From Actinomycetospora lemnae (lineage in GTDB: Bacteria; Actinomycetota; Actinomycetes; Mycobacteriales; Pseudonocardiaceae): a DNA stretch of 64,000 bases. The notes below the pieces were generated by a model. That model was not told the DNA's origin, made no database searches, and saw only the letters and a program-made list of their open reading frames with translations. Of the stretch, positions 1-64,000 are shown in pieces. The position numbers were made by a program, and so were the translations under genes. The DNA is taken from contig NZ_JAQZAO010000005.1 in NCBI RefSeq assembly GCF_028737315.1, positions 62,001 to 126,000 on the forward strand. Reading direction: 5' to 3'. The number at the start of each line of letters is the position of its first letter. The stretch's first letter is position 1.

Positions 1-622
1 AGCCGTTGCCCAGCGTGGTCAGCGCCTCGCGGTGCCCCTCGTGTGCCGGGTCGAAGCCCTCATAGGCAAGCGTCCACGGGTCGCACCGGAGCACCCCGAG
101 ATCCAGCTGCGACACGTCGGTGAGCACGACGTCAGCCCCGGCGGCCTCCAAAGCTGCACGCCGCCCGGTCCGCTCGATGCCCACCACCAGCCTGGCCCCT
201 CCATCGCGACCCGCCCGGACGAGAGCGGGGTCGGCGGCGATGACGGCGACGCGCCGCGGCGTCGCGTCGAGCCGGCGGACCGCCTCTTCCAGGACAACTC
301 GCGCTCCGTCGCCCGTCGAGCCCGCGTTGATTTCCGTCTGGTCCACCACGAGATCGAACTGGCCCGCAAGCTCCTCCAGTCGCGAAGTCCCGTCTGGTCC
401 GCCGAGGACGAGGAGCGCGGTCCGTACACCACCAGCGCGGAGGCGCTGCACCAGCTCGAGCGTTCCGGGCAGCGGCGCCGGCTCGGTCGCGATACCCAGC
501 ACGACTCCGCGCAACGAGAAGAGCACGGCATCGAATGGCGCGGCTGCCCCGATCGGCAGCCCCCGCTCCGGCCCTGCGGCGTGGCGCCGCGCCGTCCACC
601 GCTCCCTGACCCCCTTGCTCAC
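1..622 (-). CDS. HAD-like domain fused to glycoside hydrolase family 65 (partial, runs off left edge)
   Basis: Reading leftwards from a GTG at 622 (AGAAGGAG about 8 nt upstream) there is no stop before the window edge. Residues about 29-185 have a HAD-type Rossmann layout. The last visible residues, DPWTLAYEGFDP followed by REALTTLGNG, are the hallmark N-terminus of GH65 kojibiose/trehalose/maltose phosphorylase-type enzymes. HAD-GH65 fusions are known in actinobacteria (the mycobacterial OtsB1 type). The HAD nucleophile motif is degenerate: where DxD is expected (FDLDG) the protein has FSLRG, with Ser36 and Arg38. A phosphatase reaction by this domain is therefore unlikely, and the GH65 part probably carries the activity. 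Substrate unknown. An alternative GTG start lies at 625. Confidence 0.8.
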   Translation of the reverse strand, partial: MSKGVRERWTARRHAAGPERGLPIGAAAPFDAVLFSLRGVVLGIATEPAPLPGTLELVQRLRAGGVRTALLVLGGPDGTSRLEELAGQFDLVVDQTEINAGSTGDGARVVLEEAVRRLDATPRRVAVIAADPALVRAGRDGGARLVVGIERTGRRAALEAAGADVVLTDVSQLDLGVLRCDPWTLAYEGFDPAHEGHREALTTLGNG

Positions 623-1138
623 CACTCGCTCTCCTTCTCGCGAGGCCGACCGCATGGCGGACCGGCCGCGGCCACGCCTTTCCGCGCCGCCTCGAACAGC
701 TCGGACCCGACCAGGGGGCCATGCTCACCGACCACACCGTGGGTCCACCAGGAGGTCCAGTCGAAGGCTTGGCGCAGGGGAGGAACAGGGTCGCGACGGC
801 TTCGACTCGGTACTATCAAATCCCCGACTTGTATGGCTGCCGGGTCGTGGAGGCAGTTGATCTACGGTCCGGAGCGGAGCACCGGCCGGTCTGACTCGTG
901 AATCGCCAGTCGCGTGGGCTGGCTGTCCCGGGGTTGCTCGTGCCGGACGGTGTTCCGGGCCGTGGTCTGACAGTGAGATGATGTGGCGTCATTCGGGGGT
1001 CGTGTGACCCGGAGTGCTGACCGACGCCAAAGCTGTCTTGGCTGAGATCTGTCGGCGGCTCCCGGTGGCGCTGTTACGCACGTCCGGGCGGGCGGCCGTG
1101 ACCTCATAGGAGCCTGTTCAGAGGCGCCCGTCACTGTC
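623..1138. other. Intergenic region without a recognisable gene
   Basis: About 500 nt between the GH65 fusion and the IS110 remnant. Open frames here have no family resemblance. The right half directly precedes the transposase remnant, so it may contain the non-coding left end of that IS110-type element, which in this family often encodes the guide (bridge) RNA. No terminal repeats could be identified. Confidence 0.35.
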
Positions 1139-1830
1139 TTGTCCGACCAGCCCGCCCGGCCGCGCGTCGCCATCGCCGGTGAAGCGGGAGACGACATGAC
1201 GAGCATGACCAGCACAGGCCCAGATGTCACATCGCCTGCGCGCCAGGGGGCCAGCGCGGTGACCACTGAGGCGGTCACGGTCGGGGTGGACACCCACAGC
1301 GACACCCACCACGCCGCGGTCATTGACGCGGTCGGTCGGCCGCTGGCCGACGCCGGGTTCCCGACCACCCCGCCGGCTATGAGAAGTTGCTGGCCTGGGC
1401 TCGAGATTATGGGCAGGTGAGCGCCTTCGGGGTGGAGGGCACCGGCGCCTACGACGCCGGCCTGGCCCGACATCTCCGCGCGGGCGGGCATGTGGTGATC
1501 GAGGTCGACCGTCCCGACCGCACGACCCGGCGGCAGCGGGGCAACGAGCGATCCCATCGATGCCTACGCTGCAGCCGCCGCGGTGCTGCGCGGCGCGGCG
1601 AGCGGCATTCCGAAGACTCACGACGGACACGTCGAGGCGATCCGCACGTTGCGGGTGGCCCGGCGCGCGCGATCAAGGCCCGCGCCCAGGCCATCAACCA
1701 GCTCAAGGCGCTCGTGCTCACCGGCCCGGCCGAGCTACGCAAGGGGTGTTCGTTCTCTGAGACCCTTCCGGTCACCGTCAACGAGGTGCCGGGAGCTCAC
1801 GGCGTAGGGATTCGTCTCCTAGCAGGTTCG
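1139..1830 (+). pseudogene. IS110-family transposase remnant, several frameshifts, C-terminus missing
   Basis: Similarity to the N-terminal DEDD domain of IS110 transposases is spread over different frames: VGVDTHSDTHHAAVIDAVGR near 1283-1345, then GYEKLLAWARDYGQ and GVEGTGAYDAGLARHL after a shift near 1376, then DPIDAYAAAAAVLRG after a shift near 1550, then IKARAQAINQLKALVLTGPA after another near 1665. The C-terminal catalytic-serine domain is absent. It cannot make a functional transposase. It marks this end of the window as a mobile-element insertion area, and it differs from the more intact IS110 gene at 20.5 kb. Confidence 0.8.
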
Positions 1831-1945
1831 TAGACATAGGGGGACGAAAGGGGACCAAGGTCCTCTTCGTCCGCCACCGTTCGGTCCTGCCGATGATGAT
1901 GGGCGGAACCGGAGACTCGGTCTACGGGGTGTGGAGGTGGAGCCC

Positions 1946-2236
1946 ATGGGCCGCGACGCGTGGTTCGATGGCTGGCGGGCCGCGCTACGCCGGTCGCGGT
2001 CGCCGGCCGGCCCGACGTGTAAGGTGACGCTCGACCTCCGAGGCGTCCCATGGGGCACGGACCCGGATAAGGCGTCCCGGCTGCTGAAGAGGCAACCGGG
2101 CGTCATCGACGTCCGGGTGGATACGCGTCGGCGTCGTGCCGTCGTGCTCCACGACCCGAGCACCTCGCTGCCCCAGCTGTGGAATTGGCTGATGGAGCAA
2201 TCCACGGTCGACCCCGGACCTGGAACTCGGCGATGA
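1946..2236 (+). CDS. Small HMA-like (heavy-metal-associated fold) protein
   Basis: 96 aa from ATG 1946, which has a GGAGG 8 nt upstream; a GTG at 1931 is possible. Residues 24-80 follow the beta-alpha-beta-beta-alpha-beta pattern of HMA domains (KVTLDLRGVPWG, then LLKRQPGVIDVRVDTRRRRA, then DPSTSLPQLWNWL). The usual CxxC metal pair is missing; there is one Cys near residue 25. It may be a non-metal ferredoxin-like module or a decayed P-type ATPase N-terminal domain. Its last codons run into the breakpoint of the neighbouring nuoM fragment, so the native C-terminus may have been lost. Real gene likely, function unknown. Confidence 0.5.
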   Translation: MGRDAWFDGWRAALRRSRSPAGPTCKVTLDLRGVPWGTDPDKASRLLKRQPGVIDVRVDTRRRRAVVLHDPSTSLPQLWNWLMEQSTVDPGPGTRR

Positions 2237-3006
2237 ACCCGGAGAAGCCGGGGAGCACGAGTGAGGCGAAGGCGGCCACGGCGAACAGGCCGACGAAGCG
2301 CGGGGTGCGTGCCGCCAGGCCGTCGTAGGCGCCCGTGTCGTAGGTGCGGTCTTCAGCAGCACGCCGGCGAGTACGGCCGAGCCCGCGGCCGGGGCTTCGG
2401 TGTGTGCGGGCGGCAGCCAGGTGTGGAACGGGACGAGCGGGGTCTTCACCGCGAGGCCGATCCCGATGGCGAGGAGCGCTGCCCCGGCGATGGGGCCGCC
2501 GGCCGCCAGCGGGTTCTGCGCGGCGAGGGCGGGGATGTCGAAGGTGTGGGGCGTCGCGGCGAGGTAGATCAGGATGAAGCCGAGCAGCAGCGCCAGCGAG
2601 CCCAGGAAGGTGTAGAGGAAGAACGTCAACGTCGCCGACCGTGCCTTGGAGCCGTGGCCCCAGCCGGCGATGACGAAGTACATGAACACGATCGACAGGT
2701 CGAAGAACAGGATCAGGTCGAGGGCGACGAAGACGCCGACGCTCACGGTCTGCAGCGCCAGGAACAGCAGCACGTACGACTTCGGACGCCGGTCCTCGCG
2801 CAGGGAGTAGACCGCGGCCGCGGTGAACACGACGACGGTAATCGCCACCAGCGGGAGCGAGAGCCCGTCGACGCCGAGGTGGTACGAGATGCCCGCGCTC
2901 GGGATCCAGGCGACCTGCTCGACGAACCCGTATTCGCTGGCGGGAAGCCGCAGCAATTGACGGCGACGAGCACGAGCTGCACGAGACCGGTGAGCATCCA
3001 AGGCAC
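2222..3006 (-). pseudogene. nuoM: NADH-quinone oxidoreductase subunit M (nuoM) remnant
   Basis: Starting near GTG 3006 (PWMLTGLVQLVLVAV), the reading shifts frame near 2960 and gives a good NuoM core: SEYGFVEQVAWIPSAGISYH, VDGLSLPLV, ALDLILFFDLSIVFMYFVIA, and the conserved antiporter segment VKTPLVPFHTWLPPAHTEAP. After GVLLKTA near 2350 the central helices are missing and another frame resumes with RTPRFVGLFAVAAFASLVLP and GFSGFIAEF, then the gene ends abruptly. An internal deletion, frameshifts and a missing C-terminus make this non-functional. No other nuo genes flank it, so it is a transposed or leftover fragment of complex I. Confidence 0.85.
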
Positions 3007-3328
3007 GGTGTAGCGGCGTGATTGATGTACCCGAGGCCGGGAGCGCGGTGAGCGCGAGCGCGACGGCGACGGGAAGGAAGACGCCACGTCGTCGAGGGCC
3101 ACGAGGGCCGCCGATGGTGGCGGGCCCGAGCGCTCGATTCCGTGGCGCGCGTCCTCGCCTTGGCCGGCTGGGAAGGCCAGGCCGCATGAGCCCGCGGTCT
3201 GAGGGACGCGTTGCTCTTCGACGCGGGCGACTCCGCGCACGTCCTCGAGGAGCTTTCACGTCCGCTGGTACGTCGTGACCGTGGTCTTCCTGGCCTCCGA
3301 CATGGTCCTGACACGAGGACACGGACGA
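3007..3328. other. Intergenic region, no gene seen
   Basis: About 320 nt upstream of the nuoM remnant and downstream of the lipoprotein operon. Only weak overlapping frames without family resemblance are present. Confidence 0.3.
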
Positions 3329-3362
3329 GACGCCCGCCCGGCGACTCGACCGGGCGGGCGTC
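3329..3362 (-). terminator. Perfect 13-bp hairpin after the lipoprotein operon
   Basis: GACGCCCGCCCGG (3329-3341) pairs perfectly with CCGGGCGGGCGTC (3350-3362) around an 8-nt loop. It sits 30 nt past the stop of the minus-strand lipoprotein gene. There is no U-tract, as is common in high-GC actinobacteria. It probably ends the three-gene transcript from 6731. Confidence 0.75.
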
Positions 3363-3391
3363 CTCGCCGTCGGGATCGCGACGGCATCGGT

Positions 3392-4270
3392 TCACGGCAC
3401 ACCATCAACGACCGTGGTGAAGGTGCGCCCTCCATCCCGGCTCTCGTGGATGCCCGCCGCGGCGGCGGCCAGCACGCGCCCCTCCCCGACCGCGGTGAGC
3501 GCCTGCGGCCGCCCTCCGGGAACGGACCCGCGTGCCAGCCAGGTAGAACCCCCATCAGCACTGCTGAACACGCGCGCATCCGGTGCCAGGCCATACAGTT
3601 CCCCATCCGGCGCCCACGAGAGGAAGACCAGCTGAGGACCCGGCCTGACCGCGAAGCGCCCGTCGACCTCCGCCACCGCCGTGCCGCCGACCACGGCCAG
3701 AGCGACCCGGCCGCGGCGGACCGGATCGGCCGCCACGTCGAGAGCCCGGGGCGTCGCGAGGGATTCCCATAGGCGCCCGTCCGTGCTCGTGCGCAGCCCA
3801 CCTGCGGCGTCCACGCCGTAGATCCCGTCTGGTCCCTGGTCGAGAGCGTGGAAGTCGACCTCGCCGTCGAGCCCGACGGTTTGCCAGGACTGCCCGCCGT
3901 CGGTGCTCCTGACGAGTCCGAGCGGATCGGGGGTCACCACCTCGTCCGGTGAAGGGTGCCCGCTCGCGAGGTACGTGGCCGGCCCGACGACGAGGAACCC
4001 CATCAGGTCCCGGTCCGCGGTCGGGGAGGCGCCGACCTTCTCCAGGCCGGTGCCCGCGAGGTGGAAGAGCCCGTGATGTGTCGCGATCCGTAGTCGTCCA
4101 TCGGCCGGGTCGATCCCGAGGCCGTGGACATGGCTGATGGCGGGGACCGGCGATGCGGTCCCGGCCGGGGCCTGCCGTTCTGCGGTACATCCAGCGAGCA
4201 GCGTCGCGGCGAGCGCGAGGAGCGTGACGACCACCTCGTGCGGCCGGGATCGCGGAGACGTCGAGGTCAT
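3392..4270 (-). CDS. F510_1955-type secreted lipoprotein with BNR/Asp-box beta-propeller repeats
   Basis: 292 aa. Residues 13-28 form a signal peptide ending in a lipobox (LLAGC), so the mature protein is probably lipid-anchored outside the membrane. The body shows repeated propeller blades with Asp-box motifs (STDGGQSW, STDGRLW, SADGGSTW, SRDGGRTF) and the family opening HVHGLGIDPADG. Such proteins are annotated as F510_1955-family glycosylhydrolases, but the catalytic role is unproven; sialidase-like propellers are also common. The start ATG overlaps the stop of the upstream MFS gene by 4 nt (ATGA), so it is translationally coupled as the last gene of the operon. Confidence 0.8.
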   Translation of the reverse strand: MTSTSPRSRPHEVVVTLLALAATLLAGCTAERQAPAGTASPVPAISHVHGLGIDPADGRLRIATHHGLFHLAGTGLEKVGASPTADRDLMGFLVVGPATYLASGHPSPDEVVTPDPLGLVRSTDGGQSWQTVGLDGEVDFHALDQGPDGIYGVDAAGGLRTSTDGRLWESLATPRALDVAADPVRRGRVALAVVGGTAVAEVDGRFAVRPGPQLVFLSWAPDGELYGLAPDARVFSSADGGSTWLARGSVPGGRPQALTAVGEGRVLAAAAAGIHESRDGGRTFTTVVDGVP

Positions 4271-5736
4271 CTCGTGCCCTCCCTCAGGCGGAGTCGACCG
4301 CCTGCTGTCCGCCCGCGGGCTTGATGGCTATGGATCGCCTCCGCGGTCTTGCCAAGTCGGCTCTCCGTCAACCGGGATGAGCGAAGGGCCAGCGCCGCGG
4401 CGATTCCGCAGGCCAGCCCCATCACCCCGATCACCACCGTCACGTTGAGGAGGGCGAGGAAGGGCCCGGCCAACAGCGGACCGGCCGACTGCCCGGCCAG
4501 GAGAAAGCTGTTGGCGCTGCCGACGATCCCGCTTCTCCGGTCGGCCGGGGCGTGGTTGCCGACGTAGAGGAAGAGCGACTGCGCCAACGCAGCGAAGCAG
4601 AGTCCCTGCAGAAGGCGCAGGGGGATCAAGGCGATCGGGTCGGACACGAGTGCCTGCGCCACGACCGCGATAGCACAGCCCGCCGCCGCCACGCCGAAGG
4701 TGCTCACCGGCCTGCCCCATCGGTCGTTGCGCCGGCCCCACCACGCGGAGCTGCAGAGCGCGGCCCCCCACGTGATCGCCTGCAGTGTTCCCACCCAGGG
4801 TCCGGCGCGGTCCGGCTCGAGGGTCTGGACCCGCTCGGCGAAGATCGGGATCAGGCCGTAGATGCCGAAGTACGCAGCGGCGGCCGCCGCAGCCAGCGGC
4901 CTTGCGTGCGGAACATCCCGCCATCGGAAGGCGGACGGGGAGCGCCCGTCCTTCTCCCGGCCATCGGTGTTCGGCACCTCCTCGGCAGGTTCTCGCAGCC
5001 CGAGCGCACACGCGATCGCAGCGACCGTCGCCAGCACGGCGATGCTCAGCATGAGGACGGCGAGTGCGGAGGACCCGATCAGGGCCCCGCCGGCGATGGG
5101 ACCGATCAGCGATCCCGTGGCGGTCGCGCTGAACGACTTCCCCAGGGCGGAGCCTCTCTTGCCGCGCGGTCCGGTCGCGCCGGCGAATGCCGCGGCTGCC
5201 TCGACGACGCCGCCGAGCGTCCCCTGTAGAAGCCGACCGGCGATGAGCATCACCGGCCCAGTGGCGATCGCCATGATGGTCATCGCGAGAGCCAGCCCGA
5301 TGAGGGCGCGCACGACCATCCACTTTCGCCCGACGCGGTCGCCGACCTTGCCCCAGAGGGGAGTGGCGACCGTCAGGGCGAGGGCGGGTGCAGCGATGGC
5401 CACCCCCGCCCAGGACTGCACCGCGACGGTCCCGTCGACACCCAGTTGCTGGACGTAGAAGGGCATGATCGGCACCAACATCATCAGCCCGGTCGTGTTG
5501 ACCACCTGGCCCAGCCACAGCAGCGGCATGTTGGCTCGGCAGGAGTCAGGCCGGCGGCGGTGCCGGCCTCGTCCTGAGGGCGGGCCCACCCACGGCGCCA
5601 GCGCGTCACCTGTGGGGCGCCGGATCGGTTGCGTCTCCGGAGCACGGATTGGTCGCGGCCGTCCGAGCGCTCGTGAGCCCCGGCCGCCACTGGCAGCCGG
5701 AGGGGGGAGGACCGCGGGGCTCTTCGTGGGGTTCAC
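4267..5736 (-). CDS. MFS drug/metabolite exporter
   Basis: 489 aa from GTG 5736, whose GTGA overlaps the stop of the SbnA-like gene. The membrane part starts at about residue 70 (MPLLWLGQVVNTTG), and twelve hydrophobic segments follow. The signature between helices 2 and 3 is present (PLWGKVGDRVGRKW), and the 14-TM extra helices are not. A soluble segment near 225-240 links the two halves. The first 69 residues are Pro/Arg-rich and unusual for the family; an internal start at GTG 5589 or ATG 5529 would give a normal length, but the 4-nt overlap favours the long form. Likely exports a small molecule, perhaps the product of the neighbouring PLP enzyme (inference). Confidence 0.85.
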   Translation of the reverse strand: MNPTKSPAVLPPPAASGGRGSRALGRPRPIRAPETQPIRRPTGDALAPWVGPPSGRGRHRRRPDSCRANMPLLWLGQVVNTTGLMMLVPIMPFYVQQLGVDGTVAVQSWAGVAIAAPALALTVATPLWGKVGDRVGRKWMVVRALIGLALAMTIMAIATGPVMLIAGRLLQGTLGGVVEAAAAFAGATGPRGKRGSALGKSFSATATGSLIGPIAGGALIGSSALAVLMLSIAVLATVAAIACALGLREPAEEVPNTDGREKDGRSPSAFRWRDVPHARPLAAAAAAAYFGIYGLIPIFAERVQTLEPDRAGPWVGTLQAITWGAALCSSAWWGRRNDRWGRPVSTFGVAAAGCAIAVVAQALVSDPIALIPLRLLQGLCFAALAQSLFLYVGNHAPADRRSGIVGSANSFLLAGQSAGPLLAGPFLALLNVTVVIGVMGLACGIAAALALRSSRLTESRLGKTAEAIHSHQARGRTAGGRLRLREGTR

Positions 5737-6731
5737 AGGCGCCCCGCCAGGGCCGATCCTTCCCGCTCGAGCCGGAGCCCGCGGGTGCGTTCACCGAGAT
5801 CGTCGTCGAGCAGGTCGAGGTACCGCTCACCCCGGTCCGGTAGCACGGTGACGACCCGAGCCGGGCGGTCGACGATGTCCTCTACCAGCTCGCGTTCGAC
5901 CTCGTCGATCGCCGCGATCACGGCTCCGCTGGAGCCTCCGGCCAGGATGGCCTCCGTATCGACGAGGCGACGGCAGCCTGCCAGCGAGTCGGCCTCGTCG
6001 ATGTGGATGACGTGGTCCACATCTCGGGTCTGTAGGAGCTCGGGGACACGGCTCGCGCCGAAGCCCGGAATGCGCCGTGGGCCGGGGCTGCCGCCGAAGA
6101 TGACGGATCCCGTCGCGTCGACAGCGACCGTGCGAAGTGAGGGGTGCACGGCTCGCAGCCCGCGTGTGATGCCGTGCAGCGACCCCGTGGTCGACACCGC
6201 GGCGACGAGGAAGTCGATCGGTCCGTCGATCTCCTCGAGCAGCTCGGTCGCGAGGGTGTCGTGGTACGCCTGCGGATTGCGTTCGTTGGCGTACTGGTTG
6301 ACCCACACGGTGTCCGGCTCCTCGGCCAGCTCCTGCGCCCGGGCGACGCGTGTGTGGAGGAAGCCGCCGGCGTGGTCCCTCTCGGTCACCATCTCCACCG
6401 TCGCGCCGTAGAGGTGCAGCAGCCGAAGGTTCGTCGTCGTCGTGTTCGGGTCCACGACCGCGGTGAACGCCAGCCCGTGGAGTCGGGCCACTGCCGCCAG
6501 AGCGACGCCGAGGTTGCCGGATGTGCTCTCCACGAGCCGCATACCGGGACAGAGGGACCCTTCGGCGAGTCCCTGCTCGACGATGTACCGGGCCGGTCGG
6601 TCTTTCATCGAACCGCACGGGTTCAGCATCTCGAGCTTGCTCAAGACCTCCAGCCGCCGTGAGGGGAAGCAACGCGACAGACGCACCAGGGGCGTGCGGC
6701 CGATGCACTGGCTGATCGAGTCGTAGATCAA
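5733..6731 (-). CDS. SbnA-like PLP synthase (2,3-diaminopropionate pathway type)
   Basis: 332 aa from a TTG at 6731 preceded by AGGAC. A fold-type II PLP enzyme of the cysteine synthase superfamily. The PLP lysine is Lys43 in NPCGSMKDRPA, the cofactor-anchoring loop is STSGNLGVAL, and the phosphate loop is GGSSGAV near the C-terminus. The NPxGSMKDRPA and STSGNLG forms resemble SbnA, which joins O-phosphoserine and glutamate en route to L-2,3-diaminopropionate for siderophores and antibiotics, more than CysK (NPxxSvKDR, TSGNTG). The partner dehydrogenase SbnB is not present. It overlaps the MFS gene by 4 nt and forms the head of a three-gene operon. A cysteine synthase-like or cystathionine synthase-like reaction remains possible. 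Confidence 0.75.
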   Translation of the reverse strand: MIYDSISQCIGRTPLVRLSRCFPSRRLEVLSKLEMLNPCGSMKDRPARYIVEQGLAEGSLCPGMRLVESTSGNLGVALAAVARLHGLAFTAVVDPNTTTTNLRLLHLYGATVEMVTERDHAGGFLHTRVARAQELAEEPDTVWVNQYANERNPQAYHDTLATELLEEIDGPIDFLVAAVSTTGSLHGITRGLRAVHPSLRTVAVDATGSVIFGGSPGPRRIPGFGASRVPELLQTRDVDHVIHIDEADSLAGCRRLVDTEAILAGGSSGAVIAAIDEVERELVEDIVDRPARVVTVLPDRGERYLDLLDDDLGERTRGLRLEREGSALAGRL

Positions 6732-6952
6732 GGGCGTCCTGTTCTGGGGGAGCGGAGGAGCACGGGCGCACGGGAGCAGCGACAGCGGCGGGCGCGTCGC
6801 GAGCGGAGGGCGCCTGGAGCTCCGGGCAGGGGACAGCGCCGCGTGCGCACCAGGCGACGCGGTGTCGCGGAACCGGTCCCGGGGGCGGACGCGGCACGAG
6901 GCCGACCCGCGGGGGCGCGGGCGGCCAGGTGCTCGCGCCCGCCCCCGGTCGG
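6732..6952. other. Spacer with a possible GC-rich terminator for the DUF305 gene
   Basis: The 220-nt gap holds no gene. Just beyond the DUF305 stop, GCGGGCG (6917-6923) can pair with CGCCCGC (6936-6942), and an outer GGGGG (6911-6915) with CCCCC (6942-6946). This gives a plausible but imperfect hairpin terminator. Promoter elements for the TTG-started SbnA-like gene must also lie here, but none is clear. Confidence 0.35.
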
Positions 6953-7609
6953 TCAGACCCTGCTGAGCAGGGCCTGCATCTCGGTGATCTCCCGCTGCTG
7001 ATCGGCCACGATGGTGCCGGCGAGCTCCTTGGCCTGGGGGTTGAGACCCTGGGCCTGCTCGGTCTGGGCCATCTGCACGGCACCGGTGTGGTGCTCGATC
7101 ATCATCTGCAGGAACATCCGGTCGAAGGCAGCGCCGGACTGTGCCGACAGCTGCTGCATCTGCTCCTGGGTCATCATCCCGTGCATGGGCATGCCTTCCA
7201 TCGGCATGCCGGGCATCCCGTGACCCGGCATGCCAGGCATCGCGGTGGAGCCCGGCTGCGGGCGAGGCGCGGCCCAGGCGTCGAGCATCTGGTTCATCTG
7301 CTCGATCTCCGGACTCTGCTCCTGGGCGATGCGGGCCGCCAGGTCCTTGACCTCCTGGGAGGAGGCGCGGTCGGAGGCCTGCGACGACATGGCGATGGCC
7401 TGCTCGTGGTGCGGGACCATGCCCTGGGCGAACAGCACGTCCGCCTGGTTGTGCTCGGGCGAGATCGGGGGAGCGGCCGACGGTGACGAGGCCGGCGATG
7501 CGGGGGCGGGGCCGGCCGTGGGTGGCGCGGAACCGGAGTCGGAACATCCCGCGGCCACGAGGGCGGCGGTGGCGGCGGCGAGGACGCCGCCGACGAGACG
7601 GGCACGCAC
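6953..7609 (-). CDS. DUF305 lipoprotein, Met/His-rich
   Basis: 218 aa from GTG 7609, which has AAGGAGA 7 nt upstream. A signal peptide ends in a lipobox (LVAAGC), followed by an Ala/Pro/Ser linker and two DUF305 modules (ferritin-like helices) carrying the family motifs FAQGMVPHHEQAIAMS and MFLQMMIEHHTGAVQMA. Between them is a Met/His-rich insert, MPGMPGHGMPGMP and onward, typical of copper handling. DUF305 proteins are often found near copper genes; a role in binding or storing copper outside the membrane is inference. The DUF6153 gene lies 120 nt upstream on the same strand. Confidence 0.85.
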   Translation of the reverse strand: MRARLVGGVLAAATAALVAAGCSDSGSAPPTAGPAPASPASSPSAAPPISPEHNQADVLFAQGMVPHHEQAIAMSSQASDRASSQEVKDLAARIAQEQSPEIEQMNQMLDAWAAPRPQPGSTAMPGMPGHGMPGMPMEGMPMHGMMTQEQMQQLSAQSGAAFDRMFLQMMIEHHTGAVQMAQTEQAQGLNPQAKELAGTIVADQQREITEMQALLSRV

Positions 7610-7728
7610 GAGGAAGTCTCCTTCGGCTGGGCACCGGCCGGTGCGCAAGGGGCCGATGCTGATGTCAGGGCGCGGCGCCGCTGCACGCGTCACGTTCGCG
7701 GACGGACACGTGCAGACGGTGGGCCGGC

Positions 7729-8286
7729 CTACAGCCGAAGGACCTGGAGCTCCGCCAGTCTCGAAGAGGCGGGAGGGGCACGGGGCGCGGTCGCCGTTGG
7801 GCCGCCCTTTGTGCCGGCGCGCAGGGGAGGCGGGCGCCACCACAGGGCGACGAGGACGAGCACGAGTAGGAAGACCGCGGCGCCCACGAGTGCGGCGAGG
7901 CACATGTGCAGTAGGGAGCCGGCGTGGTCGTGACCGTCCTCCTCCGGGTGGTAGTGGAGTGCCGCGCTACTCGTGGCAGCCGTGCCCTCGGACGGGTCGG
8001 GAGTCTTCCCGTGCTGATCGACGCTGCCGGCCTGCGTCACGGCGTCGCCACCGTGATGGTGCTCGCTGTCCGACGCCGCGGCGTGATCGGCGATCGAGCG
8101 GGCCGCCGGCTGCGAGGAGGCGACGTCCGGTGTCGTGTGCTGGTGGGCCCCGACGACGTGGTGCATGAGCACCAGTCCGAGCGCAACCACGAGGAACGAG
8201 AGACGCCCGCACCAGCTCGCGGGCAGCAACGTCGTCGACACCGCGCCACCAGCGCGACGCCGCGAGCTCTCGTGCCAGCGGATCAC
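7729..8286 (-). CDS. DUF6153 family His-rich membrane protein
   Basis: 185 aa from GTG 8286; an internal GTG at 8241 would remove a 15-aa Arg-rich head. An N-terminal hydrophobic segment (LSFLVVALGLVLMHHVVGAH) is followed by an extracytoplasmic His/Asp-rich stretch (SEHHHGG, HYHPEEDGHDHAG) and a second membrane helix at about 127-150 (AALVGAAVFLLVLVLVALWW). The layout matches the DUF6153 family, which is co-located with metal genes in actinobacteria. The His clusters suggest metal binding (inference). Likely co-transcribed with the DUF305 gene. Confidence 0.7.
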   Translation of the reverse strand: MIRWHESSRRRAGGAVSTTLLPASWCGRLSFLVVALGLVLMHHVVGAHQHTTPDVASSQPAARSIADHAAASDSEHHHGGDAVTQAGSVDQHGKTPDPSEGTAATSSAALHYHPEEDGHDHAGSLLHMCLAALVGAAVFLLVLVLVALWWRPPPLRAGTKGGPTATAPRAPPASSRLAELQVLRL

Positions 8287-8407
8287 GGCGACGACGGTAC
8301 CGAGGCCGACGCGGCGGCACTCGGGTCACATGGCGGTGAACGCCGATCGTGACCGGGCGTCGAAGCGGGACCGTTCGAGGACTCGATCGAGTGCTACCGT
8401 CCGCCCC

Positions 8408-8980
8408 GTGCCCGGTTCGCGATCGACCCAGCGTGACGGGTCGCGCGTGTCCACTGGACTCTTGGTCTTGTCCTCGACGTTGGTGCTGCTCACCGCGGTC
8501 GGTTTCGATCTCCTCGCCGACGAGCCACCGACTCATGCCCTGGCCGTGGGTCTCGTGGCTCTCATCGTGGGCATCGGGCGGCTGCGCCTCTCGGGCCGCT
8601 TCCGGGGTGCGTTCGCCGCGGCCAACCTCGCGGTCGTCGGTCAGCCCGCGGTCCACGCGCTGAGCAAGCTGACCCAGGCCGGCGCCGACTGGCTGCCCCA
8701 CTCCCATGGATGGCCGGAGAGCGTGTCGGCGATCGCGCTGCACGTCGCCGTCGCTCTACTGGTGGTGGGCGTGGCCGCCAGTGAGCCCGCGTGTTGCTAC
8801 GTCGCATCCACCGTCGCCCTCGTGGTCGGGCACGTCCTACGCCGTCCCGTCGCGCCGGCTACGACCGAACTCGCCACGACCGGGCATCGCGACGAACCCA
8901 GAGCACGCGAGCACCAGCTCCTCTTCGCCAAGCAGGCGCACCGCCGCGGCCCCCCGATCGGGTTCACGCTCGCCCTCTGA
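8408..8980 (+). CDS. Multi-pass membrane protein, paralog of the protein at 17.7-18.2 kb
   Basis: 190 aa from GTG 8408 (GTG 8447 is an alternative). Four hydrophobic segments are visible: LLVLSSTLVLLTAVGF, ALAVGLVALIVGIGRL, a segment around VVGQPAVHALSKLTQA, and ALHVAVALLVVGVAAS. A charged C-terminal tail follows. The motif GQPAvHALskLTqA also occurs in the minus-strand gene at 17680-18228 (GQPAMHALGELTHA), so the two are paralogs with the same topology. It is divergent from the DUF6153/DUF305 pair, which suggests a shared metal-related context, but no function can be assigned. Confidence 0.65.
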   Translation: MPGSRSTQRDGSRVSTGLLVLSSTLVLLTAVGFDLLADEPPTHALAVGLVALIVGIGRLRLSGRFRGAFAAANLAVVGQPAVHALSKLTQAGADWLPHSHGWPESVSAIALHVAVALLVVGVAASEPACCYVASTVALVVGHVLRRPVAPATTELATTGHRDEPRAREHQLLFAKQAHRRGPPIGFTLAL

Positions 8981-9152
8981 TCGCTCAAGGCCGTCACCGT
9001 TGCGGCCGGGCGCGTCTCGGGACTCGATCAGCAGCTCCCAAGCCGCCGGCTGCCCTCGTCGTGACTCTTCTCGATCACCGAGGCGAGCTTCATAGGATTC
9101 CTGCCTTCGCCGGGAGCACATCGCTGCCCCGGTCCCCTGTGAGGACCCCCCC

Positions 9153-10190
9153 TTGATCGGCACTACCTCGACGGACGTTCCCCGTCCACGCCCGCGTCCT
9201 GCCAGCGAGCCGTCGTCCCGATCGCCAGGCCTGTCATCACGGCGAGTTCTGGTGACCGGCGGTCGTGGCTTCATCGGCCGGCATCTCCTCGGACACCTCC
9301 TCCACCTCGGGGCTGACGTCCATGCCACCGCTCGACCGGGACGCGCGCCGTTCCAGTGCCGGGGAGTCCCGGGCCTGCGGCGCGCCACGTGGCACGAAGC
9401 GGACCTGACCGACCCCGATCAGACCGAACGAGCGATCCGCACCAGCGATCCCGATGTCGTGTTCCATCTCGCCAGCTCCGTAGCCGGACAACGCAGCGCC
9501 GACATCGCGGGCACCATGCTCGAGAACAACACCCGAACCGCGATCAACGTCATGACCGCAGCGCACCATCTCGGGGACAGACGTGTCGTCCTCGCCGGCT
9601 CCATCGAGGAACCTCGCGAGGCCGACGAGGCGCCCTGCTCGCCCTACGCCGCGGCGAAGAGCGCGGCGACGGCGTACGCGCGACTGTTCCATCAGCAGTG
9701 GGACCTGCCCGTGACCGTCCTCCGACCCGCCATGGTGTACGGACCGAGCCAACCGGACGACACCAAGCTTCTCCCGTACGTCATCGGCAGCATGCTCGAC
9801 GGCCGTCGACCGAGGCTGACCAGCGGTGTTCGAGCCATCGACTGGGTCCACGTCGACGACGTGTGCCGAGCATTCCTGCTCGCGGCAAGCCACCCATCCG
9901 CACCGGGTCTGGTGGCGGACGTCGGATCGGGGACGGCGACCACCATCGCGGAGACGGTCCAGATGGTCGCCGCCCTCATCGGATACGAGGGGATGATCGG
10001 CCTCGGTGACCTCCCCGACAGGAGGCACGACGTTGCACGCATCGCCGACCCCACCGCGGCATGGGAGGTGCTCGGGTGGCGCCTTACAACGTCATTGACC
10101 CAGGGCCTGACCGACACCGTCCACTGGCACCTCACCCGGCGTGAAGCCGCGGCTGGGGACCTCGCCCCGGAGCCATTGGGCGGCTCATGA
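9153..10190 (+). CDS. NAD-dependent epimerase/dehydratase (extended SDR)
   Basis: 345 aa from TTG 9153. After about 30 extra residues comes the Rossmann motif VLVTGGRGFIGRHLL, then DLTDPDQTERAI, the catalytic SPYAAAKSAA (YxxxK) and ATVYG-like VLRPAMVYGPSQP. The protein resembles nucleotide-sugar epimerases and dehydratases. Substrate unknown. Its stop overlaps the ATG of the amidase gene (ATGA at 10187), making it the first gene of a four-gene coupled operon devoted to the envelope, so a sugar-nucleotide role in wall or surface glycan synthesis is the best inference. Its serine motif reads SIEE, where many relatives have SSxxVYG. Confidence 0.85.
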   Translation: MIGTTSTDVPRPRPRPASEPSSRSPGLSSRRVLVTGGRGFIGRHLLGHLLHLGADVHATARPGRAPFQCRGVPGLRRATWHEADLTDPDQTERAIRTSDPDVVFHLASSVAGQRSADIAGTMLENNTRTAINVMTAAHHLGDRRVVLAGSIEEPREADEAPCSPYAAAKSAATAYARLFHQQWDLPVTVLRPAMVYGPSQPDDTKLLPYVIGSMLDGRRPRLTSGVRAIDWVHVDDVCRAFLLAASHPSAPGLVADVGSGTATTIAETVQMVAALIGYEGMIGLGDLPDRRHDVARIADPTAAWEVLGWRLTTSLTQGLTDTVHWHLTRREAAAGDLAPEPLGGS

Positions 10191-11260
10191 CCTCGTCATG
10201 GGAAGACTCCACGCCGACGACGCCGCTGGCTGCCCGTCGTCCTCGTCCTCACCCGCGGCGCGCTTCAATCAACAGCTCGCGCGCTCTGGGACGGCGCACT
10301 CGGCCTACGTCGGGACGGGCCCGCGGGCGCCGGCGAGCGCCACGCCGTTCCCGTGGGCCGCTGCGCGGTCTCACCGCACTCGTCGTCGGAGCTGTCGCTG
10401 CGGCATCGCTCCTGCTCGGCGCCCGGCTCGCCGATGAGGCTCCGCCCCCCGTAGCGGGGGGCGGAGCCGCGTCGGCGGTCGCGCCACCGAACCCGGTGGC
10501 GGTGGACCCGAACAGCTTCCCGCCCGGCGGGTGCGTCGCGCTGCCCGCATCGAGGGAGCCTGCCCGCGCCGTCGTGATGATCGACGCGGGACATGGCGGG
10601 CCTGACCCCGGAGCGCTGGGGACCACCGCCGACGGGCGACAGATAGCGGAGAAGGACCTCACACTCTCCACCACTCTTGCGGTGGCCTCCCGCCTACGAG
10701 ACCGGGGCGTCACCGTGGTGCTCTCGCGCTCCACTGATGACCTTGGTAGCTCCTTCGGCTCGAGCGAGCAGCAGGCCGACCCGCTCACCACGGCGGAGAG
10801 TCAACGGGACCTCCTCGGTCGCGTGCGCTGCGCCAACCAAGCGAGGGCGGATGCACTCGTCTCGATCCACTTCAACTCGTTCGATGACCCGAAAGTTCGG
10901 GGCTCCGAGACCCTTTACGACGTCGACCGGCCGCTCGCACCCCGCAGCCGGGCACTCGCCCAGTCTCTCCAGAGCAACATCCGCGCGGGCCTGGTCGCGC
11001 TGAATCGGCCATCGCCCGACCGCGGCGTCATCGACGACTCCGCGGGCAGCGAGTCCGGTGGCGGGGACCTCGTCCTCCTCGGGCCCCGCGTTCCCGGCTA
11101 CGTGGAGGAGCCCAGCGCGATGCCGGGTGCGCTCGTCGAGCCCTTGTTCCTGACCAATCCCGGTGACCTGACTGCGATGGCGACTCCACGCGGTGTCGAG
11201 GTCCTCGCCAGCGCGATCAGCACCGGCGTCGCGGACTACCTCGACGGGGAACGTCGATGA
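10187..11260 (+). CDS. N-acetylmuramoyl-L-alanine amidase (Amidase_3)
   Basis: 357 aa. A long Arg-rich cytoplasmic head (about residues 1-60) precedes one membrane helix (LTALVVGAVAAASLLLGARL), placing the catalytic domain outside. The zinc amidase motifs are clear: VVMIDAGHGGPDPGALG (His), the Glu in EKDLTLS, SIHFNSF (His) and the late catalytic Glu in LVEPLFLTN. Cleaves the bond between MurNAc and L-Ala in peptidoglycan. Coupled by 4-nt overlaps to the epimerase before it and the lipoprotein after it. A GS-rich insert near 285-300 lies by the active site and may tune activity. Confidence 0.9.
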   Translation: MTSSWEDSTPTTPLAARRPRPHPRRASINSSRALGRRTRPTSGRARGRRRAPRRSRGPLRGLTALVVGAVAAASLLLGARLADEAPPPVAGGGAASAVAPPNPVAVDPNSFPPGGCVALPASREPARAVVMIDAGHGGPDPGALGTTADGRQIAEKDLTLSTTLAVASRLRDRGVTVVLSRSTDDLGSSFGSSEQQADPLTTAESQRDLLGRVRCANQARADALVSIHFNSFDDPKVRGSETLYDVDRPLAPRSRALAQSLQSNIRAGLVALNRPSPDRGVIDDSAGSESGGGDLVLLGPRVPGYVEEPSAMPGALVEPLFLTNPGDLTAMATPRGVEVLASAISTGVADYLDGERR

Positions 11261-11715
11261 ACCGCGAGGTAGTCGAGATGCCTCGTGCACGCAGTCTGAC
11301 GACAGTCCTGCTCCTGGGCGCGGTGCTGGTCGGCCTCGCCACGGGATGCGGGGGCAACGTGGACGGAGCCGTCGTCCCCCCCAGCACGACGCAGACCGTG
11401 CCTCCCCCCGAGCCCATCGATGACATCGATGCCTCGGTCGAGGCGCCACCGAACGGCACGGTCGTCTCCGTCCTCTTCGAGCAAGGCCGACTCGCTCGCA
11501 AGTCGGCCCAGGTCGAGGTCGAGAGGGGCAGCACGGTGTTGCTCGCGGTGTCCACCGATGTCGCAGACGAGATCCATCTGCACGGCTATGAGCGCCTCAC
11601 CCCGACCAGCCCTGGAGACCGGGCTGTCCTCCTGTTCAGGGCGGACCGACCCGGCGTCTTCACGGCGGAGCTCGAACGCAGTGGAGTGGGCTTGCTCGAA
11701 GTCGCTGTCCCTTAG
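11257..11715 (+). CDS. Lipoprotein with a cupredoxin-like domain
   Basis: 152 aa; the ATG overlaps the amidase stop. A signal peptide ends in LATGC (lipobox). After a Pro-rich linker, residues about 65-150 form a beta-sandwich resembling the cupredoxin-like domain of small secreted actinobacterial proteins: VVSVLFEQGRLARKSAQVEV, then DEIHLHGYERLTP, then FRADRPGVFTAELERSGVGLL and a final EVAV. The His-x-His-Gly motif could ligate a metal, but the usual Cys ligand is missing. Probably an anchored accessory protein to the two wall hydrolases of this operon. Confidence 0.7.
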   Translation: MNREVVEMPRARSLTTVLLLGAVLVGLATGCGGNVDGAVVPPSTTQTVPPPEPIDDIDASVEAPPNGTVVSVLFEQGRLARKSAQVEVERGSTVLLAVSTDVADEIHLHGYERLTPTSPGDRAVLLFRADRPGVFTAELERSGVGLLEVAVP

Positions 11716-11717
11716 CG

Positions 11718-12824
11718 ATGGATTCGCGCGGCAGCGCCCCCCACAGCTTTGTTCCCTTCCATCAAGCGCGGGGGCCGCTGGGCCTGCCGCCCGGCTTCCG
11801 CATCCTGCGCCTGCTGCTGCCGGTCGCGGCGCTCGCCGGGTTCCTCGTCGTCGTCATGGCGGCGGGGCTGCTCGTGGTCGGGCAGTTCGTGCCCGGCGGG
11901 GAGGACGGCTCGGACGGCTCGACGTGCGAGGCCGGGACCGGGGCGCCGACCGGCGACGTGCCGCAGACGTCGGCGGAGCTCGACGAGGTCCAGCGCCGGA
12001 CCGCGGCGACGATCATCGGCGTCGCCAAGGGCATGGCCGTGCCGCCGCGGGGCTGGGTGGTCGCGCTGGCGACGGCGATGCAGGAGTCGCAGATGGGCAC
12101 GGTCGGCATGGACGTGGCCGTCGACCACGACTCGCTCGGCGTCTTCCAGCAGCGCCCGAGCCAGGGCTGGGGCACCCCCGAGCAGGTCCGCGACCCCGTC
12201 TACGCGACGAAGACCTTCCTCGACCGGCTGCTGCAGGTGCCGGGGTGGGAGACGATGCCGGTCACCGAGGCCGCGCAGATCGTCCAGCGCTCGGCGTTCC
12301 CCAACGCCTACGCCAAGTGGGAGACGCTGGCCAACAGCCTCGTCGCCGACCTCGCGGGCGTCACCGGCGCGATCCGGGAGTGCGTGCCCGCCGACGAGGC
12401 CGGCCCCGGACCCGCCGAGGCCCTGCCGCCCGGCGTCGCCCGCACGGCGATCGAGTTCGCCACCGCCGAGACCGGCAAGCCCTACGTCTGGGGCGCCACC
12501 GGGCCCAGCAGCTACGACTGCTCGGGGCTCATGCTGCGCGCCTACGAGCGCGCCGGGATCGTGCTGCCGCGCGTCTCGCGCGACCAGTACAAGGCCGGCG
12601 CGCACGTCCCGGTGGAGCAGGCGCAGCCGGGTGACCTGCTGTTCTGGGCGTACGACGAGTCCGACCCCGAGACCATCCACCACGTCGGGCTTTACCTCGG
12701 GAACGGGCAGATGATGAACGCGTCGCAGACCGGCGTGCCTCTGGGCACACGGGCTGTTTCCTTCGACGAGGCGGAACTGGTCCGTCTCGCGACACGTCCT
12801 GGGACCGGCACGACGCCGGGCTGA
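11718..12824 (+). CDS. NlpC/P60 cell-wall hydrolase with a lytic-transglycosylase-like N-domain
   Basis: 368 aa, 2 nt after the lipoprotein stop. A cytoplasmic head and a membrane helix (LLLPVAALAGFLVVVMAAGL) precede a lysozyme-like region (ALATAMQESQMG, HDSLGVFQQRPSQGWG) of the kind seen in conjugation and wall-cutting proteins. The C-terminal NlpC/P60 domain has Cys in SSYDCSGLMLRAY, His in HHVGLYLG and a third polar residue further on. Cuts peptidoglycan stem peptides. With the amidase two genes upstream this gives the operon two different wall-cutting activities. Confidence 0.9.
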   Translation: MDSRGSAPHSFVPFHQARGPLGLPPGFRILRLLLPVAALAGFLVVVMAAGLLVVGQFVPGGEDGSDGSTCEAGTGAPTGDVPQTSAELDEVQRRTAATIIGVAKGMAVPPRGWVVALATAMQESQMGTVGMDVAVDHDSLGVFQQRPSQGWGTPEQVRDPVYATKTFLDRLLQVPGWETMPVTEAAQIVQRSAFPNAYAKWETLANSLVADLAGVTGAIRECVPADEAGPGPAEALPPGVARTAIEFATAETGKPYVWGATGPSSYDCSGLMLRAYERAGIVLPRVSRDQYKAGAHVPVEQAQPGDLLFWAYDESDPETIHHVGLYLGNGQMMNASQTGVPLGTRAVSFDEAELVRLATRPGTGTTPG

Positions 12825-12853
12825 ACGTCGAGCTTGCTGCGGACCGGCCCGGT

Positions 12854-12871
12854 GTCGCGAGGACACGCGAC
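12854..12871. terminator. Short hairpin between convergent genes
   Basis: GTCGCG (12854-12859) pairs with CGCGAC (12866-12871) across a 6-nt loop in the 119-nt gap between the NlpC/P60 gene and the oppositely oriented synthetase-like gene. It could end either transcript. Weak stem, no U-tract. Confidence 0.35.
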
Positions 12872-12943
12872 GCGCTTCCCTCCGCCTGGCAACGTCTCCA
12901 CGCACGCTTGCGTCGCGGCCGCTGGCGGTTCACCTCGCCGACA

Positions 12944-15900
12944 TCAGGTCATTGAGCGCGCGGGGTTGCCGCCCCACCGCTCGCCGTCGGGGACGTCCTC
13001 GCCCTTCATCAGGAAGGTGTCAGGAGCCAGGACGACACCGTCGCCGATCGTGGTGCCGTAGTGCACGAAGGAGTTGACCCCGAGGGTCACCCGGGCCCCG
13101 AGCACCACGACGTCGGACTTGAAGGCGCCGTCTTCCTGCGAGTGGCTCTGGATCACCGAGTTCTCACCGAGGGTGCACTCGTCGCCGATGGTGGTGAAGC
13201 CGCGCTCGATGATGGCCGCGCCGTCGTCGAACACCCGCTTGCCGATTCGCACGCCGAGGAGGCGCCAGACCCAAGACTTGAAGGGGGTGCCGTCGAAGGC
13301 CCGCATCCAGGTCGGGGAGGGGACCTTCCAGTAGCGCTCGTGACGCCAGAACGCACGGTCGTAGATCGAGCACCCGTCGGGAGCCAGGGTCTTGAGGCCT
13401 GCCGTAGCCCTCTCGACCAGCACGAACCACATGACGGTGAGGACGAGGATCAGCACCTCGGCGAGCACCACCTCCAGGGGACCCAGACGCACAGGCAGGG
13501 ACGCGATGGCGGCCACGGCGATGAGCACCAAGGAGCCGTACAGCCACCGGACGAGCAGGTGCAGCGCGGCCGTCGTGGTGTTGTGGCGGTTCTTCTGTGC
13601 CATCGACCGGGCGAGGTCCGCTGGGTCGTCGGCCTCGAGGGCGCTGTCGCGCGCCACGGTGCGGGGTATCTCGAAGCTCGGGGACCCGAGCAGGCCGACC
13701 CCGGTTCGGACCTGGCCGTCGACCGGCACGGCCACCTTGGTGGCGAGGAGACAGTCGTCCCCGGTGCGCCCCTGCGGTGGATAGGCGATGTTGTTGCCCA
13801 GGAAGTTGCGGGCCCCGATGGTGGTGGCCGAGACCCGAAACGAGGTGGGGGAGTACTCGGCGTTCATGACCGACAACCCGTCGGCGACCACCGTGTCGCG
13901 CCCGACCACGGTCAGGAACGGGTTCTCGTGCTTGACCGACATCCCGAAGTTGGAGCCGGTCTGGGTGAACGGCCGCAATCGGTAGCCGACGGCCGTCAGG
14001 TAGTAGGGGATCGCGGAGCTGTCGCCGAACAGCTCGACGAAGCCCTTGACGTTGGTCAGCCCGGCGATGCTGCGCTGCTGCCAATAGCGCAGGCCGTAGA
14101 GCGGATAGATGCGGTCCGGTCGCAGCCCGAGGGACAGCAGCCGCGGCAGCGTGGTGACCGTCACCAGACCGACCAGCAGGCCGCCGACGAAGAGGACGCT
14201 GCTGACGGCGAGGACCTCCACCCAGTACAGCCAGGTGGCGAGGGCCCCGACCGGGGGCTCGAACAGGGCCTCGACCTGGGGAGCGGCCGCATGGACCAGG
14301 GCGAGGACGGCGATCGCTGTCGGCACGGCGACGAGCAGCACGAAAATGGCGGTGGCCATCGGGTAGAGGAAGCGGCGCAACCGGCCACACGGGACCGGAG
14401 GGACGGTCGGAACGGTCATCGTCGCGCGGCGCCCCGGCGAGCCGTGCCACGTCTCGCCCCGGGGGACCGACTGGCCGGGGTGGAGCGACGAGCTGTGGCT
14501 CAGCACGGACCCGTCGTCCATCGAGGTCTGGACGTCGAGCACCGTCTGTTCCCCGATGACGACGTCCTCGCCCAGGGAGACGCCACCGATCTCGATCTGC
14601 CCGTCGTGCGCGCGGTAGCAGGAAATCGACGCGTCCTTGCGGACGAGGGTGCCCCGCCCGACCGAGAAGAGGTCGGTGGCCACGGGGACCTGACGGGTCA
14701 GCAGCACGACCCCCGGGCCGATCCTCGCTCCGAGCGCCCTGAGATAGAGGCTGTAGGCCGGGGTGCCGGTGAACATCACCATCGGGTTCGCGCGGATCAG
14801 GACCTTGACGATCCAGAAGCGCAGGTACGCCGGGCTCCAGACCCGGATCGAGGTCGGCCTCCATCGCCCGACCAGCACCCACTTGAGGAGCACGGGGAGC
14901 GCGACGAGGCCGGCAATCCCGAGGGCCGCGATACCCACGGCGCGCAGGTAGAGGTCGACGAGTCCGGTCGCCGTCGTGGCCCAGCCGTAGGCCCAGGTCA
15001 GGTAGATCGCGACGAGATAGGTGTAGGCCAGGAAGAACAGGAGCTGCGCCGCGCCGCACAGGACCATGGCCAGGGTGCCGGCACGGGGCCCGGCCGACGC
15101 GGGCGTGGGAGGTGCGACGGTCGGGCCGGGCTCGGCCGGGCCTCCCGCCGGGGCGAGGAATGCGGCGAGACTCGCCAGGGTGGTGTGGGCGTACACGTCG
15201 GGCATGGCGACGGCCGGCAGGCCGGGGGCCTTGCGCACCTTGGCGCAGAAGCGGGCCATGAGCAGCGAGTCGGCGCCGAGGTCGTCGAAGAAGTGCGCGC
15301 TGGGCGGGATGGTGTCCCGCTCCAAGACCTCGCGCAGGATCGTCTCGAGCCGCGCCGCGATGTCCGCACTTGCAGCGTCCCCGGACGGCGAGGGAGCCAG
15401 CGCCGTCGCCAAGGCCGTAAGCGTCGGGTGCTGGTAGACGTCCTGCATCGCCACCGACGGCAGCTGCGGGTGCTTGCGCACCTTGGCGCAGAACCGGGCC
15501 ATCAGCAGCGAGTCGGCGCCGAGGTCGTCGAAGAAATGCGCGCCCGGCGGGACGGTGTCGCGCTCCAGGACCTCGCGCAGGACGTCGGCGAGCGCGGCCT
15601 CGACGACGCCGGCGTCCGGGGGCGCCGCTGACGGGGCGCCCGCCGCCACGGGGAACGGCGCCGACCGCGCAGCCTCTGTTGGTGGTGAGAGGGCCCCGCC
15701 GCGAGGTGGCGCGCTCAGGCGTTCGATGCGTGATGGCCCCGAAGGCGCGGAGGGGCGCCGGGGCGTGTGCGAAGTGCCCGGCGAGGAGGTTCGCGGTCCG
15801 GCGCCGGGAGCAGGGAGTTCACCGGGTGGCCCGCGAAAGACGACCGTGCGACTGGACCGACGCACCGGCCGAGGCCGCGGTGGCCGGGCGCTCGCGGGAT

Positions 15901-17269
15901 GATCGCGGACGCCTCGGCCCCCGGTCCGGTCGAGTCGGGCGATCCGTTCGACTTCCCCCTCGGGGGTGATCCGTCCGAGATCGCCGGTGCGGAAGATGCG
16001 TTCCGGTGGGGCGTCGCCGAGGAAGGCCTGGCGGGTCAGGTCCGCGCGGCCGACATAGCCGCGAGCCACGCCCACGCCGCTGATGCCGATCTCGCCGACC
16101 TCACCTGGTGGCAGGACGCACGTCGGGTTGCGGAGGTCCAGGACGACTGCACCGTAGGTGGGCAGGGGGCGCCCCAACGTCGGTGCTTGGTCCGGGCGCG
16201 GCTCGCTCCACAGGGCGGCGACGGTCGTCTCCGGCGGCCCGTGCAGACCGATGAGCCGCCGCCCCGGACGTCCCCAGGAGTCCAGGAGCTGCGCAGGTCG
16301 CTCCACGCCGCTGAGCAGGACCAGCCGCAGGCGAGGGAGCTCGACGTCAATGTCGGCCAGGAGCGCTGGGTCCGCGCGGAGCACGGTGACTCCCCGGTCA
16401 CGCAGGAAGCGGCCGAGGGTGGGCCCCCGGAGGCCCTCACCCGCCGGCGGTGTGATGACGGTGGCGCCACGGGACCACGCCAGCCACGTCTCGAGCACCC
16501 CGAGGTCGGAGCCCGGGCGCGGGTCGTGGAAGACGCGGTCGCCCACGCCGATGTCGATGAGGTCGCCGACGACCTGGACGAGGTTGGTCACCGCCTGGTG
16601 GCTGATCGCGGGCACGCGTAGCCCGCCGCCCGCGCCGTCGGCGTGGACGAGGATGTAGGCGGGCGACTCGTGGGGCGAGGTCCTCCAGGCGTGGGGGAGG
16701 CGACGGACATCTTCCTCGTCAACGCGCGGAGCGACCCGGTCGAGATAGACCGCGTCGACGTCAGAGGCGTCGAGCCGTGGCGCCGCAGCGGCGTGTGCGA
16801 TCACGAAACTGGCGCCCGACGCGTCGAGCACGGCAGCAAGACTCTCGTTCGACAGGCCGGGCGCGACCGGCACCCAGACGGCATCGAGCTTGGCGATCGC
16901 GACCTGGGCGACGAGTGCGTCGAGCGGGCGCTCGAGGAGGACCGCGATCCGGTCGCCCGGCCCGACCTTGCGGCCGTGCAGAAAGCGCGCCAGGCGGTTC
17001 GCCGACATATCGAGGTCGTCGTAGGTGAGCGACCCCTCTGCCGCCTCGAGGGCGCGACACCCCGCGCGACCAAACCGGCGGAACTGGTCGCAGCGGCGCT
17101 CCATCATCCACACGAGCCGCTCATCCGGCGACGTGCGCGGTTTGTGCGCACCGAAGTCGTCGCCGCGCGCCGCGTTGAGAGGGCCTGCGGGGCGGGGGGC
17201 CGCCATCGTGGTGCGCACGAGATGGGCGGTGCGTTTGGCCCCGTGGCCTGCGTGATCGGACCCGGGCAT
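12944..17269 (-). CDS. Pls/PosA-like protein: degenerate adenylation domain, two carrier domains, TM segments and left-handed beta-helix domains
   Basis: 1441 aa. Residues about 50-450 are an AMP-binding fold (LTYDDLDMSANRLARFL, FRTGDLGRITPEGE), but the nucleotide P-loop (normally TSGSTGxPKG) reads VHADGAGGGLRVP. The C-terminal subdomain with the catalytic lysine is replaced by a Pro/Arg-rich stretch (450-550). Two almost identical acyl carrier domains follow, each with DDLGADSLL; the attachment serines are Ser587 and Ser668. Several membrane helices alternate with hexapeptide (left-handed beta-helix) acyltransferase-like repeats to the end (VVLGARVTLGVNSFVHYGT). The architecture resembles the Pls/PosA family (poly-lysine synthetase relatives). 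With a crippled A domain it may be loaded in trans or act as a scaffold or transferase. Confidence 0.8.
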   Translation of the reverse strand: MPGSDHAGHGAKRTAHLVRTTMAAPRPAGPLNAARGDDFGAHKPRTSPDERLVWMMERRCDQFRRFGRAGCRALEAAEGSLTYDDLDMSANRLARFLHGRKVGPGDRIAVLLERPLDALVAQVAIAKLDAVWVPVAPGLSNESLAAVLDASGASFVIAHAAAAPRLDASDVDAVYLDRVAPRVDEEDVRRLPHAWRTSPHESPAYILVHADGAGGGLRVPAISHQAVTNLVQVVGDLIDIGVGDRVFHDPRPGSDLGVLETWLAWSRGATVITPPAGEGLRGPTLGRFLRDRGVTVLRADPALLADIDVELPRLRLVLLSGVERPAQLLDSWGRPGRRLIGLHGPPETTVAALWSEPRPDQAPTLGRPLPTYGAVVLDLRNPTCVLPPGEVGEIGISGVGVARGYVGRADLTRQAFLGDAPPERIFRTGDLGRITPEGEVERIARLDRTGGRGVRDHPASARPPRPRPVRRSSRTVVFRGPPGELPAPGAGPRTSSPGTSHTPRRPSAPSGPSRIERLSAPPRGGALSPPTEAARSAPFPVAAGAPSAAPPDAGVVEAALADVLREVLERDTVPPGAHFFDDLGADSLLMARFCAKVRKHPQLPSVAMQDVYQHPTLTALATALAPSPSGDAASADIAARLETILREVLERDTIPPSAHFFDDLGADSLLMARFCAKVRKAPGLPAVAMPDVYAHTTLASLAAFLAPAGGPAEPGPTVAPPTPASAGPRAGTLAMVLCGAAQLLFFLAYTYLVAIYLTWAYGWATTATGLVDLYLRAVGIAALGIAGLVALPVLLKWVLVGRWRPTSIRVWSPAYLRFWIVKVLIRANPMVMFTGTPAYSLYLRALGARIGPGVVLLTRQVPVATDLFSVGRGTLVRKDASISCYRAHDGQIEIGGVSLGEDVVIGEQTVLDVQTSMDDGSVLSHSSSLHPGQSVPRGETWHGSPGRRATMTVPTVPPVPCGRLRRFLYPMATAIFVLLVAVPTAIAVLALVHAAAPQVEALFEPPVGALATWLYWVEVLAVSSVLFVGGLLVGLVTVTTLPRLLSLGLRPDRIYPLYGLRYWQQRSIAGLTNVKGFVELFGDSSAIPYYLTAVGYRLRPFTQTGSNFGMSVKHENPFLTVVGRDTVVADGLSVMNAEYSPTSFRVSATTIGARNFLGNNIAYPPQGRTGDDCLLATKVAVPVDGQVRTGVGLLGSPSFEIPRTVARDSALEADDPADLARSMAQKNRHNTTTAALHLLVRWLYGSLVLIAVAAIASLPVRLGPLEVVLAEVLILVLTVMWFVLVERATAGLKTLAPDGCSIYDRAFWRHERYWKVPSPTWMRAFDGTPFKSWVWRLLGVRIGKRVFDDGAAIIERGFTTIGDECTLGENSVIQSHSQEDGAFKSDVVVLGARVTLGVNSFVHYGTTIGDGVVLAPDTFLMKGEDVPDGERWGGNPARSMT

Positions 17270-17679
17270 GTCAGGTCGACCGATCGGGACGCGGAGGGCT
17301 GGACGGGCCGGGGAACACGAGCGCTCCGACGTGAGTGCGAGACGGTCCAGTGGTCACGGTGACTCCAGTAAGCAGGAGAGAACAGGAACGGCCACGAGGC
17401 GCACGACGTAACGCGGCCTGCGGCGATCGGCGTCGGTGCCCGATGGGCGTCGATCCCCATGAGGGCACTCGAGGACCGGACGCGGGTATGTCGAGCTGCG
17501 GGGCAGCGTGCATCGACCGACGACGGGCGGAATGTGGAGAGCTCACGAACCGATCTGTGAGCTCGGAATCGACGCCGTCGCGGAATGAGCTCCGACTGCG
17601 CTGGCGTCATGCACGCGAAAGCAGAGCGCGCCGGTGGGTCGTGGCGGGAACCACGGCCATCACCTGCCCTCGCGACCTC
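17270..17679. other. Intergenic region with a palindromic hairpin
   Basis: 410 nt between the synthetase-like gene and a membrane-protein gene. No gene is recognisable. GAGCTCAC (17539-17546) and GTGAGCTC (17557-17564) form a perfect 8-bp inverted repeat with a 10-nt spacer. It could be a regulator-binding site or a hairpin for the transcript that ends at 17680. Confidence 0.4.
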
Positions 17680-18228
17680 TCAGGCGGCAAGAGCGACGAG
17701 TACGGAGGGCGGCCCGCGCCTCTCGGGCAGGCGGGGGCGAAGACGTTGCCTGGGGCGCCGAATTGGTGGCTCGACTCCCGGCCTCACCGCAGCAGACAAA
17801 GGTGGTCGGGCCGTCCGGAGCACGATGCGGACGAGACGGCGGAAGCGGGCGACGACGGCACGTCCGGCCATATCCCCGGCCGCAATCAGCGCCGTGAAGA
17901 CCACGAACAATGCAACGTGGACCGCGACGAGGACGAGACCGGCGAACGTGCTGTGGTGGTCCGTCACGAGATCGTGTGCATGGGTGAGCTCGCCGAGCGC
18001 GTGCATCGCTGGCTGGCCGACGACCATTGCGGCGGCGAGACACAGGATGGAGGTCACGCCGCCCGCGCACACCGCTCGCACGACGGCGGCGGCAACGACC
18101 GCGATGGCGAGGGCCCACACGTGGTCGGCTGCCAGCGTCGAGGTCACGGTGGTGATGGTCGCGAGCGCGACGGTCAACAAGGTCACGGCCGCTACTGCGC
18201 GCCACCGCGAGTTGTGAGGTCGCAACAC
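17680..18228 (-). CDS. Multi-pass membrane protein, paralog of the protein at 8.4-9.0 kb
   Basis: 182 aa from GTG 18228 with GGGG upstream. Four helices: AVAAVTLLTVALATITTVTS, VWALAIAVVAAAVVRAVCAG, a segment around AAAMVVGQPAMHALGELTHA, and GLVLVAVHVALFVVFTALIA. A long Arg/Pro-rich tail follows. The central motif GQPAMHAL matches the plus-strand protein at 8408-8980. Family and function unknown. An inverted repeat at 18240-18269 immediately upstream may control it. Confidence 0.65.
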   Translation of the reverse strand: MLRPHNSRWRAVAAVTLLTVALATITTVTSTLAADHVWALAIAVVAAAVVRAVCAGGVTSILCLAAAMVVGQPAMHALGELTHAHDLVTDHHSTFAGLVLVAVHVALFVVFTALIAAGDMAGRAVVARFRRLVRIVLRTARPPLSAAVRPGVEPPIRRPRQRLRPRLPERRGPPSVLVALAA

Positions 18229-18239
18229 GACGTCACCCC

Positions 18240-18269
18240 TTTGCGGCGCTTCCGCTTACTCTCCGCAAA
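18240..18269 (-). promoter_or_regulatory. Inverted repeat upstream of the membrane-protein gene
   Basis: TTTGCGG (18240-18246) and CCGCAAA (18263-18269) are perfect inverted arms separated by 16 nt, starting 12 nt upstream of the GTG at 18228. The position fits a repressor operator over the promoter; the cognate regulator is not evident. Confidence 0.45.
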
Positions 18270-18422
18270 CTAGCGCCTCGACGTACATCTGGGCCAGACG
18301 CAAGACGGTTCTAGTGGGCGCTCGCAAAGCTCGAGGGTCAGGGACGGCGGTGCACGTCGGAGCAGGCGTGAGTGTCCGCCATGGCTTGGAGCGAGCAACT
18401 CACGTCGACGTCCGGGCTGGTG

Positions 18423-19367
18423 TCACCCCGCGTCGATCGCCAGGTCGCCCGGAGCGAGGTCCGCTCGCAGACGCAGGAATTTGGTGGCATGGCGCCAGCG
18501 GCCCTGCTCGAAAGCGGTGTCCGTCTCGACCTCGACCACCAGCTCTGGGGCAACCTGGGTGTACTCAATCTCGATGCCTGGAGTCTGTCCGAAGCGGCTC
18601 GACGGAAGCCGTGGCGGCCACGGGTGCTCCTGCCGCGGTGGTCGCAAGAGCCGGCGCAGTTCGCCACGCGCGGGCAGGGGCAGTCCGCTCGTACGCCCGA
18701 CCACCCGGAGCCGGTCGCGCTGGTACCGGCCGAGGACCAGCGCCTCGGGGCGCTCGAGAGTGCCGAACACCCCGCCGATGACGGCCTCGGCCGTGCTGCG
18801 AGCGCGCAGCTTCTGCCAACTGCGGGCGCCCGGGCGGTAGCGCTGATCGCGGCGCTTGGCCACGACGCCCTCGATGCCGGGCGGCTGGTCGCGCAGCCAC
18901 GCGCCGGCCGCGTCGGGGTCGGTGGTCACGGGCATCAGGCCCAGCCTGCGCGGCGCCTCGCGCAGGACGTCCTCGAGCACCTGACGGCGCTCGTCGTACT
19001 GCGCCGGACGGAGGTCGCGGCCGTCGTGGTCCAGGACGTCAAAGGCGATCAACGACGCCGGCATCTCGGTGGCGAGCTTCGCCGCACGCGCGGAGCTGGA
19101 GGAGCGGAGACGTTGCTGTAGCGCCGCGAAGTCCACGCCGGCGCCGCGTGCGACCACGAGCTCGCCATCGAGGACCAGCCCGGCCGGCAGGAGCCGGGCC
19201 GCAGCGACCACCTCGGGGAAGTAGCGCCCGAGAGGCTTGACGCGCCGCGAGTCCAGGCGCACGTCGCCGAACTCGCTAATCGAGAGCAGGCAGCGGAAGC
19301 CGTCGAGCTTCGGCTCGTAGGCCCACAGCCCACCGGTCGGCAGGGCATCGACCGATCGCGACAGCAT
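18423..19367 (-). CDS. ligC: ATP-dependent DNA ligase, LigC type
   Basis: 314 aa from ATG 19367, with GAAGG 8 nt upstream. Nucleotidyl-transfer motif I is YEPKLDGFR with the adenylated Lys. Motif III is around LIAFDVLDHDGRD, motif IV is PGIEGVVAKR and motif V WQKLR. The C-terminal OB-fold region ends with QVAPELVVEVETDTAFEQGR. Seals nicks with ATP; LigC enzymes act in non-homologous end joining or backup excision repair in actinobacteria. No Ku gene is beside it. The small divergent gene at 19577 may share its promoter region. Confidence 0.9.
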   Translation of the reverse strand: MLSRSVDALPTGGLWAYEPKLDGFRCLLSISEFGDVRLDSRRVKPLGRYFPEVVAAARLLPAGLVLDGELVVARGAGVDFAALQQRLRSSSSARAAKLATEMPASLIAFDVLDHDGRDLRPAQYDERRQVLEDVLREAPRRLGLMPVTTDPDAAGAWLRDQPPGIEGVVAKRRDQRYRPGARSWQKLRARSTAEAVIGGVFGTLERPEALVLGRYQRDRLRVVGRTSGLPLPARGELRRLLRPPRQEHPWPPRLPSSRFGQTPGIEIEYTQVAPELVVEVETDTAFEQGRWRHATKFLRLRADLAPGDLAIDAG

Positions 19368-19576
19368 TACCGCGACCTTCTCGACCACCTCAAGAGTTTC
19401 ACCGAGGGTCGTCGGGCTGCGCCACTCGTGGCGCCGATTACGCCGACCGAGACGCCGCTGTCGTTTGCCGCACGTCTCCGCGGACGAGCCGATGCGCTCG
19501 TTCGCAGGCGTGCCAGAGTGTCCGTGTCGTGCTTCCCCCACGGCAGACCCTGCACGTCTGCCTCTGGAGGAGAGCC

Positions 19577-19903
19577 ATGATCAGCCGCCGGGACCTGCAG
19601 CGCCGAGCCGAGCGCGAGGTACAGGCCAGCGACATGGAGGCGGCGGCTGAAGTCGTCCGCGTGCGCGGCCCCGGCGGATATGCAGGCCTCGACGAGCCGT
19701 CGGCGGCGGCAGTTTCCGAGCTGCTCGTGGAGATCGCGTCAGGCTGGCGGGAGAAGCCGACTGCGCCCCGAGTCTGGGAGGCAGCCACGCGCGTCGCAGA
19801 TCGAACCCTCGCCGGCGACCACGACCCGGCACCGAAGTTCCCGGGACCTGCCCCCGCGGGCTACACGAACCCCCACCTCAAGAAGGGCTTCCCGGTCGGC
19901 TGA
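19577..19903 (+). CDS. Conserved-looking small hypothetical protein
   Basis: 108 aa from ATG 19577 with a strong GGAGGAG 5 nt upstream. It is highly charged at the N-terminus (MISRRDLQRRAEREVQAS), predicted helical to about residue 60, with a Pro-rich tail ending FPGPAPAGYTNPHLKKGFPVG. No membrane segment, signal peptide or recognised domain. Divergent from the LigC gene, so possibly co-regulated with DNA repair (inference). Confidence 0.6.
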   Translation: MISRRDLQRRAEREVQASDMEAAAEVVRVRGPGGYAGLDEPSAAAVSELLVEIASGWREKPTAPRVWEAATRVADRTLAGDHDPAPKFPGPAPAGYTNPHLKKGFPVG

Positions 19904-19983
19904 GCCGCAGGCATCTCGGCGGCTGCCCACGGTTGCCGAAACTTCGGGGGCGGGCTCAGACAAGCGAAACCGCCGCTCGCGCC

Positions 19984-20221
19984 GACGTTGCGCGCCGAAC
20001 GGGTGCGGACCGCCTGCGCCTGCCTCTGGCGACGCGCCCACTGGCCTCTCCGGGAGCTCCTCAAGGCCGGGCGGCCGGGCGACTTCGGCGCCGAGGTGGA
20101 CGCCGCTGCGCGGCGACGGCGCTGGAGGGCCCCGGGAGCTTGATCGGGCCGTTCCTCCCGGTCAAGGGCGCTACGCGTCGCTGCGCGACCAGCCTCCGGC
20201 TGGCCCTTGACCGCGAGCCTC
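19984..20221. ncRNA. Structured non-coding element, copy A
   Basis: Shares ordered blocks with copy B (24001-24253): GACGTTGC (19984), CTCAAGGCCG (20060), hairpin GCCGC-tgc-GCGGC (20102-20114), GGGCCC (20127), AGCTTGATC (20137), a long-range stem GGTCAAGGGC/GCCCTTGACC (20160-20169 with 20203-20212) and GAGCCTC (20215). The 12-nt, 14-nt and 2-nt spacers after the hairpin, after AGCTTGATC and after the stem are identical in both copies. The stem differs in sequence but stays paired. No open frame explains it. Family and strand are unknown; it could be a repeated RNA or a transposable non-coding element. Confidence 0.65.
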
Positions 20222-20470
20222 ATGGGGCAGGCCGACCCGAGTTCGACAGGCTCGGCGGCGGTAGCCGCCGCTCGGTGATCACTCCGCGAGCCTGGAGCCC
20301 CGACTCCTGCGTCGAGAACGTGACCCGGGCGGTGGTCGGGAGGACGTGGACCGCTGAAGGGATGGCGTGCCCGACACCAAAGTGCGGTGGCGGGAGCACT
20401 CGACCATGAGGCCGCCGGCAGTCCTTCCGCCGCTACTGGACCGGATGACCGAGCGAGGGGAGCGGGCAGG
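20222..20470 (+). other. Non-coding segment before the IS110 transposase, possible bridge-RNA region
   Basis: About 250 nt without a gene. In many IS110-family elements the long non-coding end upstream of the transposase encodes a structured guide (bridge) RNA, so this is the likely place for one. Inverted GC-rich motifs are present (GGCGGCGGTAGCCGCCG near 20253), but the loops and ends of the element could not be identified. Confidence 0.35.
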
Positions 20471-21928
20471 GTGTTGTTTGTCGGTGACGACTGGGCTGAG
20501 GACCACCATGACGTGGAGGTGCAGGACTCCACCGGGCGGCGATTGGCGCGGGCCCGGCTGCCCGAGGGGCTGGCCGGGGTCGCGCGATTGCACGAGCTCA
20601 TCGTCACCGCGCTGCCCGAGCACGACGACGCCGAGAGCGGTGAGCTCGGCGATCCGGGTCGGGTGTGGGTCGGGATCGAGACCGATCGGGGTGCGTGGGT
20701 GCAGGCCCTGGTCGCCGCCGGGTATCGGGTGTTCCCGATCAACCCGCGGCAGGTGGCCCGATACCGGGAGCGGCACGGCAACGCCGGCGGGAAGAGCGAC
20801 GTCGGTGATGCGCATGCGCTGGCGGACATGCTGCGCACCGACGGCCACCAGCTGCGCGCGATCTCCGGGGACAGCCCGCTCGCGGCCGGGGTGAAGGTCA
20901 TGGCTCGGGCGCACCAGACCCTGATCTGGGAACGCGCCCGTCACGCGCTACGGCTACGTGCCGGGCTGCGCGAGTACTTCCCGGCCGCGCTGGAGGCCTT
21001 CGAGGACCTCGCCGCCACCGACGCACTCGAGCTGCTGGGCAAGGCCCCGGACCCGGACAGCGCCGCGCGGCTGACCCACCCCCAGATCGAGGCGGCATTG
21101 CGTCACGCGCACCGCCACGGCGTCAAGGACAAGGCCGTCGCCCTGCAGACGGCGCTGAGGGCGCCGGGCCTCACCCAGCCGGCTGCGGTGGCGGCCGCGT
21201 TTGCCGCGGTCACCCGCGCGCTGGTCGGGGTCATCGCCGCGGTGAACACCCAGATTGCCGCGCTTGAGCGCAGCTTGCGCGAAGCGTTCGACACCCACCC
21301 CGAGGCGGAGATCTACCGCAGCCAACCCGGGCTCGGACCAGTGCTGGCGATGCGGGCGCTGGCCGAGTTCGGCGACGACCCCAAGCGCTACTCGGACGCC
21401 CGCGCCCGCAAGAACTACGCCGCGACCAGCCCGATCACCCGCCAGTCGGGCAAGAAGAAGACCGTGGCGGCCCGGTTCGTGCACAACGACCGGCTCGTCG
21501 ACGCGGTGGCCCGCCAGGCCCAGGGCGCACTGGTTGCCTCGCCCGGCGCGCGGCGCTACTACGACGAGCTCCGCGGCCGCGGCGTCGGCCACTTCGCGGC
21601 CCTACGTCAGCTCGGCAACCGGCTCGTCGGGATCCTGCACGGCTGCCTCAAGGCCGGCGCCCGCTACGACGAACAGCTCGCTTGGGGCCATCGATATCCG
21701 CGGTGGCGGCCTGAAGCGAACGCGCTGCTGAGGCGACCGCGCTCGGTCGGCTCACCGATCCTCGTGCTCGTGCGCCACGTCAGGCGTTCTGTCCGGAGCT
21801 TGTGGGCTATCCATGGACGTGGCGCGAGGAGCGGCCCCGAACTCGCGGGTGGCCGCCCAGCTGGCCAGGAGCGCGAACTTGTCTGCCGACGGGGAGCCTT
21901 CTTCGGCGCTGTAGGTGCACATGGCTAG
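20471..21928 (+). CDS. IS110-family transposase with a frameshifted C-terminus
   Basis: Start GTG 20471. N-terminal DEDD RuvC-like domain (VLFVGDDWAEDHHDVEV, VWVGIETDRG, GGKSDVGDAHALAD) and C-terminal Transposase_20 domain with the serine-containing region around QPGLGPVLAMRALAEFGDD and NYAATSPITRQSGKKK. IS110 enzymes use both in guide-RNA-directed insertion. After DEQLAWGHR (near 21695) the reading leaves the expected ending; the neighbouring frame gives a short SAVAA tail and stops at 21712-21714, so a one-base shift has added about 70 foreign residues that overlap the next gene. The protein may be inactive at its extreme end only; the catalytic regions look intact. Confidence 0.85.
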   Translation: MLFVGDDWAEDHHDVEVQDSTGRRLARARLPEGLAGVARLHELIVTALPEHDDAESGELGDPGRVWVGIETDRGAWVQALVAAGYRVFPINPRQVARYRERHGNAGGKSDVGDAHALADMLRTDGHQLRAISGDSPLAAGVKVMARAHQTLIWERARHALRLRAGLREYFPAALEAFEDLAATDALELLGKAPDPDSAARLTHPQIEAALRHAHRHGVKDKAVALQTALRAPGLTQPAAVAAAFAAVTRALVGVIAAVNTQIAALERSLREAFDTHPEAEIYRSQPGLGPVLAMRALAEFGDDPKRYSDARARKNYAATSPITRQSGKKKTVAARFVHNDRLVDAVARQAQGALVASPGARRYYDELRGRGVGHFAALRQLGNRLVGILHGCLKAGARYDEQLAWGHRYPRWRPEANALLRRPRSVGSPILVLVRHVRRSVRSLWAIHGRGARSGPELAGGRPAGQERELVCRRGAFFGAVGAHG

Positions 21929-22684
21929 CCCGGGCTCGCCGGGGAGTTCGAACATGTCGAAGGTGACCTCGATGTCGCCGACCTGCGGGTGGCGGTAGAC
22001 CTTCTGTCCGGTGCGGTGCTCGTGCACGTCGGCTTGGGCCCAGTCGGCGCGGAACTGTGCGCTGAGGGTGGAGAGCTCGCCGATGAGGGCGGTGAGGTCT
22101 TGGTTGAGCGGGTCGCGTCCGGCGGCGAGGCGCAGCATGCCGGCGTTCATGCTGCGGGCCAGGGGCCAGTCGCCGTAGTAGTCGCGGGCGCGGGGGTCGA
22201 GGAAGATGAAGCGGGCCAGGTTGGGTCGGTCAGCTTCGAAGTGGGGGGCGAACAACGCGCGTCCCATCAGGTTCGAGGCGACGAGGTCCTGCTGGGTGTT
22301 GACCACGACCGCGGGTACCGCGGTGTTGTCCAGGACCCGCTGCACGGAGGCTCGAACTGTCGAGGGGCTGGACGGGCCGCGGCTCTCAGACGCCGGGGTC
22401 GGGGCGGCGGCGCGAGCGAGGTCGAACAGGTGCTCGCGTTCGACGTCGTCGAGTTGCAGCGCGCGGGCGATCGCGTGGAGGACGCTGTCGGAGGCGCCGC
22501 GGAGGTGGCCGCGCTCGAGCTGGATGTAGTAGTCCGGGCTGAGACCGGCGAGCTGGGCGACCTCTTCGCGGCGCAGTCCCGGGACGCGCCGTTCGCCTCC
22601 GTATTCGGGCAGGCCCGCCTGTGCGGGGGTGATGTGCGCGCGGCGCGAGATGAGGAACTCCCGCACCTCGTCCTTCCTGCTCAT
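21752..22684 (-). CDS. MmyB-type helix-turn-helix regulator
   Basis: 310 aa from ATG 22684. An N-terminal XRE HTH (RRVPGLRREEVAQLAGLSPDYYIQLERG) is followed by the MmyB-like ligand-binding domain of PAS-like fold (VPAVVVNTQQDLVASNLMGRALF, NLARFIFLDPRARDYYGDW, HPQVGDIEVTFDMFELPGEPG). In actinobacteria such regulators usually sit beside oxidoreductases and control them; here the gene follows an alcohol dehydrogenase on the same strand. A second regulator of the same family lies at 45 kb. The C-terminal tail overlaps the read-through end of the transposase. Confidence 0.9.
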   Translation of the reverse strand: MSRKDEVREFLISRRAHITPAQAGLPEYGGERRVPGLRREEVAQLAGLSPDYYIQLERGHLRGASDSVLHAIARALQLDDVEREHLFDLARAAAPTPASESRGPSSPSTVRASVQRVLDNTAVPAVVVNTQQDLVASNLMGRALFAPHFEADRPNLARFIFLDPRARDYYGDWPLARSMNAGMLRLAAGRDPLNQDLTALIGELSTLSAQFRADWAQADVHEHRTGQKVYRHPQVGDIEVTFDMFELPGEPGLAMCTYSAEEGSPSADKFALLASWAATREFGAAPRATSMDSPQAPDRTPDVAHEHEDR

Positions 22685-22766
22685 GGTGTCCACCGTAGGT
22701 CGGTGCACGCGGCCCGGTGGCGCTCCGGGACGTGAGGAGGGGCGCCGCCCGGGCCGGTGCGCGTCG

Positions 22767-23789
22767 TCAGAGGGTCAGCAGCACCTTGACCGCGCGTCGC
22801 TCGTCCATGGCCTGGTAGCCCTCGGGGGCCTGGTCGAGGGGCAGGGTCAGGTCGAACACCTTGCCGGGGTCGATCTTCTGGTCCCAGACGAGCTGGATGA
22901 GCTCGGGCAGGAACCGGCGGACCGGGGCGGGGCCGCCGTGGGTGTGGATGCCGGCGAAGAACAGGTCGATGCCGGGGATCGACACGTCGTAGTTGACCCC
23001 GACGAAGCCCATGTGCCCGCCGGGGCGGGTGATGTTGATGGCCTGCATCGTCGACTCCTGGGTGCCGACGGCCTCGATGACGCTGTGCGCCCCGAGACCC
23101 TGGGTCAGGTCCTTGATCCGTGCGACGCCCTCGTCGCCGCGCTCGGCGACGATGTCGGTGGCGCCGTAGAACCGCGCGAGCTCCTGGCGCTCGGGGTGAC
23201 GCGACATGGCGATGATCCGCTGCGCGCCGAGCTGGCGGGCGGCGAGGACGGCCATCAGCCCGACGGCGCCGTCGCCGACGACGGCGACGGTCTTGCCGGG
23301 GCCGGCCTCGGCCGCGACCGCGCCGAACCATCCGGTGCCCAGCACATCGGAGGTGGCCAGCAGCGACGGGACGAGCTCCGAGCTCGGCTGCCCCGGGGTG
23401 GCGACCAGGGTGCCGTCGGCGTGCGGGATGCGGGCCAGCTCGGACTGGGTGCCGATGGTTTGTGCGACGAACTCGCCGTGCACGCACTTGGACTGGTAGC
23501 CGGCGCGGCAGATCTCGCAGGTGTTGTCGGAGATGACGAAGGACCCGACGACGAAGTCGCCGACCTTCACGGTCTTGACCTCGGCGCCGATCTCCTCGAC
23601 GACGCCGACGTACTCGTGCCCCATGACCTGGTGGTCGGCCGGCTCGACGCCCCGGTAGGGCCACAGGTCTGACCCGCAGATGCAGGTCGCGGTGAGCCGG
23701 ATGATCGCGTCGGTCGGCTCGATGATCTTCGGGTCGTCGCGCTCCTCCACGCGCACGTCGCCGGCGGTGTGCATCACAACTCCACGCAC
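22767..23789 (-). CDS. Zinc-dependent alcohol dehydrogenase
   Basis: 340 aa medium-chain dehydrogenase. The catalytic zinc site is CICGSDLWPY with Cys, the GHEYVGVVEEIG motif with His-Glu, and the NAD-binding loop VAVVGDGAVGLMAVLAA. The structural zinc region has only part of the usual four-cysteine set (TCEICRAGYQSKC, three Cys). Most similar in layout to glutathione-independent formaldehyde or threonine dehydrogenase-like enzymes. Upstream of the MmyB regulator on the same strand, 82 nt apart, so probably one regulatory unit. Substrate unknown. Confidence 0.85.
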   Translation of the reverse strand: MRGVVMHTAGDVRVEERDDPKIIEPTDAIIRLTATCICGSDLWPYRGVEPADHQVMGHEYVGVVEEIGAEVKTVKVGDFVVGSFVISDNTCEICRAGYQSKCVHGEFVAQTIGTQSELARIPHADGTLVATPGQPSSELVPSLLATSDVLGTGWFGAVAAEAGPGKTVAVVGDGAVGLMAVLAARQLGAQRIIAMSRHPERQELARFYGATDIVAERGDEGVARIKDLTQGLGAHSVIEAVGTQESTMQAINITRPGGHMGFVGVNYDVSIPGIDLFFAGIHTHGGPAPVRRFLPELIQLVWDQKIDPGKVFDLTLPLDQAPEGYQAMDERRAVKVLLTL

Positions 23790-24000
23790 GAAGAATCGCT
23801 CCCTTGCTCCGCACCGGCCCCACAGGTGCCGGCACTCGCTCCACGGCGAAGGCGCGTGCTCGCGTCCTTCCTCAACTCATGGAACCCGCGGCGAATCGGT
23901 ACTGGCAGGGGCCGCTAGCACCCCCCAAGACACCCGCGTAGTGCCGGTCGAGGCCTCGGACTCACAGCGTCGAGGGCGGGCCCGCCGAGTCCCTCGTCCC

Positions 24001-24253
24001 GACGTTGCCCGGCCGGCCGCCGGGAGGTCGTCGCCAGGCAGCTCAAGGCCGCGCGGCCGAGACCCCGTTCGAGCCGCCTTCGGCGGCGCTGTCCTCACTG
24101 GGCCCGGCAGCTTGATCCGCCCGCCCCTCACCAGCAAGGGCCGCAGAACATCTTCGGGCCGCGCCCTCTCGACGGCCCTGCGGGCCGGCTGCTCCCAAGC
24201 GTCGAACGCGGCCCGAGAGATCTTCTGCTCTTCGACCCTTGCTGATGAGCCTC
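24001..24253. ncRNA. Structured non-coding element, copy B
   Basis: Blocks in the same order as copy A: GACGTTGC (24001), CTCAAGGCCG (24042), hairpin GCCGCC-ttc-GGCGGC (24073-24087), GGGCCC (24100), AGCTTGATC (24109), stem CAGCAAGGG/CCCTTGCTG (24132-24140 with 24236-24244) and GAGCCTC (24247). The stem replaces GTC/GAC of copy A by AGC/GCT, keeping base pairing. Its variable loop is 95 nt against 33 in copy A. It lies in the 700-nt gap between the alcohol dehydrogenase and the sigma factor. It may be an independent RNA or part of the sigma factor leader. Confidence 0.65.
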
Positions 24254-24492
24254 TGCGGGCGGACGCGGCGCCACCCGGGGTGGAGGCACAGAACGCCTCC
24301 ACCGCCAGGGACGCCGGGCCCGCTTCACGCGACTCGGTCTCGGGGTCCATCGGAGTCGGCGACTTGACCGCACGAGGCCCAGGGATGTCTCGACGGCCCG
24401 CTCGGCGCCCTTCGGGCGGTGGAGGCAGCAAGCGCCTCCGCCCACCGCCCCGGGGCCCTCCAGCCCCGACCCGTTCCCGGTCGGAGGCCACC
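24254..24492. other. Hairpin-rich leader before the ECF sigma gene
   Basis: Two similar hairpins stand out: GTGGAGGC-acagaac-GCCTCCAC (near 24280-24302) and GGAGGC-agcaagc-GCCTCC (24421-24439). Both share the GGAGGC/GCCTCC arms. No gene is seen here. The segment could be a continuation of element B or a structured 5' leader of the sigma factor transcript. Confidence 0.45.
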
Positions 24493-25098
24493 ATGACCAC
24501 CCAGCCCACCCAGGACCTGCGCACCGACGCCGAGCTGCTCGCGGGCTACGTTGCCGGAGACAGCAGCGCGCTCGCCGAGTTGGTTCACCGCTACCAGGGG
24601 GTGCTCCTGACCCTCGTTCGTCGCATGTCGTGGTTCGAGCCGGACCCCGAGGCCGTCGTGCAGGAGGTCTGGCTGCGCGTGCTCAGGAGCGCGGCCACGT
24701 ACTCGGGGCAGGCGAAGGTGTCGACCTGGCTACATCGGATCACCGTGAACGAGGCCATCAGCGCCGCTCGACGGCGCCGCGCCGATCACTCGACGCCGAT
24801 CGGGGAGCTGTACCGGGAACACGACCAGTCCGATCGGACCGACCCGGGCGATCCTTCGCAGGCGGTGGACGACCGCGAGCAGGCACTCGCGTTGCTCCCC
24901 GAGCTCTTGGCCCTCCTGACCCGTGACCAGCGCCTGGTACTCGAAGTTCTCCACCTCGACGGATTGACCCAGGAGGAGGCCGCCGAGCTGCTCGGGGTCT
25001 CCGTCGGCACGATCAAGTCACGCGCTCACCGCGCCCGCGTGACAATCCTGGCCCACCTCGCGAAGGAAGATCGCCGAGAGACTTGCGCCAACCTTTGA
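24493..25098 (+). CDS. ECF (extracytoplasmic-function) RNA polymerase sigma factor
   Basis: 201 aa from ATG 24493, with GGAGG 7 nt upstream. Sigma-2 region: DAELLAGYVAGDSSALAELV, then EAVVQEVWLRVLRSAATYSG and STWLHRITVNEAI. Sigma-4 HTH: LTRDQRLVLEVLHLDGLTQE, GVSVGTIKSRAHRARV. It resembles the SigM/SigR-type ECF group. A typical zinc-binding anti-sigma factor is not encoded downstream; the next gene is a small unknown. A very strong hairpin follows the stop codon. Confidence 0.9.
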   Translation: MTTQPTQDLRTDAELLAGYVAGDSSALAELVHRYQGVLLTLVRRMSWFEPDPEAVVQEVWLRVLRSAATYSGQAKVSTWLHRITVNEAISAARRRRADHSTPIGELYREHDQSDRTDPGDPSQAVDDREQALALLPELLALLTRDQRLVLEVLHLDGLTQEEAAELLGVSVGTIKSRAHRARVTILAHLAKEDRRETCANL

Positions 25099-25103
25099 CG
25101 GAG

Positions 25104-25146
25104 GCTCGCCGTTCCCACCTGCTCCGCGATAGTGGGAACGGCGAGC
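25104..25146 (+). terminator. Perfect 15-bp hairpin after the sigma factor gene
   Basis: GCTCGCCGTTCCCAC (25104-25118) pairs perfectly with GTGGGAACGGCGAGC (25132-25146) over a 13-nt loop, 6 nt after the sigma stop. No U-tract. Likely a terminator or attenuator separating the sigma gene from the small gene at 25169. Confidence 0.75.
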
Positions 25147-25168
25147 TCGCAGGCTGCGTCAGACCAAC

Positions 25169-25444
25169 ATGGCAACCCACAACACCAGCTCCCGGCCGCT
25201 TGACGACCTCGAGGTCGACACCACCGCCACCCCTCGAGATGCGGTCGCCCAACTGTTCGCCGCCGCTCTCGACGGCGATCGACGCGCCGAGGCCACACTG
25301 CACCTGCTTGGCGGATTCGACGAGACGGCTCAACGCGCGTCGGCTGCCCTCCTCGACTCCGGCAGCGACCCGAGACATGGCACCGTCGATGTTCTCGCGA
25401 GCATCGACCGCACCCTCGCCGCGCTTCGCGATGAGCGCCGCTGA
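25169..25444 (+). CDS. Small hypothetical protein after the sigma factor
   Basis: 91 aa from ATG 25169. Predicted mostly helical (AVAQLFAAALDGDRRAEATL, DVLASIDRTLAALRDER). No Cys/His pair, membrane helix or signal peptide, so it is not a standard zinc anti-sigma factor. It starts 23 nt past the strong hairpin. Function unknown; partnership with the sigma factor is possible only from position. Confidence 0.5.
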   Translation: MATHNTSSRPLDDLEVDTTATPRDAVAQLFAAALDGDRRAEATLHLLGGFDETAQRASAALLDSGSDPRHGTVDVLASIDRTLAALRDERR

Positions 25445-25466
25445 GGCCGGTGGCCGCGACGCGCTG

Positions 25467-26183
25467 TCACCCTTCGCCGCAGTAGCCGTCGCCATCACCG
25501 TCGCGCTCGCCGGGCAAACAGGGGTGGCCGCTGTTGCCTGAGCGCCGACGCTCGGACGATGAGCTGCCCGAGTCGTCATCGCGGGAGCTGTCAGGCTCGT
25601 CCCGCGGTCCCGGGTCGCCGTCCGGCTCGGGCGCAGGCGAGTACTCGGGCTCGTCACATGTTCGACCGTTGCCGTCCTCGGCCTGAAGCCGCCGCAGGCG
25701 ATCGGGTGAAGCGTCGCTTTGGCCGGCGTAGACGGCGGTATGTGTGCCGGTGACCATGTGCTCCCCCATGTCCCCCTCGTTGGTGGACACGTAGCGCAGG
25801 AGCCGCCCGTACTGGTCGCGATCCACTCCCGGCTCCGTGGAGAGCGTGAGTTGCGAGCCTGAGAGGAACGAGAAGGCCGCGGACTTCGCATCCGGTCCGT
25901 GGTCGGAGGACATCTCGCACGAATCGATGCCCAGGACCCGAACCCGCTCACCGCTGCGCAGCACGAAGGTGTCCCCGTCGACCACGAGGACGCTATTCCC
26001 CGCTACTACCGTCGACCTCGAACCGACGCCTGACCCAGCCGCGGTTGTCGACCCCGACGACGATGCGCCCGAGGACGACCTCGCCGACGACGCGGCGAGG
26101 TTGCTTCCCGCGTTGCAGGCGACGAGCAGGAGCACGAAGATAACCGCCCCACCGAGGAGAGTGTTCGACACCGTTCTGCTCAC
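25467..26183 (-). CDS. Secreted thermonuclease-family (SNase-like) protein with Excalibur-like tail
   Basis: 238 aa from GTG 26183. A signal peptide with possible lipobox (LLLVAC) is followed by a Ser/Ala-rich linker and an SNase domain: VVDGDTFVL, then RVRVLGIDSCE with the catalytic Arg and Glu, and DQYGRLLRYV with the second catalytic Arg. The C-terminus, after an acidic Pro/Ser/Asp linker, ends CLPGERDGDGDGYCGEG, an Excalibur-like calcium-binding motif seen in secreted actinobacterial nucleases. Degrades nucleic acids outside the cell with calcium. Confidence 0.85.
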   Translation of the reverse strand: MSRTVSNTLLGGAVIFVLLLVACNAGSNLAASSARSSSGASSSGSTTAAGSGVGSRSTVVAGNSVLVVDGDTFVLRSGERVRVLGIDSCEMSSDHGPDAKSAAFSFLSGSQLTLSTEPGVDRDQYGRLLRYVSTNEGDMGEHMVTGTHTAVYAGQSDASPDRLRRLQAEDGNGRTCDEPEYSPAPEPDGDPGPRDEPDSSRDDDSGSSSSERRRSGNSGHPCLPGERDGDGDGYCGEG

Positions 26184-26502
26184 AGCGGGAGCCGCCCCCA
26201 ACCGCCGGTTTGCGTCGCACCGCCCCGCCTGTCCTCGCCGACCCAACAGCGCGGCCTCGGCGGCACGACCCGGACATGCGCGTGCTCAGCGTCATCCATG
26301 ACGGTCCCTCGTGTCATGGGGCCTACAGCGCTCGCCAGGTCCAGGGCGTTACGTCGTGCCAGACGCGGGTCGAGACCGCACACCGTCTGCCGGAATAACC
26401 GCTCCTTGGTCAAGGCGGCGTCTCCGGCGCCGCGGCGGCCACGGCCCTACGGGCCCTGGCCCCGACTCCGTTCCGGCGGGCCCGGAGCCTGGCCGTCGGC
26501 GC
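26184..26502. other. Intergenic, possibly with a degraded relative of elements A/B
   Basis: No gene seen. GGTCAAGG (near 26409), GC hairpins and GGGCCCGGAGC (near 26479) appear in the same order as in elements A and B, but the AGCTTGATC block and the long stem are absent. Weak evidence only. Confidence 0.25.
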
Positions 26503-26822
26503 CTATGAGCCGAATCCTGGCCCGACGAAGGCAGATTTGGCTCGGCGTTCAGCGGCCCTCTCGCGGTCGTACCATTGCTTCAGCACATCGTGCTCGGATG
26601 ACATCCTCACCAACGTAGGTCGAAATTCAAGCACCTTGACTTGCTGGCTCGTATCAAGTAGTGCCTCAGAAGCACGCTGCCGCTTGAGGACAGCATCTTG
26701 CTGTCGTCACGTTGGCGCTGTCGCCGCGCTACCACACTGTCGTACCCCAGCTTCATCGACACGCCGGCAAGTGCGCCTGCGGCGCCAATCAATGCACTAA
26801 GCCACGACCCCCCATACGTCAA
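26503..26822 (-). pseudogene. Small membrane/coiled-coil protein, frameshifted
   Basis: Reading left from TTG 26822: a membrane helix (WLSALIGAAGALAGVSMKLG) then VARRQRQRDDS. A one-base shift near 26711 joins it to the neighbouring frame, which continues QDAVLKRQRASEALLDTSQQ and then VLEFRPTLVRMSSEHDVLKQ to a stop at 26503 (TAG). That second frame has no start of its own because a stop lies just upstream. Together they give about 105 aa: one helix plus a charged coiled coil. GC content is lower than the surroundings. Divergent from the DUF3800 gene. Confidence 0.5.
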
Positions 26823-26905
26823 GTATCAAGGCCAGTGAGGGGTAGGTCTAGCTCTCGACTGTTGGCGCAGGCGCGAGCTCGGTCCGTACAGGTCGAGGGG
26901 CAGAC

Positions 26906-27685
26906 GTGCATGATGTACGGGTGGTTCTGATTGCCTACGTCGACGAGACTGGGGATACCGGCGATGTCGCCAAGTCCGGCTCGTCATCTTGTTACGGACT
27001 TGGCTGTCTCCTGATGGAACTAGACAGTTGGGGAGCGTCGTTCGAGTCGACTCTTGAGCTACGTCGAAGGCTGAAGCAGAGCCACGGCCTTCCCTTCCGG
27101 ACCGAGGTCAAGGCGAATTACCTGATCCGAGGCGGCGGGCCGATACGAGCACTGAACCTTGCTCCCAATCATCGAAGCATCATATACCGCGCGCATCTTC
27201 GTCACGTTGCGCAGCTGCGAGCGCGAGCGTTCGCAGTCGTTGTAGACAAGAGAAGCGCTCGCATGCAGAGCGACGGGTTCTTCTTTACCGCATGGCAGGC
27301 GCTTATGAATCGCCTCGAGCGCACAAGTACCAAGGAACGACAGCCCATCCTTATCGTCCACGATGAGGGTGAAGACTTTGCGGTCCGTCGAGAAGTCAGG
27401 AAGGCGAGGAGGTTTCTTACCGCCGGAAAGGCCTATGGCGGCGGTTACTTCATACAGCCACTGAAGTGGATCGTTGAGGACCCAGTGCCACGGAATTCTC
27501 AACATTCCTACTATATCCAGATCGCAGATATGATCGCGTACGCCGGCTGGCGGACGTATATGGCACCGAGCAAAGGCGTGGCGCAGGTCGTGCCGCAATC
27601 GATGTGGCAAGAACTAGGCCCCGGCATTCACGCGAAGGTCAACATGTTTAGTGGAGGCACGCCTGGAGTCGTCGTCCGCAAATAG
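26906..27685 (+). CDS. DUF3800 domain protein (RNase H-like fold)
   Basis: 259 aa from GTG 26906 with GAGGGG 5 nt upstream. The DUF3800 signatures are present: an N-terminal acidic motif YVDETGDTG, an acidic/basic core FRTEVKANYLIRGGGP, AVVVDKRSA, ILIVHDEGED and a C-terminal QIADMIAYAGWR. The fold is RNase H-like with probable metal-binding acidic residues; family functions are uncertain, and members are frequent on phages, plasmids and in defence loci. Codon use and base content are clearly less GC-rich than in the flanking genes, indicating acquisition. Confidence 0.8.
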   Translation: MHDVRVVLIAYVDETGDTGDVAKSGSSSCYGLGCLLMELDSWGASFESTLELRRRLKQSHGLPFRTEVKANYLIRGGGPIRALNLAPNHRSIIYRAHLRHVAQLRARAFAVVVDKRSARMQSDGFFFTAWQALMNRLERTSTKERQPILIVHDEGEDFAVRREVRKARRFLTAGKAYGGGYFIQPLKWIVEDPVPRNSQHSYYIQIADMIAYAGWRTYMAPSKGVAQVVPQSMWQELGPGIHAKVNMFSGGTPGVVVRK

Positions 27686-27687
27686 AA

Positions 27688-27712
27688 GCCCCCCGAGCAA
27701 GGCTCGGGGGGC
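27688..27712 (+). terminator. 11-bp hairpin after the DUF3800 gene
   Basis: GCCCCCCGAGC (27688-27698) and GCTCGGGGGGC (27702-27712) pair perfectly around AAG, starting three bases after the stop codon. A good rho-independent-type hairpin without a U-tract. Confidence 0.85.
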
Positions 27713-28260
27713 GGGAAGCGCCTACACCGGCCTTGGGGCACGGTTCAGCACTTGAGGCGAACGTACCGCGCCATCGCCTGCCACGGTGGAGCCACGCGCA
27801 ACCAAGATCTGATTACTTTGGGTAACTGTGCCAGGGTCGGCTGGTCTGGCTCCCAGGCCTTGGTCAAGCCGTCGGAGGCCGGGAGGGGCCGAGTGGGTCT
27901 GAGAAGTGTCGAGTAGCTCCGACCTCGATCGGGAGGCTGTCGGCACCTGGAGCCACAGGTCGCCGGCGGGCACCCGCAAGATCTACGACCTCCTTCGAGC
28001 TAAGCCGCCTCAGCTCAGGACCGCTCGTCATTAAGGCGAGGGTGGGACGGTTCGGTGGGCTCCGCTCCCCAGGTGACGTACTTCGTCAGCGACCGGCGGC
28101 GCTGGGCCGTCAGCACCTGCTCGTATTCGAGATGAGTCAGCAGACCGTTCCGTGACACGGCTCGTGACGCGAAACCAAGTCGAACGAGGAGGTCGAGGAG
28201 CACGACGTGACGACACACGCGAACATCGTTGCTGGTAGAGGCCCTGGTCAACGCGGTCGG
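27713..28260. other. Gap between the DUF3800 gene and the tRNA fragment
   Basis: 550 nt with no confident gene. On the minus strand, roughly 28020-28200 reads without stops and contains LLTHLEYEQVLTAQRRRSLT, which might be the tail of a lost mobile-element gene, but nothing identifies it. No integrase signature was found. Confidence 0.3.
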
Positions 28261-28309
28261 CCATCTTTGCAAGGCGGGGGTTGAGGGTTCGATTCCCTTC
28301 GTCTCCACC
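28261..28309 (+). pseudogene. 3' half of a tRNA gene (Ala UGC-like), probable attachment-site remnant
   Basis: The sequence holds an anticodon loop TTTGCAA (anticodon UGC), a T-arm GAGGG-TTCGATT-CCCTT and an acceptor 3' strand CGTCTCC-A-CC. The matching 5' acceptor strand (GGAGACG) is not found within 60 nt upstream; only a D-loop-like GCTGGTAGAG at 28230-28239 is seen at the wrong distance. A 3' half with no 5' half is the usual scar of integration into a tRNA gene, and the DUF3800 island lies on its other side. It could also be a decayed tRNA. Confidence 0.55.
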
Positions 28310-28630
28310 GCTCATGACCTGCAGGAACGGCCGCTCGTGCGACCGTCCGGGTCCGGACGTGGCACGAGATCACGGCGGTGCTCAGCGTCGACTCCAGCCA
28401 CACCCGTCGGCAGCGTCCGCACGCCGGCTGCCGCAGGTCGTCGTGCTCGGGCGGCCGAGAGCTGCGGGTCAGCCGATTCCGGTGGCCGTCCGTCGTGGGC
28501 CGGGGCGACCGATGGGTTCGCGCGGGATGGGCCGTAGCCGGTCCAGGTGCCGGAGGTGGAGCGCGAGCCCGTAGCAGCCGCGTGGGAACTCCTCGGCGCT
28601 CCAGGTGTGACGCAACGACTCCGGTCGCGG
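28310..28630. other. Gap, no gene seen
   Basis: About 320 nt between the tRNA fragment and the saccharopine-dehydrogenase-like gene. Long overlapping frames exist on both strands, as expected at this GC content, but none has family resemblance. Confidence 0.3.
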
Positions 28631-29881
28631 TCAGTGCACCGTCTCGACGATCTCGCGGCGAGGGACGCCGACGCGTTCCAGCGCCTGGTAGAAGGCGGCG
28701 GGGTCGGCCCAGTCCTCGGGCGCGAACGCGCCGGTGCGCGTGCGGCCGGTGTCGAGGGCGAGAAGGGCGAAGGCCGCACAGGCTGCGCCCGTCACGCCGC
28801 CCATGTCGTCGAAGGCGCCGTCGGGGTCCAGGACCGTGCGTCGAGTGCTCACCGCCGGCTTGCCGTCCTTGAGGCCGTACACCCGGGCGAGGAGGCCGCC
28901 CTTGTAGGGATAGACATGCTTGACCGCGGAGGTCGCGAGGAACGTCGTCATCGCCGCCACGCCGCTCTCGCCGCGACGGACCTGACCGATCATGCCGCGC
29001 AGTGTGTGGCGCCAGCCCTGTGGCGATCCGAGGCGGCCTTGGATGACGCCGTGCACGAAGTCGACGGCCTCCTCGGCCGTCATCCGCCCCTCCTGGACCG
29101 CCAGACCGATACCCCGGGCGAGGCCGTTGAGCGGCGCGGGGTCGAGCCCGCCGACGCAGCGGATGCGGCCCGCATCGGGGTAGCGCCGGGGCAGGGTGAC
29201 GGGCTCGGGGTGGGCGGTCTCGTAGAGCAGGACGTCGGGCTCGCCCGCCAGGATCGGGAACCGTCCGGTCTCGACGAAGGTCTCGTGGACGACGCGCCGC
29301 CCGTCCTCCCAGGTGACGCACTCGCCGGCGGAGATGTGCAGGAGGTGCTCCAGGACGGCACGCCCGACGTTCGGTCGCTCGTCGCCCACCAGCCAGCACA
29401 GGTCGATGTCATCGACGCTGTCGAGGTCACCCGCGGCGTCGACGGCCATGACGTTGGACATGCCCGGCGAGGCGCCGCAGCCGACGTAGACCGGGATACC
29501 GGCGGCCTTCGCCTCCGTGTCGAGTCCCAGCGCGTGCTCGGTGCTCTCGACGTCGTCGTCGAAGTCGAGGTAGGGGACCTTCGCCTCCAGGCATGCCTGG
29601 ATGACCGGGCTCGAGGTCTTGATGTACGGGCCGGCGCCCAACAGCACGAGGTCGGCGCCGTCGACGAGTTCGCGCAGCTCGGCCTGGTCGAACAAGTCCA
29701 GCTTGCGCGTGGTTGCGCTGCCACGTGGCAGCCGCGCGACGAGGGGCTCGAGCGACTCCGGGCGCAGGTCGGCGAGCTCGAGCAGCCCGACCTCGGAGGA
29801 CCGGGCCAGGCGCTCGACCGCGACACGGCACATCTCACCGCCCGCGCCGACGACGATCACGCGTCCACCCGATCCCGGCAT
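28631..29881 (-). CDS. Saccharopine dehydrogenase-like NAD(P)-binding protein
   Basis: 416 aa. An N-terminal Rossmann domain (VIVVGAGGEMCRVAVERLAR), then LVLLGAGPYIKTSSPVIQAC and the motif VYVGCGASPGMSNVMAVDAA typical of saccharopine dehydrogenase-like oxidoreductases. A substrate domain occupies the C-terminal 200 residues. The family includes lysine-pathway enzymes and reductases of unknown substrates. Its 5' end faces a TetR regulator and a palindromic operator, and the next gene after that regulator is a flavin amine oxidase, so amine or amino-acid breakdown is a fair inference. Confidence 0.75.
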   Translation of the reverse strand: MPGSGGRVIVVGAGGEMCRVAVERLARSSEVGLLELADLRPESLEPLVARLPRGSATTRKLDLFDQAELRELVDGADLVLLGAGPYIKTSSPVIQACLEAKVPYLDFDDDVESTEHALGLDTEAKAAGIPVYVGCGASPGMSNVMAVDAAGDLDSVDDIDLCWLVGDERPNVGRAVLEHLLHISAGECVTWEDGRRVVHETFVETGRFPILAGEPDVLLYETAHPEPVTLPRRYPDAGRIRCVGGLDPAPLNGLARGIGLAVQEGRMTAEEAVDFVHGVIQGRLGSPQGWRHTLRGMIGQVRRGESGVAAMTTFLATSAVKHVYPYKGGLLARVYGLKDGKPAVSTRRTVLDPDGAFDDMGGVTGAACAAFALLALDTGRTRTGAFAPEDWADPAAFYQALERVGVPRREIVETVH

Positions 29882-29935
29882 GACTCGATCACTCCTCCCG
29901 TACCGGCCAGCTACGAACCGGCGCTCTACTTATCG

Positions 29936-29950
29936 AACTCGAATCGAGTT
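29936..29950. promoter_or_regulatory. Palindromic operator for the TetR regulator
   Basis: AACTCGA-A-TCGAGTT is a perfect 15-nt palindrome in the 105-nt gap between the divergent dehydrogenase-like gene and the tetR gene. A related half-site pattern recurs inside the TetR leader (about 29990-30006) and before the amine oxidase (30733-30748). Likely TetR binding site. Confidence 0.7.
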
Positions 29951-29986
29951 TCAGATCAGGTCGCTCTGGCTGTCAAGGGCGGTACG

Positions 29987-30682
29987 ATGTCGAATCGTGT
30001 TCGAGTTGCCGGGCCGGACGAGGTTCCGATGAGGAGGGCAGGGTCTCCGCGAGACGCAGCCCAGGCCCCAGCGCGCCCGCAGGCTGTGCTTCAGCGGCGT
30101 GGCGTCGAGCGCGTCACGGCGATCCTCGATGCCGCTGAGCAGCTACTCGAGGTCGAGGGCTACGAGGCCGCCACGCTCAAGGCGGTGGGAGAGCGAGCCG
30201 GCATCCCGACGGCGTCGGTCTACCACTACTTCGCCGACCGCCACCAGGTCGACACCGAGCTCCTCCGCCGACACATCGGCCAGCTCGGTGACGCCGTCGA
30301 GACCGCGCTGGAGCGCGGCGCTCCCGGCTCGCTCGAGGACGCGGTGGACGCGGTCATCGATCCGATGCTCACGTACTTCCGAGCCCACCCCAGCACCGTC
30401 GAGCTGTGGTTCGCGCGGCGCAGCGACGCGCTCGACGACATGGTCCGGGCGTTCGACGAGGCCACCGCCGAGCAGCTGTGGCGGCTCGCGCTCGACCGCG
30501 GCCTCCTGCGTGAAGGGACGCCTCTGCTGGTGGTGCACCTGGCCTTCGAGGTCGGCAGCAGGCTGTTCGACGTCGCCTTCCGCCGGACCCCGACGACCGG
30601 CGACGACGGCGTGATCGACGAAGCTCGCCGGCTCCTGGTGGCCTACCTGCGGACCTACGCCCCGGACCCTGCTCCGACCTGA
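29987..30682 (+). CDS. TetR-family transcriptional regulator
   Basis: 231 aa from ATG 29987 (ATG 30029 possible). HTH of the TetR type: ERVTAILDAAEQLLEVEGYE, TLKAVGERAGIPTASVYHYF. The C-terminal ligand domain is typical of length. It lies between the divergent dehydrogenase-like gene and the downstream FAD oxidase. The shared operator-like palindromes (TCGA-n-TCGAGTT) suggest it represses both flanking enzymes and itself, released by a substrate of their pathway. Confidence 0.9.
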   Translation: MSNRVRVAGPDEVPMRRAGSPRDAAQAPARPQAVLQRRGVERVTAILDAAEQLLEVEGYEAATLKAVGERAGIPTASVYHYFADRHQVDTELLRRHIGQLGDAVETALERGAPGSLEDAVDAVIDPMLTYFRAHPSTVELWFARRSDALDDMVRAFDEATAEQLWRLALDRGLLREGTPLLVVHLAFEVGSRLFDVAFRRTPTTGDDGVIDEARRLLVAYLRTYAPDPAPT

Positions 30683-30732
30683 CGTCCTCGCTCCGTTGAC
30701 GCTTCGAGCACCCACGCCATAAAGTCGATCCG

Positions 30733-30748
30733 AATTCGACATCGAGTT
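30733..30748 (+). promoter_or_regulatory. Second TetR-type operator before the amine oxidase
   Basis: AATTCGACATCGAGTT repeats the half-site pattern of the palindrome at 29936-29950, 10 nt upstream of the GTG at 30758. An overlapping CGAATTCG palindrome is also present at 30731-30738. Confidence 0.5.
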
Positions 30749-30757
30749 GGGGGAGGC

Positions 30758-32146
30758 GTGTTGGCCGACGTCCCGGTCGAGACGGCCGAGGCCGACGTCG
30801 TCGTCGTGGGCGCTGGGCTCTCCGGACTCACCGCAGCATCCCGCCTGTACCAGCGCGGGTTATCGGTGCGCGTGCTGGAGGCGGACAACCGGGTCGGCGG
30901 CCGCACGTGCGACCTCGACGTGGGTGACGGTCTCGTCACCGAGGGCGGCGGCCAGTGGATCGGCGCCCGGCACGAGCGGGTGCTCGGACTACTCGGTGAG
31001 CTCGGATTGTCGACGTTCGGCACCCACACCGCCGGGGACTCGATCTACCTGCGACGCGGCACACGGCGGACGTTCAGCGGCGCGATCCCACCGATGACTC
31101 TGCTCGCGAAGCTCGACTTCGCGCAGGCCCAGCACCGGCTCGAGCGGATGGCCGGTCAGGTGCCGGCCGCCGCCCCCTGGACTGCCACCCACGCCGTGGA
31201 GTGGGACAGCATCACCCTCGGCTACTGGCTCGACGAGCACTGCCACACCGACGAGTCGAAGCACCTGTTCACCCTGGGCTTCACGCTGATGTACTGCGAG
31301 GACCCCCACCGTATCTCCCTGCTCAAGGTGCTGCACCAGATCGCGACCTCGGGCGGCATCGAATACATGTTCAGCACCGAGGGCGGTGCCCAGGAGAGCC
31401 GCATCGTGGGCGGGGCGACGAGGCCGTCGACCGTGCTGGCCGAACGACTCGGCGAGCGGCTCGTCCTCGGCTCACCGGTCACCGCGATCGAGCAGGGCAG
31501 CGACGGCGTGCTCGTGCGCTCGACCCGGATCGACGTCCGGTGCCGACGAGTGGTCGTCGCCATGACGCCGGCCGACGTCGACCGCATCACCTTCGCCCCC
31601 GCGCTCCCTGTGCGCCGCGCCGCCCTGCAGCGCGTGTGGCACAACGGCACCGAGAGCAAGCTCTTCGCGGTCTACCGACGGCCGTTCTGGCGCGAGCAGG
31701 GCCTCGACGGGTCCGCGATGACCGACCTGCCGGTCGCCCACTACGTCATGGACAACTCTCCGCCCGACGGCAGCGTCGGGATCCTGGTGACCTTCATCGG
31801 CACCGCAGGTGCCGGGCCGGGCCTGACGTGGAGCGACGATCTGCTGGACGAGCCGGCGGCGCGGGAGAAGGCGCTCGTCGCCGACCTCGTGACGCTGTTC
31901 GGCCCCGAGGCCGCGCACCCGCTGCAGGTGCTCGAGCAGAGCTGGGTCGACGAGCCCTGGATCGCCGGCTGCGTGAGCACCCGCGCGCCCGGTGTGCTGA
32001 CCGGCTACACCGATGCCGCGACCAGGCCGGTCGACCGCGTGCACTGGGCAGGCACCGAGGCCGCCCCGCAGTTCGAGGGCTACCTGGAAGGCGCCGTCCG
32101 CGCGGCCGAACGGGCCGTCGACGAGATCGTCGCCGCTGCCCGATGA
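30758..32146 (+). CDS. Flavin monoamine oxidase / FAD-dependent amine oxidase
   Basis: 462 aa from GTG 30758 (GGGGGAGG upstream). FAD-binding motif DVVVVGAGLSGLTAASRL, the dinucleotide follower ADNRVGGRTCD, GGGQWIG and a C-terminal FAD motif WAGTEAAPQFEGYLEGAV. It resembles flavin-containing monoamine or putrescine oxidases that convert amines to aldehydes with hydrogen peroxide. Downstream of the TetR regulator and its operator; co-regulation with the saccharopine dehydrogenase-like enzyme suggests an amine or amino-acid degradation pathway. Confidence 0.85.
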   Translation: MLADVPVETAEADVVVVGAGLSGLTAASRLYQRGLSVRVLEADNRVGGRTCDLDVGDGLVTEGGGQWIGARHERVLGLLGELGLSTFGTHTAGDSIYLRRGTRRTFSGAIPPMTLLAKLDFAQAQHRLERMAGQVPAAAPWTATHAVEWDSITLGYWLDEHCHTDESKHLFTLGFTLMYCEDPHRISLLKVLHQIATSGGIEYMFSTEGGAQESRIVGGATRPSTVLAERLGERLVLGSPVTAIEQGSDGVLVRSTRIDVRCRRVVVAMTPADVDRITFAPALPVRRAALQRVWHNGTESKLFAVYRRPFWREQGLDGSAMTDLPVAHYVMDNSPPDGSVGILVTFIGTAGAGPGLTWSDDLLDEPAAREKALVADLVTLFGPEAAHPLQVLEQSWVDEPWIAGCVSTRAPGVLTGYTDAATRPVDRVHWAGTEAAPQFEGYLEGAVRAAERAVDEIVAAAR

Positions 32147-32212
32147 CCCGCGAAGGCCGTCGCCGCGGGCCTAAGGTGGTCGGTCCACGGCAGGCGGGCC
32201 GGAGAGGACGGC

Positions 32213-33625
32213 ATGACGAGCGGGACCGGTGGTCGGGTCAGCACTCCGAGCGAGATGAATCCGCTCGAGACCATGATGTGGCGTGCCGAGGTCGACCCCC
32301 GCCTGCGGTCGCCGGTCGTGATCCTCGACGTCCTGGACACAGCGCCGGACTGGGACCGGGTCGTTGCATCCCACGAGTGGGCGACACGCTTCGTCCCGCG
32401 CCTGCGCGAGCGCGTGCTGGAACCGTGGGGCGACTGGGGCACGCCGACCTGGGTGCCCGACCCGGACTTCGCGCTCCCGCACCACCTCGGCCGCGAGCAG
32501 GTGGCAGGCCCCGGTGGGCAGCGTGAGGTCCTCGACCTCGCGGCGTCGATGGCCCTGACCCCGTTCGACCGCGAGCGCCCTCCGTGGGAGGCGAGGATCG
32601 TCACCGGGCTCGAGGGCGGGCGGGCGGCCTACGTGCTCAAGGTGCACCACAGCGTCGCCGACGGCTTGGGGCTGGTGCAGATCCTGCGCATGCTGCACAG
32701 CGGGGTGCGCGAGCACACCGATCTCCCCGACCACCCCGAGCCCGGCCGGCACGGCCCCTCACGGTTGGGGCTCACGGTGAGCCAGGCGGCGCGGGCCGTC
32801 GCGGGCGTGCCGACCCGGGCGCTGGGTGTGGCCTCCGTCGGCGCCGGCCTGCTCGGGCGGCTCGTCACGCGCCCCCTGGCGACGGTCTCCGACGGCTCGG
32901 CGTTCCTCGGGTCGGCGCTGCGGGCGGCCGTCGGACCGGTGGTGCCCCGGTCGCCGCTGCTGCGCCGCCGGAGCCTGGACCGCCGCTTCGAAGCGCTCGA
33001 TGTGGACCTCGGCGCGCTCAAGGCCGCCGGGCGCGCGGCGGGCGGGTCGCTCAACGACGCGTACCTGGCCACTCTGCTCGGCGGGATGCGTCGCTACCAC
33101 GAGCGCTTCGGCGCGATCCCCGAGCACCTCGCGATGGGCATGCCGGTGAACACGCGGGACGCCGACGACCCCGTCGGCGGGAACCACTGGGCCGGTACGC
33201 GCTTCGCGGCGCCCCTGGGCGACGCCGATCCCGTCGCGCGCATCCTGCACGTCCGGGAGGTCGTCCGGCGGACCACCGGCGAGCGGGTGGTCGACGGCCT
33301 CGGCCTCATCGCCCCGCTGCTGGCCGTGCTGCCGCCGCCGCTGCTCGCGCTGATCCAGGGCGGGGCGACGAGCGCCAACGACCTGCAGGCCAGCAACGTC
33401 CCGGGCATGGCGGGGCCGGCTTACCTGGCGGGCGCGCAGATCGTGCGCAGCTACGCGTTCGCGCCGCTGCCGGGCGGCGCGGCGATGATCACGCTGACCT
33501 CCCACGGCGACACGTGCTGTGTCGCGGTGACCCTCGACCCGGCGGCCGTCACCGACCCGGACGCGTTCGTCGAGGACCTCCGGGCCGGCTTCGACGAAGT
33601 CCTCGCCCTCGCTCCCCCACGCTGA
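32213..33625 (+). CDS. WS/DGAT-type O-acyltransferase
   Basis: 470 aa. The catalytic HHxxxDG motif is HHSVADG at about residue 144, in a condensation-like fold with the N-terminal half around PFDRERPPWEARIV. The C-terminal WES acyltransferase domain contains NDLQASNVPG and PGGAAMITLTSHGD, characteristic of wax ester synthase/diacylglycerol acyltransferases of actinobacteria. It esterifies acyl-CoA to alcohol or diacylglycerol to form storage lipids. The start ATG 32213 is the most plausible. Confidence 0.9.
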   Translation: MTSGTGGRVSTPSEMNPLETMMWRAEVDPRLRSPVVILDVLDTAPDWDRVVASHEWATRFVPRLRERVLEPWGDWGTPTWVPDPDFALPHHLGREQVAGPGGQREVLDLAASMALTPFDRERPPWEARIVTGLEGGRAAYVLKVHHSVADGLGLVQILRMLHSGVREHTDLPDHPEPGRHGPSRLGLTVSQAARAVAGVPTRALGVASVGAGLLGRLVTRPLATVSDGSAFLGSALRAAVGPVVPRSPLLRRRSLDRRFEALDVDLGALKAAGRAAGGSLNDAYLATLLGGMRRYHERFGAIPEHLAMGMPVNTRDADDPVGGNHWAGTRFAAPLGDADPVARILHVREVVRRTTGERVVDGLGLIAPLLAVLPPPLLALIQGGATSANDLQASNVPGMAGPAYLAGAQIVRSYAFAPLPGGAAMITLTSHGDTCCVAVTLDPAAVTDPDAFVEDLRAGFDEVLALAPPR

Positions 33626-33685
33626 CCCGCCCGGCCCAAGAACGGCTCCTTCTGTCGGAACGCCCTTGTGCACGGAGAGGAGCAC

Positions 33686-33859
33686 ATGACACCGTCGATG
33701 GCAGCTGCGGGCATCGCCATCGACCATCAGGGCTGGCGGACTTCGGTAGTTCGGCCCCCGGGGAGCGTTGGGCGCCCCAGAGAGTTGCCGGTCCCCCTCA
33801 TGCTCGTTGCTCCATGGCCGCGTGGCGGCCGGCTACCGCGGTTGCAGGGTCGGCGTTGA
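33686..33859 (+). CDS. Possible small upstream ORF before the STAS gene
   Basis: 57 aa from ATG 33686, preceded by GAGAGGAG at good spacing. Stops 3 nt before the next start, so translation could be coupled to the STAS gene. The peptide (MTPSMAAAGIAIDHQGWR and onward) ends Arg-rich and shows no known motif. A coding role is plausible from the ribosome-binding site and spacing only. Confidence 0.35.
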   Translation: MTPSMAAAGIAIDHQGWRTSVVRPPGSVGRPRELPVPLMLVAPWPRGGRLPRLQGRR

Positions 33860-33862
33860 GCC

Positions 33863-34621
33863 ATGGCCACGACGGACGACGTCACCCGGAGAGCACACGC
33901 GAGCGCGCACCTGAGCGTCGGTGGCCTCGGGGACGACCTGGCCGCAGCCTCGCTGCGCAGGTCGGCCGAGGGCCTTCTGACCTGCGGCGTCGCTGAGCTG
34001 ACGGTGGACCTGTCGGCCCTCGACGACGCCTACCCCAGCTTTGTCAACACCCTCGCCAGGCTGGCCACGACGGCTCGAGCGCACAGCTGCGAGCTGTTCC
34101 TCGTCGGACTGCACCGTCCCGCGGTGCTCGTCGCCCTCGACGAGGCGCCCCTCGACGAGCTGTTCGCCGTCTATCAGGCCGCGTGCCTGCACGACACCGC
34201 CCCGACCACCACCGCCCCGACCACCACCGCCCCACCGGGACACGGCCGCAGCGCCGTGTCCGCGTGGATGCCCGAGCCGGCGCCGATGACCACCTCGGCG
34301 TCGGCTCACGGCCCGGTTGCGTCCGCCGGACCGTGGGGGGACTCGGCGGACGCGACCGGCGCTCCCCGGCACGCTCGCGCCGACCACGACATCGATTCTC
34401 TGATCATGAGCGAGGGAGCGGGAATGACCGACACCGACAACGCACAGGCCGACCGGCGGGTGGATCGCGACCGTCTCGTCGAGCTCCATGTCCTGGCCGC
34501 CAACGGCGACGCGACCGCCGCAGCTCACGCGGACAAGTGGATGGTCGACGACCCCGTGGCACGACGCATGTGGGACAGCGTGGCCCGTACCTGCGACGAG
34601 CTCGGCGAATCCTCGGCCTGA
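33863..34621 (+). CDS. STAS-domain protein with a separate C-terminal module
   Basis: 252 aa. Residues about 12-115 are a STAS-like fold (AELTVDLSALDDAYPSFVNT, LARLATTARAHSCELFLVGL), as in anti-sigma-factor antagonists. A Pro/Thr-rich linker follows, including the tandem repeat TTTAPTTTAP encoded by a nearly perfect direct repeat at 34200-34230. The C-terminal 65 residues (VELHVLAANGDATAAAHADK onward) form a separate helical module. An internal ATG at 34424 with GGGAGCGGGA upstream could also start that module as a separate small protein. Function in a partner-switching pathway is inference. Confidence 0.6.
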   Translation: MATTDDVTRRAHASAHLSVGGLGDDLAAASLRRSAEGLLTCGVAELTVDLSALDDAYPSFVNTLARLATTARAHSCELFLVGLHRPAVLVALDEAPLDELFAVYQAACLHDTAPTTTAPTTTAPPGHGRSAVSAWMPEPAPMTTSASAHGPVASAGPWGDSADATGAPRHARADHDIDSLIMSEGAGMTDTDNAQADRRVDRDRLVELHVLAANGDATAAAHADKWMVDDPVARRMWDSVARTCDELGESSA

Positions 34622-34730
34622 AGCGATCACCTGATCGCCGGTGTCCCACGACTGAAGACCCGATCGTCCCGCCGACGGTCGCACGCGTGCGGGGCCTGAG
34701 CGGCGCTGCTGACGCCTCCTCGGGAGAACC

Positions 34731-35102
34731 ATGATCTGCGCGGACCCGCACGAGCTCCAGAGACGGCGAGAGATCTGCCTTGCCGAGTTCATGCTCTCCC
34801 TGGCGTCCGGGCTCGCTCGTGACGCGAGTGTCGAGGCGCTGAGATACCGCGCTGCGGCAGCGGGTGTGTCGATGCACGCGGCAGCACTCGCCGTGCTCTC
34901 GACCGCACCGACCGAGCAGCTGCTGATCGACCCGCCGCCGACGCCGGAGCAGCGGACGCTCCACGGACATGCGGAGACCCGCCAGTCCGAGCCGTCCCGT
35001 ACAGGGTCTGCCGACGGTCACGCCGGGATCAGGGCGAGCTCCTCAGGAGATCGGGATGGTGGACGGCGGCGACGTGGGGGTGGGCGCGCAGGCGTGCCTT
35101 GA
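34731..35102 (+). CDS. ANTAR-like helical protein
   Basis: 123 aa. The segment EFMLSLASGLARDASVEALR and AAAAGVSMHAAALAVLS resembles an ANTAR RNA-binding fold (three-helix, found in antitermination regulators). The rest is Arg/Gly-rich and low in complexity, and the C-terminus overlaps the convergent oxygenase gene by 74 nt, so the true stop may be earlier. Close to STAS and GAF-ANTAR proteins, so a stress-response role is possible. Confidence 0.5.
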   Translation: MICADPHELQRRREICLAEFMLSLASGLARDASVEALRYRAAAAGVSMHAAALAVLSTAPTEQLLIDPPPTPEQRTLHGHAETRQSEPSRTGSADGHAGIRASSSGDRDGGRRRRGGGRAGVP

Positions 35103-36048
35103 GCAGGTTGTCTCCGAAGGTGCCGGAGATGACGTTGTGCGGGTCCTGGGTGACCCCGCGCGCCTGGTCCGCGAGCTCCGAGGGCAGCTCGATGCGAGGG
35201 ACGGTGGAGTCGAGGGCCGGGTTGAAGAAGAACGGGATCGACAGGCGGGTCTCGCCCGGCGGTGGCGAGACGACGCGGTGCATCGTCGCCTTGAGGTAGC
35301 CGTCGGTGGCGAACTCCATGAGCTCGCCGATGTTCACCACGAACGCGCCCGGCACGGCCGGCGCCTCGATCCACGCGCCGTCGTGCTCGACCTGCAGACC
35401 GCCCTTGCCCGGCTCGATCATCAGGAGGGTGAGCACGCCCGGGTCGTTGTGGGCGCCGACGCCCTGACCCCGGTCCTCCCGACCCGGGTAGCGGACGAGC
35501 TTGATCAGCGTGGAGGGGCGATCGCCGAAGGTGTCGTCGAAGACGTCGGCGGGGCTGCCGAGCGACAGGGCCCACGACTGCATCAGGCGGCGTGCGACCG
35601 CCGTGCAGCGCTGCTCCCAGTCGGCGAACACCGCGCGCAGGCCGGGCAGGGCGGTGGGCCAGAGGTTCGGGCCCTCGAGGCGCATGTACGCCGGTGCGCC
35701 TGGGTCGTCGACGCGGTCGCGCTCGGCGCCGATGTCGATCTGCTCGCGCCAGTCGACCTGCCCGCCCGTGAGCTCGCCGCCGGTGCGGGTGTAGCCGCGG
35801 AAGTGGGGGCTGCGCAGCATCTCGACGCCCTGCTTGTCCTCGGCGGGCAGGGCGAAGAACTGCTCGGCGGTCGCGAAGGCGCGCGTGGTCACGTCGTCGG
35901 GGATGCCGTGCCCGACGAGGTAGAAGAACCCGACGTCGTGGGTGGCGGCGCGCAGGGCGTCGCGGAACGCGTGCGCGGAGGCCTCGTCGCCGTCGAGCAT
36001 CGACATGTCGAGGACCGGCAGGCTCGTCGACACCGGTGCGTGCGTCAC
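35029..36048 (-). CDS. 2-oxoglutarate/Fe(II)-dependent oxygenase of the isopenicillin N synthase family
   Basis: 339 aa. N-terminal DIOX_N domain (ATHDVGFFYLVGHGIPDDV), catalytic 2OG-FeII domain with the iron ligands in VGAHNDPGVLTLLM (His, Asp) and MHRVVSPPPGETRLSIPFF (His, then Arg for 2-oxoglutarate). Likely hydroxylates or oxidises a small molecule. Divergent from an Lrp-family regulator across 95 nt, which probably controls it. The 3' end overlaps the ANTAR-like gene. Confidence 0.9.
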   Translation of the reverse strand: MTHAPVSTSLPVLDMSMLDGDEASAHAFRDALRAATHDVGFFYLVGHGIPDDVTTRAFATAEQFFALPAEDKQGVEMLRSPHFRGYTRTGGELTGGQVDWREQIDIGAERDRVDDPGAPAYMRLEGPNLWPTALPGLRAVFADWEQRCTAVARRLMQSWALSLGSPADVFDDTFGDRPSTLIKLVRYPGREDRGQGVGAHNDPGVLTLLMIEPGKGGLQVEHDGAWIEAPAVPGAFVVNIGELMEFATDGYLKATMHRVVSPPPGETRLSIPFFFNPALDSTVPRIELPSELADQARGVTQDPHNVISGTFGDNLLKARLRAHPHVAAVHHPDLLRSSP

Positions 36049-36143
36049 GGGATCCTCCTGGGCTTCGGCAGCGCGGCGATGCTAGCCCGGGATCCGGCCG
36101 ATGAGGCCCTGCGCCGAAACACCTGCGGCTAGGTTGGTCGATC

Positions 36144-36608
36144 GTGACGATTCCTTCGATCGACCGGGCGATCCTGGCCGCGCTGCAGGAGAACTCTCGG
36201 ATCTCCAACCGCGAGCTGGCCGCCCGTGTGGGTCTGGCCGAGTCCACCACCCACGAGCGCGTGCGTCGCCTCGTCGAGACCGGGGTGATCACCCGCTTCA
36301 CCGCCGAGGTCGACCCGGCGGCCCTGGGTCGCCCGATGCAGGCGCTCATCGCGGTGCAGCTGCGGCCGCAGAGCGCCGAGGTCGTCACGCGCTTCCTCGA
36401 CGCCGTCGTCGACGACCCCTGTGTGCTCGACGCGACGGTGCTGTCGGGAGAGACCGACGTGCAGCTCCGCGTGGCGGTGGCGTCGAGCGAGGAGATCCGG
36501 ACGTTCGCGTGGCGCAAGGTCACCTCGGTGCCCTCGGTCCGCTCGATCCAGACCCACATCGTCTACGAGCACCGACGGGGACCGACGCTCTCGGCGACCG
36601 CCGAGTGA
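36144..36608 (+). CDS. Lrp/AsnC-family regulator
   Basis: 154 aa. HTH (IDRAILAALQENSRISNREL, ARVGLAESTTHERVRRL) and the C-terminal RAM/ligand domain (LRPQSAEVVTRFLDAVVDDP and VQLRVAVASSEEIRTF). Divergent from the oxygenase; such pairs usually respond to an amino acid or related metabolite. Confidence 0.9.
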   Translation: MTIPSIDRAILAALQENSRISNRELAARVGLAESTTHERVRRLVETGVITRFTAEVDPAALGRPMQALIAVQLRPQSAEVVTRFLDAVVDDPCVLDATVLSGETDVQLRVAVASSEEIRTFAWRKVTSVPSVRSIQTHIVYEHRRGPTLSATAE

Positions 36609-36650
36609 CCGCGCGGGCGACGTCGCCGAGGGCGTCGACGACCTCGTCCC

Positions 36651-38546
36651 TCACGGGGTGACGATGGCGAACCCGGGGTCGGGGGGATCGAGGACGCTCA
36701 GCACGGTGGTCAGGACCTCGCCGTCCCCGTCGATGCTCAGCTCGCCCGCGGCCGTGAGGTCCTCGGGCGTCGTGGCGCCGGCGAGCAGCGCGAGCAGGCC
36801 GGCGCGGCCGACGGTGACCCGGGCGTCGGCGCCGCCGCGGCCGGTGCCCTCGCCGTGGGTGAGGACACCGTTGGCGAGCCGGGTCCAGTAGGCGGTGCCG
36901 TCGATGGTCCAGTCGGCCGCGACGGTCAGGTGCCAGGCCTTCGGACCGTCGACCTGGATGGCGATGCTGTCGAAGAGCTGGCCGAGGGTGAGCTGGGCGA
37001 TCATGTCCGGCGAGGCGGTGCTCGCCGGGGTCCCGGCCGTGCTGCCGCGCAGCTCGGCCGCACCGGTCAGGTAGAAGTTGCGCCACGTGCCGTTCTCGGC
37101 GCCGAAGCCGAGCTGTTCGAGCGCGGCGGCCTCGAGCTCGCGGGCATCGGTGTTCGCGGGGTCGGCGAAGACGAGGTGGCTGACGAGCTCGGCGGCCCAG
37201 CGGTGGTCGCCGGCGTCGTGGGCGCGACGGCCCGCCGCGAGCACGGCCTCCGGCCCGCCGAGGGCCTCGACGTAGCGGCGTCCGGCCGCCTCCGGCGGGT
37301 GCTGCCAGAGGTGGGCCGGGTTGCCGTCGAACCAGCCCATGTAGCGCTGGTAGACCGCCTTGACGTTGTGGCTGATGGACCCGTAGTAGCCGTGGGTGTT
37401 CCAGGCGGCCTCGAGGGCGGGCGGGACCTCGAGCATCTCGGCGATCTCGGCGCCGACGAAGCCCTTGTTGAGCAGCCGCAGGGTCTGGTCGTGCTGGTAG
37501 GCGTAGAGGTCGCGCTGCTCGGAGAGCAGCCGCACGATCCGCTCGCCGCCCCAGGTGGGCCAGTGGTGCGAGGCGAACTCGACGTCGGTGTCGTCGGCGA
37601 ACAGCTCGATGGCCTCGGTGAGGTAGTGCGCCCAGGCGCGGGGGTCGCGGACCAGCGCGCCGCGCAGGGTCAGCAGGTTGTGCAGCGTGTGGGTGGCGTT
37701 CTCGGCCATGCACAGGGCGCGCCGGTCGGGGAAGTGGAAGTTCATCTCGGCCGGGGCCTCGGTGCCCGGGGTGACCTGGAAGACGATCCGGACCCCGTCG
37801 AGGATCTCCTCCTGGCCGGTGTGGTCGATGTCGTGCGTCGGCGGGATGAGGGTGACCGTGCCGGTGGAGGTGGTCATGCCGAGCCCGGCACCCACCTGCC
37901 CGGCGGGCCCGACCGGCAGCGCGGCGCCGTACATGTACGCCGCGCGGCGGCTCATCGCGGCGCCGGCGTAGACGTTCTCGGCGACGGCGTGCTCGAGGAA
38001 GCCCCGGGGCGCGAGGACCGGTACCCGGCCGGCGGCGACGTCGTCGCCGGAGACCACGCCGCGGACGCCGCCGAAGTGGTCGACGTGGCTGTGCGTGTAG
38101 ATCACGGCGGTGACCGGGCGGTCGCCGCGGTGCTCGCGGTAGAGCGCGAGACCCGCGGCGGCGGTCTCGCTGGAGATCAGGGGGTCGACGACGACGATCC
38201 CGCGGTCGCCCTCGACGAGGGTCATGTTCGACAGGTCCAGCCCGCGCACCTGGTAGATGCCCTCGGTGACCTCGAACAGCCCGTGCATCGCGACGAGCTG
38301 GGCCTGGCGCCACAGGCTCGGGTTGACGGTGTCGGGGCGCGGCCCGGACAGGGTGGGCGTCCAGGTCTCGGCGTTCCAGACGACGCGGCCGTCCTCGGCG
38401 TGGACCAGGCCGTCCGGGATGGTGCCGAGGTAGCCGCGACGGGCGTCGGCGAACGCCGCGTCGTCGGCGAACGGGAAGCGGGACTCCAGCGCGGAGGCCG
38501 CCGCGACGATCTCGGGGCGGGCGGTGGGAGCGGTGTCGTGGGCCAC
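36651..38546 (-). CDS. Alkyl/aryl sulfatase of the metallo-beta-lactamase superfamily
   Basis: 631 aa from GTG 38546. The zinc-binding motif is THSHVDHFGG, with further ligands in PGTEAPAEMNFHF and near HHWPTWGGER. The middle carries the dimerisation region, and the C-terminal ~120 residues are an SCP2-like sterol-carrier domain (LFDSIAIQVDGPKAWHLTVA). Family members (SdsA1 type) release inorganic sulfate from primary or secondary alkyl sulfates. No sulfate-ester transporter is nearby. Confidence 0.9.
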   Translation of the reverse strand: MAHDTAPTARPEIVAAASALESRFPFADDAAFADARRGYLGTIPDGLVHAEDGRVVWNAETWTPTLSGPRPDTVNPSLWRQAQLVAMHGLFEVTEGIYQVRGLDLSNMTLVEGDRGIVVVDPLISSETAAAGLALYREHRGDRPVTAVIYTHSHVDHFGGVRGVVSGDDVAAGRVPVLAPRGFLEHAVAENVYAGAAMSRRAAYMYGAALPVGPAGQVGAGLGMTTSTGTVTLIPPTHDIDHTGQEEILDGVRIVFQVTPGTEAPAEMNFHFPDRRALCMAENATHTLHNLLTLRGALVRDPRAWAHYLTEAIELFADDTDVEFASHHWPTWGGERIVRLLSEQRDLYAYQHDQTLRLLNKGFVGAEIAEMLEVPPALEAAWNTHGYYGSISHNVKAVYQRYMGWFDGNPAHLWQHPPEAAGRRYVEALGGPEAVLAAGRRAHDAGDHRWAAELVSHLVFADPANTDARELEAAALEQLGFGAENGTWRNFYLTGAAELRGSTAGTPASTASPDMIAQLTLGQLFDSIAIQVDGPKAWHLTVAADWTIDGTAYWTRLANGVLTHGEGTGRGGADARVTVGRAGLLALLAGATTPEDLTAAGELSIDGDGEVLTTVLSVLDPPDPGFAIVTP

Positions 38547-38876
38547 GGTGTCCTCGTCCGGTCGCGGATGGCGCCTCGCGCGGTCGCACGTCGAGGCAGG
38601 GCGCGGTCCCACGGTGGAGGGGGACGAGCGGCACGGCATCACCCGGAGCGGGTGGATCAGCTCGGGGATCGTCCTCGAGTGCCTCGGGCGCCCTCCGGCC
38701 AGGACCACGTGGACCCGGCTTCGACGTGCGGTGCACGAGGGACGGGCGTGCGCCGACGCCGCGAGGTCGCCGTCCGGGGCGTGGGCCCCGTCGCGGCGGG
38801 GTATGACTCGGCGACCCGGTTGACGCTCCAGCCCGCCCGACGGCTCGTCCCCGCGCCCTCTCCCGGCTGGAGTCTC
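38547..38876. other. Gap, no gene seen
   Basis: 330 nt between the sulfatase start and the STAS gene. No frame here has family resemblance. It must contain the divergent promoters of both genes, but no clear promoter hexamers are recognised. Confidence 0.3.
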
Positions 38877-39221
38877 GTGACCACCATCGCCCCGCCGCTC
38901 GACCCGACCACCTCCGGCGTCGGCGACGCCCTCGTCGCCCCGGGCCCGGGTGCCTGCGTCGAGCTCCGTCACGACGGCGTCGACGGTGCCGTCGTCACCG
39001 TGAGCGGTGATGTCGCGTGCCGCGACGTCGCGGTGCTCAGCCGCCACCTGCACACCGAGCTCGACGCGTCGCCGGCCGCGATCGTGGTCGACCTGACCCG
39101 TCTCGGAGCGGGCCGCGTCGCCGTCCGCCAGGTCCTCGCGGTCGTCCACGAGCGTGCCGCGGCCGGCGGCACCCGGTTGCGCCTGATCGAGTCCGGACAC
39201 CCGCCCGAGAGCGGGCGATGA
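38877..39221 (+). CDS. STAS-domain protein (anti-sigma antagonist-like)
   Basis: 114 aa from GTG 38877. Beta-alpha fold: [60 protein letters not shown]. The conserved serine phosphorylation site of SpoIIAA-type proteins (DxSG) is replaced by DLTRLG, so classical phospho-switching is doubtful. The stop overlaps the ATG of the GAF-ANTAR gene, indicating co-translation. Confidence 0.7.
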   Translation: MTTIAPPLDPTTSGVGDALVAPGPGACVELRHDGVDGAVVTVSGDVACRDVAVLSRHLHTELDASPAAIVVDLTRLGAGRVAVRQVLAVVHERAAAGGTRLRLIESGHPPESGR

Positions 39222-39976
39222 CCGACGACGTCGAGCGAGGCGGCGGCTCGACCGACCTGGCGAGCCTGCGGGACGCCGTGGCGCTCGCGTTGCGCGGGCC
39301 CGACCCCGCGGAGGCGGTGCGAATCGTGTGCCGGTCGGCGGCGGGTGCGCTGTCCGTCGACGGCGCCGCGATCTCGACCATCACCGGCACCCGCCACCGC
39401 GAGACGCTGTGCGCGAGCGACGACACCGCGGCCGAGCTCGAGGAGCTGCAGTACACCCTGGGGGAGGGGCCGTGCTTCGAGGCGTTCGACCTCGACGTGC
39501 CGGTCCTGCTGGCCGACCTCGACGCCCCGCCCGCCGCGCGCTGGCCGGTCTACGCCTCCCGGGCCACCGCCTGCTCGCGCGCGCGAGCGGTGTTCGTGTT
39601 CCCCCTGAGCTTCGGGACCCTGCGGGTCGGCGCCTTGAGCACCTACCGGGTGACACCGACCCCGCTCGACGCCGAGGCCCTCGCCGCCGGCAACGAGCTG
39701 GCCCAGACCGCGGCGCTGGTGCTGCTCGGGCTCCAGGACCCGGCCGGCGCCGCCGCTCAGGTCCAGCGTGAGGCCGCGGCGGGGCAGCTCGGCGTGCGGG
39801 TGATGAGACACGAGCAGGTCCACATGGCCGCCGGCATGCTCGCCGAGCAGCTCGGCGTGTCGACGGACGCCGCGTTCGACCGCCTGCGCGCGCACGCGTT
39901 CGTCGAGAGCCGGCTCCTGGTCGACGTGGCCTCGGACGTCCTGGCCCACCGGGTGCATCTCGACGGGGCGTCCTGA
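39218..39976 (+). CDS. GAF-ANTAR regulatory protein
   Basis: 252 aa from ATG 39218. A GAF domain (GALSVDGAAISTITGTRHRE, GEGPCFEAFDLDVPVLLADL) is followed by an ANTAR RNA-binding domain (VHMAAGMLAEQLGVSTDAAF, DRLRAHAFVESRLLVDVASD). It should bind nascent RNA to control termination when its sensor is triggered. Coupled to the STAS gene upstream. Confidence 0.85.
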   Translation: MTDDVERGGGSTDLASLRDAVALALRGPDPAEAVRIVCRSAAGALSVDGAAISTITGTRHRETLCASDDTAAELEELQYTLGEGPCFEAFDLDVPVLLADLDAPPAARWPVYASRATACSRARAVFVFPLSFGTLRVGALSTYRVTPTPLDAEALAAGNELAQTAALVLLGLQDPAGAAAQVQREAAAGQLGVRVMRHEQVHMAAGMLAEQLGVSTDAAFDRLRAHAFVESRLLVDVASDVLAHRVHLDGAS

Positions 39977-40136
39977 CGACGTCCGGGGAACGCCCGGAGC
40001 CGGGTGACCGGCACCGTCGGCGATCTCATCCGTGCCGGATGAGGCCGCGCGGCCGGGTGGGGCGCCAGCGTGGTGCGGTTCGGTGATCCGGTCGTCACGG
40101 CGGCCCGAGGCGGTCGACGACGGGGAGGGTGATCCC

Positions 40137-42326
40137 GTGGTGGAGGCACCCGCGCTCGGCGTGGTCTACGACATCGACGGCGTCCTGCGGATCGCGCCCC
40201 TGTACCGGCAGTGGGGTCGCCTGCGGGTCCTGATGAGCCGCGGGCCGCGGGATCGCCGGTCGCTGCTGGGCATGCAGCGCCTGCTGCGCACCGTGGCTGC
40301 CGGAGGGCCCGCCGACGTCTTCTTCCTCACCACCCTTCCACCGGCGCTCTCCCGGCCGCTGCTGCGCGCCCTGCGCCACGACCACTACCCACCGGGCACC
40401 CTGCTGACGGCCGGCCGGGCCCTGTTCTCGGGGTGGCTGGTCGGCGCGGGGCTGGCGCGCAAGCGCGCCGTGCTCGACCGGCTGGCCGTGGAGCACCCGG
40501 ACACGTCGTGGGTCCTCGTCGGCGACGACGCCGGCCACGACCCGCAGTTGTTCGCCGAGTTCGCGCGCGACCATCCCGGGCGCGTGGCCGCGATCGCGAT
40601 GCGGCGGCTGGTCGACGTCGACCGGGTCGTCCGGCACCTGCGTCCCGACGCCGTCGCCACCGGGGCGCCGCCGCTGGTCGAGGCCCCGAACGGCGAGGAG
40701 CTGCTGCCGCGGCTGCGGGCGGTGCTGGGCCTGAGCGCGGTGAGCGGCGCGCCGGCGATCGAGGACTGGTTCCTCACCGCCGAGGAGCGGGGCAACCCGG
40801 CGACCCGCCTGCGGCCCTGGACCGAGGGCAACGCGGTCCGGCTCCGCGTGCACGGCAGCGCCTACTACGCCGCCCTCGCCGCACGCCTGGCCGGCACCGG
40901 AGCCGGCGACCTCGTGCTGGTCGCGGGCTGGCGCGGCGACGGCGACCAGGCGCTCGGTGACCGCGGGCCGACGGTCGCCGAGGCGCTCGCCGGGACGGCA
41001 CGGCGGGGCGCCCGGCTCGCCGTGCTCCTGTGGCGCTCGCACCTGGAGGCGTTCGGCTACCACGTCGCCCGGAACCGCCGCCTCGCCGCGGACCTCCTCG
41101 CGGTCGGTGCCGAGGTGCTGCTCGACCAGCGGATCCGTGCCCTGGGCAGCCACCACCAGAAGCTCGTCGTCGTCCGCCGCGACACCGGTGCCGACGACGA
41201 CGTCGCCTACGTCGGCGGTATCGACCTCGTCCTCGGCGCCCGCGACGACATCGTCCACCGTGGGGACCCGCAGTCGGCCGCGGACGCCGACGAGTACACC
41301 CGCAGCCCCCGCCACGACGCGATGGTCGAGCTGCGCGGGCCCGTCGTGCGTGACCTCGAGGAGGTCTTCCGCGAGCGGTGGGAGGACCCGACGCCGCTGG
41401 CCCGCCTGCCCTGGCACGTCCTCCCCGACCTCGTGCACCGCCTGCCCCGGCGGGGGACGCCGCTCCCCGAGCCCGTGCCCGACCCCGCGCCGGCCGGACG
41501 GTGTGCCGTCCAGGTCCTGCGCACCTACCCGCGCCGCCGACCGCCCTACCCGTTCGCCCCGCGCGGCGAGCGCAGCATCGCGCGGGGCCTGATCAAGGCG
41601 CTGGGGCGGGCCGAGCGGCTGGTCTACATCGAGGACCAGTACCTGTGGTCCGCCGACGTCGCGCGGGTGTTCGCCGCGGCCCTGCGCCGCGCGCCCCGGC
41701 TGCACCTCATCGCGGTCGTACCCCGGCCCGAGCACGACGACCGGCCCGGACCGGCCGTGCTCGGGCAGGGCGAGGCGCTCGCGATGGTGCACGAGGCCGG
41801 CGGTCCCCGGGTGCAGGTCCTCGACGTCGAGAACGACGAGCAGCGCCCGGTCTACGTGCACGCCAAGGTCTGCGTCATCGACGACGTCTGGGCGACCGTG
41901 GGCAGCAACAACTTCAACACCCGCTCCTGGACCCACGACTCCGAGCTGGTCGCCGCGGTCCTCGACGAGGAGCGCGACGGCCGCGCGCCGGCGGACCCCG
42001 CGGGCCTGGGCGACGGTGCCCGCGGCCTCGCCCGGCGCCTGCGCCTCGAGCTGATGCGCGAGCACCTCGACCTCCCCGACGACACCGACCTGCTCGATCC
42101 CGACCAGGCCGCGCGGACCGTGCGGGCGCGGGCGGCCGCGCTCGACGCCTGGCACGCGGACGGCGCGCAGCGCCCGCGCCCACCGGGGCGCCTGCGTCGC
42201 CACGTCCCCGGCCACGAACAGGTCCGGCTGACCCTGCGCCGCCGCTGGTTGATCGACCCCGCGTACCGGACGGTGCTCGACCCCGACGGCCGTCCCCTGG
42301 GCGCCCGGCTCCGTCGGATCTACTGA
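40137..42326 (+). CDS. App1-like phosphatase domain fused to phospholipase D
   Basis: 729 aa from GTG 40137 (GGGGAGGG 8 nt upstream). The N-terminal ~200 residues contain a HAD-like DxDG motif (VVYDIDGVLR) and the pattern VFFLTTLPPALSRPLLRALR, PPGTLLTA seen in App1/DUF2183 phosphatidate phosphatase-like domains. The rest is a phospholipase D with both HKD motifs: SHHQKLVVV with the downstream Asp, and VHAKVCVIDDVWATVGSNN. PLD would release phosphatidate from phospholipid; the App1-like part could dephosphorylate it, giving diacylglycerol in one protein (inference). Not an actinobacterial standard architecture as far as I know. Confidence 0.8.
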   Translation: MVEAPALGVVYDIDGVLRIAPLYRQWGRLRVLMSRGPRDRRSLLGMQRLLRTVAAGGPADVFFLTTLPPALSRPLLRALRHDHYPPGTLLTAGRALFSGWLVGAGLARKRAVLDRLAVEHPDTSWVLVGDDAGHDPQLFAEFARDHPGRVAAIAMRRLVDVDRVVRHLRPDAVATGAPPLVEAPNGEELLPRLRAVLGLSAVSGAPAIEDWFLTAEERGNPATRLRPWTEGNAVRLRVHGSAYYAALAARLAGTGAGDLVLVAGWRGDGDQALGDRGPTVAEALAGTARRGARLAVLLWRSHLEAFGYHVARNRRLAADLLAVGAEVLLDQRIRALGSHHQKLVVVRRDTGADDDVAYVGGIDLVLGARDDIVHRGDPQSAADADEYTRSPRHDAMVELRGPVVRDLEEVFRERWEDPTPLARLPWHVLPDLVHRLPRRGTPLPEPVPDPAPAGRCAVQVLRTYPRRRPPYPFAPRGERSIARGLIKALGRAERLVYIEDQYLWSADVARVFAAALRRAPRLHLIAVVPRPEHDDRPGPAVLGQGEALAMVHEAGGPRVQVLDVENDEQRPVYVHAKVCVIDDVWATVGSNNFNTRSWTHDSELVAAVLDEERDGRAPADPAGLGDGARGLARRLRLELMREHLDLPDDTDLLDPDQAARTVRARAAALDAWHADGAQRPRPPGRLRRHVPGHEQVRLTLRRRWLIDPAYRTVLDPDGRPLGARLRRIY

Positions 42327-42348
42327 CGACGGTCGGGTCCGGCGTCGC

Positions 42349-42870
42349 CTAGGTACGGTCGTCGCGCGCCGCGGACCGTGGCCCGTCGGCCGTGCGCGCG
42401 TCGTGCACGTGGCGGGCCATGGCGTCGGTGTAGGCGCCGAGGAAGCGCGCGACGGTGTGCAGCTCGGCCGTGGTGAAGGTGCCGAGGACCTCGTCGGTCA
42501 GCCGGGTGAGCGGGCCGAAGAACTCGCCGGCCACGGCCCGGGCCGCGTCGCTGTAGCGCACGATGACCTTGCGCCGGTCGTGCTCGTCGCGGTGGCGCTG
42601 GACGTGTCCGGCACGCTCCAGCCGGTCGATCACCGCGGTGGCGGCGCCGGTGCTCACCCCGAGGGACCCGGCCAGGGCGCCGGCGGTCAGGGGGTCGTCG
42701 CGTGCCTGGGCCTGCATGACGTGCAGCAGCGCCTCCAGGTCGGTGGCGTGCAGGCCCTCCCGGGCCGCGAACACGTCGCCGACCCGCCGGGAGGCCACGC
42801 CCATCCGCTGGACCGCCGCGACGATGTCCTCGCCCAGCTGCTGACGCTCCTGGTCCTCGGCCCGTGCCAC
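42349..42870 (-). CDS. MarR-family regulator
   Basis: 173 aa from GTG 42870. Winged helix (LEALLHVMQAQARDDPLTAG, LAGSLGVSTGAATAVIDRLE, AGHVQRHRDEHDRRKVIVRY). Divergent from the TspO-like protein; an A/T-rich stretch with ATCAAGAT lies between them and may be the operator. Confidence 0.9.
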   Translation of the reverse strand: MARAEDQERQQLGEDIVAAVQRMGVASRRVGDVFAAREGLHATDLEALLHVMQAQARDDPLTAGALAGSLGVSTGAATAVIDRLERAGHVQRHRDEHDRRKVIVRYSDAARAVAGEFFGPLTRLTDEVLGTFTTAELHTVARFLGAYTDAMARHVHDARTADGPRSAARDDRT

Positions 42871-42959
42871 GGCGCCATCCTCTCCGACCGCTCCCCTTGC
42901 CCCGATCTGCTCCTCGGGTCATCATCTCTCTCATCAAGATACTCTTCGGAGGAGGAGAA

Positions 42960-43823
42960 ATGTCGATCACCGAGCCGCGGACGACCGCCCGGTGGCGGCG
43001 GTCGGTGCTGGTGGTGCTCGCCGTGGGCCAGCTCGTCAGCTCCGGGCTGGCCAACCTGTTCGGCGGCGCCTTCACCACCAGCGATCGGCCCGGCGAGCCC
43101 GCGATCGTGCCCGCCGGGTGGGCGTTCTCCATCTGGGGTCTGATCATGCTGCTGAGCCTCGGGTGGGCGGTCTGGGCCGACCGCGCGGCGCCGTCCGACG
43201 ACCCGGCGGACGACACCGTGGACCGGCTGGTCACCCCGCTGCTCCTGGTCTTCGCCGGCTTCTCCGCGTGGATCGCGAGCGCCGAGGTCGAACCGGTGTG
43301 GGCCACGGTCGTGGTGTTCGTCGTCATGCTGGCCGGGCTGCTGGTCGCCTGCCGGGTCGCGCTGGCGCGGCACGACGTCGTCCGTACCTGGTCACGCACC
43401 GGCCGCTGGCTGCTCTGGACCCTGCTCGGGCTGTACACGGGGTGGAGCAGCGTCGCGATCTGGTTGAACCTCACCACCGCGCTCGTGGCGAGCGGCGCCC
43501 CGGTCACCGGCGCGATCGGCGTCGCCGGCCAGCTCGGCGTCCTGGCGGCGGCCGTCGCGACCGCGGCGACGCTGGTGCAGCGCGCGCGCCGGGTGCCGGG
43601 GCTGGCGCTCTCCGGCGCGGCTGCCGTGACCTGGGCCTTCGCCGGTGCCACCGTGGGCGCCGCCGCCGCCGGGGAGCCGCTGCTGGCCCTCGCCGCGGGC
43701 ATCGGCACGGGTCTCGTCGCGGGCCTGGCCCTCGCCCTGCTCCTCGGCGTGCGGGAGCACGCCGTCCCGCCGACGCGGACCGTGCCGTCCGCCGCCCCCG
43801 TCGAGCACGGGGTGACGTCGTGA
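42960..43823 (+). CDS. TspO/MBR-related or tryptophan-rich sensory membrane protein
   Basis: 287 aa from ATG 42960, with a very strong GGAGGAGGAG 4 nt upstream. Eight or more hydrophobic segments. The motif PAGWAFSIWGLIMLLSLGWA resembles the tryptophan-rich TspO/MBR family, but the protein is longer than the standard 160 aa and the remaining helices are generic. Under control of the divergent MarR protein; could sense or transport an aromatic or porphyrin-like ligand. Confidence 0.6.
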   Translation: MSITEPRTTARWRRSVLVVLAVGQLVSSGLANLFGGAFTTSDRPGEPAIVPAGWAFSIWGLIMLLSLGWAVWADRAAPSDDPADDTVDRLVTPLLLVFAGFSAWIASAEVEPVWATVVVFVVMLAGLLVACRVALARHDVVRTWSRTGRWLLWTLLGLYTGWSSVAIWLNLTTALVASGAPVTGAIGVAGQLGVLAAAVATAATLVQRARRVPGLALSGAAAVTWAFAGATVGAAAAGEPLLALAAGIGTGLVAGLALALLLGVREHAVPPTRTVPSAAPVEHGVTS

Positions 43824-43926
43824 GCGCGCAGCTGTTCGCCCACCTGAGCCACGACGACGCGGCGGGCGGGGAGGGGAGCGTCGGCACCCACCGGCCCGGC
43901 GAGGTGAGGTCCGGGAGCCCCCGGGT

Positions 43927-44790
43927 TCAGGCCCCGACGACGTCGGTGCGCGGGGCGCTGTCCCTCGTCGCGTCGAGCGTCGCGCGCAGGGCGTCCACCT
44001 TCGCCGTGAGGAAGGCGTGGGAGTCCGAGCCGAGCACCTGGCGCAGCTCGGTGCCGCCGGCGACGACGTTGGCGATCATCTGCTCGGCGCCCTTGACCGG
44101 GTCGCCGAGCTGGGTGCCCGGCATCTGCCGGTGGGCGGCGACCATCGCGCGGATGTCGGGGTAGGCGTCGGTGGTCTCGGCCGGCAGGGCCAGGGAGTCG
44201 CTGCTGAGGAAGTCGGTGCGGAAGTAGCCCGGCTCGACGATCGTGACCGTGATGCCGTGCTCGGCGACCTCGCCGGCCAGCGACTCCGACAGGCCCTCCA
44301 GGGCGTACTTGCCCGCGCAGTACAGCCCCCAGCCCGGCACGGAGGTCAGGCCGAGCACCGAGGAGACGTTGACGACGTGCCCGCCGCGCCGGCGGCGCAG
44401 GACCGGCAGCGCCGCGCGCAGCACGTTCCACACGCCGACGACCTGCACGTCGAGCATGTCGCGCACCGCCTCGGGGCTGGTCTCCTCCACCGCGGCGAGG
44501 AAGCCGTAGCCGGCGTTGTTGACCACGACGTCGAGCCCGGAGAAGCGCTCGGTGGTCCGGGCCACCGCCTCGTCGACCGCCCGCGGGTCGCGCAGGTCGA
44601 CCTCGAGCGCGAGCAGTCGCCCGGTGTCCGCCGAGCGGGCCGCGAGGGCCTCCGTCAGTCGCCCGGCCGACCGGGTCGTCGCCGCCACGTTCTCCCCCCG
44701 CTCGAGGAGCTGGACGACGAGCTCGAGGCCGAGCCCGCGCGAGGTGCCGGTGACGAACCAGGTGGCGGGGCGGTCGGTGGGGTAGCTCAT
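43927..44790 (-). CDS. SDR-family oxidoreductase
   Basis: 287 aa. Classical SDR: cofactor motif TGTSRGLGLE, NNAG at the fourth strand (VVVNNAGYGFLAAV), catalytic Ser in VNVSSVLGL and YCAGKYAL. Substrate unknown. Divergent from the MmyB-type regulator at 44956, a pairing seen repeatedly in actinobacteria. Confidence 0.9.
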   Translation of the reverse strand: MSYPTDRPATWFVTGTSRGLGLELVVQLLERGENVAATTRSAGRLTEALAARSADTGRLLALEVDLRDPRAVDEAVARTTERFSGLDVVVNNAGYGFLAAVEETSPEAVRDMLDVQVVGVWNVLRAALPVLRRRRGGHVVNVSSVLGLTSVPGWGLYCAGKYALEGLSESLAGEVAEHGITVTIVEPGYFRTDFLSSDSLALPAETTDAYPDIRAMVAAHRQMPGTQLGDPVKGAEQMIANVVAGGTELRQVLGSDSHAFLTAKVDALRATLDATRDSAPRTDVVGA

Positions 44791-44955
44791 GGGTGTCCTC
44801 TCGACGGTGCGGCCGGGGTGCGGCCGCCGTGGCCACCACGGTGGTCGCGCACCGGCGCGTGCGGACCGTCATCGCGTGCCCTGCGCGACCGAGGACGCCG
44901 GTACCGAGGACGCGGAGGTCCAGGCAGGACCGCCGGTGGGCGGCACACTGGGGTG

Positions 44956-45822
44956 GTGACCGGGCGGAACCAGGAGCTCGCCGACTTCCTGCGTCGCGCG
45001 CGCAGCCAGAGCGACCCGGCGCGGGCCGGGCTGCCCCCCGACGCGCGGGTCCGGCGCGTGCCGGGGCTGCGGCGCGAGGAGGTCGCGCTCCTGGCCGGCG
45101 TCTCGACCGACTACTACGCGCGGCTGGAGCAGGGGCGGCGGATCGTCCCGTCGCCGGCCGTGGTCGAGGCCCTGGGGCGGGCGCTGGACCTCGACGACGC
45201 GGGGCGGGCCCACCTCGAGGACCTCCTCGGCACGACCGGCGCGCCGAGACGCCCGCGTGCCCGCGGCGTCCAGCGGGTCCGGCCCGGGCTGCGCCAGCTG
45301 CTCGACGCCCTCGACGGCGAGCCGGCCATGATCCTCGGGCGCCGCACCGACATCCTCGCCGCCAACCGCATGGCGCGGGCGCTCTTCGCCGACTTCGAGG
45401 CGCGCCGACCCGCCGAGCGCAACTACGCGCGGTGGATGCTGCTCGACGAGGACGCCCGCGCGCTGTTCGTCGACTGGGAGGTCCAGGCCCGGGCCGCCGT
45501 CGAGAGCCTGCGCCTCGAGCTCGGCGCCGACCCGCACGACCGGGCGACGACGGAGCTGGTGGCCGCGCTGCGCGAGGCGAGCGCGGAGTTCCGCGCGTGG
45601 TGGGACGAGCACCGCGTCCACCAGCGCACCCACGGCTCGAAGCGGCTGCGCCACCCGGTCGTCGGGGACCTCACCGTCGACTTCGAGACGCTCACCCCGC
45701 CCGGCGACCCCGACAGCACGCTCTTCGTCTACACGACCGAGCCCGGCTCGCCCTCCCGGCGGGCCCTGGACCTCCTCGCCAGCTGGAGCCTCGCGCCCGG
45801 CCCGCGCGAGCCCGCGTCCTGA
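44956..45822 (+). CDS. MmyB-type helix-turn-helix regulator
   Basis: 288 aa from GTG 44956 (GTG 44953 also possible). HTH: RRVPGLRREEVALLAGVSTD, YYARLEQGRRIVPSPAVVEA. The MmyB-like ligand domain follows (PAMILGRRTDILAANRMARA, NYARWMLLDEDARALFVDWE). Paralog of the regulator at 22 kb, and likely controls the divergent SDR gene. Confidence 0.9.
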   Translation: MTGRNQELADFLRRARSQSDPARAGLPPDARVRRVPGLRREEVALLAGVSTDYYARLEQGRRIVPSPAVVEALGRALDLDDAGRAHLEDLLGTTGAPRRPRARGVQRVRPGLRQLLDALDGEPAMILGRRTDILAANRMARALFADFEARRPAERNYARWMLLDEDARALFVDWEVQARAAVESLRLELGADPHDRATTELVAALREASAEFRAWWDEHRVHQRTHGSKRLRHPVVGDLTVDFETLTPPGDPDSTLFVYTTEPGSPSRRALDLLASWSLAPGPREPAS

Positions 45823-46233
45823 TCACCGGAAGACCGCACCCCGCAGGACCAGGAAGTTGATGGCCGTCCCCAGGCCCTGGGACACGAGCCAGGCCGTCAC
45901 GGCGACCCACGGCGCGGCCACGACGGCCGGGAGCAGGGCGAGCGCGAGCCCGTGGGCGGCCACGACGACGGCGAAGGTCGTGGCGTAGAGCAGGGCGGTC
46001 CAGCCGAGCGCGCCGCGCACGCCGGCGGTGCGGAACGTCCAGCGGCGGTGGAGCACCGCCACGAGCGTCGTGCCGGCGAGGTACGAGAGGACCCGGGCGG
46101 CGAGCGCGTCCACGCCGAGTGCCACGGCCCCGAGGTACAGGCCCAGGCTCAGCGGCAGCACGACGAGCCCGGTGACGAGGAACCGCGCGACCCCGCCCAC
46201 CAGGCCGGGTCGCGACGATCCCGGCCCTGACAC
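45823..46233 (-). CDS. GtrA-family membrane protein
   Basis: 136 aa from GTG 46233. Four membrane helices, with the GtrA pattern (FLVTGLVVLPLSLGLYLGAV, RVLSYLAGTTLVAVLHRRWT, SQGLGTAINFLVLRGAVF). GtrA proteins move lipid-linked sugars across the membrane. The start lies 9 bp from the start of the divergent GT39-like gene, leaving almost no room for two promoters; both transcripts may be leaderless. Convergent with and abutting the MmyB gene. Confidence 0.85.
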   Translation of the reverse strand: MSGPGSSRPGLVGGVARFLVTGLVVLPLSLGLYLGAVALGVDALAARVLSYLAGTTLVAVLHRRWTFRTAGVRGALGWTALLYATTFAVVVAAHGLALALLPAVVAAPWVAVTAWLVSQGLGTAINFLVLRGAVFR

Positions 46234-46242
46234 GATGCGGTC

Positions 46243-47715
46243 GTGGACGACGGCCGCGCGGCGATCGACACGCCGGTCCGGCGACCGGCGACGCGCCCGT
46301 GGCTCCCGATGCGGGTCGTCGCGCTCGTGCCGCCCCTCGTGGCCCTGGTCGTGGGGGCGCTGATCCTCACCCGCGGCACCGGGCTCTGGTACGACGAGCT
46401 CTTCTCCACCGAGGTGGCGCGCCGGCCACTGGCGGAGATCCTGCGCGCGGCGTGGGAGGGCCGCGGCACCACCTGGTACCTGCGCGACATCCCGCCGTCG
46501 TACAACCTGCCCTGGTACGTCGTCGCGCACGCGGTCCTCCTGCTGCCCGGCACCGACGGCGACCTCGCGCTGCGGGTGTTCGCCCTGCTGTGCGGCGCGG
46601 CCGCGTCCGGCGTGCTGGCCGCCGCGGTGGCGCGCCTCGCCGGCGACCGGCGGGTCGGGCTGGTCGCCGGGCTGGTCACGGCCCTGAACCCGCTGGTCCT
46701 CGAGTGGAGCGTCGAGGCGCGGTCGTACGGGCTCGCGCTGCTCGCGACGGCCGGGACGGCGTACGGGCTGGCGCGCTGGCTCGACCGGGACCGTTTCGGG
46801 CTGCTGGTCTTCGGCCTCTGCGGGGCCGGTGCCGGGCTGGCGCACTGGTACGCGCTCCTGCCGGTCGCAGGGCTCGCCGTGGCCGGCATGGTGCTCGCGC
46901 CGCGGCGGGCGGTGTGGCTCGCGCTCGTCGCGCTGGTGGCCGCGGTGCCCACGCTCGGGCTGGTGGCGCTGAACCTCGGGACCGTCGCCGACCGCAACGC
47001 CGCCCTGCTCTACGACACCGCCGGTCGGCTGCCGCTGTTCGCGGCGTGGCGCTGGTCGGGCAAGAGCGTCGTGCTGGCCGTCGTCGTCACGGTGACCGCG
47101 GCCCTCGGGGTCTGGCGGGCGCCGACCCGGCTGCTCGTCGTCGTCACCGGCTGGCTGGCCCTGCCCGCCATCGGCCTGCTCCTGGCCGAGACCGAGTACC
47201 GCCCGATCTACGAGCCCCGCTACGTCCTGCCCGCGCTGCTGGGCCTCGGCGTCCTGACCGCGGCCGGCGTGGCCTGCTGGCCGTGGCGGGTCCGCGGTCG
47301 ACGTGGGGGACCGGCCGCCGTGCTCAGCGCGGTCCTCGTGGTGACCTCGCTCGTCGTCGCCGTCGGGCTGCGGCAGGCCCCGCCCCGCGAGCGCGCCGAC
47401 GAGGTCGCCGCGATGATCGCCGCCGCCCACCGCCCCGGCGACGTCGTCATGGCCGGCGACCGGCAGTCGGCGCTCGGGCTGGAGCACTACGTGCGCACCC
47501 GGCACCCGCAGATGGCCCCCGACCTGCGCGTCCCGCCGATCTACGCCGCCCCGGACGCGCCCGTGGTCTGGTACGTCCGGGTCCGGATCATCCGCGGCGA
47601 GACCGGTCCGGTCGACGGCGACCACCTGCTCGCGGCGTCGGGGCGGCGGGTCGAGGGCCAGTGGTTCCTGCGCGCGACCTGGACCTCGCTCGTCGTTCAA
47701 CGCTGGGTGCGCTGA
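46243..47715 (+). CDS. ArnT/GT39-like membrane glycosyltransferase
   Basis: 490 aa, about 10 membrane helices. The first extracytoplasmic loop carries the acidic motif GTGLWYDELFSTEVARRPL, characteristic of GT39/ArnT-like enzymes that use polyprenyl-phosphate sugars. With GtrA, GT2 and an epimerase beside it, it belongs to a surface-glycan or lipid-linked sugar cluster. Confidence 0.8.
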   Translation: MDDGRAAIDTPVRRPATRPWLPMRVVALVPPLVALVVGALILTRGTGLWYDELFSTEVARRPLAEILRAAWEGRGTTWYLRDIPPSYNLPWYVVAHAVLLLPGTDGDLALRVFALLCGAAASGVLAAAVARLAGDRRVGLVAGLVTALNPLVLEWSVEARSYGLALLATAGTAYGLARWLDRDRFGLLVFGLCGAGAGLAHWYALLPVAGLAVAGMVLAPRRAVWLALVALVAAVPTLGLVALNLGTVADRNAALLYDTAGRLPLFAAWRWSGKSVVLAVVVTVTAALGVWRAPTRLLVVVTGWLALPAIGLLLAETEYRPIYEPRYVLPALLGLGVLTAAGVACWPWRVRGRRGGPAAVLSAVLVVTSLVVAVGLRQAPPRERADEVAAMIAAAHRPGDVVMAGDRQSALGLEHYVRTRHPQMAPDLRVPPIYAAPDAPVVWYVRVRIIRGETGPVDGDHLLAASGRRVEGQWFLRATWTSLVVQRWVR

Positions 47716-48380
47716 CGGGCGCACCACCGCAGGGTCCGCAGCGACTGCCGCGCCCGCGCCCGCGAGGTCCAGGCGGAGGTCCCGACGGCGCGGGCCGCGC
47801 GGACGACGGGACGGGACGCGACGCGCAGGCCGGTCCCGGCGCGCGTCCGGGGTCCCACCGCCACGACCACGCTCGGCGCGCCCGGCGTGGCGAGGACGAC
47901 CGCGCGCGCCCGCGGACCCAGGACGAGGAACGCGCCGGCGTCGCGCGGCAGGCCCGTGAGGGCGGCGACGAGGCGGCGGTGGACCCCGCCCGTGAGGCGG
48001 CGGCCGGACGACTCGTAGGCCCCGCGGCGTCCGGCGAAGACGACGTCCCGCCCGTCGAGCCCCGCGAGCAGGGCGGGGAGGGCCTCCGGCGGGTCCTGGA
48101 GGTCGGCGTCGAGGCAGGCCCAGGCGATGGCGTCGCCCTCGTCGGCGAGGCCGCGGCGCAGGGCGGCGTGCTGCCCGACGTTGACGGCGAGCTCGCTGAC
48201 CCCGACCCGCGGGTCCCGGTCGGCGAGCGCGCGGGCGACGACCTCGCTGCCCTCCGGGCACGCGTCGACGACGAGGCGCACCCGCCACGGCTGCCCGGCG
48301 AGCGCCACGCCGACCCGGTCCACGAGCTCGGCGAGCGTCGCGGCGTTGCGGTGCACCGGGACGACGACCGCGACGGTCAC
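47697..48380 (-). CDS. Glycosyltransferase family 2 (DPM-like)
   Basis: 227 aa from GTG 48380, 4-nt overlap with the stop of the epimerase gene (GTGA). GT2 motifs: TVAVVVPVHRNAATLAELVD, DADLQDPPEALPALLAGLDG, FAGRRGAYESSGRRL. Likely loads a sugar on a polyprenyl phosphate as donor for the GT39-like enzyme. The C-terminal ~60 residues are Ala/Arg-rich and without membrane helices; the 3' ends of this gene and the convergent GT39-like gene overlap by 19 nt. Confidence 0.85.
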   Translation of the reverse strand: MTVAVVVPVHRNAATLAELVDRVGVALAGQPWRVRLVVDACPEGSEVVARALADRDPRVGVSELAVNVGQHAALRRGLADEGDAIAWACLDADLQDPPEALPALLAGLDGRDVVFAGRRGAYESSGRRLTGGVHRRLVAALTGLPRDAGAFLVLGPRARAVVLATPGAPSVVVAVGPRTRAGTGLRVASRPVVRAARAVGTSAWTSRARARQSLRTLRWCARQRTQR

Positions 48381-49243
48381 GCCGCCACCACGTGGTCGGC
48401 GCGCCACGTCCGGCGCAGGCCCTCGAGGAGGTCGACCGACGGCTCCCAGCCGAGCAGGCGCCGGGCGCGGGTGGGGTCGGCGACCCAGTGCCCGGTGTCC
48501 CAGTCGCGACCGGGGTGGGCGCCGACGTCGACGGCGATCCGTCGGCCGGTGGCGCGCTCGGCGAGGGCGACGAGCTCCTCGTTGGCGGTCTGGACGCCGC
48601 TGCCGAGGTTGAGGACGGTGCCCGGGGGGAGGTCGTCGGCGCGGGCCGCGCGCACGCAGGCCTCGACGACGTCGCCCACCCAGACCCAGTCGCGCCGCAG
48701 GCCCGGGCCGGTGAGCGGCACGCGCCGGCCGGTCGCCGCCGCGGCGAGCACGACGGGCACGAGGCGTCCGGGGTGGTCGCCGGGGCCGTAGACCTGGAAG
48801 GCGCGCAGGACGGTGGCCCGCACACCGCGCTCGGCCGCTGCGGCCAGCACCATCAGGGAGCCCGCGGCCTTGGTGCCCCCGAAGAAGCTCGCCGTGCTCA
48901 GCGGCGCGTCCTCGGTCAGGGGCCGGTCGCTCGGGGCGTACTCGGTGGACGAGCCGAGCCGCACGACCGCTCGGCACCGCGGCCCGAGCGCGTCGACCAG
49001 CCAGGGGCTCGTGTTGACGGCGGTGGTCGCGGCGCGGGCCCGGGCGTCGTGCCGGCCCCGGGCGGCGGCCAGGCTGAACACGACCTCCGGGTCCGCCGCG
49101 CGCACCGCCGCGGTGGCGGCGACGGGGTCGGTGAGGTCGACGCGGTCGCGGGTGAGGGCGGTGACCGTCCACCCGTCGGCGCGCAGGCGGGCGACGAGGT
49201 GGCGCCCGACGAACCCGCCGGCGCCGGTGACGAGCGCGTGCAC
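48377..49243 (-). CDS. NAD-dependent epimerase-like protein with Tyr-to-Phe change
   Basis: 288 aa. Rossmann motif HALVTGAGGFVGRHLVARLR; substrate motifs RLGSSTEYAPSDRPL and RDWVWVGDVVEACVRAARAD. At the position of the catalytic YxxxK the sequence is FFGGTKAAG (Phe121, Lys125), so the usual acid-base tyrosine is missing. It may act as a dehydrogenase without epimerisation, a reductase of a different type, or be inactive. Coupled with the GT2 gene. Confidence 0.75.
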   Translation of the reverse strand: MHALVTGAGGFVGRHLVARLRADGWTVTALTRDRVDLTDPVAATAAVRAADPEVVFSLAAARGRHDARARAATTAVNTSPWLVDALGPRCRAVVRLGSSTEYAPSDRPLTEDAPLSTASFFGGTKAAGSLMVLAAAAERGVRATVLRAFQVYGPGDHPGRLVPVVLAAAATGRRVPLTGPGLRRDWVWVGDVVEACVRAARADDLPPGTVLNLGSGVQTANEELVALAERATGRRIAVDVGAHPGRDWDTGHWVADPTRARRLLGWEPSVDLLEGLRRTWRADHVVAA

Positions 49244-49255
49244 CCCGGCCGCCCG

Positions 49256-50080
49256 TCAGGCCGGGACGGGCGCGGGGACCGCGACGGGCGCGCACGCCGC
49301 GACGGCGCGGGCGAACGCCGCGCGGTCCTCGGTCCGGCGGCGGGCGTCGCGGGTGCCGGCCAGGGCGAGGGCGGCGTGGATGCGCCCGATCTCGGCGGCG
49401 GGATCGCGGTCGGCGGTGTCGGCGTGGAACGAGCGCCGCAGGAACGTGAAGTCGACGCCGAGGCGGTCCATCTCGGCCATGAGCAGCGCGGACGGCACCG
49501 GGTCGCCGGCGTCGGGACGGGTCAGCCCGGCGACGCCGAACGGGTGGCCGGCCGCGGCGACGCGCGCGCGGACGTGCTCGACGGTGCCGTCCACCATGGG
49601 CTCGAACAGACCGGCCGGTCGGCCGGTGCGCGCCGCGCGGTCGATCCGCAGGTCGTTGAGCCCCACGTACACCCGCGCCAGCGGCCGGGCCACGAGGGCG
49701 TCGACCGCCTCGACAGCGTCCTGCGTCTCCACCATGGCGGCCACCCCGCACCGGCCGGCGGCGAGGTCCACGACGTGGGCGATCTCGTCGGGGCGGCGCA
49801 GCATCGGCACGAGCACCTCGTCCGCACCGAGGGCGACGGCGCGCCCGACCTCGGCGGCGGTCCACCGCCCGACCGGGTTGACCCGGCAGACGACGCGCGC
49901 CGCGGTGGCGGACCGGACCGCACGCAGGTCCCGGGGCGTGTCGTGGTTGATCTGCGTGTCCTCGCCGAGCTGGCGGCGGGCCTTGCCGCGGCGCTCCCAG
50001 TCGATCACCGCTCCGGCGGCCCCACCCCCGACCAGGCGAGCCACGTCGGGTCCGGAGGTCGAGAAGACGAACAGGTCCAC
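49256..50080 (-). CDS. HpcH/HpaI aldolase/citrate lyase-like protein
   Basis: 274 aa. TIM-barrel segments with VVCRVNPVGRWTAAEVGRAV, ALGADEVLVPMLRRPDEIAH, the metal-binding AAMVETQDAVEAVDALVARP (Glu) and VYVGLNDLRID (Asp). The family cleaves or joins pyruvate or acyl-CoA units. Last of the minus-strand set with the epimerase and GT2 genes; its own 5' end carries an imperfect DtxR-like box (50106-50122). Confidence 0.8.
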   Translation of the reverse strand: MDLFVFSTSGPDVARLVGGGAAGAVIDWERRGKARRQLGEDTQINHDTPRDLRAVRSATAARVVCRVNPVGRWTAAEVGRAVALGADEVLVPMLRRPDEIAHVVDLAAGRCGVAAMVETQDAVEAVDALVARPLARVYVGLNDLRIDRAARTGRPAGLFEPMVDGTVEHVRARVAAAGHPFGVAGLTRPDAGDPVPSALLMAEMDRLGVDFTFLRRSFHADTADRDPAAEIGRIHAALALAGTRDARRRTEDRAAFARAVAACAPVAVPAPVPA

Positions 50081-50105
50081 GGCTCTCCCCAGCTCCCGTG
50101 AGGAC

Positions 50106-50122
50106 TTAGCGAAGCCTCACCA
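50106..50122 (-). promoter_or_regulatory. Imperfect DtxR/IdeR-like box before the HpcH/HpaI gene
   Basis: TTAGCGAAGCCTCACCA follows the first half of the IdeR consensus (TTAGGTTAGGCTAACC...) in the 202-nt gap shared with the iron transporter. If functional, the aldolase and the glycan genes behind it may respond to iron. Confidence 0.35.
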
Positions 50123-50223
50123 CCATTGGCGCGATCGGCGCAACGGGTCCACAACCTGGCACAGGGAAAACGCCCGGAAACAGCCGATTTTGGGGGTGTA
50201 CGGCGGGGTTCGGCGACGGTTTG

Positions 50224-50242
50224 TTAGGTGAGGCGTGCCTAT
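50224..50242 (+). promoter_or_regulatory. DtxR/IdeR-type iron box before the ABC transporter
   Basis: TTAGGTGAGGCGTGCCTAT matches 14 of 19 positions of the IdeR/DtxR consensus and lies 41 nt before the ATG of the solute-binding protein. This fits iron-dependent repression of the transporter. Confidence 0.65.
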
Positions 50243-50282
50243 CGACCGCAGCGGTCACCACGCCCCCGAGGAGGCGTGCGTG

Positions 50283-51314
50283 ATGGTGGTGCAGGGGCGG
50301 CGGTTCGTCCGGGTCGTGCTCGCGGCGGTCGCCGGCGTGGCGCTGCTCGCCGCGGCCGCGTGCGGTGGTGCGCCGGCGCCCGAGGACCGGACGATCACCC
50401 TCTACAACGCCCAGCACGAGGACCTCGGCCGGCTCTGGGTCGACGAGTTCACCCGGCAGACCGGCATCCCGGTGCAGATCCGCAAGGGCGGGGACTTCGA
50501 GCTCGGCAACCAGCTGGTCGCCGAGGGCGCCGCGTCGCCGGCCGACGTGTTCATCACCGAGAACTCGCCGGCCATGTCGCTGGTCTCCGGCGCCGGGCTC
50601 TTCGCGCCCGTCGACCCGGCCACCCGCGCGCAGGTCCCCGCGCAGTACTCGTCGAACCGAGGTGACTGGGTCGGCATCGCCGCCCGGACCACGGTCGTCG
50701 TCTACAACCCGAGCCTGGTGCGCGCAGACCAGCTGCCCGCCTCGATCCTCGAGTTCGCCCAGCCCGCGTGGCAGGGCCGGATCGCGTTCCCGCCGGGCGG
50801 CGCCGACTTCCAGGCGATCGTCTCGGCGGTGAACGCGCTCAACGGCGACGCCGCGACCCAGCAGTGGCTCGCCGGGCTCAAGACCAACGGGCGCGTCTAC
50901 CAGAGCAACACCGCGACGATGCAGGCCGTGAACCGCGGCGAGGTCCCGGCCGGGATCATCTACCACTACTACTGGTACCAGGACCGCGCCGAGTCGGGCG
51001 CGAACAGCGCGAACACGCAGCTGCAGTTCTACACCGACGGCGACGCGGGCGGGTTCCTGTCGGTCTCCGGCGGCGGCGTCCTCGCGTCGAGCAAGCGCCC
51101 GGCCGAGGCCCAGCAGCTGCTCGCGTTCCTCGCGGGCGCTCCAGGGCAGCAGGTGCTGGCGCGGTCGGAGAACCTCGAGTACACGGTCGGCGCCGGCGTG
51201 CCCGCCAACCCCGCGCTCAAGCCGTTCTCGGAGCTGCGCCCGCCGCCCGTGGACCTCAACGCCCTCAACGGCCCGAAGATCGTGCAGATGATGCAGCAGG
51301 CCGGCTTGCTGTGA
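50283..51314 (+). CDS. Iron ABC transporter, substrate-binding lipoprotein
   Basis: 343 aa from ATG 50283 with GAGGAGG 8 nt upstream. Signal peptide and lipobox (LLAAAAC). The FbpA/SfuA-like fold shows RTITLYNAQHEDLGRLWVDE, PADVFITENSPAMSLVSGAG, and the metal-site region IIYHYYWYQDRAESGANSAN, where two tyrosines could coordinate ferric iron. It delivers iron to the permease encoded by the next gene, with which it overlaps by 4 nt. Confidence 0.9.
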   Translation: MVVQGRRFVRVVLAAVAGVALLAAAACGGAPAPEDRTITLYNAQHEDLGRLWVDEFTRQTGIPVQIRKGGDFELGNQLVAEGAASPADVFITENSPAMSLVSGAGLFAPVDPATRAQVPAQYSSNRGDWVGIAARTTVVVYNPSLVRADQLPASILEFAQPAWQGRIAFPPGGADFQAIVSAVNALNGDAATQQWLAGLKTNGRVYQSNTATMQAVNRGEVPAGIIYHYYWYQDRAESGANSANTQLQFYTDGDAGGFLSVSGGGVLASSKRPAEAQQLLAFLAGAPGQQVLARSENLEYTVGAGVPANPALKPFSELRPPPVDLNALNGPKIVQMMQQAGLL

Positions 51315-52852
51315 CCGTCGTCCCCCGACGGGCGCGCGTGGCGGATCCGCTGCGCGTCGCCGTCGCGTCGGCGGCCGCCCTGCTCGCGCTCCTCCCGGTC
51401 GGCTACATCGCGGTGTCCGCGGTCCTCCTGGGCCCGCGCGGGATCGTGGAGCTCGTGTGGCGGCCCCGCGTCGGCGAGCTGCTCCTCAACACCACGGTGC
51501 TCCTGGTCGCGACGGCCACGGCGTGCGTGGTGCTCGGCACCGCGACCGCGTGGATCACCGAGCGCACCGACCTGCCCGGCGCCCCGGTCTGGAGCGCGCT
51601 GTTCGCCGCGCCGCTGGCCGTGCCGGCGTTCGTCACCAGCTACGCCTGGGTCTCGGTGCTGCCCGGCGTCGACGGGTTCGTCGGCGCGGTCGTCGTGACG
51701 ACCATGTCGTACTTCCCGCTGGTGCACCTGCCGGTCGCGGCCGTCCTGCGGAGCCTGGACCGCGACCAGGAGGACGTCGCCCGGGCCCTCGGGCTCTCGG
51801 CGCGCGCGGCGGCGTGCCGCGTCGTGCTCCCCGCGCTGCGGCCGGCGATCGTGGGCGGGGCCCTGCTCGTCGGGCTGCACCTGCTCGCGGAGTACGGCGC
51901 GCTCGCCCTGATCCGCTACCCCACGATCACGGTGGCGATCTACGACCTCTTCGAGTCCACGTTCGCGGGTCCGGGGGCGATCGTGCTCGCGGGCGTGCTG
52001 GTCGTGCTCTGCCTGGTCCTGCTCGCCGTCGACGTGGCCCTGGTCGGGCGGGCACGCCGGGCCCGGGTGGGGTCCGGGGCGGCGCGGCGCCGTGCCCGGA
52101 CACCGCTCGGCGGCGCGCGGGTGCCGGCGCTGCTGGCCGTCGGCCTGCTCGTCGTCGCCGCGCTGGGGGTGCCGCTGGCGAGCCTCGTCCGGTGGCTGCT
52201 CGAAGGGCGCTCGACGACCCTGGAGGCGGGGCCCCTCCTCACCGCCACGGTGACCTCGATCGGGCTCGGCCTGCTGGCCGCCGCGGTGACCACGGCGCTG
52301 ACGTTCCCCGTCGCGTGGCTCGCGGTCCGCCGCCCCGGCCGGCTCCCGCGCCTGCTCGAGCGCACCGCGTACCTCGGCAACGCCCTGCCCGGCATCGTCG
52401 TCGCCCTGGCACTGGTCATCGTCGCGATCCGGCTGGTGCCCGGGCTGTACCAGACGACGCCGCTGCTGATCACCGCGTACGCGATCCTGTTCATGCCCCT
52501 CGCGCTGGTGAACCTCCGTGCGGCGCTGGTGCGCCTGCCGCCGGAGCTCGAGGACGTCGCCCACGGGCTGGGCTCGCCGCCCGCCGCCGTGCTCGTCCGG
52601 GTCACCGCGCCGCTGCTCGCGCGCGGGGCCGGCGCGGCTGCGGCGCTGGTGTTCCTCGCCGTCTCCACCGAGCTCACCGCCACCCTGCTCCTCGCGCCCA
52701 CCGGCACGACGACGCTCGCCACGGCGTTCTGGGGCAAGGCCACGGCGCTGGCCTATGGCGCCGCGGCGCCCTACGCGGCGACCATGGTGCTCATCTCCGT
52801 GCCCGCCGCCTTCCTGCTCACCCGTCACGTCCACGCCGGGGTGCGGACGTGA
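51311..52852 (+). CDS. Iron ABC transporter permease (FbpB-type, two fused TM domains)
   Basis: 513 aa from GTG 51311. Two binding-protein-dependent permease units, each with an EAA loop: EDVARALGLSARAAACRVVL and EDVAHGLGSPPAAVLVRVTA. Roughly 12 membrane helices. Coupled by a GTGA overlap to the binding protein and by another to the ATPase, forming a three-gene operon. Confidence 0.9.
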   Translation: MTVVPRRARVADPLRVAVASAAALLALLPVGYIAVSAVLLGPRGIVELVWRPRVGELLLNTTVLLVATATACVVLGTATAWITERTDLPGAPVWSALFAAPLAVPAFVTSYAWVSVLPGVDGFVGAVVVTTMSYFPLVHLPVAAVLRSLDRDQEDVARALGLSARAAACRVVLPALRPAIVGGALLVGLHLLAEYGALALIRYPTITVAIYDLFESTFAGPGAIVLAGVLVVLCLVLLAVDVALVGRARRARVGSGAARRRARTPLGGARVPALLAVGLLVVAALGVPLASLVRWLLEGRSTTLEAGPLLTATVTSIGLGLLAAAVTTALTFPVAWLAVRRPGRLPRLLERTAYLGNALPGIVVALALVIVAIRLVPGLYQTTPLLITAYAILFMPLALVNLRAALVRLPPELEDVAHGLGSPPAAVLVRVTAPLLARGAGAAAALVFLAVSTELTATLLLAPTGTTTLATAFWGKATALAYGAAAPYAATMVLISVPAAFLLTRHVHAGVRT

Positions 52853-53919
52853 CCGGGGTGGTGGTCGAGGACGTCACCAAGTCCTTCGGCGCGACCCCGG
52901 TGCTGCGCGGCGTCACGCTCACCGCCCCGCCGGGCACGCTGACGGCCGTCCTGGGCCGGTCGGGGTGCGGCAAGACGACCCTGCTGCGCATCGTCGCGGG
53001 CTTCGACCACCCCGACGCGGGCACGGTGGCGCTGCACGGGCGGACCGTCGCCGGCCCCGGACGCACGCTGCCCCCGGAGCGGCGCGGCATCGGCTACCTG
53101 ACCCAGGAGGGTTCGCTCTTCCCGCACCTCACCGTCGCCGCGAACGTGCTGTTCGGCCTGCCGCGGCGCGAGCGCCGGCAGGGCGGCGCCCGGGTCGCGG
53201 CGCTGCTCGAGACCGTCGACCTCGCCCCGGAGCTGGCCGACCGCCACCCCCACGAGCTCTCGGGCGGCCAGCAGCAGCGCGTCGCCCTCGCCCGCGCCCT
53301 CGCCCCGGAGCCCGCGGTCATCCTGCTCGACGAGCCCTTCTCCTCGCTCGACGCCGGGCTGCGCGCCGACACCCAGCGGGCCGTGGCCAAGGCCCTCGCC
53401 GCCGCCGGGGCCACCGCGTTGCTCGTCACCCACGACCGGGCGGAGGCGCTCGCCCTGGCCGACCAGGTGGCGGTGATGCGGGACGGGGTGATCGCCCAGG
53501 TGGACGCCCCGGGCGCCATCTACCGCGACCCGGTCGACCCCGGCGTGGCGGCGCTCGTCGGCGACGCGGTCCTGCTCGACGGCCGGCGGGAGGGCGCCGG
53601 CCGCGTCGCCTGCGCGCTCGGGGTGCTGCCCCTGCGCAGCGACGTGCCCGACGCCGGGGCGGTGCGGGTGCTGGTCCGCCCCGAGCAGCTGGTGGTGGGT
53701 CGCGACGGGCCGGGCGTGCCGGCACGGGTCCGGACCCGGGAGTTCCGCGGGCCGGACCTCACGGTCGAGCTGGCCCTCGGGGGCGGGGTCGGCGACGGGG
53801 TCGACGGGGTCGACGGTGCCGTGGTCGTCGCGGCCCGGCTGCCCGGCGACGCCGACGTCGTGCCCGGCGACGACGTCACCGTGAGCGTGCGCGGTGCCGT
53901 CACGGCCTACCGGGTCTGA
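52849..53919 (+). CDS. Iron ABC transporter ATP-binding protein
   Basis: 356 aa from GTG 52849. Walker [13 protein letters not shown], signature [18 protein letters not shown], Walker [12 protein letters not shown], switch His in [12 protein letters not shown]-terminal ~110-aa regulatory/TOBE-like domain follows, containing a Gly/Asp/Val-rich repeat ([11 protein letters not shown]) that is not usual in the family. Powers ferric iron uptake together with the two preceding genes. Confidence 0.9.
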
Positions 53920-54713
53920 CGGGACCGGTGGGCCCGGCGGCGACGCCCGGCCGGTCGTGACCGGTCGGGCCGTTCCACCAGCAACGACCGCGAGACGAGG
54001 CCCGGGACGACGACCGATCCGTACCGCCCGGCGATGCGCACGTCGTCCGCCCGGCGGTCGGCGCGGACGACCTCCACGGTCTCGCCGGGCAGGGCGCCGG
54101 CGTCCTCCAGCGCGGTGAGGAGCTCGCGGTCGGTCTGCAGGCGCTCGGGCACCCGGCGCAGCGTCACCCGCGCGGCCTCGTCGCCGGCCGCGTCGACGAG
54201 GGGGACCAGGGGCGGCCCGTCGTCGCCGGGGTGCTCGTGACCGGTGGCGCCCACCGGCGGGATCGGGGTGCCGAACGGCGTCCAGACCGGGTTCCCCAGC
54301 CGGACGGCGATCTTGCGCTCCGCGTCGGCGCCGATGACGTGCTGCCACCGCGACGCCTCGACGTGCGCGAGGTCCCACGGCAGCCCCACCACCTCGACGA
54401 GGAAGGCCTCCGCGAGCCGGTGCTTGCGGATCACCGCCGCCGCGTCCGCGCGACCCCGCGGGGTCAGGACGAGGTGCTTCTCCGGGGTCACCTCGACGAG
54501 CCCGTCGAGCACCAGCCGGTCGACCTGCTGCCACACGGTCGGCCGGCTCGCCCCGAGCCGTCGCCACAGCTCCTGGTGGCGGGCGGGCACGCCCTCCTCC
54601 TCGAGCTCGAAGAGGATGCGCAGGTACATCCGCCCGGCGTCGAGGAACATCCGACGCCGGTCGTGGTGGGACGGCTCCGGGGGGACCGTCCGCAGGCGCG
54701 CCGCGGTCGCCAT
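53907..54713 (-). CDS. DtxR-family metal-dependent regulator with altered metal-site residues
   Basis: 268 aa from ATG 54713. The layout is that of DtxR/IdeR: winged helix (RMYLRILFELEEEGVPARHQ, GASRPTVWQQVDRLVLDGLV), metal/dimer domain (AAVIRKHRLAEAFLVEVVGL), SH3-like C-terminal domain. Typical primary-site ligands EACRWEH appear as EASRWQH: Cys-to-Ser (121) and Glu-to-Gln (124), with His125 and the N-terminal Met29 retained. The metal response may thus differ or be lost. Convergent with the ATPase gene, overlapping it by 13 nt. Likely binds the palindrome at 54786-54797 and the box at 50224. Confidence 0.85.
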   Translation of the reverse strand: MATAARLRTVPPEPSHHDRRRMFLDAGRMYLRILFELEEEGVPARHQELWRRLGASRPTVWQQVDRLVLDGLVEVTPEKHLVLTPRGRADAAAVIRKHRLAEAFLVEVVGLPWDLAHVEASRWQHVIGADAERKIAVRLGNPVWTPFGTPIPPVGATGHEHPGDDGPPLVPLVDAAGDEAARVTLRRVPERLQTDRELLTALEDAGALPGETVEVVRADRRADDVRIAGRYGSVVVPGLVSRSLLVERPDRSRPAGRRRRAHRSRQTR

Positions 54714-54785
54714 CGCAGGACTCCGTCCCGGTCGTGACCGGCCACGGCGCCACCGGGACGGCGGCACCGGAGGGCGGCCCCAGGC

Positions 54786-54797
54786 GAGGCTAGCCTC
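54786..54797. promoter_or_regulatory. Perfect DtxR-core palindrome between the regulator and response regulator
   Basis: GAGGCT-AGCCTC is a 12-nt perfect palindrome matching the core of DtxR/IdeR boxes (AGGCTAACCT). It lies 73 nt before the DtxR-type start and just upstream of the likely -35 region of the response regulator promoter (TACAAT -10 at 54820-54825). Confidence 0.6.
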
Positions 54798-54819
54798 ATG
54801 ACGACGGGCCGCGTCTCCC

Positions 54820-54825
54820 TACAAT
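54820..54825 (+). promoter_or_regulatory. -10 element giving a leaderless start for the response regulator
   Basis: TACAAT ends 7 nt before the GTG at 54832. The expected transcription start would fall on the initiation codon, so this mRNA is probably leaderless; no ribosome-binding site is visible. The palindrome above abuts the -35 position. Confidence 0.5.
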
Positions 54826-54831
54826 GAGGGG

Positions 54832-55482
54832 GTGCGCAGGGCGGAGCCGGATGCGCTCGCGGCCCGTCCGGCGGCCGCGAGGAGCGTCCTCGTGGTGGAC
54901 GACCACCGCGTCTTCACCGACGCCCTCCGGCTCGGCCTCGAGCGCCAGGAGGACGTGCGGTCGGTGACGGTCGCCCATTCCGCGGGCGAGGCCCTGGCGC
55001 ACGCACGGCGCGCCGACTTCGACGCCGCCATCGTCGACCTCGACCTGCCCGACGCGTCGGGGCTGGACGTGGTCGCCGCGCTGGCGGAGATCCGGCCCGG
55101 CGCACGGGTCGTCGTGCTGACGGCCCACGGCCGGCCCGACCTCGTCGAGCGCGCCGCCGCCGCGGGCGCGGACGCGTTCCTGACCAAGGAGGGCACGCTC
55201 GACCGGGTCATGCAGGCCCTCCGCGCGCCGGGCACGACGCGGCCGCCGGTCGACGCCGGGCACGCCGGGCGGGTCGAGCTGACCCACCGGGAGCAGGACG
55301 TCCTGCGGCTGCTCGGGCAGGGCCACGACCCCGCGGGCATCGCGGCGGAGCTGGGGATCTCGCTGCACACCGTCCGCGGGCACGTCAAGGCCGTGATGGC
55401 CAAGCTGGGCGCGCGCAGCCAGCTCGGCGCCGTGGTCGCCGCGCACCGCCGGGGACTCATCACCGTCGGCGCGAGGTACTGA
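54832..55482 (+). CDS. NarL/LuxR-type response regulator
   Basis: 216 aa. Receiver domain with acidic pocket VLVVDDHRVF and phosphorylated Asp in AAIVDLDLPDASG, then Lys in FLTKEG. LuxR HTH: LTHREQDVLRLLGQGHDPAG, GISLHTVRGHVKAVMAKLGA. The histidine kinase starts 2 nt after this stop, so they form a pair. Adjacent to a DtxR-type box. Confidence 0.9.
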   Translation: MRRAEPDALAARPAAARSVLVVDDHRVFTDALRLGLERQEDVRSVTVAHSAGEALAHARRADFDAAIVDLDLPDASGLDVVAALAEIRPGARVVVLTAHGRPDLVERAAAAGADAFLTKEGTLDRVMQALRAPGTTRPPVDAGHAGRVELTHREQDVLRLLGQGHDPAGIAAELGISLHTVRGHVKAVMAKLGARSQLGAVVAAHRRGLITVGARY

Positions 55483-55483
55483 G

Positions 55484-56824
55484 GTGGCGGGCGAGCGCGG
55501 GGTCCTCCGGTCGGCGCTGGTCCGCCACGCGGTCATCACGCTCGTCGTCGTCCTGGTCGCCGGCGTGGCCGTCACGTCCGGCGTCGCCCTGTTCGCCCGC
55601 GAGGACGCCTACCGGGAGGCCGAGGTCTCGGCGCGCCGGGTCGTCGCGGCGGTCGGCGGTGCGGTGTCCCGCCACGACCTGACGCGGCCCGTCGACGCCG
55701 AGACCCGCCAGGAGCTCGACGACGCCCTGCGGCCGTTCTTCGCGAGCGGGATGATGTCGCGCGCCAAGATCTGGTCCCTGCGCGACGGCACGGCGCGGAT
55801 CGTCTACTCGGACGAGCCGCGGGTGGAGGGCGTCACCGTGCCGCTGGCGCAGTTCCACGACGGCGCCTCGCTCGTGCAGCCGGTGCCGGACGACCCCGAG
55901 CACCGGTTCGAGAGCTCCCGGACGCACGCGCTGCTCGAGGTCTTCACGTCCTTCCGCGACGCGACCGGCACCGAGGCGTCGCTCGAGCTCTACGTCACCG
56001 TCGACGAGGAGGCCGCGGTCTGGGAGGCCGCCCGGCCCGTGGTGGCGGTGACCGTCGCCGCCCTGCTCGTGCTGGCCCTGGCCACGCTGCCCGTCACGCT
56101 GGCGTCCGCCCGGCGGGCCGCGCGGCGGCGCGCCGACGAGCAGGCGGCCCGGGACTACGCGCTCGCCGCCGCCGAGACGGCGCGCCGCGAGATCGCCCAG
56201 CGCCTGCACGAGGGCGTCATCCCCGACCTCGCCGGCGTCGGCCTGCTCCTCGAGATCGCGCGGGCCGAGGACGGCGAGCCCCGCGAGCGGTCGTCGGTGA
56301 TCGGGCACGCGCACGAGCTGCTCGCCGACGAGGTGGTGCGCCTGCGCGCGCTGCTCGACGACCTCGCCCGGCCCACGGTCGCGGCGCACGGGCTCGTCGC
56401 CTCGCTGCGCGAGCTCGCCACGGAGCTGTCCACCCCGGACTCCGCCGTCATCACCGTCGACGGGCCGGACGACCCCGGGCTGCCCGAGGACGTCGCGGTC
56501 GTGCTGTACCGGGTGGCCCACGAGCTGGTGCGCAACGCCGTCCGGCACGCCGGGGCGTCGCAGATCGCGGTCACGGTCGACGTCACGCCCGGCGAGGGGA
56601 TCGCGCTGTCGGTGGTCGACGACGGCGAGGGGTTCGACGTCGCGTCCCCGGCCGGCCCGGGCCACGTCGGACTGCTGCTCGTGCGCGGCGTCCTCGCCGA
56701 CCGCGGGGGCGAGCTGGAGCTCACCAGCGCGCCGGGCCGGGGGACGTCGGCCGTCGCGCGGCTGCCGCGGGCCGGCGCGCCCCGGCGCCCGCGGCGTCGG
56801 CTCGCCGGCGCCGCCGGGTCCTGA
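55484..56824 (+). CDS. Sensor histidine kinase (HisKA_3 type)
   Basis: 446 aa from GTG 55484. Two membrane helices (ITLVVVLVAGVAVTSGVALF and ARPVVAVTVAALLVLALATL) enclose a ~130-aa extracytoplasmic sensor domain with FEDAREAEV-like helical start and a mixed beta part. Phosphoacceptor in EIAQRLHEGVIPDLAGVG (His), then HATPase motifs (VAHELVRNAVRHAGA, VVDDGEGFDV, GHVGLLLVRGVLADRGG). Partner of the response regulator. The signal is unknown; iron is possible from the location. Confidence 0.9.
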   Translation: MAGERGVLRSALVRHAVITLVVVLVAGVAVTSGVALFAREDAYREAEVSARRVVAAVGGAVSRHDLTRPVDAETRQELDDALRPFFASGMMSRAKIWSLRDGTARIVYSDEPRVEGVTVPLAQFHDGASLVQPVPDDPEHRFESSRTHALLEVFTSFRDATGTEASLELYVTVDEEAAVWEAARPVVAVTVAALLVLALATLPVTLASARRAARRRADEQAARDYALAAAETARREIAQRLHEGVIPDLAGVGLLLEIARAEDGEPRERSSVIGHAHELLADEVVRLRALLDDLARPTVAAHGLVASLRELATELSTPDSAVITVDGPDDPGLPEDVAVVLYRVAHELVRNAVRHAGASQIAVTVDVTPGEGIALSVVDDGEGFDVASPAGPGHVGLLLVRGVLADRGGELELTSAPGRGTSAVARLPRAGAPRRPRRRLAGAAGS

Positions 56825-56825
56825 C

Positions 56826-57467
56826 TCAGGCCGCCAGGCGGAACGTCCGCGCGAAGCGGCCGAGGAGCTCGCCGCGCCCGCGCAGCACCTCGACCGCGCC
56901 GGTCGCGATCGCGCGCTCGGGGGCGAGCTCGCCGGACAGGAGCCGGTGGATGCCCGGGCCCGCCGTGAAGGCGAGGTCGACGGGCCCGTCGCCACGGCTG
57001 ACGTCCAGGCTGGGGCCGTCGACGCGGATGAGCAGCTCGTCGGCGTCGACGCGCGCGGCGTAGGCGGTCGCGGGCTGGGTCGCCGCGACCTGGGGTCGGA
57101 AGGCGGTGCGCAGCGCGATGGTCACCGAGTCGGGGGTGACGATCTGCCCGTCCCGCGGCTCGCCCATGGCCTTCGCGCCCCAGGCGCCCAGCGCGAGCAC
57201 GAGGGGCTCGAGCTCGCGGCCGTAGTCGGTCAGCTCGTAGACGATCACGCGCGACCGCGGCGCCCGGCGCAGGATGCCGGCCTCCTGCAGCTCCTTGAGC
57301 CGCGCGGCGAGGATGTTGCTCGGGATGCGGGGCAGGCCCGCGGCGAGCTCGCCGTAGCGGCGGGGCCCGACGAGCAGGTCGCGGACGATGAGCAGCGCCC
57401 AGCGCTCGCCGACGAGCTCCAGGGCCCGCGTGACGCCGTCGTACTGCCCGTACTCCCGGGCGGGCAC
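56826..57467 (-). CDS. HxlR-family regulator with a C-terminal SCP2-like part
   Basis: 213 aa from GTG 57467, 4 nt after the VOC stop. HxlR winged helix: ALELVGERWALLIVRDLLVG, PRRYGELAAGLPRIPSNILA, ARLKELQEAGIL. The C-terminal ~110 aa (LRVDGPSLDVSRGDGPVDLA-like region with TAGPGIHRLLSGELAPERAI) resembles an SCP2/sterol-carrier fold, an arrangement known in actinobacterial HxlR proteins. Coupled with the VOC gene. Confidence 0.85.
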   Translation of the reverse strand: MPAREYGQYDGVTRALELVGERWALLIVRDLLVGPRRYGELAAGLPRIPSNILAARLKELQEAGILRRAPRSRVIVYELTDYGRELEPLVLALGAWGAKAMGEPRDGQIVTPDSVTIALRTAFRPQVAATQPATAYAARVDADELLIRVDGPSLDVSRGDGPVDLAFTAGPGIHRLLSGELAPERAIATGAVEVLRGRGELLGRFARTFRLAA

Positions 57468-57471
57468 CGCG

Positions 57472-57738
57472 TCAGGCCTGCTGGCCCGCGACGGCCTCGG
57501 GGCCCTGCGAGGCGGCCTGCGGGTCCATCCACCCGAACTCCAGGTGGTTGCCGTCGGGGTCGGTGATCCCGCGCTGGTACATGAAGCCGTAGTCCGCGGC
57601 CGCACGTGGCTCCGACCCGCCCGCGGCCAGGCCGTTCTGGTCGGTGAAGAGCGGATTGATGGTGAACCCGAGCGCGGTGTAGAAGGCCTTCGCCCGCTCC
57701 AGGTCGGTCACCGGCAGGTTGACGAACATCATGGTCAT
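57472..57738 (-). CDS. Short VOC-family protein with a probable in-frame internal deletion
   Basis: 88 aa against ~130-140 aa normal. The N-terminal module is intact (MFVNLPVTDLERAKAFYTAL, GFTINPLFTDQN) and so is the C-terminal module (AAGGSEPRAAADYGFMYQRG, ITDPDGNHLEFGWMDP), but the middle (about 50 aa with the second half of one VOC unit) is missing without a frame break. Full-length relatives continue after the TDQN/TDEN motif with that missing part. Activity as a metal-binding lyase or antibiotic-resistance protein is doubtful. Translated just before the HxlR gene. Confidence 0.7.
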   Translation of the reverse strand: MTMMFVNLPVTDLERAKAFYTALGFTINPLFTDQNGLAAGGSEPRAAADYGFMYQRGITDPDGNHLEFGWMDPQAASQGPEAVAGQQA

Positions 57739-57795
57739 CGGGGTCTCCCGCCCGTCGCTGTGGACGGCGCCACGCTTGCGAAAACAAGTGCGCCG

Positions 57796-58560
57796 TCAAG
57801 CCCGGGTCAGCACCTCCGGGCCGTGCTCGGTGACGGCGACGGTGTGCTCGGCGTGCGTGGTGCGCGACCCGTCGGCCGAGCGGATGGTCCAGCCGTCGGG
57901 GTCGTAGACGATCTTCCCGGTGGTGCGGGCGAACCACGGCTCGAGCGCGAGCGTCAGGCCCGGCCGCAGCGTCAGCCCCCGTCCGGCGCGCCCGTCGTTG
58001 GGGACGTGCGGGTCCTCGTGCATCGTGCGTCCCAGCCCGTGGCCGCCGAACTCGAGGTTGACCGGGTAGCCGTGCCGCGCGGCGACGGCCCCGATCGCGG
58101 CGGAGATGTCCCCGAGCCGGCCGCCGGGCTGCGCGGCGGCGATCGCGGCCTCGAGCGCCTCCTCGCCGGCGCGCACGAGGAGCCGGTCCTCCTCGGCGGC
58201 CTCACCGACGATGACCGTGCGCGCGGAGTCGGCGACCCAGCCGTCGATCCCCAGGGCGAGGTCCATGCTCAGCACGTCGCCGTCGCGCAGGACGTAGCGG
58301 TGCGGCAGTCCGTGCAGGACGGCGTCGTTGACCGACAGGCAGACGACGTTGCGGAAGGGGCCGCGGCCGAACGAGGGCGCGTAGTCCCAGTAGCACGACT
58401 CGGCGCCCCGCTCCCGGATCATCGTGCGGGCGTGCTGCTCCAGGTCGAGCAGGTCGACGCCCACCTGGGCGCGCTCGGCGAGCTCCGTGAGCACCTGGGC
58501 CACGAACCGTCCGGCGACCCGCATCCGCTCGATCTCGGCGGGGGTCTTGAGTTCGATCAT
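57796..58560 (-). CDS. map: Methionine aminopeptidase type I
   Basis: 254 aa from ATG 58560. The five metal ligands are visible: Asp in GDVLSMDLALGIDGWVADSA (two), His in EFGGHGLGRTMHEDPHV, Glu in LTLALEPWFA and the final Glu in HAEHTVAVTEHGPEVLT. Removes initiator methionine. This copy lies alone rather than in the adk-secY cluster, so it is probably an extra paralog. A near-palindrome and a small HTH gene are just upstream, suggesting dedicated control. Confidence 0.9.
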   Translation of the reverse strand: MIELKTPAEIERMRVAGRFVAQVLTELAERAQVGVDLLDLEQHARTMIRERGAESCYWDYAPSFGRGPFRNVVCLSVNDAVLHGLPHRYVLRDGDVLSMDLALGIDGWVADSARTVIVGEAAEEDRLLVRAGEEALEAAIAAAQPGGRLGDISAAIGAVAARHGYPVNLEFGGHGLGRTMHEDPHVPNDGRAGRGLTLRPGLTLALEPWFARTTGKIVYDPDGWTIRSADGSRTTHAEHTVAVTEHGPEVLTRA

Positions 58561-58579
58561 CGGAGCACTCCTGGTCGGG

Positions 58580-58601
58580 ATAGTTATACCGGTATTACTA
58601 T
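58580..58601. promoter_or_regulatory. Operator-like inverted repeat between map and the HTH gene
   Basis: ATAGTTATACC-GGTATTACTAT: 11-nt arms with one mismatch, centred between the divergent genes (starts 58560 and 58609). Very A/T-rich against the background; likely the binding site of the HTH protein encoded at its right side. Confidence 0.65.
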
Positions 58602-58608
58602 CACGCTC

Positions 58609-58881
58609 ATGGTGCGTGTGCCGCTGACCCCGGAGGAGCGCGAGCGCGGGCAGCGCCTCGGCGAGGTCCTGCGGGAGGCCCGGGGGCCGCGGAGCATGGC
58701 GTCGGTCGCGGCGGCGGCCGGGATGTCGGTGGAGACGCTGCGCAAGATCGAGTCCGGACGGGTCCCGACACCGGCCTTCTTCACCGTCGCCGCGCTGGCC
58801 GACGAGCTGGCCCTCCCGCTCGCCGAGCTCGCCGCGGCGTGCGTGCCCGCGAGCGCGGACGACCACCCGCGCACCGCCTGA
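58609..58881 (+). CDS. Small XRE-family HTH regulator
   Basis: 90 aa from ATG 58609. HTH: RLGEVLREARGPRSMASVAA, AAGMSVETLRKIESGRVPTP. Short single-domain DNA-binding protein. Divergent from methionine aminopeptidase with the operator-like repeat in between, so it probably represses both. Confidence 0.8.
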   Translation: MVRVPLTPEERERGQRLGEVLREARGPRSMASVAAAAGMSVETLRKIESGRVPTPAFFTVAALADELALPLAELAAACVPASADDHPRTA

Positions 58882-58886
58882 GCGCC

Positions 58887-59522
58887 CTACAGCGGCGAGG
58901 AGCGGTCCGGCTCACCCAGCCGGCCCACGAGCCAGTCCGTGTGCGGCGCGATCCCGAGCCGGTCGAGCACCCGCCACGCCCCGCCCGGCCCCTCGCCCTG
59001 CAGCAGCAGGACGAGCAGGCGCCGGCGCACGAGGCTGCGTCCGCGGGGATCGGTGCTGCGGTCGGGCCGGACCCAGGTGGCGAGGGCCGGGTCGTCGCCC
59101 ACCCGGGCGCGCAGGCGTTCGAGGGCCCGCGTCGCGCCGTCGCTGAGGGCCATCTCCTCGGGGCGGGGCAGCAGGCCCGCCGGCGCGCCGATGCCGGCGT
59201 GCACGGGCCGGCCGATCTCGGCCTGGACGACCCCGAAGTCGACGCCGGCCTCCGCGACCAGCCGCCGGGCCACGGGGTCGAGGAGGCTCGCCACCAGCAG
59301 GTGCTCGCTGCCGACCCGCCAGGACCCGACGCGCTCGGCCTCCTGCAGGGCGCCGACGCCGCGTGCCCAGGACGTGGGGTCGCCGCCGTCCGGCGCCCCG
59401 CCGCCGGTGACGCCGGGCGCGCCGGACGACACGTTCCCGGGCCCCGACAGCACGTGCTCAGCGTGCCATCGTCGATCCGCTCCGTACACGGCCGTGCAGG
59501 GAGCACCTCGACGCCACACCAT
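58887..59522 (-). CDS. Clp N-terminal domain protein
   Basis: 211 aa from ATG 59522. Two repeats of the Clp-N fold can be followed: VGSEHLLVASLLDPVARRLV and ERLRARVGDDPALATWVRPD, RRRLLVLLLQGEGPGGAWRV. There is no ATPase part, so it is not a ClpC chaperone but a stand-alone substrate-binding-like domain, as seen in many actinobacteria. The N-terminal ~45 residues are basic and disordered. Its start overlaps a palindrome shared with the divergent small gene. Confidence 0.7.
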   Translation of the reverse strand: MVWRRGAPCTAVYGADRRWHAEHVLSGPGNVSSGAPGVTGGGAPDGGDPTSWARGVGALQEAERVGSWRVGSEHLLVASLLDPVARRLVAEAGVDFGVVQAEIGRPVHAGIGAPAGLLPRPEEMALSDGATRALERLRARVGDDPALATWVRPDRSTDPRGRSLVRRRLLVLLLQGEGPGGAWRVLDRLGIAPHTDWLVGRLGEPDRSSPL

Positions 59523-59539
59523 TGAGTTGTGCACAATGG
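59519..59539. promoter_or_regulatory. Palindrome between Clp-N gene and small gene
   Basis: CCATTG-agT-TGTGCA-CAATGG holds a 10-nt perfect inner palindrome TTGTGCACAA (59527-59536), with flanking CCATTG/CAATGG arms. It sits on the start of the Clp-N gene and 7 nt before the ATG of the gene on the right, a typical repressor position. Confidence 0.55.
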
Positions 59540-59545
59540 AATCTG

Positions 59546-59773
59546 ATGGGACCTCAGGACGACGCGGTCGAGGCCGCTCGGGACGCGCTGCGGATGCTGG
59601 CCGTGGGTGATCACCCGGTCTGCGGGTCACGTGAGCTCCGGCCGGGCGAGGTCGCGGACCTCCTCGACGCCCTCGCGCTCGCCCTCGGCCACCTCGGCCG
59701 CGCGGCCGCGTTCGCCGCCCGCACCCCGCCCGGCCCGCGGCGGCCCGACGACCGGCCGCCGTCCGCCGACTGA
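59546..59773 (+). CDS. Small hypothetical protein
   Basis: 75 aa from ATG 59546. Helical body (DDAVEAARDALRMLAVGDHP, ADLLDALALALGHLGRAAAF) with a Pro/Arg-rich tail. No known domain. Divergent from the Clp-N gene across the palindrome. Confidence 0.5.
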   Translation: MGPQDDAVEAARDALRMLAVGDHPVCGSRELRPGEVADLLDALALALGHLGRAAAFAARTPPGPRRPDDRPPSAD

Positions 59774-59812
59774 GCCCTCCCCGTCGCCCCGCCGGGGCTC
59801 TACCGTGCAGCG

Positions 59813-60505
59813 ATGGAGGTGCCCCGCCGGAGCGCGACCGAGCCGTCGGTGCCCGCGGTCCCGTGCTCGTGCTGCACCCCGGCGCCCGCCGACGCCGTCG
59901 ACTCCGCCGACGACGCCCGGCGCGCGGTCCTCACCCGCCGGGTCCGGCTCCTCGTCGCCGCCACGATCACCTACAACGTCGTCGAGGCCGTCGTCGCGAT
60001 CGCGGCCGGGACCGTCGCCTCGTCCGCCGCGCTCGTCGGCTTCGGGCTGGATTCGACGATCGAGGTGGCCTCGGCCACGGCCGTCGCCTGGCAGTTCTCC
60101 GCCCGCGACCCCGAGGCGCGGGAGCGGGTGACGCTGCGGATCATCGCCGTCTCGTTCTTCGCCCTGGCCGCCTACGTGACGGTCGAGGCGGTGCGCACGC
60201 TCCTGGGTGCGGGCGAGGCCGAGCCCTCGACCGTCGGGATCGTGCTCGCCGCCCTGAGCCTCGCGATCATGCCTGTGCTCTCGACGGCGCAGCGCCGCGC
60301 CGGTCGCGAGCTCGGGTCGAGCACGGCGGTCGCCGACTCGAAGCAGACGCTGCTGTGCACCTACCTCTCCGGCGTGCTGCTGCTCGGGCTCGTGCTCAAC
60401 GCGCTGTTCGGGTGGAGCTGGGCGGACCCGGTGGTCGCGCTCGTCATCGCCGCGGTGGCGGTGAAGGAGGGCCGCACGGCCTGGCGCGGGGAGCACTGCT
60501 GCTGA
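59813..60505 (+). CDS. Cation diffusion facilitator-like transporter
   Basis: 230 aa. N-terminal CSCC motif, then six membrane helices with acidic membrane-embedded sites: VGFGLDSTIEVASATAVAWQ and AVADSKQTLLCTYLSG (the second Asp-rich site). CDF proteins export Zn, Fe or Mn by proton antiport. The C-terminal cytoplasmic domain of standard CDFs is missing; the chain ends EGRTAWRGEHCC with two cysteines, which with the N-terminal CSCC may form an extra metal site. Confidence 0.85.
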   Translation: MEVPRRSATEPSVPAVPCSCCTPAPADAVDSADDARRAVLTRRVRLLVAATITYNVVEAVVAIAAGTVASSAALVGFGLDSTIEVASATAVAWQFSARDPEARERVTLRIIAVSFFALAAYVTVEAVRTLLGAGEAEPSTVGIVLAALSLAIMPVLSTAQRRAGRELGSSTAVADSKQTLLCTYLSGVLLLGLVLNALFGWSWADPVVALVIAAVAVKEGRTAWRGEHCC

Positions 60506-60514
60506 TCATCGACG

Positions 60515-61537
60515 TCACCGCAGGGCCGGCGCCGCGGCGACCGTCCAGGCCCCGTCGCGGAACGTGGACCGCTCGGTGACCACGGCGCTGAGCAGCTCCG
60601 CGGGCGTGACGTCGAAGGCCGGGTTGTAGACGGGCGTCCCGGCCGGCGCGGTCGGCGTGCCCGCGATCGTGCGGACCTCGTCGGCGGCGCGCTCCTCGAT
60701 GGTGATGTCGGCGCCCGTGGGCGTGGCGTGGTCGACGGTCGACTCGGGCGCGACGACGACCACCGGCACGCCGTGGCGGATCGCGGCGCACGCGTGCGCG
60801 TAGGTGCCGATCTTGTTGGCGGCGTCGCCGTTGGCCGCGATGCGGTCGGCCCCGACCACCACGGCGTCCACGAGCCCTCGCGCGATCGCCGACGGGCCCG
60901 CCGCATCGACGCACAGGCGGTGGGCGACCCCCATCTCGCGCAGCTCCCACACGGTCAGGCGGGCGCCCTGGAGCAGGGGCCGGGTCTCGCAGGCGAGGAC
61001 CTCCGCGACGCGCCCCCGCTCGGCGAGCTCGCGGACCGCGCCCAGCCCCGTGCCCCACGCGACGGTGGCCAGGGCGCCGCTGTTGCAGTGGGTCAGCAGG
61101 CGCAGCGGGCGGTCGCCGCAGAGCTCGGTGAGCAGGTCCGCGGTGCGTGCGGACAGGCGGCGGTTGGTGGCCTCGTCCTCGTCGAGCACGGCGCACGCCT
61201 CGGCGAGCACCGCGTCGGCGCCGTCGTCGAGACGCGCGAGCGCCCGCTCCACCCCGCGGCGCAGGTTCACCGCCGTGGGCCGGACGGCGGCGACGCGCTC
61301 GGCCTCCGCGCGCACGCGGCCCGGGTCGCGGGGGTGCCGGCGGGCGGCGAGCGCGACGCCGAGCGCGCCCGCGGCCCCGAGGGCCGGCGCGCCGCGGATC
61401 GTGAGGTCGCCGATGGCCGCGACCACCGCGTCGACCGTCGCGAGGCGCCGGATCCGGTACTCCGCCGGGAGCGCCCGCTGGTCGATCGCCGCGATCGCGT
61501 CGCCGTCCCAGTCCACGGTGCGCGCCACGACCACCAC
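60515..61537 (-). CDS. mtnA: Methylthioribose-1-phosphate isomerase
   Basis: 340 aa from GTG 61537 (GTG 61534 or 61528 also possible). MtnA motifs: TVDAVVAAIGDLTIRGAPAL, THCNSGALATVAWGTGLGAV, VLACETRPLLQGARLTVWEL, VVVGADRIAANGDAANKIGT with the catalytic Cys (ACETRP) and Asp (VGADRI). Converts 5-methylthioribose-1-phosphate to the ribulose form in methionine salvage. Other mtn genes are not in the window. Confidence 0.9.
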   Translation of the reverse strand: MVVVARTVDWDGDAIAAIDQRALPAEYRIRRLATVDAVVAAIGDLTIRGAPALGAAGALGVALAARRHPRDPGRVRAEAERVAAVRPTAVNLRRGVERALARLDDGADAVLAEACAVLDEDEATNRRLSARTADLLTELCGDRPLRLLTHCNSGALATVAWGTGLGAVRELAERGRVAEVLACETRPLLQGARLTVWELREMGVAHRLCVDAAGPSAIARGLVDAVVVGADRIAANGDAANKIGTYAHACAAIRHGVPVVVVAPESTVDHATPTGADITIEERAADEVRTIAGTPTAPAGTPVYNPAFDVTPAELLSAVVTERSTFRDGAWTVAAAPALR

Positions 61538-61676
61538 CTTCGCCGGGAGCCCGGCCCGGCGCCAGGCCCGTGTGGGGTGGACGGCGCTCGCTGATGTCCG
61601 GATCACCCGCTTCCTGCCAGGGTGGTGGCGGGCACAGCGCGGCGCCGGTGGCCGCGCGCGACGAGAGGACGGCGTG

Positions 61677-62342
61677 ATGGCTGAGGTCAAGGTCGAGCAC
61701 GAGGTGACGCTGTCGCGCGAGGAGGTCGCCGACTGGCTCGCCGACCTCGCCGACGCCATCCGCGAGGGCGGTTCGGCGGAGCTGTCGCTGTCCGGGCCGG
61801 TGCTCACGCTGCCCCTCGCCGACGACATCGAGGTCGAGATCGAGGTGGAGATCGACGGCGACGAGGTCGAGCTGGAGCTCGAGCTGTCCTGGTCGACCGG
61901 CCGGCGGGGCGGCAAGGGTTCGGCCGAGGACGCCGAGGACACCGAGGACACCGAGGACAGCGACGACCAGGGCGACGACGAGGGCGACGACGAGGGCGAC
62001 GACGAGGGCGGCAGCGACGAGGAGAGCGGCGGCGACACGGGCGGCGCCGACACGAGCGCGGCGGCGACCTCGAGCGGTGCCGGCGCATCCTCGACGAGCC
62101 CGTCGTCCGGGACCTCCGAGGCGTCGTCCGGCTCGTCCGGCTCGTCGACCGGCTCGTCCGGAGGTGCCGACCCGGGCTCGCGCACCGCACCCGGGCGCTC
62201 GGTCGCGAAGGGCCCGGTGAAGGACACCTCGGCGACGCCGGCGAAGGCGCGGGTCAAGAGCGCGCCGAAGGCCGCCGCCAAGGGCAAGGGCACCTCGACC
62301 TCGTCCTCCGCGTCCGCCTCCGGGAACGGCGGGGCCAGCTAG
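61677..62342 (+). CDS. Amphi-Trp domain protein with long acidic and Ser/Gly-rich tail
   Basis: 221 aa from ATG 61677 (GAGAGGAC 7 nt upstream). Residues 1-75 are an amphi-Trp domain: VEHEVTLSREEVADWLADLA, then AELSLSGPVLTLPLADDIEV and a beta-rich EIEVEIDGDEVELELELSWS. The following ~145 residues are low complexity: Glu/Asp repeats (GDDEGDDEGDDEG), Ser/Gly repeats, and a Lys/Ala end. Such tails vary freely. Function unknown. Confidence 0.7.
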   Translation: MAEVKVEHEVTLSREEVADWLADLADAIREGGSAELSLSGPVLTLPLADDIEVEIEVEIDGDEVELELELSWSTGRRGGKGSAEDAEDTEDTEDSDDQGDDEGDDEGDDEGGSDEESGGDTGGADTSAAATSSGAGASSTSPSSGTSEASSGSSGSSTGSSGGADPGSRTAPGRSVAKGPVKDTSATPAKARVKSAPKAAAKGKGTSTSSSASASGNGGAS

Positions 62343-62755
62343 CTCCTCTGCTCCGCGGCGGAGATGTTCACGAGCCAGCGCACGCCGAAGCGGTCGGTGC
62401 AGTCGCCGTAGAGGTCGCCCCACATCTGCTTCTCCAGCGGGGTGCCGACCGTCCCGCTCGCGGACAGCTGCTCGTACCACCCGCGCAGCGTCGGCTCGTC
62501 GTCACCGGACAGCGAGAGGGTGACGTCGTTGCCGCGCTCGCGGGTGGACCCGGGCGGCAGGTCGGAGAGCATCAAGGTGATGCCGTGCTCGGTCTCGAGC
62601 TGACCGTGCATGATCTTCTGCGCGTCCGGGCCCTCCATGCCCATCTGCCCGAAGGTCATGACGTCGGTGGTCGCGCCGAAGACGTCGGCGTAGAAGGCGA
62701 CGGCGTCGGCCGCCTCGCCGTCGAAGTGCAGGTACGGGTTGAGGTGGACGCCCAC
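62339..62755 (-). CDS. PhnB-like VOC protein
   Basis: 138 aa. PhnB/VOC fold: HLNPYLHFDGEAADAVAFYA, DVFGATTDVMTFGQMG, and the C-terminal GDLYGDCTDRFGVRWLVNIS. The YxDxF ending is typical of 3-demethylubiquinone-like PhnB proteins. Stop overlaps the convergent amphi-Trp stop. Confidence 0.9.
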   Translation of the reverse strand: MGVHLNPYLHFDGEAADAVAFYADVFGATTDVMTFGQMGMEGPDAQKIMHGQLETEHGITLMLSDLPPGSTRERGNDVTLSLSGDDEPTLRGWYEQLSASGTVGTPLEKQMWGDLYGDCTDRFGVRWLVNISAAEQRS

Positions 62756-62833
62756 GATGTGCTCCGGTGATCGACGAGTCGGGCCCCGACGGGAGCGGAA
62801 GCTAGACCCACCGTGGGGCGCGGGGAAGCCTCG

Positions 62834-63238
62834 TCAGCCGATCGCCGGGGCGCAGTCCTGCGGATGCGCCTCGCAGTGCGGCGTGGTGCCCGGGAAGGCG
62901 CCGCGGTGGTCGGCCACCCAGCGGTAGGCCCACTCCTGCACGCCGCCGGTGACCCGGTAGAGCAGCGACGGCAGCGGGGTCCCGGTGATCTCGGACAGCA
63001 CGGCGTTGACGGCGTCCGCGCCGCTGCGCCGCACGCCGTCGTGGCCCCGCCACTGCACCGCCTCGCCGCACTGCTCCACCGTCGCGCCGACCGACGCCGG
63101 CACGCCCGCAGCCTGGTAGGGCTGCACGTCGACGCGCCCGTGCCGGTCGAGCAGGCGCAGCCAGTCGACGCAGCGCGTGCAGAAGCCGCACCGGCCGTCG
63201 AAGACGAGGCGGCCGGTCGTCGTGTCGGCGGGGCCCAT
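62834..63238 (-). CDS. DCC-family thiol-disulfide oxidoreductase-like protein
   Basis: 134 aa from ATG 63238. Contains the DxxCGFC motif (LVFDGRCGFCTRCVDWLRLL) of the DUF393/DCC family, which has a thioredoxin-like active site. The C-terminal part has VADHRGAFPGTTPHC with further Cys. Probably a cytoplasmic thiol-exchange protein. Confidence 0.85.
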   Translation of the reverse strand: MGPADTTTGRLVFDGRCGFCTRCVDWLRLLDRHGRVDVQPYQAAGVPASVGATVEQCGEAVQWRGHDGVRRSGADAVNAVLSEITGTPLPSLLYRVTGGVQEWAYRWVADHRGAFPGTTPHCEAHPQDCAPAIG

Positions 63239-63276
63239 GCACCCCACCCTGCCAGCGCAGCGCCGTCGGGACCGCG

Positions 63277-63648
63277 TCAGGAGCCGCCCGGGCGGTAGGT
63301 GCCGAAGCTCCACACGTTGTCCTCGCCGTCGACCGCGGCGTACTCGCGGGAGCCGTAGGGCTGGTCGGTGAGTCCCATGACCACGGTCGCGCCGGCGGCG
63401 ACCGCCCGGTCGTGGTGGCCGTCGACGTCGTCGACCACGACGTAGACGACCGCGCGGCCGGTGGCGAACGCGTCGCCCTCGCGGCGGGGGCCGAGGAGGA
63501 CCGCGCCCCCGCCGTGGGTGAGCTCGGCGTGCTCCACGGTGCCGGCCTCGCCGCGGTGCTCGGCGGCGACGGTGAAGCCGAAGGCGTCGCGCAGCAGCGC
63601 GATGGCCGCGTCGGGGTCCCGGTAGCGCAGGGTCGGGTGGATGCTCAT
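63277..63648 (-). CDS. VOC-family protein
   Basis: 123 aa. VOC fold: SIHPTLRYRDPDAAIALLRD, FGFTVAAEHRGEAGTVEHAE, VVYVVVDDVDGHHDRAVAAG, TDQPYGSREYAAVDGEDNVW. Likely bleomycin-resistance or glyoxalase-like binding protein. Upstream of the AraC gene on the same strand. Confidence 0.85.
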   Translation of the reverse strand: MSIHPTLRYRDPDAAIALLRDAFGFTVAAEHRGEAGTVEHAELTHGGGAVLLGPRREGDAFATGRAVVYVVVDDVDGHHDRAVAAGATVVMGLTDQPYGSREYAAVDGEDNVWSFGTYRPGGS

Positions 63649-63658
63649 GGCGACGACG

Positions 63659-64000
63659 CTAGGAGTCGACCGCCGCCGCGTCTTGGACGTCGGGGAACCC
63701 CGCCCGCCACTCCAGCACGTAGCGGCTGGGCGTGCAGCCGGCGAGGTCGCGGAACTCGCGGACGAGGTGGGAGTGGTCGGCGAACCCGCACGCGGCGGCG
63801 ACGTCGGCGATGCGCGCGGCGGTCGGCCCGCGGGTGCCCGTCGGCCCGGGCACGAGCAGGCGCGCGGCCTCCCGGAAGCGCAGCACGCGCCCCGCCGTCG
63901 TCGGCGTGAGGCCGATCTGGTCGCGGAAGCGCGTGAGCAGGTGACGCCGGCTCCAGCCCGTCTCGCCGGCGAGCGTCGACACCGCGACCCGACCGCGCGC
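63659..64000 (-). CDS. AraC-family regulator (partial, N-terminus beyond right edge)
   Basis: The C-terminal 113 aa are visible. AraC HTHs: VSTLAGETGWSRRHLLTRFR and RIADVAAACGFADHSHLVRE with FRDLAGCTPSRYV. The frame is open to the window edge. The VOC gene starts 11 nt downstream, so the two likely form one operon. Confidence 0.85.
   Translation of the reverse strand, partial: ARGRVAVSTLAGETGWSRRHLLTRFRDQIGLTPTTAGRVLRFREAARLLVPGPTGTRGPTAARIADVAAACGFADHSHLVREFRDLAGCTPSRYVLEWRAGFPDVQDAAAVDS

What the first reader, a model, noticed from the sequence alone, without database searches (positions are those of the whole stretch)
19984..24253. Two copies of a structured non-coding element with a covarying long-range stem
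19984-20221 and 24001-24253 share seven blocks in the same order (GACGTTGC, CTCAAGGCCG, GCCGC/GCGGC hairpin, GGGCCC, AGCTTGATC, a long stem, GAGCCTC). The spacers after the hairpin (12 nt), after AGCTTGATC (14 nt) and after the stem (2 nt) are identical, while other spacers vary (33 versus 95 nt in the stem loop). The stem is GGTCAAGGGC/GCCCTTGACC in one copy and CAGCAAGGG/CCCTTGCTG in the other; the changed bases are compensated on both sides. This is what a conserved RNA, and not a coding repeat, looks like. One copy lies upstream of an IS110 gene, the other upstream of a sigma factor.
Basis: seen in the sequence. Interest (0 to 1): 0.75.

Follow-up and report, generated by a model that had tools for sequence, protein, structure and literature searches.

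The report
Folded single-strand signal of mobile DNA
The two copies belong to a family of folded non-coding elements, absent from Rfam, that sits in front of early genes of conjugative elements and on plasmids of actinobacteria, and whose loops suggest that it works while one DNA strand is single-stranded during transfer or copying.

Summary
Both copies belong to a structured family: 65 model matches in 15 of 18 genomes of the genus, matches in 52 of 297 genomes of the taxonomic family, and relatives on plasmids of other Actinobacteria. Rfam has none. Covariation is strong: 26 of 46 pairs change on both sides, shuffles 14.3. Copy 1 (20060-20221) is the leader of the sigma-factor gene, split by a 4.17-kb insertion with an IS110 gene; its other half lies at 24392-24458. 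Copy 2 is a complete, divergent member.

That it acts as RNA is not shown. Copies precede ssb, WhiB, sigma and other genes of TrwC-relaxase elements; 36 of 36 matches within 80 kb of a TrwC share its orientation. Triloops are TNC:GNA 179:3 (control DNA 17:15), so the complementary strand carries C-GNA-G loops, recalled as very stable in single-stranded DNA. Best reading: a single-stranded-DNA promoter or priming site (Frpo/sso-like), confidence 0.5. Against: no -35/-10 pair (0 of 36); on four MOBP plasmids the inferred transferred strand is the other one. A shared leader RNA is the main rival.

The parts
20060..20076 (+). copy 1 (type A): 5' hairpin CTCAAGGCC-GGGC-GGCC
   Evidence: start motif CTCANGGCC in 17 of 19 copies checked
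20127..20136 (+). copy 1: 5' strand of the outer closing helix P0 (GGGCCCCGGG); its partner now lies at 24449-24458
   Evidence: read from the sequence; equivalent helices read by eye in L074, L104, L109; not tested statistically
20145..20151 (+). copy 1: 5' strand of helix P1 (CGGGCCG); partner at 24394-24400
   Evidence: P1 found, covariation
20155..20217 (+). copy 1: long stem P2 (CTC..GGTCAAGGGC / GCCCTTGACC..GAG) with arms P3 (loop TGC) and P4 (loop TCC)
   Evidence: triloops
20218..20221 (+). CCTC of the internal loop; the insertion begins right after it
20222..24388 (.). insertion that splits copy 1, flanked by CTC: IS110 transposase, two cargo genes, copy 2
   Evidence: uninterrupted relative L034; same layout with other cargo on contig C30, L032
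20387..21928 (+). IS110-family transposase ORF
   Evidence: PF01548 1.3e-28, PF02371 3.8e-09
21752..22708 (-). cargo: MmyB-like regulator
   Evidence: PF17765 5e-47
22767..23789 (-). cargo: zinc-binding dehydrogenase
   Evidence: PF00107, PF08240
24042..24321 (+). copy 2 (type B): complete divergent element with P0 GGGCCCGGC/GCCGGGCCC, P1 CCGCCCG/CGGGCGG, P2 CTCACCAGCAAGG/CCTTGCTGATGAG (one mismatch), long arms
   Evidence: DNA fold of the minus strand z -5.76
24392..24458 (+). 3' half of copy 1: P1 3' strand (24394-24400), P5, P6, P0 3' strand (24449-24458)
   Evidence: matches L034 directly after GAGCCTC; partial model hit
24493..25098 (+). ECF sigma factor gene downstream of the element
   Evidence: PF08281, PF04542; same gene after the intact element in L009, L010, L013, L014
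25169..25444 (+). 91-aa ORF that follows the sigma gene in relatives
   Evidence: tblastn; no Pfam family

Best explanation
The element is a single-stranded-DNA signal of actinobacterial conjugative elements and plasmids. SHOWN: a structured family with covariation, placed before genes such as ssb on elements with a TrwC relaxase and present on plasmids, with strongly strand-biased triloops. INFERRED: when the strand complementary to the '+' reading is single-stranded (the transferred strand in a recipient, or the displaced strand of rolling-circle replication), it folds into a multi-arm structure with C-GNA-G triloops; a host enzyme (RNA polymerase or primase) reads the fold and makes an RNA that serves as early transcript of the gene downstream and/or as primer of the second strand. 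This works like Frpo/ssi and sso; membership in those families is not claimed.
For: Family and covariation: (26 of 46 pairs with double changes, shuffles 14.3+-1.8, 0 of 500; slid controls 3-7). Loop bias, stems of 5 or more pairs: 179 TNC vs 3 GNA (93 other) in the body plus 100 nt upstream of 119 distinct copies, all 179 closed by C-G; 80 nt downstream 1:2; control DNA 17:15. The middle base varies (TGC 60, TTC 51, TCC 20, TAC 8), as the GNA rule (recalled) on the other strand demands. DNA parameters favour the complementary strand in 30 of 35 copies. Setting: 36 of 36 matches within 80 kb of a TrwC have its orientation, and 18 of 19 relaxase loci have a copy upstream, the nearest at 1.3-11.7 kb. 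13 copies lie 43-73 nt before an ssb-like start (one ssb tested by Pfam). A copy precedes ardC on pCE7 and an annotated DNA primase/polymerase on pBCI1-1. The GNA strand is the rep coding strand on 3 of 3 plasmids with a rolling-circle-type rep (L208, L211, L218). Known Frpo lie upstream of ssb and are stimulated by SSB (passages of PMC11541004). An ICE is known to carry an sso (passages of PMC4595007).
Against: TTGA-N15-20-TANNNT is in 0 of 36 copies on either strand. On four MOBP plasmids (L204, L212-L214) the transferred strand inferred from a recalled nic motif carries the TNC version, on two Rothia plasmids (read) the GNA version, so the strand is not consistent. 29 of 65 genus matches have no TrwC within 80 kb, and some of the 36 are neighbouring fragments of one site. 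No control was made for how often any ICE gene shares the orientation of the relaxase. G259, G006 and G008 hold 40, 23 and 18 scattered matches; of four such copies printed with downstream DNA (L140, L151-L153) none had an ORF by that script. On plasmids only 13 of 25 sites have a same-strand gene within 350 nt (hand count). The bias is not in every arm: by alignment column on 35 copies P3 has 31 and P4 21 TNC loops, but P5 only 6, with 4 GAA. GNA loops would also suit an RNA of the complementary strand. Copies share descent, so the counts are not independent. oriT of the TrwC elements was not located.
Confidence: 0.5

Rival explanations
1. Shared 5' leader RNA: the + strand is transcribed, folds as RNA and controls translation or termination of several genes of one mobile-element regulon.
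For: In the genus, copies stand about 40-100 nt before start codons of different genes, read by eye as two ssb types, WhiB, sigma factors and others; covariation; in L050 a CTCCAAGCGC segment can pair with GCGCTTGGAG at the ribosome-binding region, in L052 with nine letters of it (read).
Against: TNC 179: GNA 3 points to the other strand; GT 26 versus AC 41 cells shows no G.U preference on the + strand; 12 of 25 plasmid sites are not before a same-strand gene (hand count); + RNA is less stable than its complement in 26 of 35.
Confidence: 0.25
2. RNA of the complementary strand (antisense or divergent small RNA) with GNA triloops.
For: Same loop bias and stability of that strand.
Against: Sites lie both before and after genes (hand count on plasmids); the wobble excess on that strand is small (41 versus 26). 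No promoter for such an RNA was sought beyond the pattern, which found none.
Confidence: 0.12
3. A dispersed mobile repeat whose folded ends are recognised by a recombinase or HNH nuclease (MITE-like), or a hot spot for insertion.
For: In G006 inverted pairs about 1.45 kb apart flank, in the two printed cases, a DUF222-HNH ORF (one tested by Pfam); in G259 inverted pairs lie 0.5-0.6 kb apart. An IS110-bearing insertion follows the CCTC in two own-genome copies.
Against: In the genus, matches near a relaxase are all on its strand and copies stand before genes. Target duplications and common ends were not searched systematically.
Confidence: 0.1

Closest known systems
Frpo / ssi single-stranded DNA promoters of F-type plasmids (Masai and Arai 1997, seen only as a reference; PMC11541004 passages)
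   Same: structured element directly before ssb and other genes of conjugative elements, one orientation relative to the relaxase where one is near
   Different: no -35/-10 pair found, GC-rich multi-arm fold with triloops, actinobacterial hosts; no direct sequence comparison with Frpo was made
sso of rolling-circle plasmids and ICEBs1 sso1 (PMC4595007 passages)
   Same: stem-loops on plasmids and ICE-like elements; strand fits the rep coding strand on 3 of 3 rep-bearing plasmids
   Different: several copies per element and often gene-linked; pIJ101 has no convincing match to model R2 (best E 7.1)
IS110 bridge RNA
   Same: an IS110 gene lies next to copy 1
   Different: the element exists without IS110 in L009, L010, L013, L014; in the window the IS is part of an insertion into it

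Membership tests
Frpo/ssi ssDNA promoter | lies before early genes in the leading region, such as ssb | tested here: inconclusive
   13 copies 43-73 nt before ssb-like starts; that this is the leading region is inferred, oriT not located
Frpo/ssi ssDNA promoter | -35 and -10 elements formed in the folded strand | tested here: not met
   0 of 36 copies by the pattern TTGA-N15-20-TANNNT; actinobacterial or ECF promoters may differ
Frpo/ssi ssDNA promoter | acts on the transferred strand | tested here: inconclusive
   36 of 36 co-oriented with TrwC, but inferred strand opposite on four MOBP plasmids
sso | orientation-specific second-strand synthesis | not testable with these tools
   needs a plasmid assay; strand fits on 3 of 3 rep plasmids
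Rfam RNA families | covariance-model match | tested here: not met
   0 of 4227 at gathering score in the window; relaxed search of 19900-24500 gave two weak hits, neither overlapping the copies
structured RNA leader | covarying helices | tested here: met
   the same would hold for folded DNA
structured RNA leader | transcribed as RNA | not testable with these tools
   no expression data
IS110 bridge RNA | encoded inside the IS, at its end (recalled) | tested here: not met
   intact copies occur without IS110 in L009, L010, L013, L014

The most novel reading that the evidence does not exclude
A pan-actinobacterial class of single-stranded-DNA promoters/priming sites, recognised through C-GNA-G triloops, arranged in one orientation on conjugative elements to start ssb, WhiB, sigma and antirestriction genes before the second strand is made.
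Probability: 0.35. Interest if true: 0.85.

Novelty: new variant of a known kind. Interest (0 to 1): 0.7.

Why it matters
How actinobacterial conjugative elements express genes and make a second strand on entry is, as far as I know, little studied. Single-stranded promoters are described for F-type plasmids (passages; words beginning with 'Actino' occur 0 times in the main text of that paper). A family that can be found by covariance model would make the question testable and would mark candidate early-gene regions of actinobacterial ICEs and plasmids.

Tried and rejected
Rfam at gathering and relaxed thresholds: nothing over the element. An integron-like array of cassettes: considered because cargo differs between the insertions, dropped because intact relatives have one leader and no array. 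Helix GGCCC/GGGCC as a local hairpin (74.7% paired, 2 of 5 pairs with double changes): replaced by P1, which pairs across the element (88.6%, 6 of 9). Wobble asymmetry as a strand test: GT 28 versus AC 40 on the first structure, 28 versus 32 after leaving out four poorly aligned pairs, 26 versus 41 on the revised one: weak. Nine A-type sequences alone gave no covariation signal (3 pairs, shuffles 2.8). pIJ101 as a plasmid with an sso (recalled): no convincing match. Phage records: one query, no match. Acidiphilium and Sinorhizobium plasmid hits: one Acidiphilium region was fetched but not analysed; L228 and the first 49 kb of pBCI1-1 neither. Literature: seven searches, (REP13E12; Frpo; pIJ101/sti; single-strand origin; GNA loop; core sequence as text; Actinomycetospora/ICE/ncRNA); apart from passages of PMC11541004 and PMC4595007 I saw listings only, and no listed title or start of abstract pointed to this element. 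The library is open-licence papers only.
Full report
WHAT IS THERE. Both copies are real. A strict pattern of the core finds six places in the own genome and none in the reversed control. Among 150 genomes of the taxonomic family 11 match with up to three mismatches, but the 9 outside the genus all have three mismatches, and the reversed control matches there at least as often.

ANATOMY IN THE WINDOW. Four loci (L009, L010, L013, L014) have an uninterrupted type A element directly before an ECF sigma gene and a small ORF. In the window this element is cut after GAGCCTC by 20222-24388. The insertion carries an IS110 transposase, a regulator, a dehydrogenase and copy 2 (type B). Contig C30 shows the same layout with different cargo. 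Copy 2 is a complete divergent member with an outer helix P0; as single-stranded DNA its minus strand folds at z -5.76. The interrupted copy 1 alone folds at z -1.54. The block GACGTTGC is in 2 of 19 copies and is not part of the family.

FAMILY. A covariance model of nine type A copies finds 65 matches at E<=0.1 in 15 of 18 genus genomes, 15 of the 15 that are at least 90% complete; some matches are neighbouring fragments or marginal. A second model of 36 matches finds matches at E<=0.001 in 52 of 297 genomes of the taxonomic family, in 15 of 46 genera (only ten candidates were scored per genome, and of the hits outside the genus 34 were printed and read). A re-search of eight genomes at E<=0.01 gave 4 to 40 matches each. 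blastn queries found relatives on plasmids: 10, 9, 5, 6, 35, 42 and 27 records for seven queries (overlapping sets, the looser cut-offs may include chance matches), among them plasmids of Cutibacterium, Micromonospora, Glutamicibacter, Rothia, Curtobacterium, Kocuria, Nocardia and Streptomyces. Rfam has no match in the window.

STRUCTURE. On 35 distinct copies the structure with P1 to P6 has 93.0% paired cells, 26 of 46 pairs with changes on both sides (shuffles 14.3+-1.8, 0 of 500) and a covariation score of 0.226 (shuffles 0.093; slid controls at most 0.046). The alignment was fitted to most of this structure, which leans the counts towards it. A structure with a local hairpin in place of P1 scored 0.182; nine sequences alone showed no signal. 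P0, the outer helix that ends before the ribosome-binding site, was read by eye and not tested statistically.

WHICH STRAND FOLDS. Hairpins with three-base loops and stems of at least five pairs were counted. In 119 distinct copies and 100 bases upstream TNC: GNA is 179: 3 (93 other loops), and all 179 are closed by C-G; in the 80 bases downstream it is 1: 2. Control DNA from the window and other loci gives 17: 15. With stems of four, 52 copies gave 97: 0 and a further set of 63 gave 136: 1. The middle base varies over all four letters. By alignment column on 35 copies, P3 has TNC in 31, P4 in 21, P5 in only 6. The complementary strand therefore carries C-GNA-G triloops, which I recall as exceptionally stable in single-stranded DNA (one search is only a listing of papers that use the term). 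DNA parameters make the complementary strand more stable in 30 of 35 copies, RNA parameters in 26 of 35. G.T versus A.C cells are 26 versus 41. Copies share descent, so these counts are not independent trials.

WHERE IT SITS. The copies at C26:34989 and in the window lie in an island with a tyrosine integrase, an excisionase-like HTH_17 protein, ssb, WhiB, a TraG-type protein and a TrwC relaxase. Genome G042, one contig, has an element of about 22 kb with three copies, a TrwC relaxase and an integrase. TrwC is found in 12 of 18 genus genomes, 25 matches. Of 65 matches 36 lie within 80 kb of a TrwC and all 36 share its orientation; 29 have none near, some on short contigs. 18 of 19 relaxase loci have a copy upstream, the nearest at 1.3-11.7 kb; at G154:C27 the only copy lies downstream. 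No control was made for the orientation of other genes of these elements. Downstream genes: ssb-like in 13 copies at 43-73 nt (one tested by Pfam; in L087 the ORF is short), and, read by eye, WhiB, sigma factors of three kinds (the window's own tested by Pfam), an ORF MTDTE.. that recalls a primase but matches no Pfam family, and others. On Kocuria plasmid pCE7 a copy precedes an annotated ArdC gene, on pBCI1-1 an annotated DNA primase/polymerase.

PLASMIDS. On five plasmids with relaxase and mobC the order is relaxase, mobC, one or two small ORFs of opposite strand, element (L204, L212, L213, L214, L221); on two Micromonospora-type plasmids the element lies between mobC or its neighbour and the small ORF (L205, L222). 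By hand count 13 of 25 sites in 22 plasmid loci have a same-strand gene start within 350 nt (gene tables are incomplete; L227 and L228 were fetched and not counted). On three plasmids with a rolling-circle-type rep (Rep_1 on two; a Rep_trans match below the curated cut-off on the third) the GNA strand is the rep coding strand. Against this, an inverted repeat followed by a recalled nic motif suggests that on L204 and L212-L214 the transferred strand carries TNC loops, and on L209 and L210 GNA loops (read).

READING. The setting and the loop bias fit a signal that acts on single-stranded DNA: an early promoter like Frpo, a second-strand priming site like sso, or both. Known Frpo lie upstream of ssb and their transcription is stimulated by SSB (passages of PMC11541004), and an ICE is known to carry an sso (passages of PMC4595007). 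The missing -35/-10 pair, the inconsistent strand on MOBP plasmids and the scattered copies in other genera keep confidence at 0.5. A shared leader RNA is the main rival.

Noticed in passing
   Followed up: partly
   Followed up: no
window 20222 and G000:C30 about 121500: Two IS110 genes (93% identical over 406 aa) begin an insertion at the same point, after the CCTC, which suggests that the IS targets the element.
   Followed up: partly
L031 7980-9404, L012 286-1482: A different ORF that looks IS110-like by eye (not tested by Pfam) lies upstream of type B copies that are joined to an A-type hairpin at TTGA|TCAAGGGC.
   Followed up: no
window about 28000-36000: GC rises from 0.67-0.72 to 0.73-0.77, the likely right end of the island; a tRNA 3' fragment was suspected from typical false ORFs, but ARAGORN finds no tRNA in the window.
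   Followed up: partly
window 12944-17269: 1441-aa ORF that by eye resembles an NRPS-type adenylation/carrier protein; not examined.
   Followed up: no
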